Counted from the first letter of the stretch, positions 1 through 40,388 are shown. The stretch: 40,388 nt of DNA from Bacteroidota bacterium (GCA_021794075.1 JAJYRM010000026.1:1-40388); one strand, 5' to 3'. Program-made: numbers and translations. Notes: generated by a model not told the origin, from the letters alone.

Positions 1-292
1 TCGCGAGGGCCGCCTTTTCGAGGACGTCGTCGAATGCCAGCAGCGGCTCCACTTCCACGCCGGTCTCGTAGTGCACCGACTGCGGGCAGTAGCCGCAATC
101 CTCCGAGCATCCTCCGGTCTTGATGGAAAGAAGCGAACACACCTGAATCTCCGACGCGTCATGAAATTCTCTGTGTACCGTCGCCGCCTTGTACACAAGG
201 TCGAGCAGAGGCATGTTATATATTTCAGCTATCTCTTCTTTTGTCCAATCGTGCCTGGTCGAATTGTCCTTTTGGAGTGTTGAAGTGTTCAT
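1..292 (-). CDS. bioB: Biotin synthase BioB, 5' part (cut by window edge)
   Basis: Biotin synthase is a radical SAM enzyme that inserts sulfur into dethiobiotin in the last step of biotin synthesis. Only the first 97 codons lie in the window; the frame is still open at base 1. The radical SAM cysteine motif CxxxCxxC is visible at about residues 62-69 (GGCSEDCGYCPQS), preceded by VCSLLSIKTG. This is the characteristic N-terminal region of BioB and is hard to confuse with other radical SAM enzymes. The ATG at 292 is chosen because the other upstream ATG (297) hits a stop at once; a weak GAGG lies about 8 bases upstream. No other biotin gene is visible, so the operon context lies outside the window. 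The product is cytosolic. Confidence 0.93.
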   Translation of the reverse strand, partial: MNTSTLQKDNSTRHDWTKEEIAEIYNMPLLDLVYKAATVHREFHDASEIQVCSLLSIKTGGCSEDCGYCPQSVHYETGVEVEPLLAFDDVLEKAALA

Positions 293-561
293 CGCATCGC
301 CTCAAAATTTTTATATGGTTAAAACTTACGCCGGACGTTCATTTCATTCTCATGGAACAATTTCACGCGCGGACTCTCTGTCGTTGCAATCGAAAGGAAT
401 GCTTTGAAAATATAACCAGCACAAAACGATTCTAAAAGGGATTGAAGATTTTAGTAGTCGCTGACGTGCCGGCTGTCATGTGCCAGGAAACAAGATGAGA
501 TCCAATTCAGAATCAGCGTGGACACTTTTGCAGGAGCCAGTCATGCCGACCGACCGCGCCA

Positions 562-1482
562 TTACCTGGTAATCGTGAAGGTGGCGGTGTCGGCAATGGC
601 TGAGGCAAAGACTCCTATTCCATCACCTTTAAAAATCAGAACGGGCTCGTGGAAATTTCCGTCCGGCTCCTGGACGGATGGCGCCGTCAGCACGTAGTCC
701 TTGAAATTGGAATCCCCCGCGTAACCAACCACGGTATATTTCCCGTAGAACCACGTCTCGTCACTCCGAATCGGAAGTGCGAACGCTGTGGCCGAGTACG
801 AGTTTATCCCGCTCTCTATCGCCCCGTTGAACTTAAAGTTGTTCAGATTTTTCGCCACCTTCGCGGAGTCTAGGTTATTTCGAAAAACGTTGTTGTAGAT
901 GAAGTTCGCCGTGGTGGCCGTATCTGGCACGATCGAGAAAGCGTAGAAGCCGGTGCCCGGTGAAGGCAAAAAGGTCAGCGACATTAGAGGGCTGTTGTAA
1001 CCGAAACTTCCCATGTTCCTGTTGATGATCCTGAATCCTTTAGGAGGAGTAGTGGTCGTTGAAGTCGTGTGAAGCTTCGCGCCGTCCACCTCGGCATAAA
1101 CGTCAAGTGTGTAAGTCTGCCCGTATCCAACGTTGATCTGCTTGCTGAAATACGTCTCCGTGGCAGGGTCGAATGAAAGTGAAGTGCCGTTGATCGTCGC
1201 CTGAACATTATTTCCGGAAGGAGTCAGGTACAGCGTGCTCGTGTCTACCGGCGAACCGATCGGGAAATTTTTCATGAGCCTTATATTGCCGACTGTTTCG
1301 CCGCAGTAAAGATATCCCTCCACGACAATCTTCGGGACATACGGCGCGTTATCAATATTCACTCCTGATTGGCCGCAACCCGAAAAGATTATTCCGGCGA
1401 GAGCGATGACAGCCATATACGCGGCTCCCATGCACCTGAGCCGTTTATTCCTGTTATCCGATTGACTTATCAGACTGGACAT
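562..1482 (-). CDS. DUF4249-family lipoprotein, TonB-receptor partner
   Basis: This looks like a DUF4249 domain lipoprotein, a family found in Bacteroidota and typically encoded beside a TonB-dependent receptor; its exact role is unknown. The N-terminus has a charged region, a hydrophobic stretch (about residues 18-34) and a lipobox ending in FSGC, so lipid-anchored export is predicted. The rest has the beta-rich, Ig-like opening (IVVEGYLYCGETVGNIRL) seen in the family. The reading frame is open further upstream to 1599, but that part would overlap the receptor gene. The ATG at 1482 lies 5 bases after the receptor stop, which suggests translational coupling. An ATG at 1431 is an alternative. 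Probably co-transcribed with the receptor and acting with it at the outer membrane. Confidence 0.8.
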   Translation of the reverse strand: MSSLISQSDNRNKRLRCMGAAYMAVIALAGIIFSGCGQSGVNIDNAPYVPKIVVEGYLYCGETVGNIRLMKNFPIGSPVDTSTLYLTPSGNNVQATINGTSLSFDPATETYFSKQINVGYGQTYTLDVYAEVDGAKLHTTSTTTTPPKGFRIINRNMGSFGYNSPLMSLTFLPSPGTGFYAFSIVPDTATTANFIYNNVFRNNLDSAKVAKNLNNFKFNGAIESGINSYSATAFALPIRSDETWFYGKYTVVGYAGDSNFKDYVLTAPSVQEPDGNFHEPVLIFKGDGIGVFASAIADTATFTITR

Positions 1483-1487
1483 CTCAT

Positions 1488-3863
1488 TTAGAATTTTATT
1501 GTTACTCCGATACTTGGAAGGAACGGCAGCATGTAAACCGGCTTTACGTCCTGCACGATTTCGCCATTGGAGTTTTTGCTCGAGTACCGAATGAACCAAA
1601 CATTCTTCCTGTCCCCGAGATTGAATATCTGAAGATAAGGCGCGAGCGACCAGGTCCCATAGTCCCTTTTCCAGGTAATGCTCAGGTCGAGTCTGGCATA
1701 ATCCGGGAGCCTGTAATTGTCAATTGGACCAGGGTACAGCTGATAGTTAGGAAGATTCTGATTTGCGGAACCGTAATTGTCCCACGCCGGGAGCGTGTTA
1801 ACAAAATAGACGGACGCCGGAACGGTTAACGGCTGACCTGTCGTGAAAATAAAATTCAGTCCGAGAAGCCAGCTCGAGGCAGACTTCCTTACCGGTTCGT
1901 TCCACTTCCCGCTGACTATATCGCCGATGTCACCGTTCAAAACGAAGTTCACGACGGAAGTCCTATCCTGTCGCGGGATGAACATGTTCCCCTGGTTAAT
2001 CGCCGGGAAGACATATTCCGTCCTGGACAACGCGTAACCCACCCATCCGGTCACGGCGCCCTCATCTTTTCTCAGCAGGAGTTCCAGCCCGAACGACTTA
2101 CCGTTGCCAGTAAGGAACACATTTTGGTCGGAGGTGTAGACGGGATTGCCGTTTTGAAGATAGTAGCTCGGGACCGCCTGCGCGCTCAGGTTCTGGTTAT
2201 AGATATCGATGTTGCTGTACGACTTATAATAAGCGTTCGCCTCCAACTCGAAGATATTTCCGAGCTGTTTGTCATAACCGAAAATGAAATGCGTGGCCTT
2301 CGAGTTATCTATATACTTTCCAGCCGGCAACCAAATGCTCGCAAAGAATAATCTGTCCACACTATCCATGTACTGATGATAAATGCCGGTCGCGATTTTC
2401 AGGCTGCTGGTCTCGGAAAGCCTGTACTTGATCGCGACTCGCGGATCGACGTGGGTGAATGTGGCGCTCGAACGGAACTGCTCGAATCTCAGGCCGGCCT
2501 CCAGGTCCCACAGCGGGTCAGGCTGCCAGGACAAGATTGCATACCCCGTGTATTTGCGCGTGGGGCCGTCGAAGTTGATCGCGCCGTCACTGGTGGACAA
2601 GCCGTAAGTTATGCCCACATTCTGGTACGCCGCGCCAAATCTCAGAGTTGTCGCGTTCGAGGCGTAGTACCTTACAGACTCCGATAATGTATAGTTCGAT
2701 ATTGTATTGCGTTCGTTGAACGCTTGAAGATTTTCAAGGCCAAAATTGGAGACGAATCCGCTGTAAGATCCAAGGAAAGTCGAAAGGAGTTTGCCGCCGA
2801 ATATATGATCCCATCTGACAGAGGCCACGTTGTTTCCCCAGCTGTAACTCAAGATCGGACTTTGGGATGAACTCTTGTCGAATTGGTAATTGAGATTGTC
2901 CTCGCTGCCGAAATAATTCAGTGTCAGGTTATCTCTGTCATCGAGCTGGAATTTGCCCGTCAGATTTCCGTCGTCGAAGTAGTAGTTTGGAAAATCTTTG
3001 ATAAACTTTGCGTAAGTCTGGTCGATGTAAGTTCGTCTGAATGAACCGGCGATGGATCCGAACGACCAGACAGGCATCTGAACCGTCGCGCTGGCTGCGA
3101 TGAGGCTTATGTTCGCGTTGGCTTCGAACTTCCTCCGGTTTCCGTCGAGCTCCGTGACGTCGATAACGGAGGAAAGGCGATCGCCGTACTGGGCGCCGAA
3201 CCCACCCTTCGAAACCATTACGCGTTTGATGGCGTCGGTATTGAAGGTAGAGAAAATGCCGAACGCATGTTCCGGTTCATAGATTTCCGCTCCGTCGATA
3301 AGGTAGAGATTCTGGTCCGGCGTGCCCCCTCTCACATAAAGAGCGGACGAGAAATCGGAGATCGGGGTGATGCCGGGGAGACTTTCGAGCGCGCGGAGAA
3401 GGTCGGGCTCGATGAATTTGGGTATGGCATTCACCTGGCTCTGGGTAAGTTCAAGCGTGGATACCGGCCGCTTGAACGCCCTCTCTGCCATGCTGAGGGA
3501 ATCCGCGGTGACGATAACCTCTCCAATCCTGTAAGCCTTCGGGACGAGATTGATCCTCAGGAGCCTCCCGCCAACCGCACCGACACGTATGCTTTCTCTA
3601 AATCTATCGTACCCCAGATAGCTTACGACGAGAGTGTCTACTCCAACGGGGACATCTGATATCACGAAGTATCCGTTGTTGTTAGTCGTGCCGCCGAGCC
3701 GTGTACCCACGAAGAAGACCGTAGCACCGATCAGAGTCTCACCGGTCGATTTGTCGTATACAAATCCGCTGACGGTCGCTCTCTTCTTCTGTTGCGCTAA
3801 CAAAGAAGAAGAGACGACCAGACAAACCATTACAACTTTACCCAGCGAAGTCCCGAAACGCAT
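1488..3863 (-). CDS. TonB-dependent outer-membrane receptor with carboxypeptidase-like N-domain
   Basis: An outer-membrane active-transport channel driven by TonB. After a signal peptide ending near LLAQ comes a CarboxypepD-regulatory-like beta-sandwich (about residues 25-110; VSGFVYDKSTGETLIGATV). A plug domain follows (about 125-235; ALYVRGGTPDQNLYLIDG), then a 22-strand-type barrel rich in aromatic alternating strands that ends in an aromatic residue (VTIKF). At about 790 residues it is shorter than SusC proteins, and no SusD is present; the partner is the DUF4249 lipoprotein just downstream. I prefer the ATG at 3863 (AGGA five bases upstream) over the ATG at 3884, which lacks a ribosome site. 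The substrate cannot be told from sequence. It follows the RND operon on the same strand after about 200 bases, with no clear terminator between them. Confidence 0.88.
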   Translation of the reverse strand: MRFGTSLGKVVMVCLVVSSSLLAQQKKRATVSGFVYDKSTGETLIGATVFFVGTRLGGTTNNNGYFVISDVPVGVDTLVVSYLGYDRFRESIRVGAVGGRLLRINLVPKAYRIGEVIVTADSLSMAERAFKRPVSTLELTQSQVNAIPKFIEPDLLRALESLPGITPISDFSSALYVRGGTPDQNLYLIDGAEIYEPEHAFGIFSTFNTDAIKRVMVSKGGFGAQYGDRLSSVIDVTELDGNRRKFEANANISLIAASATVQMPVWSFGSIAGSFRRTYIDQTYAKFIKDFPNYYFDDGNLTGKFQLDDRDNLTLNYFGSEDNLNYQFDKSSSQSPILSYSWGNNVASVRWDHIFGGKLLSTFLGSYSGFVSNFGLENLQAFNERNTISNYTLSESVRYYASNATTLRFGAAYQNVGITYGLSTSDGAINFDGPTRKYTGYAILSWQPDPLWDLEAGLRFEQFRSSATFTHVDPRVAIKYRLSETSSLKIATGIYHQYMDSVDRLFFASIWLPAGKYIDNSKATHFIFGYDKQLGNIFELEANAYYKSYSNIDIYNQNLSAQAVPSYYLQNGNPVYTSDQNVFLTGNGKSFGLELLLRKDEGAVTGWVGYALSRTEYVFPAINQGNMFIPRQDRTSVVNFVLNGDIGDIVSGKWNEPVRKSASSWLLGLNFIFTTGQPLTVPASVYFVNTLPAWDNYGSANQNLPNYQLYPGPIDNYRLPDYARLDLSITWKRDYGTWSLAPYLQIFNLGDRKNVWFIRYSSKNSNGEIVQDVKPVYMLPFLPSIGVTIKF

Positions 3864-4063
3864 TCTCGTCCTGAGTTTTGCCATTTAAGCTGTTTCGACA
3901 AAGGGTCAGATTTCTGCGAAACTCTTCGTCAAGCTTCGCCCTCGTCACAATGAATTCGCCAGGCGAGATATGGACTCTGACTTCGCTGCACTTTCCCTAT
4001 CGCTATCATCATACCAACAGCGACCTTCCTATTCAATGCACGGCGCGAGCGCCTCATCTTGCC

Positions 4064-7000
4064 TTACTTTCCCAGAAGTTCCTCCCCGAGCCCCGTTTCC
4101 TCCTCACGCGCCCGGCGGGCAAGTAAGGCTTTCAACTTCAACTGGACTTTCTCGAAGAGTTCATATACAACTGGGACTAGCACGAGCGTCAGGAACATCG
4201 AGCTCAGAAGACCGCCTATGATAGCCCACGCGAGCCCGGATTTCCACTCGGAGCCGGCGTCGGTCGAGAATGCCAGCGGTAGCATACCGATGACCATGGC
4301 CGTTGTAGTCATCATGATCGGTCTTATCCTGCTTTCTCCTGCCTCGATGAGCGCGTCGAATGTCGACAGCCCTTCTTCCCTCTTTTTCTGGTTTGCCCTG
4401 TCGACAAGGAGGATGGCATTCTTTCCGACAAGACCGATGAGCATGATTATGCCGAGTATCGAAAAGATGTTCAGCGAATTCATCGTGAGCGCGAGAGCCA
4501 GAAAAGCGCCGACCATGGCTACAGGGATAGAGAACAGGATGATAAATGGTTCGCCGTAGGAATCGTAAAGCGCGATTAGCACGAGATAGACGAAAATTAT
4601 GGCAGCCGCCAAGGCGAGGCCGAGGCTGCTGAAAGCGTCCGCCTGGTTCTTCAAGTCTCCCCAATACGCGATACTCACCCCTGGCGGGAGATGTTTCTTG
4701 GCCATCGCGCTTTTTATGTCCTGACCAACCGTGCCGACCGGTCTTCCAATCACTTGCGAGTACAGCGTGACTGCGTCGATACGATCGAATCGCTGGAGAA
4801 CCGAAGGAGCGGTCGACTGGTAAACATTCGCGAACTGCTGGAGTTGAATCTGCCGTCCCTTGTCGTTGACGAATGTCATGTGTTTCAGGTCCGAAATATT
4901 CGACTTGTCGAACTTGTCAAGTGTGACCAGAATATCGTAATCGTCGCCGCCCTCCCTGAATTTCGCGTCGTCGTTTCCTTGCATCGCGACTTGAAGCGCC
5001 GCTCCGACATTCGCCATTGAGAGCCCGAACGCCGCCAGTTTCTGTCGGTCTATATCGACGCGCATTTCCGGACTGCCGATGTCGGTCGAGAGGCGAACAT
5101 CCGCAGTGCCGGGTATCTTCTTCACAACATCTTCGAGCACCTGCGCGGATTTCAACACGTCCGACCGGCTTGGTCCGCTGACTATCAGCTGTATGGGAGA
5201 CTGGTTGGCCATGCCGAACAACCCTATGGGATCGACACGCGCCCTTACTCCGGGTATCTGAAGCGCGAATCGTTTTATTTGCTGGCCAATCTCGTCGGTC
5301 GACAACTTCCTTTTGTCTTTCGAAACCAGCTCTACATCGAGCTCGGAGCTGTGATTTGATGATTGCCCGATGAAACCTTCATTTGAAACACCTACCTGGA
5401 CGAAGTCTTCCTTCACCTCGGGGAGGCTGTTGACATACCTTTCGACTCTTTCAGTCACGAGATTAGTATGCCTGACAGTGTAATTCGGAGGCATATCCAG
5501 CGTAACCGCGAACTGACCCATGTCGGTCTGCGGGATGAACTCGGCGCCTATGAAACCAAGCGGGGCAAGCGAAAGCGCCGCAAAGAACAGGACTGCCGAT
5601 AGCGCGATTACTTTCCATCTGTTGTGGAGACTCCATTTCAAGAGGGCAAGATACTGCGCGACCATCTTCTTGAAATACTTCTCGAAGCCGATGGCAAACT
5701 TCCCAATAAATGTGCCGTCGGTCATTTTCTCGAGCCTGCTGATTCTTGAAGCGAGCAAAGGAGTAACGGTAAACGATACAAACAGACTCATGAGAGTGGA
5801 AATAACAACGACCAGCGCGAACTCCCGCACGATGTTGCCGATCAGACCGCCGGTCAATGCAAGAGGCACGTATATGACTACGTCCACCATCGTAATCGAT
5901 AGCGCCGCGAACCCGATCTCGTTTCTTCCGTTCAGCGCCGCCGCCCTCGGCTTCTCACCCATTTCCAAATGATGGTGTATGTTCTCGATAACCACGATCG
6001 AGTCGTCCACGAGTATGCCTACGACGAGAGATAACCCAAGGAGCGTCATCAGGTTCAAACTGAATCCGAGCGCGTACATCACGATGAAGGTCGAGAGGAT
6101 CGACGCGGGTATCGCCAGCATGACTATGAAAGAGTTGCGGATACTGTGGAGGAAAAGAAGCATGATGACCGCCACCAGAATGACTGCGAGAAGTAAATCA
6201 AATTCGACACCGTCGACGGCCTGCGTCGTGAAGGTGGAACCGTCCTGCGCGACGACGAATTTCACATTCTCCGCTTTGTAGTCGTGTTCGATCTTCGTCA
6301 ACTCCGCGCGGACTCTCTTGCTCACATTGACGGTATTCGCATCCGTCTGCTTTTCCACGAGTATGCCAATCGATGTGACGCCATTGATGCGGGTGATCGT
6401 CTGGTACGACTTGTGTCCATCCTCCACGTCTGCAACGTCGGATAGGCGGACCTCGCCGCCGTCCGGCGAACGCTTTATTATGAGATTGCGGATCGCGTTG
6501 ACGGTTTTGAATTTTCCCGCCATCCTCACAATAAGCTGGTGGCTATTATTCTCCAGCTTGCCGGTCGGAAAATCTATGTTGGAAGTCTGGACCGCGTTCA
6601 GAATCTGAAGCACGGAAATTCCGTAAGCCTTCAGCTTCGATTCGTGAAGGTTCACCCTTATCTCCCTCTGAAGCCCTCCGACCAGCGTGACGAGGCCAAC
6701 ACCGGAAATCTCCGACAGGCGGGGTTGTATCTTGTCCAGGACGAACTGGTAGAATTGGGTGGGCGGGAGATCACTAGTGACTCCAAGCCTGAGAACGGGG
6801 ATCGCTTCAAGGTCGAGCTTGGAAACCGAAGGCGTCTTCACGCCTGTCGGGAATGTGCCGACGATCTGGTCGATCTTTTCCTGCGCATCCTGCAGCTTCG
6901 TGTTTATGTCCGCCGACTGGTTGAATTGCACCAACACAAAGGAGACTCCCTCGTTGGAAGTTGAGGTCATGCTATACACCTGATCGAGAGATGAAAGCGC

Positions 7001-7207
7001 GTCCTCGATAGGCTTGGTGACGGAACTTTCGACCTCGTTCGGCGACGCGCCGGGATAAATTGTCGTCACCGAGAGCACCGGCGGGGTGATCTTTGGAATA
7101 AGTTCATATTTCAGATTTATAAGCGAGTAGATGCCGAGGAGCGTCAGCGCCCCGAACACCACCACAACGAGCGAAGGTCTTTTTATTGCCAGCTCTGTAA
7201 TCGTCAT
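4064..7207 (-). CDS. RND multidrug efflux pump, AcrB/HAE1 family
   Basis: Inner-membrane proton-driven drug or lipophile exporter of the resistance-nodulation-division superfamily. The 1047 residues match the normal length. The N-terminal helix (KRPSLVVVVFGALTLLG) is followed by porter domains, and transmembrane helix 4 carries the proton-relay pair D401-D402 in GILVDDSIVVIENI. The second half repeats the fold (PVAMVGAFLALALTMNSLN, LIGLVGKNAILLVDRAN). The C-terminus is basic and cytoplasmic. AAAGGA lies 9 bases before the ATG. The upstream gene encodes the membrane fusion protein 68 bases away, and a TetR regulator heads the operon. No TolC-type outer-membrane channel is encoded here, so one must be shared from elsewhere. 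Substrate unknown. Confidence 0.96.
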   Translation of the reverse strand: MTITELAIKRPSLVVVVFGALTLLGIYSLINLKYELIPKITPPVLSVTTIYPGASPNEVESSVTKPIEDALSSLDQVYSMTSTSNEGVSFVLVQFNQSADINTKLQDAQEKIDQIVGTFPTGVKTPSVSKLDLEAIPVLRLGVTSDLPPTQFYQFVLDKIQPRLSEISGVGLVTLVGGLQREIRVNLHESKLKAYGISVLQILNAVQTSNIDFPTGKLENNSHQLIVRMAGKFKTVNAIRNLIIKRSPDGGEVRLSDVADVEDGHKSYQTITRINGVTSIGILVEKQTDANTVNVSKRVRAELTKIEHDYKAENVKFVVAQDGSTFTTQAVDGVEFDLLLAVILVAVIMLLFLHSIRNSFIVMLAIPASILSTFIVMYALGFSLNLMTLLGLSLVVGILVDDSIVVIENIHHHLEMGEKPRAAALNGRNEIGFAALSITMVDVVIYVPLALTGGLIGNIVREFALVVVISTLMSLFVSFTVTPLLASRISRLEKMTDGTFIGKFAIGFEKYFKKMVAQYLALLKWSLHNRWKVIALSAVLFFAALSLAPLGFIGAEFIPQTDMGQFAVTLDMPPNYTVRHTNLVTERVERYVNSLPEVKEDFVQVGVSNEGFIGQSSNHSSELDVELVSKDKRKLSTDEIGQQIKRFALQIPGVRARVDPIGLFGMANQSPIQLIVSGPSRSDVLKSAQVLEDVVKKIPGTADVRLSTDIGSPEMRVDIDRQKLAAFGLSMANVGAALQVAMQGNDDAKFREGGDDYDILVTLDKFDKSNISDLKHMTFVNDKGRQIQLQQFANVYQSTAPSVLQRFDRIDAVTLYSQVIGRPVGTVGQDIKSAMAKKHLPPGVSIAYWGDLKNQADAFSSLGLALAAAIIFVYLVLIALYDSYGEPFIILFSIPVAMVGAFLALALTMNSLNIFSILGIIMLIGLVGKNAILLVDRANQKKREEGLSTFDALIEAGESRIRPIMMTTTAMVIGMLPLAFSTDAGSEWKSGLAWAIIGGLLSSMFLTLVLVPVVYELFEKVQLKLKALLARRAREEETGLGEELLGK

Positions 7208-7275
7208 CTCAAATAGTCCTTTACAAATTCTTGCATTCTCATCTGCCGCATCAATAGGCGAATATCCGCCATGCT

Positions 7276-8325
7276 CTAGCCGACTATGTTCACTTTATAA
7301 CCATCTTCCAGGTTATCCTGGCCGGTCGTCACCACGGTCTCTCCTTTGGACAGCCCTGACAGCACCTCGAGAGAATTATTGTACCCGGCGCCGACAACAA
7401 TTTTCTTCAGGCTGGCAACGCCGTCCTTCACGACAAAAACTTCCGGGTCTTCAACACTTCCCATAAGAGCCTGCCTCGGTATCATAAGCGATTCGGACGC
7501 GGAACGGGCTGTGAGGTAAACCTTGGCGAACATGCCCGCCTTCAGCGGATGCTCCCTGTTGTTGACGAATTCTATCTCGACAGGATACGTATGATCGGCA
7601 TCAGCCTTGGAAGTGATGGTTTTGATGTAGCCGATGAAATCCACGCCCGGATAAACGTCCGTCGTGATCTTAACTTTGTCGCCCGGCCTGAAATCCATGA
7701 CGTCGCGCTCGTTGACATTTACGGTGACCTTCAGCCTGGAGATATCCACAACCTCTGCCACTACCATTCCGGGGTTGACGAAGTCGCCGACGTTGACTGC
7801 TCTGGAAGTCACGTAACCCGAAATTGGGGTGCTAATCCTCGTGTCGTTGTACTGACGCTGCGCTACGACAAACTTATCGTTGGCCGATTCGTATGCGAGC
7901 TGCGCGTCCTCGAGCTGCGAATCTGTGATCGAGTTTTCCTTGTAGAGTTGTTTATATCGATCGTAATCCTTGGTGGCCTTTTCTAAGTTTACCCGAGCGA
8001 GCTTAAGCGCCGCATCCTGGAGCTTGTCGTCAACCTGTATCAAGACGGATTTTCCGGACTCATAGTCTCCGACCCTGCAGAGTACTTTCGTCACTTTCCC
8101 GGATGTCTGAGAAACTATTCGGACATCGTTATTGGCATTAATAGTTCCGACCAGGTCGAGGCTGTGGACTACATCCTCATTCTCGACGGGCGCTACGGTT
8201 ACGGCGTACGAATCGACGTGAAGATTTCTTGTCTCGGCCTTTATCTGAGCTCTGTTGCGAATTAAAATCGCAACGATGATCGCGAACACCACGACAACAA
8301 CCGCAATGACCTTCAGCTTCTTCAT
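7276..8325 (-). CDS. RND efflux membrane fusion protein (periplasmic adaptor)
   Basis: Periplasmic adaptor that links the RND pump to an outer-membrane channel. It has one N-terminal transmembrane anchor (about residues 5-22) and no lipobox, so it is probably membrane-anchored, not acylated. The order of domains is typical: first biotinyl-lipoyl half (VRIVSQTSGKVTKVLCRVGD), an alpha-helical hairpin (about 105-155), second lipoyl half (TPISGYVTSRAVNVGDFV), a beta-barrel (VNVNERDVMDFRPGD) and a membrane-proximal domain ending VTTGQDNLEDGYKV. Length (349) fits the AcrA/MexA-like family. It lies between the TetR gene and the pump in the same operon. AAAGG lies six bases before the ATG. Confidence 0.95.
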   Translation of the reverse strand: MKKLKVIAVVVVVFAIIVAILIRNRAQIKAETRNLHVDSYAVTVAPVENEDVVHSLDLVGTINANNDVRIVSQTSGKVTKVLCRVGDYESGKSVLIQVDDKLQDAALKLARVNLEKATKDYDRYKQLYKENSITDSQLEDAQLAYESANDKFVVAQRQYNDTRISTPISGYVTSRAVNVGDFVNPGMVVAEVVDISRLKVTVNVNERDVMDFRPGDKVKITTDVYPGVDFIGYIKTITSKADADHTYPVEIEFVNNREHPLKAGMFAKVYLTARSASESLMIPRQALMGSVEDPEVFVVKDGVASLKKIVVGAGYNNSLEVLSGLSKGETVVTTGQDNLEDGYKVNIVG

Positions 8326-8377
8326 AAATTGCCTTTATCTTTGAGCATGTTTTTTTATTCAATGGATAGAAAAGCGG

Positions 8378-9001
8378 TCAGTGTGCAGAAGCAGCGGCCG
8401 CGTTATGAAAGATATACTTGGACCTTCCCTCTTCGGTAAGGATCCCCTCGAATATGATCTTGGAGATCGCTTCGAATGCCTGTCCGGCAGTGCAAGGAAG
8501 CTCCGACAGAGACTCGGGATTGACGATCGACTCGACGGCATTTGTGTAAACCAATATTACTATATCCTTGTCGACGTCATTCCTGAAGACGCCCGCTTCG
8601 AACCCGGCCTCGAACAATCTCCTCACCTTGTCGAATATCTTCCCCTTCTTGAAGTCGTGGATTTCTCTCCAGATATCGGGAGCGATCTTCTGAACATCCT
8701 GAAGCCTGTTCATCCTCGATGAGCGTTCCCCCACAAAGTCGAGAGTGCTCCTGAATTTACCGACAAAATCAAGTTCGTCCTGTTTCCAGATCTCCTCGAC
8801 ATGATCCATAAATTCGCACTGTCTCGCGGTGAGCAACTCACGAAGAAGTTCCCTCTTGTTTGGAAAAAACTTGTAAAGCGTCTTCTTGCTGATGCCCAAA
8901 GCAGCGGCTATTTCTTCCATCGTCACCTTAGAGAAGCCATGCTGTAGGAACATCTCCTCCGCCGCGGTGAGAATATTGGTTTTGGTCTCAGTTTCCGTCA
9001 T
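8378..9001 (-). CDS. TetR-family repressor of the RND operon
   Basis: Cytosolic ligand-responsive repressor, probably autoregulating the efflux operon it heads. The TetR N-terminal DNA-binding domain is clear: ILTAAEEMFLQHGFSKVTM, then the helix-turn-helix region IAAALGISKKTLYKFFPNKR. The C-terminal part is helical and divergent, as expected for a ligand-binding domain. The frame is open up to 9082. The ATG at 9001 is chosen because AAGGAA lies six bases upstream, and it leaves the usual short arm before helix 1; an ATG at 9019 is less likely. Upstream lie a strong promoter and two matched inverted repeats that are good candidate operators for this protein. The ligand is unknown. Confidence 0.93.
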   Translation of the reverse strand: MTETETKTNILTAAEEMFLQHGFSKVTMEEIAAALGISKKTLYKFFPNKRELLRELLTARQCEFMDHVEEIWKQDELDFVGKFRSTLDFVGERSSRMNRLQDVQKIAPDIWREIHDFKKGKIFDKVRRLFEAGFEAGVFRNDVDKDIVILVYTNAVESIVNPESLSELPCTAGQAFEAISKIIFEGILTEEGRSKYIFHNAAAASAH

Positions 9002-9020
9002 ATCAATTTCCTTTTCCATG

Positions 9021-9048
9021 AGAAACGATTCCCGTGTTGAGCGTTTCC
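9021..9048. promoter_or_regulatory. Candidate TetR operator 2 (GAAACG-N14-CGTTTC)
   Basis: Inverted repeat with core arms GAAACG (9022-9027) and CGTTTC (9042-9047) separated by 14 bases, just upstream of the tetR start codon. It has the same arms and spacing as operator 1, with centres 84 bp apart. That is about eight turns of B-DNA, so both sites face the same side of the helix. Assignment to the neighbouring TetR protein is inferred from position. Confidence 0.6.
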
Positions 9049-9058
9049 GAATGATGCT

Positions 9059-9080
9059 AAAAAAAGCAGTCAAAGACTGC
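9059..9080 (-). terminator. Terminator-like hairpin in the efflux operon leader
   Basis: Read on the minus strand, a perfect 6-bp stem GCAGTC-TTT-GACTGC (9080-9066) is followed at once by seven T residues (9065-9059). It lies inside the predicted leader of the tetR-RND operon, downstream of the promoter at 9133-9161 and between the two operators. It could act as an attenuator or cut leaky transcription. An additional pair of complementary 8-mers (9095-9102 and 9034-9041) flanks it and could form a competing pairing. The function is inferred. Confidence 0.55.
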
Positions 9081-9104
9081 ATTTCAGCGAAATTCTCAAC
9101 ACAA

Positions 9105-9132
9105 GGAAACGAATTACGTTTAAATCGTTTCC
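9105..9132. promoter_or_regulatory. Candidate TetR operator 1 (perfect 8-bp inverted repeat)
   Basis: Perfect inverted repeat with arms GGAAACGA (9105-9112) and TCGTTTCC (9125-9132) and a 12-base spacer. It begins directly next to the -10 box of the efflux promoter and covers the predicted transcription start, an ideal place for repression. Its GAAACG/CGTTTC core matches operator 2. Confidence 0.7.
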
Positions 9133-9161
9133 AATATAACTGAACAAAAAATATCTGTCAA
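9133..9161 (-). promoter_or_regulatory. Sigma-70-type promoter of the tetR-RND operon
   Basis: On the minus strand, -35 TTGACA (9161-9156), a 17-base spacer and -10 TATATT (9138-9133). This is a near-perfect match to the E. coli-type consensus. The predicted start is near 9126, inside operator 1, giving a leader of about 125 bases before the tetR ATG at 9001. Confidence 0.75.
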
Positions 9162-9366
9162 GCCAAAATCTGTTTCATCGAAGCTGGGGTCTAACCACGG
9201 ACATTCCACACAAATCTTCCAATGAAATCCGTCGGTGAAAATAAAGGTGCCCACTGAAATTACAAGTCGAAGACGAGCCCCCTTTGAGCACGGGTTCAAT
9301 AAAATTCCACCGGCCGATATCTCGCGGCACAAGCCTTCTCATCGACGTGTTAATTGCGATATCTTA

Positions 9367-9567
9367 TCACGCGTTCGAAGTCTTTATCGCCCTGATAATC
9401 CTTCGCGCCCTTCGGTCATCGTGATGATCGCGTACGACAAGTAGCGCATGTATCACGGCAGGAATCCAGAAAAGAAAACAAAGGAAGAAATTGACGAACG
9501 CTTGAATAGGCTTTCCGCTAAGAAGCACTGCGACTGGCGGAAGGAAAAATGCGAGCACATAGAGCAT
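9367..9567 (-). CDS. Pmp3/YqaE (UPF0057)-like small membrane protein
   Basis: A 66-residue protein with two predicted transmembrane helices. The sequence FLPPVAVLLSG followed by FLFWIPAVIHALLVV matches the Pmp3/YqaE family pattern (FLPP at the start of helix 1, a second helix with IPxxIHA). Family members are small plasma-membrane proteins linked to ionic or osmotic stress; the bacterial function is poorly known. AGAGGA lies 8 bases before the ATG. The tail is unusually basic and charged (RDHHDDRRARRIIRAIK). It is a lone gene: the flanking intergenic stretches (about 235 bases downstream, 225 upstream) show no further genes. Confidence 0.8.
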   Translation of the reverse strand: MLYVLAFFLPPVAVLLSGKPIQAFVNFFLCFLFWIPAVIHALLVVRDHHDDRRARRIIRAIKTSNA

Positions 9568-9734
9568 ATCAAAATCCTCTTTTTTTAGCTTGATCCTCGT
9601 GGCAAATCTTTCCGTGAAATACGTCGTGCCAATACAATTGTTCCGTAAGGCACTTCTGCTTCTTCAAACTAAAGAGAGCCGCGCAGAAATTACGGAGGAA
9701 TTGAAACCAGCCCGCAGAGAGTCCGCTCACTCGC

Positions 9735-9750
9735 GCCTGAATGATCAGGC
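9735..9750. other. Small perfect hairpin between two genes
   Basis: GCCTGA-ATGA-TCAGGC forms a 6-bp stem with a 4-base loop, about 45 bases past the stop of the DUF6515-like gene on the minus strand. No T-run follows on either strand, so it is not a classical intrinsic terminator. It may protect the 3' end of the transcript. Confidence 0.35.
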
Positions 9751-9793
9751 CCCGGACCGAGAGAGTCAAGGGCCTTTCGATAATCTTCCGACG

Positions 9794-10375
9794 CTACTTC
9801 TTTTCTTTGAACGACGAGGGGGCAAAGTTGATGGACTTCACCTCAGTAATCGGAACAGTCTGAAGAGAGTCCCTCACCTGCATGCGAATGCTGTCAGCGG
9901 TGGCGCCCATGAAGACTCCGGAGACCGTCTTACCATCAGTGAGATACAGGATATCCTCATCGCTGTTCGGTGGAGGCGGCGCCTGCTGTGGTCTGGGAAC
10001 TACAACGTAGGCGTTTTCGCCGGGAATGTACTGGTAATAAATGCCGCCGCCATAGAAATACATGGTCGGCCCGACCCAGAAGCTCCAGAGACCGTAAGGG
10101 AGGAACCTGAGCCTTGCTCCGAACGGTGGGTGATACAAATAATATCTTCCCCTCCAGGGTCTGTAGTATTGGCCGTTATGAAAGAAATACGGACGGTTGC
10201 CGATGATCACTTGCATGTGATTCCGAGGCAGAGACATCATCGGTGGAGGCGCAAACATCTCAGGCGCCGCGCGCATCCTCTGAGCGTACGCCATATCGGG
10301 AAGGAGAGAAGATAGAACCACGACCGCCGCAACTATTGAGGCGATCTGCAGACTGCGGATAAGTTTCCTTTTCAT
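9794..10375 (-). CDS. DUF6515-like exported envelope protein
   Basis: An exported protein of unknown function. It has a signal peptide (MKRKLIRSLQIASIVAAVVV, cleavage near MAYAQ). Next is a region of aromatic- and glycine-rich repeats (GQYYRPWRGRYYLYHPPFG, LPYGLWSFWVG, GGGIYYQYIPGENAYVVVPRP) that resembles DUF6515 proteins. A proline-rich linker (PRPQQAPPPPN) leads to a short C-terminal beta-rich part with VYLTDGKTVSG-like character that ends in a lysine-rich tail. The ATG at 10375 starts the signal peptide directly. An in-frame ATG at 10396 would add seven residues, and the AGAGGA lies between the two starts, so the start is uncertain. No functional link with its neighbours is apparent. Confidence 0.72.
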   Translation of the reverse strand: MKRKLIRSLQIASIVAAVVVLSSLLPDMAYAQRMRAAPEMFAPPPMMSLPRNHMQVIIGNRPYFFHNGQYYRPWRGRYYLYHPPFGARLRFLPYGLWSFWVGPTMYFYGGGIYYQYIPGENAYVVVPRPQQAPPPPNSDEDILYLTDGKTVSGVFMGATADSIRMQVRDSLQTVPITEVKSINFAPSSFKEKK

Positions 10376-10540
10376 CTTTTCAAACCATCCTCTCATCAAA
10401 AAGCATAACCGCGTTGTGTCTTTGAATGCATTCGTGACACATCTATTTGACCAATAAGTTTTTTCCGCAGTTTAATCAAGTCATTCCGAAAACGCCCGCG
10501 TTTGGCGACCTTATTTCGAAGCCGCATTTGTCGAAATTTC

Positions 10541-11701
10541 TTAAGACGCCTTTGTGTCGGTGACCTTAAACTTGAACGCTTCGAGAGCTTCATTAAGGAA
10601 TTTGTCATCGCTTTGCAAAGCTACGGTCATGTTCGAGAATTCGTACCTGAAAACGTAGTTTCCTCTGAGTCCTTTGAAATACCCGCCACGTTCATCAGGC
10701 GCTAGTTGCGCAATTTTTCTCAATGAGGCGTCGTCCTTCGTGATATCATAGCAGCTTCGTACAAGTTCGGAAACAACCTCCTCCGAACTTGAATAGCGCG
10801 GGCCCACTTTGAGCAACGGAACTTTCGGCGGAGCTATCACGGCTCCCGCGTCCCACGACTGTTTCAATCCGAAATGACCACAGAACGCTTCATAAATCAT
10901 TCTCGTGGCATTGACCTTTCCGTCGATGGAATAACCTGCGATGTGCTGTGTTCCAATCGCGCACTTTGCCAGAAGATCGATGTCTATTCCCGGTTCATTC
11001 TCCCAAACATCAAGAACCGCTACTCCTGGCGCTCCGTTTGACAGCGCGGACTTAAGGGCCTGGTTGTCGACGACAGAGCCGCGGGATGTATTTATGATTG
11101 TTGAGCCATGTTTCATCCTGGAAAGTCTCACAGCATCGAAGAGATGATGTGTCGCGTCGGGACCTGTCTTAGTATAAGGGACGTGGATGGTAATGAAGTC
11201 GGCTTCCATCAGATTGTCAAGCTGTACGAAACAAGCATCGCCGGTCGCTCTCGCGAGAGGTGGGTCGTTCTGCAGCACGTTCATGCCGAGTTTACGCCCA
11301 ACCCTTGTTATTTTCCTTCCGATATTGCCGACTCCGACAACCCCGATCGTCTTCCCCTTCAGAGTGAAGCCATTCCTCTCAGCCAGCGTGAAGAGCGCCG
11401 AGAAGACATACTGGACGACCGCGTTCGAATTGCACCCCGGCGCGCTCGCGAATGCTATCCCGTGACTCTTAAGGTAATCGATGTCGACGTGATCCGTTCC
11501 GATCGTCGCGGTGCCTACAAATTTCAGCTTGCTCCCTGCAAGGAGTTTTTCATTTACTTTGGTTTCCGACCGGACGAGCAGCGCGTCGGCGTCCTTCAAC
11601 GCGGCGTTATCAATCGCCCGGCTATCGTACTTCGCGATTTCTCCGAACTCGCCGAAGGCCTCTTCGACGAACGGGATTTTCTGATCTACTACTATTTTCA
11701 T
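10541..11701 (-). CDS. pdxB: 4-phosphoerythronate dehydrogenase PdxB
   Basis: NAD-dependent D-2-hydroxyacid dehydrogenase that oxidises 4-phospho-D-erythronate in the DXP-dependent pyridoxal phosphate pathway. PdxB-type signatures are present: GTATIGTDHVD, APGCNSNAVVQYV, the nucleotide-binding VVGVGNIGRK (about 121-130) and the active-site triad R207 (NTSRGS), E236 (DVWENEP) and H253 (QHIAGYS). Length (386) is close to E. coli PdxB, and the extra C-terminal dimerisation region separates it from general hydroxyacid dehydrogenases. It follows the uronate SDR gene by 32 bases on the same strand, so it is probably the last gene of the kdu operon. That is an odd place for a vitamin B6 gene. Confidence 0.9.
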   Translation of the reverse strand: MKIVVDQKIPFVEEAFGEFGEIAKYDSRAIDNAALKDADALLVRSETKVNEKLLAGSKLKFVGTATIGTDHVDIDYLKSHGIAFASAPGCNSNAVVQYVFSALFTLAERNGFTLKGKTIGVVGVGNIGRKITRVGRKLGMNVLQNDPPLARATGDACFVQLDNLMEADFITIHVPYTKTGPDATHHLFDAVRLSRMKHGSTIINTSRGSVVDNQALKSALSNGAPGVAVLDVWENEPGIDIDLLAKCAIGTQHIAGYSIDGKVNATRMIYEAFCGHFGLKQSWDAGAVIAPPKVPLLKVGPRYSSSEEVVSELVRSCYDITKDDASLRKIAQLAPDERGGYFKGLRGNYVFRYEFSNMTVALQSDDKFLNEALEAFKFKVTDTKAS

Positions 11702-11733
11702 TTAATGTCTCAATCCATTTCAGAGTTTAAGAA

Positions 11734-12522
11734 TCATATGGTCATCGCGGTGAAACCGCCGTCGACCGGGATGATCGTGCCGGTGACAAATGACGACGCC
11801 TTGTTAGATGCGAGCCAGATGAATGCTCCATTTAGTTCCTCCGCCTCGCCGTATCTCGCCATGGGCGTATGGCCGAATATCGACTTGCGCCTCTCCTCGG
11901 TAAGTATCTTTTTATTCTGTTCGGCGGGGAAAAATCCCGGCATCACTGCGTTGACGCGTATTCCGAATTGAGCCCACTCCCGCGCGAGGAAACGGGTCAT
12001 GTTATTGACGCCCGCTTTTGAGATCGCATAAGTGAACACCTTGGAGAGCGGTAACTCGGAGGAGACCGACGAGAAATTGATGACGCTTCCCTTTACCTTT
12101 GCTTCGATCATATGCTTCCCGAACACCTGGCATGCGAAGAACATTCCTTTGAGGTTTACGCTGATTATTTTCTCCCATTCTTCTTCCTGAATGTCGAGGA
12201 CCGGCGTGGTCGAGTTGACGCCCGGCGCGTTCACGAGTATGTCCACCTGCTTCCACTTCGCGACTATCGCGTCCTTTGCTTTCTCCAGATCGAGTTTGAC
12301 GCGCCCGTCCGCCTGGACCGCGATAGCCTCGCCTCCGCTGGACTCGACGCTTTTCACGCGCTGCTCAGCGGCTTCCTTACCATGATTATATATTATCGCG
12401 ATCCTCGCTCCTGCTCTCGCCAGCGATTCGGCTACGCTTCCGCCGAGCACGCCCGACCCTCCGATTACTGCCGCGACTTTGCCTTTGAGTCCGAATGTCT
12501 CTTCCACATATGAATTTGCCAT
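11734..12522 (-). CDS. SDR oxidoreductase, probable D-mannonate oxidoreductase
   Basis: Classical short-chain dehydrogenase of 262 residues. The dinucleotide motif GGSGVLGG sits at 21-28, and the catalytic Y165-x3-K169 is present in FTYAISKAG with serines at 151-155. The C-terminal region has the pattern PGFFPAEQNKKILTEERRKS and a terminal VDGGFTAMTI. As I recall it, this pattern is shared by SDR-type D-mannonate oxidoreductases (fructuronate to mannonate) and related gluconate 5-dehydrogenases. Context (kduD and kduI upstream, UxaE and ExuT elsewhere in the window) favours a uronate role. GGAG lies 8 bases before the ATG. A hairpin lies in the gap to kduD. The substrate assignment is inferred. 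Confidence 0.75.
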   Translation of the reverse strand: MANSYVEETFGLKGKVAAVIGGSGVLGGSVAESLARAGARIAIIYNHGKEAAEQRVKSVESSGGEAIAVQADGRVKLDLEKAKDAIVAKWKQVDILVNAPGVNSTTPVLDIQEEEWEKIISVNLKGMFFACQVFGKHMIEAKVKGSVINFSSVSSELPLSKVFTYAISKAGVNNMTRFLAREWAQFGIRVNAVMPGFFPAEQNKKILTEERRKSIFGHTPMARYGEAEELNGAFIWLASNKASSFVTGTIIPVDGGFTAMTI

Positions 12523-12550
12523 TATTTCACTCCATGTTGAAACATTGTGA

Positions 12551-12568
12551 GGGCCGATTGCCCGGCCC
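12551..12568. other. GC-only hairpin between kduD and the SDR gene
   Basis: GGGCCG-ATTGCC-CGGCCC, a 6-bp all-GC stem with a 6-base loop, in the 93-base gap between kduD and the downstream SDR. There is no T-run on the minus strand. It may mark RNA processing or partial termination that lowers expression of the distal genes. Confidence 0.45.
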
Positions 12569-12615
12569 GTTTAATTGACCTGAAATCATATTCACGCGCA
12601 CTACGCGCATCGCGA

Positions 12616-13377
12616 CTATCTTCCCATCCAGCCGCCGTCGACGGTGACGACGCTGCCGTTCATGTAGCTTGACGCGTCCGAGCAGAGGAAGACAACCGTT
12701 CCCATAAGGTCTTCCGGTTCTCCCCAGCGTCCTGCTGGAATCCTTTCGAGAATGCTACGCGACCTCACCGGATCTTCACGCAGCGCCTTCGTGTTCTCCG
12801 TGGAAATGTAACCCGGCGCGATCGCGTTTACGGTCACGCCTTTGGATGCCCACTCGTTGGCGAAAGCCATGGTCAGCTGCTTCACGCCGCCCTTCGATGC
12901 GGCGTATCCAGGAACGAATATTCCTCCCTGGAAGGATAGAAGCGACGCTACGAAGACAATCTTGCCATAACCTCTCGCCGCCATTTCCTTTCCGATCTCC
13001 CGGGTCAGTATGAACTGCGCCGTCAGGTTGACGTCAATCACTTTGTCCCAGTACTCATCCGGATGCTCGGACACCGGTTTTCTCATTATCGTCCCGGCGT
13101 TGTTCACCAGGATGTCGATCTTCGTGAAGTCCGATTTGACGCTGTCAATGAACGAGTAAAGCGATTCCCTGTTTGAGAAGTCGCTTGCGTACGACTTAAA
13201 CTTCCTCCCTCGGGCCATCACCTCTTTTTCCGTTTCCGAGAAATTGTTCGAAGAAGAAACGCCGATGATATCCGCACCGGACTCTGCCAGAGCTACGGCG
13301 TAAGCCCTGCCGATTCCCTGATTTGAACCTGTCACCAGCGCGATCCTGTTATCAAGTCTGAATTTATCAAGGATCAT
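12616..13377 (-). CDS. kduD: 2-deoxy-D-gluconate 3-dehydrogenase / DKII reductase KduD
   Basis: SDR enzyme that reduces 2,5-diketo-3-deoxygluconate (DKII) to 2-keto-3-deoxygluconate in breakdown of unsaturated uronates from pectin. The 253 residues match KduD along their length: TGSNQGIG (16-23), NNAGTIMRKP, VASLLSFQGGIFVPGY with catalytic S145 and Y158, K162, then NEWASKGVTVNAIAPGY, RIPAGRWGEPED and the terminal VTVDGGWMGR. The ASLLSFQGG and RIPAGRWG stretches are strong KduD hallmarks. GGAGG lies 8 bases before the ATG. It follows kduI by 43 bases and acts on the product of KduI. Confidence 0.96.
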   Translation of the reverse strand: MILDKFRLDNRIALVTGSNQGIGRAYAVALAESGADIIGVSSSNNFSETEKEVMARGRKFKSYASDFSNRESLYSFIDSVKSDFTKIDILVNNAGTIMRKPVSEHPDEYWDKVIDVNLTAQFILTREIGKEMAARGYGKIVFVASLLSFQGGIFVPGYAASKGGVKQLTMAFANEWASKGVTVNAIAPGYISTENTKALREDPVRSRSILERIPAGRWGEPEDLMGTVVFLCSDASSYMNGSVVTVDGGWMGR

Positions 13378-13420
13378 ATCAAATACCTCCGATAGTTCGC
13401 TTTGCCGGAAACGCGCGTGA

Positions 13421-14254
13421 TCATCTCAACGAAGACATCTCCACGTTGTCCATGTCTTCAAACTCCTGGTTCTCGCCGCCCATCGCCCAGATGAATGAGT
13501 AGTTCTTCGTACCTCCTCCAGAATGTATCGACCAGCTCGGCGATATCACCGCCTGCCTGTCGCGTACCACGATGTGCCGCGTCTCCGAAGGGTCACCCAT
13601 CATATGAAATACCACTGATTTCTCGTCAAGGTTGAAATAGAAATATACCTCCGTCCTGCGTTGGTGCGTATGTGACGGCATCGTGTTCCAGATGCTTCCC
13701 TCGTCGAGTTCAGTAAGCCCCATCACGAGCTGCGAGCTCTTCACGCCCTTCGGGTGAATGTATCTGTTCAGCGTTCTGGAGTTGGCCTCCGCCGCATTCC
13801 CCAACCTTGCGGAGAATACCTCACCGAACTTCATGAAGGTCGTCGGAAATGAGGCATGCGCAGGGTAACTGACAAAGTAATAGTACGCCGGCTTTGACGC
13901 GTCGTCGCTCGAAAAGACGATTTCCTTCGTGCCCAATCCAATGTAAACCGCATCCTTGTATCCGAGCGAGAACTCTCTTCCGTCCGCCTTCACCTTCCCG
14001 GAATTTCCGACATTGAATATCCCGACTTCCCTGCGTTGAGCGAAGAACTCAGCAGCCATTTCTTTTTTGGTGCTCATTAGCCGAAGAGATTCTTTGACCG
14101 GTGAAGCTCCCCCGACAATCGCACGGTCAAGGTCAAAGTAAACCATTTCAACTTTTCCCTCACGGAAAAGATTCTCCATGAGGAACGCCTTTCTTACATC
14201 ATCCGTCTTAAGTGACCGGTAACTTAAATTGTTCGGAGAATATCTTACTTCCAT
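13421..14254 (-). CDS. kduI: 5-keto-4-deoxyuronate isomerase KduI
   Basis: Cupin-fold zinc isomerase that converts 5-keto-4-deoxyuronate (DKI) to DKII, the step before KduD. The 277 residues are the standard length. The metal ligands are visible: H195 and H197 with E202 in SHTHQRRTEVYFYF, and H244 in WSIHSGGG, each one position off the E. coli numbering. Other family blocks include MEVRYSPN at the N-terminus and GGENQEFEDMD near the C-terminus. A GAAAGG lies 8 bases before the ATG. First gene of the minus-strand kduI-kduD-SDR-pdxB run. I saw no convincing promoter or operator directly upstream. Confidence 0.97.
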   Translation of the reverse strand: MEVRYSPNNLSYRSLKTDDVRKAFLMENLFREGKVEMVYFDLDRAIVGGASPVKESLRLMSTKKEMAAEFFAQRREVGIFNVGNSGKVKADGREFSLGYKDAVYIGLGTKEIVFSSDDASKPAYYYFVSYPAHASFPTTFMKFGEVFSARLGNAAEANSRTLNRYIHPKGVKSSQLVMGLTELDEGSIWNTMPSHTHQRRTEVYFYFNLDEKSVVFHMMGDPSETRHIVVRDRQAVISPSWSIHSGGGTKNYSFIWAMGGENQEFEDMDNVEMSSLR

Positions 14255-14961
14255 AACTTTTGCCTTTCCCGCATTTAGATTATTGCCGAATGCCCCTGAA
14301 GAGCCACGTTGCAGATGCGTCGTGTCTCAGCCGCGCTCTGGCCGACAGCGATATTTGACATGGCTCCCATTTCTTCAATACTTCACAAACTTTCTCAAAC
14401 GCGGGCGCAAAAACGTCTGTCAGCCCTTTGGCTTCGATGAGCTTCACGCAGCGTGTCACAATCCGGCAGGCGATGAAGCCGGCGTCTGCGCACCGGGCCG
14501 CCGACGGCTTTCCAAAAGTCGACACGTGCCATCATGATCACATTTTTGAAACAAAAAGTCTTTCGATGCTTCTCTCGCCGGCATTCTCCCCGTCGTGCTC
14601 GTAAGGATAAAGGAAAGACTCAGTGTCAAACTTTTTCCAATTGTCTCTGCATATCCTATATGTTGCTTTACGGGCTGCGCCATTTATTGGAACACAGCGG
14701 TCGCACCTTTCCGATAGAGGCATCACTAACAATATAATAAACAAGGGCGAAGCTTAAGAACCGCAAGTTTGTGAACGAACCAGCGAGAGCCGATACGCTT
14801 CCGTATCCAGAATCAACAGCCATAGCTCGATTCTCTTTTTGATCCCGCGGCTGTTTTTATTATCATAAACTCAACAGAGAAAGCGCCAGCGCCTGATCCC
14901 GGATGTGCAGACGCGGTACAGTCATTTCACATAGCAGCCCATCTTATCCAGGAGAAAGCAC
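14255..14961. other. 707-base gap between divergent kduI and hemerythrin genes
   Basis: No gene can be supported here. The longest candidates are short and overlap one another in different frames. One minus-strand frame (14280-14525) reads like plausible protein for about 60 residues (IEAKGLTDVFAPAFEKV) and is rich in cysteine, but it has no ribosome site or recognised family. It might be a decayed gene. The stretch must contain the promoters for both flanking operons; only a modest one (14839-14866, plus) was found. Confidence 0.5.
14839..14866 (+). promoter_or_regulatory. Possible promoter for the hemerythrin pair
   Basis: TTGATC (14839-14844) and TATCAT (14861-14866) are separated by 16 bases, about 95 bases ahead of the first hemerythrin gene. 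The boxes are only a partial match and the spacing is one base short, so this is tentative. Confidence 0.35.
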
Positions 14962-15369
14962 ATGCCGTTGTTTCAATGGAACCAGGAATACAGCGTGAAC
15001 GTCGGCCAACTCGACGAACAGCACAAGAAGCTTGTCGAAATGATTAATACTCTCGACAACTCCATGAAATCGGGAGACCGTATCGAGACGATAAGGGTTA
15101 TCCTGGACGAGCTGCTTGATTACACGGCCTATCATTTTGAGACTGAAGAAAGACTCCTCGTTCAGTACGGATACCCTCGGGTGGAAAATCACAGAAAGGA
15201 ACACGACGCCCTCTCCTGGAGGGTTCTCGACCTTAGGACCAGGTTTGATTCGGGAGCAGGTGTGGAGGCGAAAGAAATTCTCGATTTTCTTACGGATTGG
15301 TTAAAGAATCATATACTTTTTTCCGATAAGCAATACGGAAGCTTTCTAAACTCTAAAGGCTTGAAATAA
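14962..15369 (+). CDS. Bacteriohemerythrin 1
   Basis: Single-domain non-heme di-iron oxygen-binding protein, 135 residues, cytosolic. All usual iron ligands can be read: H21 (DEQHKKLV), H58 and E62 (YHFETEERLL), H77 and H81 (HRKEHDAL), H117 and D122 (WLKNHILFSDKQY). The N-terminal W6 and the four-helix length are typical. Roles known for the family include oxygen storage, delivery or sensing. AGGAG lies 8 bases before the ATG. A paralogue follows after 43 bases on the same strand, so the two are probably co-transcribed. Confidence 0.96.
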   Translation: MPLFQWNQEYSVNVGQLDEQHKKLVEMINTLDNSMKSGDRIETIRVILDELLDYTAYHFETEERLLVQYGYPRVENHRKEHDALSWRVLDLRTRFDSGAGVEAKEILDFLTDWLKNHILFSDKQYGSFLNSKGLK

Positions 15370-15412
15370 TTCACTTACTTAATACTGGAACATTCAACCC
15401 CGGAGAAAGTAT

Positions 15413-15820
15413 ATGTCCCTTTTCCAATGGTCTCCCGACCTGAGCGTCAATATCACAGAAATCGACCACCAGCACAAGAAACTGATCGACCTCATCAATC
15501 TTCTTCACGACTCAATGAGATTGGGAAAAGGAAGGGATGTGATAGGGAAGGTTCTCAAGGACCTCACCGACTACACCGTTTATCACTTCGGTACGGAAGA
15601 GCGCTTGTTCGCGAAGTACGGTTACGCCGAATCTGACCGCCACAAGAAAGAGCACGACGATCTTACGAAACAGGTAATGGATCTCAAGACAAGATACGAG
15701 AGTGGCCAAACGACAATAACCGTCGAAGTGATGACCTTCCTGAAAGATTGGCTCAAGAACCACATCCAGCAAAGCGACAAGAGATACAGCGCTTTTCTCA
15801 ACTCAAAAGGGGTGAACTGA
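15413..15820 (+). CDS. Bacteriohemerythrin 2 (tandem paralogue)
   Basis: Second single-domain hemerythrin, also 135 residues, with every iron ligand at the same position as in its neighbour: H21, H58, E62, H77, H81, H117, D122. The two proteins share the start (FQW), the end (FLNSKG) and most of the helical core. They differ in loops and surface helices (e.g. residues 38-50 and 96-105), so this is an older duplication and not a recent copy. GGAG lies 8 bases before the ATG. It ends just before a strong hairpin and the convergent radical SAM gene. Confidence 0.96.
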   Translation: MSLFQWSPDLSVNITEIDHQHKKLIDLINLLHDSMRLGKGRDVIGKVLKDLTDYTVYHFGTEERLFAKYGYAESDRHKKEHDDLTKQVMDLKTRYESGQTTITVEVMTFLKDWLKNHIQQSDKRYSAFLNSKGVN

Positions 15821-15843
15821 ATTCGAGCAGGATTAAACAGCAC

Positions 15844-15871
15844 GCGCGGCCTGATTACAACAAGGCCGCGC
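15844..15871. terminator. Bidirectional terminator-like hairpin between convergent genes
   Basis: A perfect 8-bp all-GC stem, GCGCGGCC (15844-15851) and GGCCGCGC (15864-15871), with a 12-base loop. It sits midway between the end of the second hemerythrin gene and the end of the radical SAM gene. T-runs are weak on both sides (ACTTTAT on plus), so it may rely on stem strength or help Rho. Confidence 0.6.
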
Positions 15872-15891
15872 CGTACTTTATAAAATCAGAC

Positions 15892-17385
15892 CTACCTTAT
15901 AGCCATCACCTGGTCTTCAAAGACTTTCCTGAAATGAAAGCCGTATATAGCGAATGTTATGGCGAGAGGAAACAACCTCGGTCGCGTGAATAGCGACCAG
16001 AAGAATAGTCGCCAATAGTACACGCGTTCTTTCGCGATGACGCCGAGGACAAGCGCGGATTTGATTAGCGCCTTCATGTCGTCAAAATTCACGCGGAACA
16101 CCTTTGCCTGCTGAGGCTTGAAATTCCTCATGAAGTTTTTAACGCGTTCGTAGTATTCGTTTGGCGAATAGATCCGTCCTATGATTTCCTTGTATCCGCT
16201 GATCAAAGTATCACGGTCCATCTTGGGCACAAAATTTATGGAAAGGTCAGTGTTGTTCCCCGAGAACGCATGCAGGAGTCTTCCCTCCGACATAAGTCTC
16301 TTGTATAACTTGGTACCACGCGGTGCATTCAGAAGCCCCACCATGGCCGTCACGATGCCCGTCTCCTGGATGAAGGAAACCAGCTTGTCAAATATCGAGG
16401 CCGGATCGACGTCAAAGCCCACGATGAAGCCTCCCTGCACTTGCATTCCGAACTCCTGAATCTTCCTGACGCTCGCCGCAAGATCCCTTCTCCTGTTCGG
16501 AATCTTCTTGCATTCCTGCAGGCTCTCTTCATTGGGCGATTCGATCCCGACAAAGACAGCGTTGAAACCGGCCTTCACCATCAGTGACATTAGTTCCTCG
16601 TCATCCGCCGAGTTCAGTGATACTTCAGTATTGAAATAGAACGGATGCCGGTGTTCGTCCATCCATTCGATAATCGCGGGGAGGATCTCTTTCTTGAGCT
16701 TATTCTTATTTCCTATAAAGTTATCGTCCACGAAGAAAACGCTCCCCTTCCAGCCATGCGCCAGAAGGCTGTCCAGTTCGGCAATAACCTGTTCCTTTCT
16801 TTTCGTCCTTGGAACCCGGCCATAAAGCACAGTTATATCGCAGAACTCGCAATCGTAGGGACAGCCACGCGAGTATTGCAAATTCATCGATGCATACTGC
16901 TTGAAGTCAATCAGCTCCCATTTTGGCGAAGGCGTTCCGGTAATATCAGCCCACTCCGTCGATCTGTAGATATGTTTCGCGGAATCATTGGCGAGGTCTT
17001 CAAGAAAAGGCTGAAGCGTGATCTCAGCCTCGTTCAGTACCAGATGATCGACATCATCGAACTCATCGTAATAGGCGGTGAACAGCGGTCCCCCGGCCAC
17101 AATCTTCTTGCCCAGCTGTCTACAACGATCTACCACAGCTCTCGCGGATTCTCTCTGAACGGTCATCGCGCTGATGAAGACGTAGTCGGCCCACCCGATA
17201 TCATCATCGTCAAGAGAACGCACGTTAAGATCGACCAGCTTCTTCTCCCATTTATCGGGCACCATTGCAGCCACGGTGAGAAGCCCGAGCGGCGGGAATG
17301 CAGCTTTCTTGGAGATGAATTTCAAAGCGTGCCGAAAACTCCAGAAAGTGTCCGGATAGCTTGGGTAGACAAAAAGAATTTTCAT
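15892..17385 (-). CDS. B12-binding radical SAM protein with DUF4070-type tail
   Basis: Cobalamin-dependent radical SAM enzyme of 497 residues, the class that performs methyl transfers or ring rearrangements on unactivated carbons. The N-terminal B12-binding Rossmann-like domain begins MKILFVYPSYPDTFWSFRHA and includes PPLGLLTVAAMVP. The radical SAM core has C175-x3-C179-x2-C182 in SRGCPYDCEFCDI, followed by FVDDNFIGN and VFVGIESPNEESL. The C-terminal part (about 330-480) resembles DUF4070, found in hopanoid methylase HpnP-like proteins, and carries a hydrophobic stretch near the end. AAAGGG lies 7 bases before the ATG at 17385, better than the upstream frame extension. No hopanoid genes are nearby, so the substrate is open. 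It is divergent from the TetR cassette and may share its control. Confidence 0.85.
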   Translation of the reverse strand: MKILFVYPSYPDTFWSFRHALKFISKKAAFPPLGLLTVAAMVPDKWEKKLVDLNVRSLDDDDIGWADYVFISAMTVQRESARAVVDRCRQLGKKIVAGGPLFTAYYDEFDDVDHLVLNEAEITLQPFLEDLANDSAKHIYRSTEWADITGTPSPKWELIDFKQYASMNLQYSRGCPYDCEFCDITVLYGRVPRTKRKEQVIAELDSLLAHGWKGSVFFVDDNFIGNKNKLKKEILPAIIEWMDEHRHPFYFNTEVSLNSADDEELMSLMVKAGFNAVFVGIESPNEESLQECKKIPNRRRDLAASVRKIQEFGMQVQGGFIVGFDVDPASIFDKLVSFIQETGIVTAMVGLLNAPRGTKLYKRLMSEGRLLHAFSGNNTDLSINFVPKMDRDTLISGYKEIIGRIYSPNEYYERVKNFMRNFKPQQAKVFRVNFDDMKALIKSALVLGVIAKERVYYWRLFFWSLFTRPRLFPLAITFAIYGFHFRKVFEDQVMAIR

Positions 17386-17409
17386 CAACAGCCCTTTGTT
17401 ATGTGACCT

Positions 17410-17438
17410 AAAGTAAGGAATCGCCAAAGACCGGTCAA
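17410..17438 (-). promoter_or_regulatory. Probable promoter of the radical SAM gene, with TetR-site core
   Basis: On the minus strand, TTGACC (17438-17433), a 17-base spacer and TACTTT (17415-17410), about 25 bases before the ATG at 17385. The -35 box overlaps the palindrome GACCGGTC (17429-17436), identical to the central 8 bases of the perfect operator at 17664-17683. Control by the same TetR is possible but rests on 8 bases. Confidence 0.45.
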
Positions 17439-17629
17439 TGACTCATAAAACGAGTCGCATGCTCCCAGGTACGAGTGGACAGGGCCTCGCGGGAAAAAGC
17501 AAAAGCTGAAATTCGTTGAGCAGCCGAGAAGCGCGAAGCGTACGCACGTATGACAGCGATCCAGAAGACCCGGAATTCTTATTCGCATTTGATATCCGGT
17601 CCTCGTATTTCCATATCTCTCGATTAGAG

Positions 17630-17658
17630 TTGACAGCTACGCAGGAGTACACTATCTT
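17630..17658 (+). promoter_or_regulatory. Sigma-70-type promoter of the TetR/ABC cassette
   Basis: TTGACA (17630-17635), a 17-base spacer and TATCTT (17653-17658). The predicted start near 17665 falls within the 20-bp palindrome, so a bound repressor would block initiation directly. It lies 42 bases before the tetR ATG. Confidence 0.75.
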
Positions 17659-17663
17659 ATTCC

Positions 17664-17683
17664 TAAACCGACCGGTCGGTTTA
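17664..17683. promoter_or_regulatory. 20-bp perfect palindrome, operator for the cassette's TetR
   Basis: TAAACCGACCGGTCGGTTTA is perfectly self-complementary over all 20 bases. It begins 5 bases after the -10 box and ends 16 bases before the tetR start codon. Length, symmetry and position are those of a TetR-family operator. The assignment to the adjacent regulator is inferred. Confidence 0.82.
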
Positions 17684-17699
17684 TTACAGTAAGGAGCTT

Positions 17700-18308
17700 A
17701 TGCCAAGAAAAGGAAACATACAGAACATTGCCAAAAGAAAAGAGCAGATACTCAAAGCTGCCGTTACGGCCTTTGCCCGGAGCGGATTGAAAGACACGAG
17801 CATGAACGACATCGTCCGTGAATCGGGTTTGAGCAAGGGAGCTATTTACTGGTATTACAAGAGTAAGGACGAGATAATCGCGGAGCTTCTAAATGAATTC
17901 TTCGACCCTGAGGATATCAAGAAGGTTGAGATCATGCTTTCGACCGGCACCCCCCTGCAGAAGATAGAGAAGCTGGTCGAATATATGATCGATGAAATGA
18001 ACCAGATGCGGCGGTTCAGACTGGTCATCCAGGAGCTCTTCGTCCTGGCCTTCCGCGACGAGAAGATCAGAAGGATGACCAAAACAAATTTTCAGGCCTC
18101 AGTCGCTCTGTTGCAAGGTATAATCGAGGAAGGGATTAGGAGTAAACAGTTCCGCCGAGTCGATCCGTATCAAGTCACGCTTGCGATATTTGAAATAATC
18201 GAAAGCACCGCCCTATTCTGGTCGCTCGATCTGATTGACGTAGATTTTGACAAACAGCTCCGTGGAGGAATCGATTTGATATTGAACTCGATCAAGGTGA
18301 AGAGATGA
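17700..18308 (+). CDS. TetR-family regulator heading the LolA/FtsX cassette
   Basis: DNA-binding repressor of 202 residues. The N-terminal domain is canonical: ILKAAVTAFARSGLKDTSM followed by the helix-turn-helix IVRESGLSKGAIYWYYKSKDE. The helical C-terminal part (FRLVIQELFVLAFRDEKIRR, FEIIESTALFWSLD) resembles TetR regulators of lipid or fatty-acid related operons, but that similarity is only impressionistic. AAGGAG lies just 3 bases before the ATG, a short spacing. Its stop overlaps the next start by four bases (ATGA), so it is translationally coupled to the LolA-like gene. It is the likely ligand for the 20-bp palindrome over the promoter, giving autoregulation of the whole cassette. Confidence 0.94.
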   Translation: MPRKGNIQNIAKRKEQILKAAVTAFARSGLKDTSMNDIVRESGLSKGAIYWYYKSKDEIIAELLNEFFDPEDIKKVEIMLSTGTPLQKIEKLVEYMIDEMNQMRRFRLVIQELFVLAFRDEKIRRMTKTNFQASVALLQGIIEEGIRSKQFRRVDPYQVTLAIFEIIESTALFWSLDLIDVDFDKQLRGGIDLILNSIKVKR

Positions 18309-19171
18309 AAAGAACCACACGCCAGATGTCAGCTTCTCAAGACAATTTGACCACGTCCGCGGAACATTCGACGGACCGACCCTCAATCTCCAAAAACAGG
18401 CGAGGCCGCAGAACTTTCGCTCGACCGATCCTATTTGCCGTCCTTAATCTGTTAACGATATACTCCTTGATACCTGCGGTATGCCAGGCGCAGGATCCGA
18501 GGCAGATTATCCAGAGGGCCGAAGATGCCATAAAGGGAAAGACATCGAGCTATTCGGTCATGGAAATGATAATCCGGACCCCAGACTACACCAGAACCAT
18601 GACAATGGAGAGCTGGACGAGCGGCACTTCAAAAGCCCTCGTCAAAATTTTATCGCCTGTCAGAGAGGCGGGCAACCGCACTTTGAAACTGGGAAATGAT
18701 ATCTGGATGTACCTTAGAAATACTGAGACCACTATCCGCATACCTCCATCTATGATGCTTCAATCCTGGAACGGCTCCGATTATACCTACGACGACATGG
18801 TTCGCGAGGAGACTCTCACAAAAGATTACGATATCACACTCGTGGGGAGCGAAAAGATAGCGGGCGTCGACTGCTGGAAACTGCGGCTCATTCCGAAACC
18901 GAACGCACCAGTCGTATGGGGAAAGCTTCTCTATTGGGTTCGAAAGGCGGACGACCTTCCGGCGCAGGTAGAATACTTCGACGAAAGAGGGAAACTCATG
19001 CGAACGATGGTGATGAGCGATTTCAAGAAGATGGGCGGGCGGATGATACCGACACTCTGGACGATGTACAATTCCGATAAGACTCACTCCACCGAGATCA
19101 AGATGGAAAGGGCCTCTTTCGATAAGAGAATACCGGGCAGCATTTTCTCACTTAGAGAGCTGGAGAGATAG
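18305..19171 (+). CDS. LolA-like outer-membrane lipoprotein-sorting protein (COG2834 type)
   Basis: Predicted periplasmic carrier of lipoproteins or other lipids, with the half-barrel LolA/LppX-like fold. After the hydrophobic export segment (about residues 41-58, cleavage near AVCQAQ) comes IIQRAEDAIKGKTSSYSVMEMII. The hallmark pattern follows: ALVKILSPVREAGNRTLKLGNDIWMYL, IRIPPSMMLQSWNGSDYTYDDM and GVDCWKLRLIPKP, ending FSLRELER. About 40 polar, basic residues precede the hydrophobic segment, which is unusual for a signal peptide. An internal start is possible, but the ATGA overlap with tetR supports this one. Six bases separate it from the first permease gene. Likely shuttles the substrate from the ABC permeases to the barrel encoded downstream. 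Confidence 0.88.
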   Translation: MKRTTRQMSASQDNLTTSAEHSTDRPSISKNRRGRRTFARPILFAVLNLLTIYSLIPAVCQAQDPRQIIQRAEDAIKGKTSSYSVMEMIIRTPDYTRTMTMESWTSGTSKALVKILSPVREAGNRTLKLGNDIWMYLRNTETTIRIPPSMMLQSWNGSDYTYDDMVREETLTKDYDITLVGSEKIAGVDCWKLRLIPKPNAPVVWGKLLYWVRKADDLPAQVEYFDERGKLMRTMVMSDFKKMGGRMIPTLWTMYNSDKTHSTEIKMERASFDKRIPGSIFSLRELER

Positions 19172-19176
19172 CTGCG

Positions 19177-20403
19177 ATGTTGTTTGTGAAGATTGCCTGG
19201 CGTAGTCTCTGGCGAAACCGGAGGCGTTCGATTCTGGCGATATCCGCGATCGCATTCGCCGTGATGTTCGCGGTGGTAAGGCTCGGATTCGATGATGGGA
19301 CCTTCGCCCTGTCATTACGGACGGCGGTCCGCTCCTCCACCGGGTATATTCAAATCCAAAAGATCGGCTACAATGAGAATCCGACTCTTCAGAAAAGTTT
19401 CACGGTAACCCGGCAGATTCACTCGGACATAAAAGCCGATCCCCTTATCGAAGGAAGTTCACCGAGAATTCAGGCCGGTGCCCTTCTAAGTTTCAGGAAT
19501 CATTCGCTCGGTGCGATGATAACCGGTGTCGAGCCGAAGAGTGAAAACATGGTTACCGACTTTCCGCGGAAGGTCATAGACGGAAGGTTCCTCGAAAACG
19601 ACAGCACTCCCGACATAGTCGTTGGATACAGGCTCCTCAGAAACCTGGGAGCGAAGGTCGGAGACTCTCTGGTCGTACTCGGAGCGGGTTACGATGGTGT
19701 GCTCGGAAACATGTTCGTCCGCGTTGTGGGGACGTTCCGAACCGGCTCCGGTGAGTTCGATCGGACAGGCGCATTCATGAGTGTGCCGGTACTGCAGAAC
19801 TTCCTCGATATGGGAACCAGGGTGAACGCGGTCGCGCTTTCCGTCGGTAATCCCAATGACGTCGCAAGAATCGTCAAGAGGCTCGACCCTCTTCTCAAAC
19901 CGGAAGGACTTGTCGCTGTACCTTGGCAGGAACTTCTACCGCAGCTGAGCCAGACAATGAGTTTCAGTCACGCCGCTCATATACTGTTTCTAAGCATCCT
20001 ATTTGCAGTCGTCGGGTTCGGAATATTGAATGCCCTCCTGATGTCGGTCACGGAGCGCTTCAGGGAGTTTGGCGTCATGCTTTCCATCGGTATGTCAAAC
20101 TTCAGGCTCGCCCTGACCACGGCGATAGAGATGGTCTTCATGGTCGTGATCGGTTTCGTGATTGGAAACATTTCCGGAGCCGCGATTAATTATTATTTCA
20201 TGAGACATCCGATCGTGCTCGGCGGGAGCATGGGTTCGTTCGTCCATGAGTGGGGATTTCAGCCGATCGTCCCATCTTCCCTATCTCCCGGCATATTTCT
20301 GACCGCCGGTACTATAGTCCTGGCGATATCGGTCGTAGCTGCAATCTATCCCCTCTGGCGCGTCTCACGCCTGGAGCCGCTGAAAGGTATAAGGTACACC
20401 TAA
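19177..20403 (+). CDS. ABC permease A1, FtsX/MacB (LolC/E) type
   Basis: Inner-membrane ABC permease of the lipoprotein-export/MacB class, 408 residues. One transmembrane helix follows the amphipathic start (IAWRSLWRNRRRSILAISAI). Next comes a periplasmic MacB-PCD-like domain (about 40-260), then the C-terminal FtsX domain with three helices (ILFLSILFAVVGFGILNALL; MVFMVVIGFVIGN; FLTAGTIVLAISVVAAIYPL). The ending RVSRLEPLKGIRYT is a family signature. It is clearly paralogous to A2 (21856-23100): both share TAVRxSTGYxQIQxxGY, SPRIQ, HPIVLGGS and the same C-terminus. It probably pairs with B1 to form a heterodimer, like LolC with LolE. Six bases follow the LolA-like gene. Confidence 0.93.
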   Translation: MLFVKIAWRSLWRNRRRSILAISAIAFAVMFAVVRLGFDDGTFALSLRTAVRSSTGYIQIQKIGYNENPTLQKSFTVTRQIHSDIKADPLIEGSSPRIQAGALLSFRNHSLGAMITGVEPKSENMVTDFPRKVIDGRFLENDSTPDIVVGYRLLRNLGAKVGDSLVVLGAGYDGVLGNMFVRVVGTFRTGSGEFDRTGAFMSVPVLQNFLDMGTRVNAVALSVGNPNDVARIVKRLDPLLKPEGLVAVPWQELLPQLSQTMSFSHAAHILFLSILFAVVGFGILNALLMSVTERFREFGVMLSIGMSNFRLALTTAIEMVFMVVIGFVIGNISGAAINYYFMRHPIVLGGSMGSFVHEWGFQPIVPSSLSPGIFLTAGTIVLAISVVAAIYPLWRVSRLEPLKGIRYT

Positions 20404-20445
20404 AATGAAATTCGAAATTCTAAGCTCTAAATACTAAAACTGATC
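20404..20445 (+). repeat. A1-B1 spacer, repeated at the A2-B2 junction
   Basis: A 42-base AT-rich spacer containing ATTCTAA and TCTAAAT. Aligned without gaps to the 42-base spacer at 23101-23142 it matches at 27 positions (64%). Neither contains a visible Shine-Dalgarno site before the B gene. Confidence 0.6.
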
Positions 20446-21678
20446 ATGTTAGCTCGGATTGCCTGGCGCAACATACTTCGAAACAAAAGAAGATCGCTCA
20501 TCCTTATCATGTCCATCGTGGTAGGAGTTGTCGCGCTCGTGCTGACGGAAGGTTTCGCGGTCGGAATGCTTCAACAAATGCTGACAAACCAGATTGGAAC
20601 GGATGCGGGCTATATTCAAATACACAAAAGAGGGTATCAATCGGATCCGACTCTTGAAAATTCAATGACCGATCCCGGACCCGTGCACGAGGTTCTGGAG
20701 AAAGTGGGCGGAGTACTTAACTACTCCGAACGCCTGCGAGTCTACGGACTCATTAGCAGCGCGTACAACTCTTACGGCGTTTCTATCGTCGGGATTGTGC
20801 CGAACGAGGAAAGTAGGATCACCACGATTTCAAGGTATATCACAAAAGGGACTTATCTCTCCGGCAAACCAGGACAGATACTCATCGGTGCATCGATGGC
20901 GGAGAAGCTTAGAGTCGGGCTTGGCGACAAAGTCGTAATCATGGCTTCGCAAAGAGACGGAAGCATCGGTTCGGAAGCGTGCCGGATCGAAGGGATATTC
21001 GAGACGCTCAATTCGGGATTCGATCAATCTCATGTCTACATCCCTATTCAGACAGCCAGACAAATGCTCAACGCCGGCGGGCTTGTGTCGGAGTTCGTCA
21101 TAAATCCCAAAGATCCGCATGAAATGAATGAGGTAGTGTCACAGATCCGTCGCAGCATTGAAGCCCTCCCGGGTGCGTCGAACCGGTACGAAGTCCTTAC
21201 ATACGAGCAAATGCTGCCGCTCCTCGTCGCACAACTGGAGTTGTACAAGCAGGCTCTTTATCTCATAGCGGTCCTCATCGCCTTTGCGCTGATATTCGGT
21301 ATAATCGACACAATGCTGATGTCCGTCATGGAAAGGACGCAGGAGTTCGGAATTTCGATGGCCGTCGGCATGTCGCACGGCAGAATATTCAAAATGGTTA
21401 TGACGGAGGCTCTGTTCCTCGCCATAATAGGGACGGCAACTGGACTCGCGGCATCTTACATAATCACTTCACAACTTTCTCATTCGGGCTGGGATCTCTC
21501 CACGTTCTCCGCGAGCCTGAAGTCACTTGGTATTGGGAGCGTCATTTATCCGGTGGTCCAAACATCTTCTGTTATCCAGACCGTGCTCATCATCCCGATC
21601 GCAACTCTCCTCGGCGCAGTCTACCCCGCTTTGAAGGCGGTCAGGCTTCAGCCCGTCGAGGCAATAAGAGCAAGCTGA
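20446..21678 (+). CDS. ABC permease B1, FtsX/MacB (LolC/E) type
   Basis: Second permease of the first pair, 410 residues, with the same layout: N-terminal helix (SLILIMSIVVGVVALVLTEG), periplasmic domain to about residue 255, then three C-terminal helices and the ending AVRLQPVEAIRAS. It belongs to a different subtype from the A proteins. Both B proteins share IAWRNILRNKRRS, the block QQMLTNQIGTDAGYIQIH, MLPLLV and SHSGW. The start lacks a ribosome site (AAAACTGATC before ATG), so translation may depend on the upstream gene. After its stop lies a 177-base gap with low-complexity TGGAAT-type sequence before the second pair. Confidence 0.93.
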   Translation: MLARIAWRNILRNKRRSLILIMSIVVGVVALVLTEGFAVGMLQQMLTNQIGTDAGYIQIHKRGYQSDPTLENSMTDPGPVHEVLEKVGGVLNYSERLRVYGLISSAYNSYGVSIVGIVPNEESRITTISRYITKGTYLSGKPGQILIGASMAEKLRVGLGDKVVIMASQRDGSIGSEACRIEGIFETLNSGFDQSHVYIPIQTARQMLNAGGLVSEFVINPKDPHEMNEVVSQIRRSIEALPGASNRYEVLTYEQMLPLLVAQLELYKQALYLIAVLIAFALIFGIIDTMLMSVMERTQEFGISMAVGMSHGRIFKMVMTEALFLAIIGTATGLAASYIITSQLSHSGWDLSTFSASLKSLGIGSVIYPVVQTSSVIQTVLIIPIATLLGAVYPALKAVRLQPVEAIRAS

Positions 21679-21855
21679 GAAATATGGGAACGATGGAATT
21701 ATGGAATTGTGGATTGATGGATTATTGTCTGAATGGCCCTTCAGGGATTGTTAGTTCACTGGCCTTTGGAGAGGTTCGGAGAAACGAAAGGAGATCACTC
21801 AAGCAGATGCGTAAATTTCTTAATCCAGTAATTCCGGTCACTTTCAGGTAATACG
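21679..21855 (+). repeat. Spacer between permease pairs with TGGAATT-type low-complexity repeat
   Basis: The first part (about 21691-21727) is a degenerate direct repeat of ATGGAATT / TGGATTGA units. A similar stretch lies after B2 at about 24369-24398, as expected if the permease pair and its trailing spacer were duplicated together. The end supplies AGG seven bases before the A2 ATG. No gene or promoter is evident. Confidence 0.5.
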
Positions 21856-23100
21856 ATGCTGCTGATCCGGCTTGCGTGGAGGAGTCTATGGCGAAACTGG
21901 CGGAGGACGCTCATAGCGATGTCTGCCGTAATTTTCGCGATAACATTGTCCATCATACAACGAGGTATTCAGTACGGTACATATTCTGAGACCATAAGGA
22001 CGGCGGTTCGCCTTTCGACAGGTTATTTGCAGATTCAGAGAGAGGGTTATAACAAAAGTCCAACGCTTCAGAAAAGCTTCCTCGAAACAGCCGCGATCCG
22101 GAAAGCGCTGGAAAGCTCACCCTACATAGACGGGAGTTCTCCGAGGATACAGTCGGACGCGCTTCTGAGCTTTCACGACCAATCACTCGGTGTCCTGATA
22201 ATGGGAATACGGCCTAACACCGAGAGTGGTGTTACCGATTTTAGTAAGAAGATAAGAAAAGGCCGTTTTCTCTCGCCGGATTCAGCCATAGGCGCGGAAC
22301 CTGTCGCGGAGATAGTCGTCGGCGACAAGCTTTTGAAAAACCTCGGGGCTCAAGTCGGCGACTCTGTAGTCGTCCTTGCACAGGGTTTTGACGGGATACT
22401 CGGTAACATGTTCGCGAGGATCGTAGGAACCTTCGCAACCGGGTCGAACCAGTTCGATCGAATGGGAGTCTTCATGAACATCAATGAGCTCCAGAATTTT
22501 CTCAATATGGACGACAGAATAAACGCAATAGCAGTCTCGGTCAGGGACCCGAATGAGTTGAACTCGGTCGTACTCGGCCTGAATCGTGTTCTCAAACCCG
22601 AAGGGCTTGTCGCTCTTCCCTGGCAGGAGATGCTACCACAGCTTAAGCAGATGATAGAACTTGACGATTCGAGCGGCGTGCTCTACATAGTAATACTTCT
22701 CTTTGTGGTAGGGTTCGGTATTCTGAACACGGTTCTCATGTCAATTACGGAACGCTTCAGGGAATACGGCGTCATGCTTGCGCTTGGCATGTCTGAGAAC
22801 AAACTCGTCGCGGCTGTCGCACTTGAGATCTTTTTCATGCTGGTCATCGGGTTTATTGCAGGCAACGGAATTGGAATAGCGGTCAATTCGTACCTGGTAA
22901 GCCATCCGATTGTCCTTGGCGGCAGCCTGGCGCAGCTCTACCAGGAATATGGGTTTGCGCCCACGCTTAAGTCTTCGCTGTCCTTCAAAGTATTTCTCGA
23001 TTCGAGCCTGACAATCCTTGGCATCTCCATCGTATCGGCGGTATATCCACTTTGGAAGGTGCTGAGGCTGGAACCGCTGAAAGGCATCAGGTACACCTGA
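21856..23100 (+). CDS. ABC permease A2, FtsX/MacB (LolC/E) type (paralogue of A1)
   Basis: 414-residue permease with the A-type sequence: start LIRLAWRSLWRNWRRTLIAMS, periplasmic SPRIQSDALLSFHDQSLGV, HPIVLGGS, and the C-terminus LRLEPLKGIRYT, identical to A1 over its last ten residues. A1 and A2 align throughout with only small gaps, so they come from duplication of the A-B pair. Differences spread along the periplasmic domain suggest the two pairs are old and may handle different cargo or form a larger complex. CAGG lies seven bases before the ATG. The single ATPase gene downstream would have to serve both pairs. Confidence 0.93.
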   Translation: MLLIRLAWRSLWRNWRRTLIAMSAVIFAITLSIIQRGIQYGTYSETIRTAVRLSTGYLQIQREGYNKSPTLQKSFLETAAIRKALESSPYIDGSSPRIQSDALLSFHDQSLGVLIMGIRPNTESGVTDFSKKIRKGRFLSPDSAIGAEPVAEIVVGDKLLKNLGAQVGDSVVVLAQGFDGILGNMFARIVGTFATGSNQFDRMGVFMNINELQNFLNMDDRINAIAVSVRDPNELNSVVLGLNRVLKPEGLVALPWQEMLPQLKQMIELDDSSGVLYIVILLFVVGFGILNTVLMSITERFREYGVMLALGMSENKLVAAVALEIFFMLVIGFIAGNGIGIAVNSYLVSHPIVLGGSLAQLYQEYGFAPTLKSSLSFKVFLDSSLTILGISIVSAVYPLWKVLRLEPLKGIRYT

Positions 23101-23142
23101 GATGAACTTCTATATTCTAAAATCTAAATCTTCAACTACTTT
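23101..23142 (+). repeat. A2-B2 spacer, counterpart of the A1-B1 spacer
   Basis: 42 bases, the same length as the spacer at 20404-20445 and 64% identical to it without gaps (shared ATTCTAA and TCTAAAT). No Shine-Dalgarno site precedes the B2 ATG. Confidence 0.6.
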
Positions 23143-24357
23143 ATGTTAAGTCTCATCGCCTGGCGCAACATACTTCGAAACAAACGCAGATCGTTTATCC
23201 TGATCCTGTCGATAATGGTAGGTGTGATTGCGTTGGTCCTGACGGATGCCTTCTCGATAGGGATGATGCAGCAGATGCTGACGAACCAAATCGGGACCGA
23301 CGCGGGATACATTCAGATCCATTCAAAAGGGTATCACGACGATCCTACCCTGAAAAATTCGATTGAGAACACCGCGCCTGTCCGCGCCGCCCTTTCTCAC
23401 GACAGCACCACTGTCAGCTTCTCGGAGCGATTAAGAGTATTCGGCCTCATAAGCAGCGCTTCCAATTCGTCCGGTGTGTCAATAGTGGGAATAGTCCCTC
23501 GCGAGGAAGAGCGCATTACGACTGTTCACAAGTATATAGTCAAAGGGACCTACTTGACCGACAAGCCTGACGACATCATCATCAGCACTGCGACAGCGGA
23601 GAAACTAAAGGTGGGAATCGGTGACAAGGTCGTCATCATGGCTTCACGAATCGGAGGGAGCGTAGGGGCGGAGGCGTGTCGCGTGGTCGGATTGTTTGAG
23701 ACTTTCGATTCGGGCTTCGATCAGACCCATGTGTATATTCCACTCGAGACTGCGCGGAAGATGCTCGGCGCGGCAGGAAGGGTCTCCGAATTTGTCGTCA
23801 ATCCCATCGACCCGAAGCAAACAGATTCAATCTCGCGGCAGCTGAGGTCGCGGCTTCCGTCCGACATGGAAGTGCTGACATATAAACAGATGCTTCCACT
23901 CCTTGTTATGCAGATACAGTTATATGATCAAATGATATACATATTCTACGCGATCATAGCCATTGCCCTGATATTCGGAATAATAAATACAATGCTAATG
24001 GCAGTCATGGAGCGGACACATGAATTTGGCGTTGACATGGCAATTGGAATGTCGAACAAGCGCATCGTGACGATGATTTTAACAGAGGCCTTCTACCTGG
24101 GAGCCGTCGGCACCGTAGTGGGACTCGCGATTTCCCTCGCGATAGATATTCCGCTGTCGCATAGCGGCTGGAACCTTGCCGCCTTTTCTCAAAGTCTGAA
24201 ATCTGTCGGCATCGGCACTAAAATCTACCCTGTCGTCGGCGCTTCTACTGTCTTGAATGCGGCGATAATAATACCTATTGCCACGGTGATCGGCGCCATT
24301 TATCCGGCCATGAGAGCAATAAAGCTTCAACCGGTGGAAGCGATAAGAGCCAGCTGA
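23143..24357 (+). CDS. ABC permease B2, FtsX/MacB (LolC/E) type (paralogue of B1)
   Basis: 404-residue B-type permease, closely similar to B1: IAWRNILRNKRRSFILILS, the identical block QQMLTNQIGTDAGYIQIH, SERLRVFGLISSASNS, FDSGFDQTHVYIPLETAR, the three C-terminal helices and the ending AIKLQPVEAIRAS. The N-terminal helix and the first periplasmic block are the best conserved parts between B1 and B2, which suggests they contact a shared partner such as the ATPase or the LolA-like carrier. No ribosome site is visible before the ATG. It is followed by 183 bases before the ATPase gene. Confidence 0.93.
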   Translation: MLSLIAWRNILRNKRRSFILILSIMVGVIALVLTDAFSIGMMQQMLTNQIGTDAGYIQIHSKGYHDDPTLKNSIENTAPVRAALSHDSTTVSFSERLRVFGLISSASNSSGVSIVGIVPREEERITTVHKYIVKGTYLTDKPDDIIISTATAEKLKVGIGDKVVIMASRIGGSVGAEACRVVGLFETFDSGFDQTHVYIPLETARKMLGAAGRVSEFVVNPIDPKQTDSISRQLRSRLPSDMEVLTYKQMLPLLVMQIQLYDQMIYIFYAIIAIALIFGIINTMLMAVMERTHEFGVDMAIGMSNKRIVTMILTEAFYLGAVGTVVGLAISLAIDIPLSHSGWNLAAFSQSLKSVGIGTKIYPVVGASTVLNAAIIIPIATVIGAIYPAMRAIKLQPVEAIRAS

Positions 24358-24540
24358 AGGGAAAGGGGATTATGGAAAGTTGGAATAATGGAATAAAACT
24401 TTTAGCCGGCTGAATAAGGAACTAAGAAGTTTAATGTAATAAAGTGTATTTGGAGCGGCATGAGAAACCGATGGTCTATCATCCAGCAGAAATAGGCAGA
24501 CCGGCTTGAGGAAATTAGAAAGTCACGGAGAACACAAATT
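24358..24540 (+). repeat. Spacer before the ATPase gene with TGGAAT-type repeat
   Basis: Starts with a degenerate TGGAA/TGGAATAA direct repeat (about 24369-24398) like the one after B1. The rest is AT-rich with no gene or clear promoter. GGAG lies 10 bases before the ATPase ATG. Confidence 0.45.
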
Positions 24541-25242
24541 ATGAATACAAATGCATCTGAAATTGTTCGGGTCGACAACGTACGGAAAGTTTACAGCGAC
24601 AACGGCGTGCCGGTGGACGCACTTCGAGGAATTAACATGACGGTTCTGCCCGGCGATTTCTCTGTCATCGCGGGACCATCGGGCTCCGGGAAAACAACAT
24701 TGCTTAATCTTATCGGCACGCTCGACAAGCCGACCGAAGGAGCGGTATACATCGATGGAGAAGACGTAGCTTCAAAAACACGCCGGCAGCTTGCCGACAT
24801 CCGCCTCAGAAAGATAGGTTTTGTTTTTCAAGCATATAATCTCAATCCGGTCCTCAGCGCGCTTGAGAATGTCGAGTTTACCATGATGCTCAGAGGAATA
24901 GACGCCGCGGAGAGAAAACGGAAGTCCCTTGCCCTTCTTGAAGAGCTTGGCATCGGCGAGCTGGCAAATAAACGTCCCAATGAAATGAGCGGCGGGCAGC
25001 AGCAACGTGTGGCCATCGCACGCGCGATATCAAACGATCCGAGACTTGTCCTGGCCGATGAGCCGACCGCAAACCTCGATTCAGATACAGCGGTAAAGCT
25101 TCTCGAACTGATGGAGAAGCTCAACCATGAAGACAGAATAACCTTCGTCTTTTCATCGCATGATCCTCAAGTTATCGGGCGAGCACATAGGCTGTTAATA
25201 CTCAAGGATGGCCAGATCGTCGACGACAAGGTTAACGTCTGA
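24541..25242 (+). CDS. ABC transporter ATPase, LolD/MacB type
   Basis: Cytosolic nucleotide-binding subunit that powers the FtsX-type permeases, 233 residues. All motifs are intact: Walker A GPSGSGKT (45-52), Q-loop Q97 (VFQAYNLNP), signature SGGQQQ (150-155), Walker B LVLADEP with E174, D-loop NLDS and switch H207 (SSHDP). The FQAYNL and LLNLIGTLDKPTEG blocks are typical of the LolD/MacB subfamily. It is the only ATPase in the cassette, so it must serve both permease pairs or a mixed complex. Its end overlaps the possible upstream starts of the barrel gene. Confidence 0.96.
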   Translation: MNTNASEIVRVDNVRKVYSDNGVPVDALRGINMTVLPGDFSVIAGPSGSGKTTLLNLIGTLDKPTEGAVYIDGEDVASKTRRQLADIRLRKIGFVFQAYNLNPVLSALENVEFTMMLRGIDAAERKRKSLALLEELGIGELANKRPNEMSGGQQQRVAIARAISNDPRLVLADEPTANLDSDTAVKLLELMEKLNHEDRITFVFSSHDPQVIGRAHRLLILKDGQIVDDKVNV

Positions 25243-25279
25243 ACGATCGATGGACGTAGGAACCATGGGGAACGATAGC

Positions 25280-26479
25280 ATGCACAGATTGAAGCTCGCG
25301 CGCCAACCGGTGTTGAGCCTAATCGTGGCCACTCTATTTCTGGTTCTCCCAAGCATTCCGGCATTCGGGCAAACATCGCTTCTCCCGGGGACCGAGCTCA
25401 ACTTCCAGGGATACGTTATGGAGATGCCGGTATATGAGAATATACACCCTACGCTGGCTGAATTGACCGGTGTATCCCCTTCAGAATTTTCCGACCTGAT
25501 AAGATTGCGGCTCCGACCGACGCTTCACATCGGCGACAATACGAAGATAGGCCTGGCCTACGAAGTTGACGGGCTTTATTATTCTCAGAATGTCTCGTTC
25601 GGACTTGCCTCGACAACTCCGCTTCGACAGGTCATCGGTTTACGCTGGCAGCCAGTTGACGTGAAACATGCGACGGTATCAGATTACATCGACCGGCTCT
25701 ATATAGATCAGGAATTTTCTTTCGGAACTCTCGTCATAGGCAGGCAGAGAATAAGCTGGGGAACCGGAAGGGTGTGGAACCCAACGGATATATTCAACCC
25801 GATCAACCCTGCCGACTTCGGAAAAATCGAGAAGGACGGCGCCGACGCCATATCAATGAAGTTCTTTCTCGGCCAGTTGACTGACCTCCAGATTGTTTAT
25901 AACTCTGAGTACCATTTTAAATCATCTAACTACGCGGCCAGGTTTAGGACGAATATATTAGGTTATGATTTCGCGGTGCTCGGGGGATCGCTTGACAGAG
26001 AGCCGATCGCGGGAGGAGACTTCGCGGGGAATGTCTGGACCGCCGGGATACGAGGAGAAGCGCTGGTCTCGCGCGATCCGGCTAAGTCAGGTGGGTATTA
26101 TGTGAGGTGGATACTCGGTATGGATTATCAATTCACAGACAGGCTTTACGGGCTGTTCGAATATTATCACAACGGCCAGGGAACGCTCGACAGGTCGAAA
26201 TACGATTTTGCAGGCGTGCTGGAAGGGCGGATACTAAATGTCGCCAAGGATTATCTCGCGCTGAGCGGCTCATATCAGGCGACTTCTCTCATCACAGTGA
26301 CGTTGGCATCGATCTCCAACTTCAGCGACGGAAGCGGTTACCTCGCTGGGACGATCAACTATTCTGCCAGCGACAATGCGTCGATCGCGTTGGGATCCCT
26401 ATACACTTTCGGCAGGACACTCACTGAATACTGGTACTACCCCCAGGCATACTACCTGAAGTTGGAGACATACTTCTGA
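25280..26479 (+). CDS. Outer-membrane beta-barrel, DUF1302-like
   Basis: A predicted outer-membrane barrel of about 399 residues. It has a signal peptide (RQPVLSLIVATLFLVLPSIP, cleavage near AFGQ), then alternating hydrophobic/aromatic strands and a terminal aromatic (KLETYF). The motif WGTGRVWNPTDIFNP, preceded by GRQRIS, is the mark of DUF1302-like or alginate-export-like barrels. The ATG at 25280 has GGGGA 8 bases upstream. Earlier in-frame ATGs (25208, 25250, 25265) are possible, but the earliest overlaps the ATPase gene and would add a polar tail before the signal peptide. As last gene of the TetR cassette it could receive or release the cargo at the outer membrane. That role is inferred from context. 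Confidence 0.82.
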   Translation: MHRLKLARQPVLSLIVATLFLVLPSIPAFGQTSLLPGTELNFQGYVMEMPVYENIHPTLAELTGVSPSEFSDLIRLRLRPTLHIGDNTKIGLAYEVDGLYYSQNVSFGLASTTPLRQVIGLRWQPVDVKHATVSDYIDRLYIDQEFSFGTLVIGRQRISWGTGRVWNPTDIFNPINPADFGKIEKDGADAISMKFFLGQLTDLQIVYNSEYHFKSSNYAARFRTNILGYDFAVLGGSLDREPIAGGDFAGNVWTAGIRGEALVSRDPAKSGGYYVRWILGMDYQFTDRLYGLFEYYHNGQGTLDRSKYDFAGVLEGRILNVAKDYLALSGSYQATSLITVTLASISNFSDGSGYLAGTINYSASDNASIALGSLYTFGRTLTEYWYYPQAYYLKLETYF

Positions 26480-26502
26480 AAAGAGCTACTGGTATCGCCG
26501 CG

Positions 26503-27495
26503 TCAGATCCGCATGCGCCAGACACTCCCGTTACTGAGCTGCACGTATAAATAACCATTCGCTTCGTCGAAAGCGGATAACGACGCGCTCGGTAGGTTCC
26601 CAGTGATGTTCTTCCAGCTAACGCCGTAATTGGTGGTCGTGAATACGCCATTATCGTCTACCAATACGACGTTCGAATCGACGGCAGCCACGCCAACTCC
26701 CGACTGACCGCTTCCGGGTACTCCGTTGCTGATGTATATCCAGCTCACGCCATTATTTTCTGAAAGAAATAACTGCGACCCTACCGCTCCGGCGTAGACA
26801 TTTGATCCAACGGCAGCAAGCGAAGTAACGTACGGAGCGCCCGAGTAATAAGGGCTCATGTTGACGAGGCCGCTGTCGTTCGCGATCCAGCTTTCGCCGT
26901 TGTTCGATGAAAGATACATACCGGACTGCGTACCGGCGATGATGTTTGGCCCTGACGTGACAAGGCTGAAGACTGTCGTGCCGTAGCTAATGCCCTGATT
27001 TGCCGCCGTCCATGTGGTGCCGTTGTCTGTAGATTTAAAAATTCCATTGGAAGATGTCCCTGCGAATATGACCGAGTCGACAGCCTTGATGCAGTAGACG
27101 TTTTGATAGACTCCGCTGAAGGCAGTTGCGAGCCCCGAATCGCATTCGGTCCATGTCGCACCACCATCGGTTGATTTCATGATACCGGTCTGGTTGTTAT
27201 AGTCACCTATGAAAAGATTGCCATTCACGGCTGCGACTGTATAATCGCCCGATGCAAGGCTCGAGTCCGTCACGACCCAGTTACTACCGTTATCTGTCGA
27301 ACGAAAGACTCCATAGTTTCCCGCAGCGTAAAGATCGGATCCGCTTGCGACGATGTTGTAAAATCCCGTCAGACCGTTAACCTGCGTCCAACTCGCTGAA
27401 CCGGATGGAGGACCGACTATGCTACTCTGTTTGGTACAGCCGGCGAAGATTAGAGCAGAAGCGATTGCGGACAATGCGATGATACGTCTATTCAT
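26503..27495 (-). CDS. Lipoprotein with Asp-box (BNR-like) beta-propeller repeats
   Basis: Lipid-anchored surface or periplasmic protein with no enzyme active site that I can recognise. The N-terminus MNRRIIALSAIASALIFAGC is a lipoprotein signal with lipobox. The rest carries six Asp-box-type repeats: STDNGSNW, STDGGATW, STDNGTTW, SSNNGESW, SENNGVSW and TTNYGVSW, each about 40-50 residues apart. These are seen in sialidase-like and photosynthesis-stability-like (Ycf48) propellers. The ATG at 27495 has AGGAAA 5 bases upstream and starts the signal peptide exactly. It is convergent with the barrel gene, 23 bases apart, with no clear terminator. The 250 bases upstream hold no further gene. Confidence 0.82.
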   Translation of the reverse strand: MNRRIIALSAIASALIFAGCTKQSSIVGPPSGSASWTQVNGLTGFYNIVASGSDLYAAGNYGVFRSTDNGSNWVVTDSSLASGDYTVAAVNGNLFIGDYNNQTGIMKSTDGGATWTECDSGLATAFSGVYQNVYCIKAVDSVIFAGTSSNGIFKSTDNGTTWTAANQGISYGTTVFSLVTSGPNIIAGTQSGMYLSSNNGESWIANDSGLVNMSPYYSGAPYVTSLAAVGSNVYAGAVGSQLFLSENNGVSWIYISNGVPGSGQSGVGVAAVDSNVVLVDDNGVFTTTNYGVSWKNITGNLPSASLSAFDEANGYLYVQLSNGSVWRMRI

Positions 27496-27746
27496 ACAAT
27501 TTCCTGACAACATTAATGAAAATTCTACGATGGCAGAAGGACTGCGATAGTGTGAGAGTTCTGACGATTCGAGGTATATGAAGTGAAAAAAGCCGGCAAT
27601 ACAAATCTGTCAGCAACACTGCCCGCATCTGCTTTACTTCAGAAATTATCCTAGCTTCTGTTAAATTCCAATCCAATCTGAAGAGGATGACGCAAGGTCG
27701 CCCCGAGATATGAGCCTATTGAGTAGGAATCGATCAACACTCGGAG

Positions 27747-28475
27747 TTAATAAGGCAGGAGGTCGCAGTACCAGAAACCTGTGTCGAATGGGTCCGGAGA
27801 ACTTCCACCGCCGCCGGATTCAGAACGAGGTTTCGAATATTTTCTGTAGACAATTTCGCCCTTCTTAAGACGGATCGGCTCCTTGAATATGGGTCCGTCA
27901 TACACGAACGAGTGGTACTCCCCATTTTCACCGCACGGATCCACCCCTGGGGGAAGATCGGCTATGAATGAACGGTCGATCAGTCTCCCCACGAAGCTCC
28001 TATCCAAACGCCTTTCGTCGACGCAGACCGTGATCGCCTTGAAACCGAGGTCGATAAATTCTTCTACAAGAGTCGTTGTGGGGCTTTTCCATAACGGGAA
28101 AAGACAATTCATTCCGATCGCGGATAATTTTTCTTCCCGGTATTTCCGGAGATCATCGAGAAAAATGTCCCCGAACACTGCGGTCCTGATCCCCTCTTCG
28201 GTTAACTTCAGGAGCTGTTCCATCATGACTTCCTCGTAGGTAAGCATGTCCGGCATTTCAGGGAGCTTGACCTGCACCAATGGTATACCAATGAGTTCCG
28301 CTTGTCGTTCAAGAAGCTCGGTTCTCACCCCATGCATTGAGACCCTGCCAACACTTTCGTTAACTGTCGTGAGCAGGCGAGCGATTTGCGGCGCGCCATC
28401 GAGAATTATCTTGTGGAGCGCGAGGGCGGAATCTTTTCCGCCGCTCCAGTTGAATACGGCATCGGAACCGCTCAC
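27747..28475 (-). CDS. Dph6-like ATP pyrophosphatase (diphthine-ammonia ligase family)
   Basis: Adenine nucleotide alpha-hydrolase of the PP-loop superfamily. The ATP-binding motif SGGKDS is at residues 11-16, followed by the Dph6/MJ0570 pattern VSMHGVRTELLERQAE, AVFGDIFLDDLRKYREEK, CLFPLW and DPCGENGEYHSFVYDGPIF. Bacteria lack diphthamide, so the eukaryotic function cannot be carried over; an amide-forming or nucleotide-modifying role is possible. The start is GTG at 28475, with AGGGGA 5 bases upstream. It follows gltD by 76 bases on the same strand. The C-terminus ends FWYCDLLPY, a feature I associate with the bacterial branch of the family. Confidence 0.85.
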   Translation of the reverse strand: MSGSDAVFNWSGGKDSALALHKIILDGAPQIARLLTTVNESVGRVSMHGVRTELLERQAELIGIPLVQVKLPEMPDMLTYEEVMMEQLLKLTEEGIRTAVFGDIFLDDLRKYREEKLSAIGMNCLFPLWKSPTTTLVEEFIDLGFKAITVCVDERRLDRSFVGRLIDRSFIADLPPGVDPCGENGEYHSFVYDGPIFKEPIRLKKGEIVYRKYSKPRSESGGGGSSPDPFDTGFWYCDLLPY

Positions 28476-28551
28476 TTTGATCCCCTGCCCGGCACGTCAT
28501 CTATTCGGATCGCGATACTCTACGACTCTCCTGCATTATTTAAGCGAGGAA

Positions 28552-30012
28552 TCAGAAGCTGTTTTCTTCGACCGCTGCCTCTTGTGTAAGATAGCTGTGG
28601 ACGGCAGCAGCGCATTTCCTTCCTTCAGCGATCGCCCAAACGACGAGCGACTGCCCACGCCTCATGTCACCGCAGGCGAAAACCTTCCTGAGTGTTGTGG
28701 CGTGCGCGTTCTCTGAGTCGCCGAACTCGGCCTTGACGTTTCCACGTTTGTCGAGTTCAAGACCGGACTCTTTGAGCTCGTTGAGCATCCCTTCGTGGGT
28801 CGGATGTACAAACCCAGCGGCGATCAGCACCAGGTCCGCCTTCAGTTCAAACTCAGTCCCGGGGATATCTACAAACTTCCCGTTCTCAAGTTTGACTTGG
28901 ATACATTCAAGCGCGGTGACTTCACCCTTCTCGTTCCCTTTGAACGACCTGGTATTTATGCTCCACATTCTCTCTACACCTTCCTCATGGCTCGACGACG
29001 TTCGAAGTACCATCGGCCAATATGGCCACGGTGTGCTTTCGGGCCGCTGTTCCGGCGGCTTCGGAAGGACCTCTAGCTGCGTCACCGAATTGGCTCCCTG
29101 CCTGTTCGAGGTCCCGAGGCAGTCAGAGCCCGTATCGCCGCCGCCGATGATAACGACGTCCTTCCCTTTCGCGGTGGTCTGCCGTTTTACCGTGTCTCCG
29201 GCGTTCACTTTGTTCTGCTGCGGGAGGAATTCCATGGCGAAATGTATTCCTTTTAGTTCTCTTCCCGGAATTCCGATATCCCTCGGCTTCTCTGAGCCGC
29301 CCGCCAGAATGACAGCGTCGTAATCCTCGACTAGCTTCATCGCCGGAATATCTACTCCGACATTGACGCCGGTTCTGAACTCTACTCCCTCGATCGTCAT
29401 TTGCTCGAGTCGCCGGTCGATGACGGATTTCTCAAGCTTGAAGTCGGGAATGCCGTACCTGAGGAGGCCGCCTATCCTGTCGTTCTTCTCGAAGACCGTC
29501 ACGATGTGACCAGCCCTGCAGAGCTGCTGGGCGGCGGCGAGTCCGGCAGGACCCGAGCCTACAACGGCGACACGTTTTCCACTCATGACATATGGCATGC
29601 GCGGCTTCACCCAGCCTTCTTCCCAGCCTTTGTCGATGATGGTACGCTCGATTCCCTTGATGCTGACCGGCTCCTCGTGGATGCCTAACGTGCACGCCGT
29701 CTCGCACGGCGCCGGGCAGAGTCTTCCGGTGAACTCAGGGAAGTTGTTCGTCGAGAGGAGATTTCCCAACGCCTCGCGCCAGTGTCCCTTGTATATGAGA
29801 TCGTTCCACTCCGGAATATAATTCTGCACAGGGCACCCGGTGTCGCCGTGACAGAAAGGTATTCCGCAATCCATGCAGCGAGCGGCCTGTATCTTCGCAT
29901 CGGCAGAGTGGAATCTTCTCTCGAATTCCTTATAATTCGTCAGCCGTTCTGATGGAGCATCATGCTCTGGAACTGCTCTTTTATATTCCATGAATCCCGT
30001 GGGCTTACCCAT
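28552..30012 (-). CDS. gltD: Glutamate synthase (NADPH) small subunit
   Basis: Flavoprotein subunit that passes electrons from NADPH through FAD and iron-sulfur clusters to the large subunit, cytosolic. The N-terminal cysteine-rich domain ([15 protein letters not shown], then [11 protein letters not shown]) supplies Fe-S ligands. The FAD-binding [15 protein letters not shown] follows from about residue 149, and the NADPH-binding [11 protein letters not shown] is near 291. Length (486) is normal for GltD. Its start overlaps the end of gltB by eight bases (ATGGGTAA), giving translational coupling and balanced subunits. GGAG lies within the gltB coding end, 9 bases upstream. Confidence 0.97.
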
Positions 30013-33000
30013 GAACTACTTCTCCTTCCACAACGACACCGCCCGTTCCCACCGCAGTCTGTTGTTCTTTTGCCAATTGCGCTAGAGCTTTCTGATATTC
30101 CTCCGGAATGATCTTCCAGAAATTATCCTTCTCTGTACTCCAGTTCTTCAAAATGAATTCGGCTCGCTTCGAGCCAGTGTACTCGAAGTGTTTCTGCACC
30201 ATGGAATGGAGCTCGGAAATATCTTCGTCATAGATGAGATATTCGACTGAAACCATCCCGTGGTTTATGAACCTTTCGGCTACCTTGTTCGGGTCCCAAA
30301 CGTACGCGATTCCACCGGACATTCCGGCGGCGAAGTTCCTGCCGATCTTTCCGAGGACAGCTACTCGTCCGCCTGTCATGTACTCGCAGCCGTGGTCGCC
30401 GACACCCTCGATGACCGCGTAGGCGCCGGAGTTGCGTACGGCGAACCTTTCGCCTGCGACGCCGTTGAAATACGCTTCACCGCTCGTCGCGCCGTAGAGG
30501 CACGTGTTGCCTATGATTATATTCTCCGCCGGGTCGAATGTAACCTCCGGCGGAACTTTTACGATCACCCTTCCGCCTGAGAGTCCTTTCCCCGTGTAAT
30601 CATTCGACTCTCCGGTGAGATCCAGTTCGACACCGCGAGCGAGGAAAGCCCCGAAGCTCTGTCCCGCTGTGCCTCGCATCTCAATCTTTATCATACCGTC
30701 AGGAAGTCCTTCGTCGCCGTAACGCTTGGCTATTTCTCCCGACAGCATTGCGCCGACGGTTCTATTGATATTGCGAATCCTTTGTTTAATCTGAACCGGC
30801 TTACCTCCCTCGAGGGCAGGTTTTGCCAGCTGTATAAACTCGTGGTCGAGCTGGTTTCCCAGTTCGTGATCCTGCTCGCGGGTGCGGTAGCTGTTCGTCT
30901 CATGAAGCGGCGTCGGCTTGAAGAGCGGCTTCGTAAGATCGAGCCCGCGCGCTTTCCAGTGCTCGTTCAGGCGAACAGGAATAATCTTCTCGGTCTTGCC
31001 GATCATATCGGTTAACCTTCTGAAGCCCAATGCCGCCATCAACTCTCTCACTTCCTCGGCGATATAAAACATGAAGTTGACGACGTACTCCGGCTTTCCA
31101 ATGAATTTCTTCCTCAATTCGGGATCCTGCGTCGCCACGCCGGTCGGGCAAGTGTTGAGATGACATTTTCTCATCATGATGCAGCCCTGGGTAACGAGCG
31201 GAGCCGTCGCGAAGCCGAATTCTTCTGCGCCGAGGAGAGCGGCTATGACGACATCCCTGCCGGTCTTCATTTGACCGTCGGCGGCAAGATACACGCGATC
31301 TCTAAGCCCGTTCAGCATCAGAGTCTGGTGAGCTTCGCTTAGTCCAAGCTCCCATGGCGTGCCTGCGTACTGGATCGACGAGATCGGGCTCGCGCCTGTT
31401 CCACCGTCGTGTCCGCTTATCAGGATATGATCAGCGTGCGCCTTGGCGACACCGGCGGCGATGGTGCCAACGCCCACTTCAGAAACGAGCTTAACGCTTA
31501 CTCGCGCGTTGGGGTTGACGTTCTTCAAATCGAAGATAAGCTGCTTGAGATCCTCGATAGAGTAAATGTCGTGATGCGGCGGAGGGCTAATCAGGGTAAC
31601 CCCGGCGATGCTGTGGCGAACCTTTGCGATGACCTTGTCGACTTTGAAACCGGGAAGCTGTCCACCTTCGCCCGGCTTGGCGCCTTGGGCCATCTTTATC
31701 TGAAGTTCGTCCGCGTTGACAAGATATTCCGCGGTTACGCCGAACCTCGCGGACGCAACCTGCTTTATCGCAGATCGCATGCTGTCGCCGTTCGGAAGCC
31801 TCTTGAAACGGTCATTTTCCTCGCCACCCTCGCCTGTATTGGACTTGCCTCCAATTCTGTTCATGGCGACGGCGAGTGACGTGTGCGCTTCGCGCGAGAT
31901 CGATCCGAAGCTCATGGCACCGGTGGCAAATCGCTTCACAATCTCCTTTGCCGGTTCAACCTCTTCGATAGGAATGCTTTGCCCCGAAGTGTCGAGCTCA
32001 AACAGGCTCCGGAGCGTGACCCGCCTCTTGTCCTGGTTGTTTATAAGATCGGTGTATTCCTTGAAGGTCTTATAATCGCCGCGGCTCGTGCTGAGCTGGA
32101 GCTTCGAAATCGTCAGCGGATTCCAGAGGTGATGTTCGCCGTCTCTCCTGTAGTGGTAGAGCCCGCCCACATCCAGCGTGCTTTGATCGATTTGCGGGTT
32201 GAGAGCGTGCCTGTGGCGCTTAATCGTCTCTTCTTCCAGCATCTCGAGGCTGAGGCCGTCTATCTTCGTCGGCGTGCCGGTGAAATAACTCTCGACTATT
32301 TCGCTGTCCAGGCCTACCGCTTCGAAGATCTGCGCGCCGCAATAAGATTGCAGCGTGCTGATTCCCATTTTGCTGAAAATTTTATATAGGCCCTTGCTGA
32401 CCGCCTTTACGAAGTTCTTCTTCGCCGTCTTGTAATCTTTTATGTCCGGGAGAAAATCCTTTTCAACAAGATAAGCGAGCGTCTCGTAAGCGACGTAAGG
32501 ATTAATGGCGTTCGCGCCATACCCGCAGAGAAGCGCGAAGTGATGCACCTCCCTCGGCTCTCCGCTCTCCACGACTATTCCCGTCTTCGTCCTCAGTCCC
32601 GCCCTAAGCAGCGCGTGGTGGACTCCGGATGTCGCGAGCAGGCTCGGTATCGCCGCGAGGTTCTGGTCGACGCCCTTGTCGGAAAGTATTATCAGGGAAA
32701 TGCCTGACTTAACCGCTTCGACGGCCTCCGTGCAAATCTGGTCCATCCGCTCGCGCATGTTGTGCCTAACGCTCGGATTGAAGAGCAGCGGAATCGTGAT
32801 CGACTTGAAATGCCCCTTGGCGATGTTCCTGATCTTCTCCATCTGCGAGTTGGAAAGGAGGGGGTGTTCAAGCTCAAGCCTGTGAGCGTGAAGCGGTGTC
32901 TCGGCAAGCAGATTCTGCTCGGGCCCGACATACGTCGTCAGCTCCATGACAAGCTCTTCCCTGATCGAATCGATGGGAGGGTTGGTTACCTGGGCAAAGA

Positions 33001-34600
33001 GTTGCTTGAAATACCTGAAGAGCATCTGTGGCTTTTCTGAGAGTACCGCGAGGGCCGCGTCCGTTCCCATTGAACCGATAGCCTCTTCACCTTTCATGGC
33101 CATCGGGAGGACAACCTGGAAAAGATCTTCCTTCGTGTAGCCGAAAATTCTCTGGCGCATGTGAAGCGTCTCGAAGTCGGCGTTGTATATCGAATCGGGG
33201 TTCGGCAGGTGAGAAAGGTTGATCATGTTATCCTTGACCCACTTCCGATACGGCTTCTTAGTCACTATCTCTTTCTTGACTTCCTCGTCCTCTATTATCC
33301 TACCCTGCTTAAGATCGAGTATGAACATCCTGCCAGGTTGAAGCTTGCCTTTTCTCTCAACGTTCTCGGCATCCACGCTGAACGTGCCCGCTTCCGAGGT
33401 GAGGACTACTAGCCCGTCTTTCGTCACCACGTAACGCGACGGACGAAGCCCATTGCGGTCGAGCGTCGCTCCAACGATGTTTCCGTCAGTGAAAACAACG
33501 GCGGCGGGACCATCCCATGGTTCCATCATTGTAGCATGGTACTCATAGAAGGCTTTCCTGTCGGGATCCATCAGGTCGTTCTTCGACCACGCTTCAGGTA
33601 TCATCATCATCATCGCATGCGGCAGACTCCGCCCGCTCATAACCAGGAGCTCGAGGACCGAATCGAATGTTGCCGAGTCGCTCTGCCCTTCCATGATGAT
33701 CGGGAGCATCCTCTTTAGGTCTTTGCCGAAGTACGGAGACTCCATGACATGCTGGCGCGCGGCCATCCAGTTCTTGTTACCGCGCAGAGTGTTTATCTCG
33801 CCGTTATGGGCGATCATCCTGAACGGGTGCGCGAGATCCCACGTCGGGAAAGTGTTTGTGGAAAATCTGAGATGCAGCATCGTCATCGCGGATTTCATGT
33901 CCTTGTCGGCGAGGTCTTTGTAGAAAGCGGTAAGCTGCGGCGCGAGTAGCATGCCTTTGTAAACCAGCGTCTTGCTCGAAAATGACGGGACATAATATTC
34001 GCTTCTGTCGCAATCAAGTTCAGCGCGAACGCGATGGTCGATAATCCTTCTTATGGCGTATAACTTTCTTTCAAACTCATCCTGATTGGAAATATTCTTC
34101 GCGGCGCCTATGAAGCACTGCCTGATAAACGGCTGTGTCGCCCGCGCTCCTTTTCCGGGCACGCTCGTATTGACGGGCACGTCACGCCATCCGAGAAATC
34201 TCTGGTTTTCGTCGACAACGATTTTCTCGACGATGTTCTCGACAGCTTTCCGCCTGATGGGATCCTGCGGAAGGAACATCATCCCCACACCGTACTTCCC
34301 TTCGGCAGGCAATTTGATTTTCCGCTCAGCGGCGACCTTCCGTATAAATTCGTCGGGCATCTGAATAAGGATTCCGGATCCGTCGCCCGTTTCCGGATCG
34401 GCGCCGACCGCTCCACGATGCTGTAGATTCTTTAGTATATCGAGTCCCTTATCTATGATGGAACGCGATTTTCTCCCTTTTACGTCCGCTACGAAGCCCA
34501 TCCCGCAAGCATCATGCTCAAATGTCGCATCATACATTCCATTTTTCATCGTATCTCTTCCTTTTCCGTCTTCGTTCTTCTGCTTCTCTATAACGTCCAT
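30005..34600 (-). CDS. gltB: Glutamate synthase large subunit
   Basis: Large subunit that transfers the amide of glutamine to 2-oxoglutarate. C32 (EHDACGMGF) is the catalytic N-terminal cysteine exposed by removal of a propeptide, and the class II amidotransferase domain follows (to about 430). The central domain and the FMN-binding synthase domain come next ([21 protein letters not shown]), with the 3Fe-4S ligands in [15 protein letters not shown]. The gltB C-terminal beta-helix ends the protein ([21 protein letters not shown]). At 1531 residues it has standard length. The ATG at 34600 has AGGAG 8 bases upstream; an internal ATG at 34549 also has a good site. The longer form gives the usual propeptide of about 31 residues. 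A strong promoter lies just upstream. Confidence 0.98.
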
Positions 34601-34634
34601 TTCACCACTCCTGCAAAGATTTTTTCACATTATA

Positions 34635-34663
34635 TTTATAACTACATATCAGATTGTTTGCAA
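34635..34663 (-). promoter_or_regulatory. Promoter of gltBD
   Basis: On the minus strand, TTGCAA (34663-34658), 17 bases, TATAAA (34640-34635), inside a strongly AT-rich stretch that extends upstream (about 34664-34740) and may act as an UP element. The predicted start near 34628 gives a leader of about 28 bases. No operator-like repeat overlaps it. Confidence 0.65.
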
Positions 34664-34740
34664 GTATCTTTTTCGCAAGGACGTATTTTTCGCCTTATTA
34701 ATTAAACTTTTTCGCTTTTTATTTGCAATTATTTAGGTGT

Positions 34741-34976
34741 TGTAGGTTGAAGGAGCTAAGTCGGCATACTTTCTATGTTTCGAACCTCTGGACGAGGGCT
34801 CAGAGGCTAAATCCCACAGGAAGGGTCGCGGTCTGCTTGAAAATGTTTGTCAGTTAGAGTAGTCGGGAGGAATATACATGGAGGGGAGCGACCGATTCAG
34901 ATTCACACCATCCCCTCCCCCGGCATTTGAACCGGGAGAGAGGAAGCAATTCTGTGTCAATCCATATGGTGGTACG
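34741..34976. other. Gap between uxaE and gltB with two hairpins
   Basis: No gene supported. Two stems stand out. CCTCTG-N10-CAGAGG lies at 34785-34806. At 34912-34943 there is a long GC-rich hairpin with a CCCGG/CCGGG inner stem, an 8-base loop and further pairs outside (two mismatches). The second lies about 35 bases past the stop of the epimerase gene on the minus strand and may act as its terminator, although no T-run follows. Read on the minus strand its inner part resembles a tRNA T-arm, but no tRNA body is present. Confidence 0.45.
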
Positions 34977-36533
34977 TTACTTCCAGTTCTTGAATGGAAC
35001 CAGGTGCCGGTGGAAGTGCTTGATTAGGATTTGATAATGGAGATCCTCGTTCCGATCCAGACAACTGTAAATCTTCGTTCTGAATTTGAACTCACCCTTC
35101 TCGTTCTTTTCGGTTAGGACCCTGCCGTAGGTAACATGAAGCGCCTGGCGGACGTCGGTCGACTCCAACAAACCCTCAAGTTCTCTATCGCTATAATCCT
35201 TCCCCTTCTTGATCTTCTTCATGTCGGCCGTGACATGATAGCTCTTCTTCTCCTGGTCGTAAAGTCCGACGGAGAAATCGAGTATCTCCCTGAAGAGCGC
35301 CCCTTCACGCATCGCGATGACCCTCAACGCTTCGAGGTAACTTGTCCCAGCGGTCTTTACATGAATGAGGGTCTGCTCAAGTGCGCCTACGGCTTCATAG
35401 ACTCTGAACTTATCGCTACCTGAATGAAAGCTGATCTTGTAATTGCCGAAGTACTTCGCGATGGCGGCATGCTGGAGGTAGTGGTCCTTAAATAATTCGA
35501 TATCACCCTTGTACTCAATTCCCTTTTCAAAGTCGCCGACGAAGCGAGGAGCGAGGCTGACGAATCCGACTCCCATCCTCTTCAGTTCGCTGACTATGAA
35601 GAAGTGCTCGAACGGTGTTGTAACCGTATCCGTCTCGTCTATAGATACTTCTATCTCACAGGCATAGTTGGCGTGCTTTGTCTTAAGGTGAGTGTGTATC
35701 CTTCGGATATTTATGATTGCCGCCATGTATTTAAGACACGCCTCGAGTACCTCTCTTTCGTTCGCGGTTATCGAATGGACGGAATCCAACTTGAGGGTCT
35801 TGTTCTTATAGCGATCGACAAGTTTGTCGAGAGAGTCACCGAAGTCCTGCCACGGAAGAGCCCGCACCTTTTTGTTAAGATCTTCGGAGCTCAGTTCTGT
35901 GACGCCGTTGACGACATGGTCGCTCGGATCGATAGTAAACATCGTGAAGCCGGCCCTGATTAGCCTGTCGACATCATCGGTAGTCTTGAGATGATCGGCA
36001 TCCGCGCCGAATCCATCTTTAAACCCTTCCTGAAACACGGCCCAGACTGCCGCATCCATTACGTCCTCGGGAGTACGCTGAGTACGCGTAAGCTCACGGA
36101 TCGACTGCTGTGCCAGGATGGGCCTAAAGTTGTACCCTTTCAGTGCACGCAGATGTCCCGGATTTGCAAGCCCGAGCCGGTCGCCGAACCCGTAGGAATT
36201 TTTCAATCCGAGGGTCACTGGCCGCGCAAACGGAAAGGTAGCCTGCAGTTTGGTGGCGTTATGATGGTTCATCGCGCATTTCTTTACGACAAAGTCGCTT
36301 CCATTCCACGATCTGTCATTTTCTTCACCCTCAAAATCGGCCAGCAAACCGTCGCTACTAGAGGTAGCGACAACGTAAAGCCACTTCCCTTTTCTGTCTC
36401 TGCCGATAAAGAACTTCGCATTCCCGGCTCCATTTACTGAGTTCGGGTAGGCGACAACATCTTCGCCGGCAATCGACGCCAGCGATTCAACACTCACAAC
36501 GTTGTCTTTCGTCATCATGTCTTCAATTTTCAT
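34977..36533 (-). CDS. uxaE: Tagaturonate/fructuronate epimerase UxaE
   Basis: Epimerase that interconverts D-tagaturonate and D-fructuronate, letting galacturonate enter the glucuronate branch (as described for Thermotoga UxaE). At 518 residues it is in the family range. Recognisable blocks are SYGFGDRLGLANPGHLRAL near the N-terminal third, then AGFTMFTIDPSDHV, EIEVSIDETDT, SLAPRFVGDFEKGIEY and ISFHSGSDKFRVYE. The conserved H, D and E residues in these blocks probably bind the metal, but I did not map them. AAGGG lies 6 bases before the ATG. It follows the uronate transporter by 43 bases, so they form one transcription unit. It would feed the SDR mannonate oxidoreductase encoded at 11734-12522. 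Confidence 0.88.
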   Translation of the reverse strand: MKIEDMMTKDNVVSVESLASIAGEDVVAYPNSVNGAGNAKFFIGRDRKGKWLYVVATSSSDGLLADFEGEENDRSWNGSDFVVKKCAMNHHNATKLQATFPFARPVTLGLKNSYGFGDRLGLANPGHLRALKGYNFRPILAQQSIRELTRTQRTPEDVMDAAVWAVFQEGFKDGFGADADHLKTTDDVDRLIRAGFTMFTIDPSDHVVNGVTELSSEDLNKKVRALPWQDFGDSLDKLVDRYKNKTLKLDSVHSITANEREVLEACLKYMAAIINIRRIHTHLKTKHANYACEIEVSIDETDTVTTPFEHFFIVSELKRMGVGFVSLAPRFVGDFEKGIEYKGDIELFKDHYLQHAAIAKYFGNYKISFHSGSDKFRVYEAVGALEQTLIHVKTAGTSYLEALRVIAMREGALFREILDFSVGLYDQEKKSYHVTADMKKIKKGKDYSDRELEGLLESTDVRQALHVTYGRVLTEKNEKGEFKFRTKIYSCLDRNEDLHYQILIKHFHRHLVPFKNWK

Positions 36534-36576
36534 TTTATGCCCTTATATTAATTTTCTTACTACTGGAAATTCGATC

Positions 36577-37959
36577 TTACAGATCAGTAACAAGTTTGTG
36601 CCGCGGCACAAAAGCCTTCATTATCGCCCAAGCGACCAGGTAACTCAAAGCGCATATCACAAACATGATCATGTAGGCATGCTGCGGATTCCCTTTGAAT
36701 ACATCGGTGAAGTATCCGGCTAGAAGCTGAATGATGACGCCGCCGATTCCACCTGCGGTAGTGCCTATGCCTGTGACGGAGCCGACGGCCTTTCTCGGGA
36801 ACATATCAGAAACAGTCGTGAAGAGATTTGCCGACCATGCCTGATGAGCTGTGGTGCCGATACAAATCATCGCGACCGCTAGCGTCACTGCCATGGAACC
36901 GAACCGCGCGACGTCGCCGAAATATTGCGTGAAGAGAACTGTCAGTGGGAGGATGGCGATGATAAGCATGGTCGTCATCCGCGCCTTGTAAACGGGCATG
37001 CCGCGCTTTATGAACGATAAAGGAATACTGCCGCCATAGATGCTACCGATAATTGAGACGCCGTACACGATAAACGACGGGAGTATTACCTGACTTTCCG
37101 TCATGTGAAATTGCGAGACCAGGTAAGCCGGAAGCCAGAAGAGGTAGAACCACCATATCCCATCGGTCATAAATTTGCCGGCGAAAAACGCCCATGTTTG
37201 TCTGTAGCGGAAGAGCTTCAACCAGGGAAGTTTCCCCGCCTTGCCGTCCGCAGGCTCATCTCTCTCCGTAGCCTCATCATCGATATGTATATAGTCGTAC
37301 TCCGATTTCTTGAGCCGCTTCTGCTTCGAAGGTATTTCGAAAAGCCAAAACCAGAAGATCAGCCACAATAGCCCTACCGCGCCGGTTAGAATGAACGCCA
37401 TCTTCCAGCCGTGACTTTCGCCGAAATAAATCAGACACCATGGCACGAAGATCGCGCCAAGCATCGCGCCGAAGTTCGATCCGGCATTGAAAATCGCGGT
37501 CGCCAATGCGCGCTCTCGCTTCGGGAACCACTCCGCCACAGTCTTGACCGATGCCGGGAAATTTCCCGACTCGCCGACGGCAAACAGGCTCCGGATAAGA
37601 ATGTTCATGGAAAGGAGTTCGCCGACAAAAGCGTTAGCGATTCCAAAAACGGACCACGAGATCAGAGAGATCGCGAGCCCAATCTTAGTCCCGATTTTGT
37701 CGATGATCCACCCGCCGAAGACGGTTGCTATCGCATATACGCCTGTGAAAAAGGCTGTCAAATATGAAAAGTCGCCGCTTGTCCACCCGAAGCCTCCTTG
37801 CGCCTTGGGTTTACAAAAAACCACTTCCAAGAAACTAATTACTTCTCGGTCCATGTAATTGGCGGTAGTCGCGAAAAAGAGAAGCGATACTATTACCCAC
37901 CGGTATTTGCCTATCTTTGTCTCAGCTGGCAAGCTGACCTGAGACTCAGCTGTAGTCAT
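36577..37959 (-). CDS. MFS hexuronate transporter, ExuT-like
   Basis: Major facilitator permease of 460 residues with 12 predicted transmembrane helices. The start YRWVIVSLLFFATTANYMDREVI is characteristic of the anion:cation symporter family that includes ExuT. Other blocks are FGGWIIDKIGTKIGL, the R-rich loop between helices 2 and 3, and GESGNFPASVKTVAEWFPKRERA (helix 4 region). A central cytoplasmic loop (about 205-240) is charged. Likely imports galacturonate or related hexuronates into the cytosol with protons. GGAGGA lies 9 bases before the ATG. A promoter with an inverted repeat lies just upstream, and uxaE follows in the same unit. The exact sugar acid is inferred. Confidence 0.9.
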   Translation of the reverse strand: MTTAESQVSLPAETKIGKYRWVIVSLLFFATTANYMDREVISFLEVVFCKPKAQGGFGWTSGDFSYLTAFFTGVYAIATVFGGWIIDKIGTKIGLAISLISWSVFGIANAFVGELLSMNILIRSLFAVGESGNFPASVKTVAEWFPKRERALATAIFNAGSNFGAMLGAIFVPWCLIYFGESHGWKMAFILTGAVGLLWLIFWFWLFEIPSKQKRLKKSEYDYIHIDDEATERDEPADGKAGKLPWLKLFRYRQTWAFFAGKFMTDGIWWFYLFWLPAYLVSQFHMTESQVILPSFIVYGVSIIGSIYGGSIPLSFIKRGMPVYKARMTTMLIIAILPLTVLFTQYFGDVARFGSMAVTLAVAMICIGTTAHQAWSANLFTTVSDMFPRKAVGSVTGIGTTAGGIGGVIIQLLAGYFTDVFKGNPQHAYMIMFVICALSYLVAWAIMKAFVPRHKLVTDL

Positions 37960-38014
37960 AATGATTGGTCCTCCGGGTGCTCTGATTCCCTTTTGTTAGG
38001 ATGACGGTCACGTA

Positions 38015-38048
38015 ACGCCAAATTATTTAGGCGTATATCATCGGTCAA
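38015..38048 (-). promoter_or_regulatory. Promoter and possible operator for the transporter-uxaE unit
   Basis: On the minus strand, TTGACC (38048-38043), a 17-base spacer and TAATTT (38025-38020), about 60 bases before the transporter ATG. An inverted repeat ACGCC-N10-GGCGT (38015-38019 and 38030-38034) brackets the -10 box, a good place for a repressor that senses uronates. The regulator is not encoded in the window. Confidence 0.5.
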
Positions 38049-38112
38049 AACGCAGACCATGATCCTAGTTGAATTTTGCTTCAATTGAAAATCATCGAAT
38101 GTTTGCATCGCC

Positions 38113-39666
38113 TTACTTGAGCAGCATCAATTTCTTCGTCCGGTTGAATCCGGCTGACTCCAACCTGTAGAAATAGACTCCGCTCGCCAATCCGGCCCCG
38201 TCAAATCGAGCCACATGCTCTCCAGGCGCCTGTTCGCCGTCAACAAGCGTGGCGACAAGTCTCCCGAGTATGTCATAAACCCGGAGCGTGACTTGCCCGG
38301 ATTTAGGAAGCGTGTAGGCGATCATGGTAGTCGGATTGAACGGGTTCGGATAATTCTGATCGAGACTAAACTTGGCGGGCAGTGTCGGTGCAGGTTGAAC
38401 TGACGTTAGTCTTGAAAAAGTTCCGTTTACCTGAAGGATGTACCCGGGTCCGTATGAAGCGGTGGACAAAGTGTTCACGGTGTCGACAGCCGCGTTTCTT
38501 ATCGTGAGACCGGTGTTCGCCGAGATCGTGTCATTCTGAAGGAGCATATTCTTCATAGGAAGCTCCGGAAGTCCAACCATGAATCCCGCTGTAGGTGAGC
38601 CGCTGGATACAAGGTGTATTATGCTGATATCATGAAAATCCGGCGTCGTTGACGTGACGGTTTGCGCCGGATCGGATTCTGAGGCGATTTTCGGATAGTA
38701 GCCGGAAATCCAAATCGGATTTGCGACGTTTTGCATCGTGATATTCTTGTAAACGCAGTGCCTCACATTACCGCCGTTCCCGCGGTATGATTTGATGCGT
38801 ATGCCATTATCTGTGCCGTTGAAAGAACAGCTATCCACATACATACTGTCCACACCACCGGACGTCTCGCTTCCGATCGACAAGCCGTGACCATGCAAGA
38901 AAATGCAGTCCTTAATCCAAAGCTGTGAGCAGCCCGCGTTGGGATCCGATGGATCGTATCGGCCGGACTTTACCGCTATGTCGTCGTCGCCGTTGTTTAT
39001 CAGGCAATGGGCGATATAAACAACGTGACACGTCGCGGGATCAATGCCGTCTGTGTTCGGCGAATTCGAAGGGGCGAGGATCGTATCGTACTCTAACGTA
39101 TCGTACCAGCATTCCTCCAGCGAGACGTGAAACATCGGGGAGTTTTCAAGAGTAACGCTGTCAATCACAACATGATATGAATTCCAGAATTCGATCAGCC
39201 GCGGCCTCGAGATCCCGGTAGCTTTGTAAGCGGCCCACCACGGTTGGCCGTTACCGTCAATCGTGCCCCCGCCCGTTATGGTGATGTTTGAATCGTGCTT
39301 ACATCCGATAAACGCGAATGGGTCGATCCCGGCGAAAGCCGTATCATTCGTCGTCGCGTAAAGCGTCGCCGAGCTGTCAATCCGCAGAGTGACGTTGCTC
39401 TTCATCGTAATTGGCCCCGATAGGAACTTCCCGTTTTTCAGTTCCACCACACCGCCGCCTGCGTTGTTTGCGCTGTCGATCGCGGCCTGGAGAGCCTTCG
39501 TATTGTCGGTCGCGCTATCCCCGACGAAGTCGCTCGATGACGCGAAGAACATCCTTCTCCCTGTCGCGCTTCTTGTCGCGGAAACTGAAGGTCTCGCGGT
39601 CATCAACCCCACCAAGGCCGCCGCGAGCAGGTACATATAAAATCTGATTTTCTTATATCTCTTCAT
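38113..39666 (-). CDS. Secreted GH28 polygalacturonase with type IX sorting domain
   Basis: Glycoside hydrolase family 28 enzyme that cleaves polygalacturonic acid in pectin. Signal peptide at about 8-30. The right-handed beta-helix carries the family's catalytic motifs: NTDGID (204-209, D206), DDD (227-229), HGHG (258-261, H260) and RIKSY (290-294). The last 90 residues are a type A Por/type IX secretion sorting domain with NYPNPFNPTT, LRVYDILGRLVATL and the basic end KKLMLLK, so it should be exported across the outer membrane and possibly anchored to the surface. The start overlaps the stop of the upstream secreted protein gene by four bases (ATGA). The transporter-uxaE unit follows after 153 bases. 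Confidence 0.95.
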   Translation of the reverse strand: MKRYKKIRFYMYLLAAALVGLMTARPSVSATRSATGRRMFFASSSDFVGDSATDNTKALQAAIDSANNAGGGVVELKNGKFLSGPITMKSNVTLRIDSSATLYATTNDTAFAGIDPFAFIGCKHDSNITITGGGTIDGNGQPWWAAYKATGISRPRLIEFWNSYHVVIDSVTLENSPMFHVSLEECWYDTLEYDTILAPSNSPNTDGIDPATCHVVYIAHCLINNGDDDIAVKSGRYDPSDPNAGCSQLWIKDCIFLHGHGLSIGSETSGGVDSMYVDSCSFNGTDNGIRIKSYRGNGGNVRHCVYKNITMQNVANPIWISGYYPKIASESDPAQTVTSTTPDFHDISIIHLVSSGSPTAGFMVGLPELPMKNMLLQNDTISANTGLTIRNAAVDTVNTLSTASYGPGYILQVNGTFSRLTSVQPAPTLPAKFSLDQNYPNPFNPTTMIAYTLPKSGQVTLRVYDILGRLVATLVDGEQAPGEHVARFDGAGLASGVYFYRLESAGFNRTKKLMLLK

Positions 39667-40388
39667 TTCATTAGAACCATTTTATGAATCTGCCTTTGTC
39701 CGCCGCTTTCGAGCACCTCGAAATAAACACCGGAGGACAGTTCTCCGGCGTTGAACGGCACAGAATAAATTCTACCGGGCGTGACGTCACCCGAGAACAA
39801 TGTAGTCACCCGTTGTCCGAGGATATTGTAAACCCTCAGCAATGCGACTCCCCTCTTCGCCACCGTGAATTGTATCGTTGTGGTAGGGTTAAATGGATTC
39901 GGGTAATTCTGGTAAAGCTTGAAAACGGCAGGGATGGTCTCGACTCGACGGATCGGTGTCGCTCCAAAATTTCCAACTACAAATGTTCCGAGCAACGGGA
40001 CATTTCCCTGCGATACGGTATAAGGTTCGGAGGCAAAACTTGTGGTGTAGTCCCCGCTTCCAGCCTCAACATACGTTGAAGAATCTTTTTCAAGAAACAT
40101 CTCAGCAAAAGAAGCTCTGTTCGCGGCAAAAGCTGAATCTTCTTCGCTTTTCATCCATCCGAATTTAAGCGAGTAACTTCCGCCCGAGACGGATGAAGAA
40201 ACAATTTTCCATTTCAAATTCACCCGGGCATTCGCTTGGGCGCTGGTTCCGGAATCGGGAGACACCGACACGCTGATCGTTTCTGGCTCGCTCCCAGTCG
40301 CGACCCAAACCGGAGCATAGCCGTCGGTAGTGCCAACCGGAAAGAGCACCTGATTTCCGCTAACAGCGGTGATCTTCAGCATGCCCGT
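39663..40388 (-). CDS. Secreted type IX-sorted protein, 3' part (cut by window edge)
   Basis: The reading frame is open to the window edge, so about 240 C-terminal residues are visible. The first part (VLFPVGTTDGYAPVWV, then beta-rich sequence) resembles repeat domains found in large secreted proteins of this phylum; no catalytic motif is seen. The last 90 residues are a type A sorting domain: FKLYQNYPNPFNPTTTIQF, LLRVYNILGQRVTTL, GVYFEVLESGG and a basic tail. It is translationally coupled to the GH28 gene by an ATGA overlap, so it is probably part of the same pectin-degrading set, perhaps a pectate lyase or carbohydrate-binding protein. The function is unknown without the missing N-terminal part. 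Confidence 0.8.
   Translation of the reverse strand, partial: TGMLKITAVSGNQVLFPVGTTDGYAPVWVATGSEPETISVSVSPDSGTSAQANARVNLKWKIVSSSVSGGSYSLKFGWMKSEEDSAFAANRASFAEMFLEKDSSTYVEAGSGDYTTSFASEPYTVSQGNVPLLGTFVVGNFGATPIRRVETIPAVFKLYQNYPNPFNPTTTIQFTVAKRGVALLRVYNILGQRVTTLFSGDVTPGRIYSVPFNAGELSSGVYFEVLESGGQRQIHKMVLMK

Follow-up and report, generated by a model that had tools for sequence, protein, structure and literature searches.

A TetR-led ABC cassette of Bacteroidota with a LolA-like carrier and a predicted outer-membrane barrel: a putative trans-envelope exporter

Exporters of hydrophobic compounds of the RND/DUF1329/DUF1302 type are exemplified by AmeABCD of Castellaniella defragrans, which consists of an HAE3 pump, a DUF1329 carrier, a DUF1302 barrel and a COG4447 propeller and confers monoterpene tolerance (PMC6394551). 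In the Lol pathway (LolCDE–LolA–LolB), the LolC Hook is the element that recruits LolA. A further member of the LolA superfamily, LolA3 of P. gingivalis, binds LolB weakly and lacks the conserved arginine of LolA (PMC13103446), and deletion of lolA3 in F. johnsoniae gives no phenotype (PMC11885536). A putative export system encoded by the seven-gene BBJ23–29 cluster, reported from Borrelia only, combines a MacB-like ABC transporter, a LolA-like carrier and an outer-membrane barrel (PMC13078400).

The cassette described here is best read as an inducible ABC-driven counterpart of AmeABCD and related RND/DUF1329/DUF1302 exporters of hydrophobes. As in AmeABCD, an inducible set joins an inner-membrane engine to a LolA-superfamily carrier and a barrel, here remotely related to DUF1302, but this engine is of the ABC type, with a separate ATPase and A and B permeases, rather than an RND pump, and no propeller gene is conserved with it. 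Its two MacB-fold permease types, LolD-like ATPase and LolA-fold carrier resemble the Lol pathway; unlike canonical Lol, it has a dedicated barrel, TetR or MarR control and a carrier of family PF17131 instead of PF03548, lacks the LolC Hook stretch and coexists with a housekeeping Lol locus. Compared with MacAB–TolC, neither a MacA-type adaptor nor TolC is found among the eight genes, and the ATPase is encoded separately and is not fused to a permease. The Borrelia cluster differs in its Omp85-type barrel, its TPR proteins and its single homodimeric permease (PMC13078400), and YbbAP–TesA in that its partner is a hydrolase, not a carrier, and that the complex as described has no barrel (PMC12646458). 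No earlier description of the ABC form was found in the literature searched, which covers few subscription journals.

The window, i.e. the whole stretch of DNA analysed, comprises 40 388 nucleotides from a Bacteroidota bacterium (GCA_021794075.1, JAJYRM010000026.1). Eight intact plus-strand genes lie consecutively within 17700–26479, in the order proposed by the first-pass annotation. The first encodes a TetR-family regulator (17700–18308; TetR_N, PF00440, E = 3.5e-15; dN/dS of 0.07 to the nearest relative) and overlaps the carrier gene (18305–19171) by 4 bp. These are followed by permeases A1, B1, A2 and B2, an ATPase and a predicted outer-membrane β-barrel. The cassette consists of ordinary protein families that are joined in an unusual and strongly conserved way.

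A predicted promoter on the plus strand (17630–17658; −35 TTGACA, 17-nt spacer, −10 TATCTT) is the best σ70-like match of the region (10/12). It abuts the predicted TetR operator TAAACCGACCGGTCGGTTTA, a perfect, strandless 20 bp palindrome (17664–17683) just 3′ of the −10 box, after which the TetR gene starts at 17700. When the window was shuffled 100 times, the 18 bp core of the palindrome was never matched. A palindrome is present at the equivalent position in all ten genus loci compared, eight of which carry the ACCGACCGGTCGGT type of the window (some with one mismatch) and two of which carry variant sequences, and similar −35 and −10 elements are visible 5′ of tetR in the genus relatives. 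When the operator pattern was searched in 13 genus genomes, matches were confined to copies of the cassette; the TetR therefore appears to serve the cassette alone, and its regulon is ruled out as a clue to the cargo. One genus relative (genome G012, contig C142) contains a second, partial copy of the cassette with its own perfect operator, representing either a duplication or a mixture of strains. More widely, 45 of the 80 named loci, and 62 of 116 overall, have a TetR gene no more than 700 bp 5′ of the carrier gene, often overlapping it; about ten further loci have a MarR-type regulator instead (two of these checked with Pfam). The conserved operator supports the earlier proposal of a repressor-controlled promoter, and the cassette is likely to be repressed by its own TetR.

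The carrier, currently annotated merely as an `outer membrane lipoprotein-sorting protein', matches PF17131 (E = 2e-56, 190.9 bits) and not PF03548, which sets it apart from the canonical Lol carrier, and is the sole PF17131 protein found in the genome. It is about 27% identical to P. gingivalis LolA3. The predicted model (pLDDT 78.8) is closest to the DUF1329 structure 4z48 (Z = 24.5, r.m.s.d. of 2.7 over 225 residues), followed at a similar level by P. gingivalis LolA3 (9tp6; Z = 24.1), compared with Z scores of at most 12.9 for true LolA and at most 14.4 for LolA and LolB proteins overall. By its predicted fold, the protein is a LolA-superfamily (DUF1329-like) carrier of the kind present in AmeABCD-type sets.

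Each of the four permeases, A1 (19177–20403), B1 (20446–21678), A2 (21856–23100) and B2 (23143–24357), all on the plus strand, scores above the cutoffs of both MacB_PCD and FtsX, which together with the LolD/MacB-type ATPase assigns the system to the type VII ABC transporters. Within the window A1 and A2 are 56% identical and B1 and B2 64%, compared with 27–34% between A and B. In the tree, the A and B permeases form separate clades and are ancient sister families of paralogues; A1/A2 and B1/B2 are each sister groups that originate at the base of the genus, and one pair has been lost in some species. The doubling goes back to one tandem duplication of an A–B pair at the base of the genus. An assembly artefact is rejected as its source, as six loci including that of the window contain two divergent pairs under purifying selection (dN/dS of 0.09, 0.16, 0.07 and 0.11 for A1, B1, A2 and B2, respectively). 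The doubled permeases emphasized in the first-pass annotation are therefore real, but they are a derived trait of the genus rather than of the cassette in general, since most relatives carry a single A–B pair. Independent doublings are seen elsewhere, as A–B–ATPase–A–B in one Bacteroidales bacterium and as A–A–B in two others. In some Proteobacteria the two permease halves are fused into a single chain, which supports their pairing. The cassette permeases match the lolCE model TIGR02212 over nearly its full length with scores of 119 (A1), 132 (B1), 105 (A2) and 120 (B2) bits, below its cutoff of 362 bits; the housekeeping pair of the same genome, at 300 and 269 bits, is also under this cutoff but far closer to it. 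Aligned with LolC and LolE of E. coli, the A and B permeases show a gap of seven residues at the LolC Hook and therefore lack this stretch.

The ATPase (24541–25242, plus strand; ABC_tran, E = 2.8e-34) has its best matches among the LolD, DevA and MacB models (221 bits to the LolD model TIGR02211) and contains complete Walker A (GPSGSGKT), signature (MSGGQQQR) and Walker B (LVLADEPT) motifs. The barrel gene (25265–26479, plus strand) has an uncertain start at 25208, 25265 or 25280. The first of these is probably over-extended, as a signal peptide judged by eye suggests a start near 25265 or 25280, in which case an overlap between the ATPase and barrel genes is not required. A dN/dS value for the barrel was discarded as unreliable, because the start that was used shifts the reading frame. 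The barrel model (pLDDT 83.7, with residues 1–23 disordered) has the predicted OprD/AlgE fold, with Z scores of 24.0 to OccK9 and 22.5 to AlgE. It is read as an 18-stranded barrel from the predicted strand list by strand parity; by the same parity, the third extracellular loop would hold the most conserved segment, GRQRISWGTGRVWNPTDIFNP. The description of the barrel as DUF1302-like holds only at the level of remote homology: profile alignment with hhalign gave E = 1.1e-6 and a probability of 91% (at most 2% for the OmpF, FadL and LamB controls), and no Pfam family is matched, PF06980 (DUF1302) included. A related RND-linked barrel does exceed the PF06980 cutoff. A comparison with PDB sequences returned irrelevant weak matches only, and a PHROGs search returned none.

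The carrier and barrel are consistently linked to the permeases. In a barrel-led search of 100 related genomes, strong barrel matches with sufficient flanking sequence are adjoined by the carrier, permeases and ATPase in an unchanged order in every case but one, a genome in which the carrier–A–B–ATPase set is 117 kb from the barrel. A carrier-led search, with one genome per species, gave at least 574 relatives. Among the best 80 of these, the 51 loci with 6 kb or more of downstream sequence all contain the permease or permeases, the ATPase and the barrel, in the order carrier–A–B–ATPase–barrel in 42. These two sets of loci partly overlap, and the 80 loci are the nearest of many, so that the linked fraction may fall at greater distance. 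Rare linkage, which had been named as grounds for abandoning the proposal, is thus not what the carrier-selected loci show. Judged from record titles, the set is carried by Bacteroidota, Ignavibacteria, Rhodothermota, Calditrichota, Zixibacteria, Gemmatimonadota, Acidobacteriota, Spirochaetota, Desulfobacterales, Betaproteobacteria (Roseateles) and Lentisphaerota, and on shorter contigs by Chromatiales and WOR-1. It spans about ten phyla, mostly as environmental genomes, with near-fixed gene order. Within the genus a strong barrel match is absent from three of 13 genomes, which indicates that the cassette is accessory there.

Just 5′ of the cassette are two tandem bacteriohemerythrin genes (14962–15820), relatives of which recur near the cassette in several genus genomes, and a divergent minus-strand gene for a B12-binding radical SAM protein with a DUF4070 domain (15892–17427), which is kept there in five genus genomes. 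The latter has no close named family and shows weak similarity to HpnJ and HpnR, far below their cutoffs; as squalene-hopene cyclase has no match in the genome either, a hopanoid cargo was rejected. Convergent with the barrel gene, a minus-strand gene (26503–27513) encodes a BNR-repeat β-propeller with a lipoprotein-like signal. The propeller-related AmeC is part of AmeABCD (PMC6394551), but no propeller family is found among the conserved neighbours of the cassette and the BNR protein was rejected as an AmeC counterpart. Further away are a second TetR-led export operon on the minus strand (4064–9082; TetR, an HlyD-type adaptor and an AcrB-type RND pump) and, after it, a TonB-dependent receptor with a CarboxypepD_reg domain (1488–3884). 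Two regions (10541–14254 and 36577–39666) encode pectin/uronate catabolism, including KduI, a KduD-like protein, a mannonate-type oxidoreductase, a family 28 glycosidase with a Por secretion tail and an MFS transporter. On another contig of the same genome (C122, 1423–6968), a further TetR-led set was recognized by eye; its other members are two FtsX permeases, an ATPase, a probable membrane-fusion protein and a lipocalin-like protein.

The parallel with RND/DUF1329/DUF1302 sets, originally called loose, stands and is closer than that, as the carriers belong to one family and the barrels are remotely homologous. In relatives, the same carrier family adjoins either an MMPL/RND pump and a related barrel, also within the same class, or a single-permease ABC transporter. 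The engine is of the MMPL type in Prevotella nigrescens (MMPL, carrier, DUF1302) and Haliovirga abyssi (TetR, MMPL, carrier), and a single-permease ABC transporter in Aliiroseovarius crassostreae (ATPase, one permease, carrier). The carrier tree sorts by engine: the A–B, single-permease and barrel-less types each correspond to one change, and the RND type forms one branch (97/96) that encloses the unlabelled P. gingivalis LolA3, being counted as two changes because the LolA3 row is unlabelled. LolA3 (PMC13103446) shares the carrier family with the cassette but falls in the RND-linked branch. Its sister is a Prevotella carrier (L247, 5965–6744) whose gene is flanked by those of an MMPL pump and a DUF1302 protein, so that LolA3 probably works with an MMPL/RND pump and a DUF1302 barrel.

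We consider it reasonably likely that the locus encodes a trans-envelope exporter that is inducible and powered by ATP, and whose substrate is a lipid or a small hydrophobic or amphiphilic molecule. TetR bound to the palindrome at the transcription start would shut off the whole operon, tetR included, until released by a ligand, probably the cargo or a relative of it. Each A–B pair would heterodimerize in LolCE/MacB-like fashion and bind the single ATPase in two copies. The cavity of the LolA-like carrier would receive the acyl or other hydrophobic part of the cargo and, after crossing the periplasm, the carrier would hand it to the 18-stranded barrel, which would release it to the outer membrane or through it. 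A common ATPase, carrier and barrel would serve both A–B pairs, whose cargo ranges may differ. We infer the stoichiometry of this complex, the direction of flow, the hand-over to the barrel and the nature of the cargo. By analogy, the cargo is most likely to be a hydrophobic small molecule or lipid, because of AmeABCD, the TetR/MarR control, the absence of a conserved lipoprotein neighbour and the missing Hook. Counting against this reading, the cassette is accessory in the genus, OprD/AlgE-type barrels usually pass hydrophilic substrates and no biosynthetic gene conserved across lineages was seen adjoining the cassette.

The last of these would be expected if the cassette instead served in defence, expelling external toxic hydrophobics (solvents, bile-like agents, antibiotics or antimicrobial lipids) with TetR as the poison sensor and without export of an own lipid. 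This overlaps with the exporter proposed above, sharing its mechanism and differing in purpose. TetR or MarR control is typical of efflux systems, the distribution within the genus is accessory and AmeABCD confers tolerance to monoterpenes (PMC6394551), yet retention in about ten phyla, mainly in environmental genomes and with near-fixed gene order, argues against a purely defensive role, which we regard as less likely than not.

Improbable, in our assessment, is a dedicated lipoprotein route, in which particular lipoproteins would be extracted by the ABC transporter, taken over by the LolA-like protein and finally inserted into, or flipped across, the outer membrane by the barrel. The LolA fold of the carrier and the nearly full-length lolCE matches of the permeases are what it would predict, but the permeases lack the LolA-recruiting Hook stretch, the carrier belongs to the PF17131/LolA3 family, in which P. 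gingivalis LolA3 shows weak LolB binding and no counterpart of the conserved LolA arginine (PMC13103446) and deletion of F. johnsoniae lolA3 gives no phenotype (PMC11885536), and housekeeping Lol is encoded at a separate locus of the genome. Furthermore, the neighbour comparison showed no conserved lipoprotein gene adjoining the cassette, and the RND versions of the carrier–barrel pair point to small hydrophobic cargo. A lipid or amphiphile is thus the more likely cargo; of the `lipid or lipoprotein' originally suggested, the second half is disfavoured by this family-level evidence.

A variant housekeeping Lol or MacAB system, unusual only through its neighbours, is largely refuted and hardly credible: every single family does fall within the Lol/MacB superfamily, but lolC/E–lolD (contig C224) and a PF03548 LolA (contig C73) are encoded apart from the cassette in the same genome, neither MacA nor TolC is among the eight genes and the carrier and barrel are linked in 51 of 51 loci. 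The separate contigs also exclude that the cassette is the genome's only housekeeping Lol system, the second outcome that would have overturned the first-pass annotation, and its proposal of a regulated trans-envelope set that is dedicated and separate from the housekeeping Lol system is supported.

Returning to the exporter of a lipid or hydrophobic compound, a broader and more tentative suggestion, to which we give slightly less than even chances, is that the cassette represents a class of type VII ABC system, widespread and as yet undescribed, in which a regulated engine, a LolA-like shuttle and an OprD/AlgE-type barrel export a lipid or amphiphile across both membranes. It would then be a sister class to the RND/DUF1329/DUF1302 exporters that has the outer half in common with them but is driven by an ABC engine, the engines having been exchanged in evolution. 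The movement of lipids and hydrophobes to or through the Gram-negative outer membrane is still poorly known. If correct, this assignment would add a regulated class to the type VII ABC systems, would imply that ABC and RND engines can each drive one and the same shuttle-plus-barrel half and would provide a testable role for P. gingivalis LolA3.
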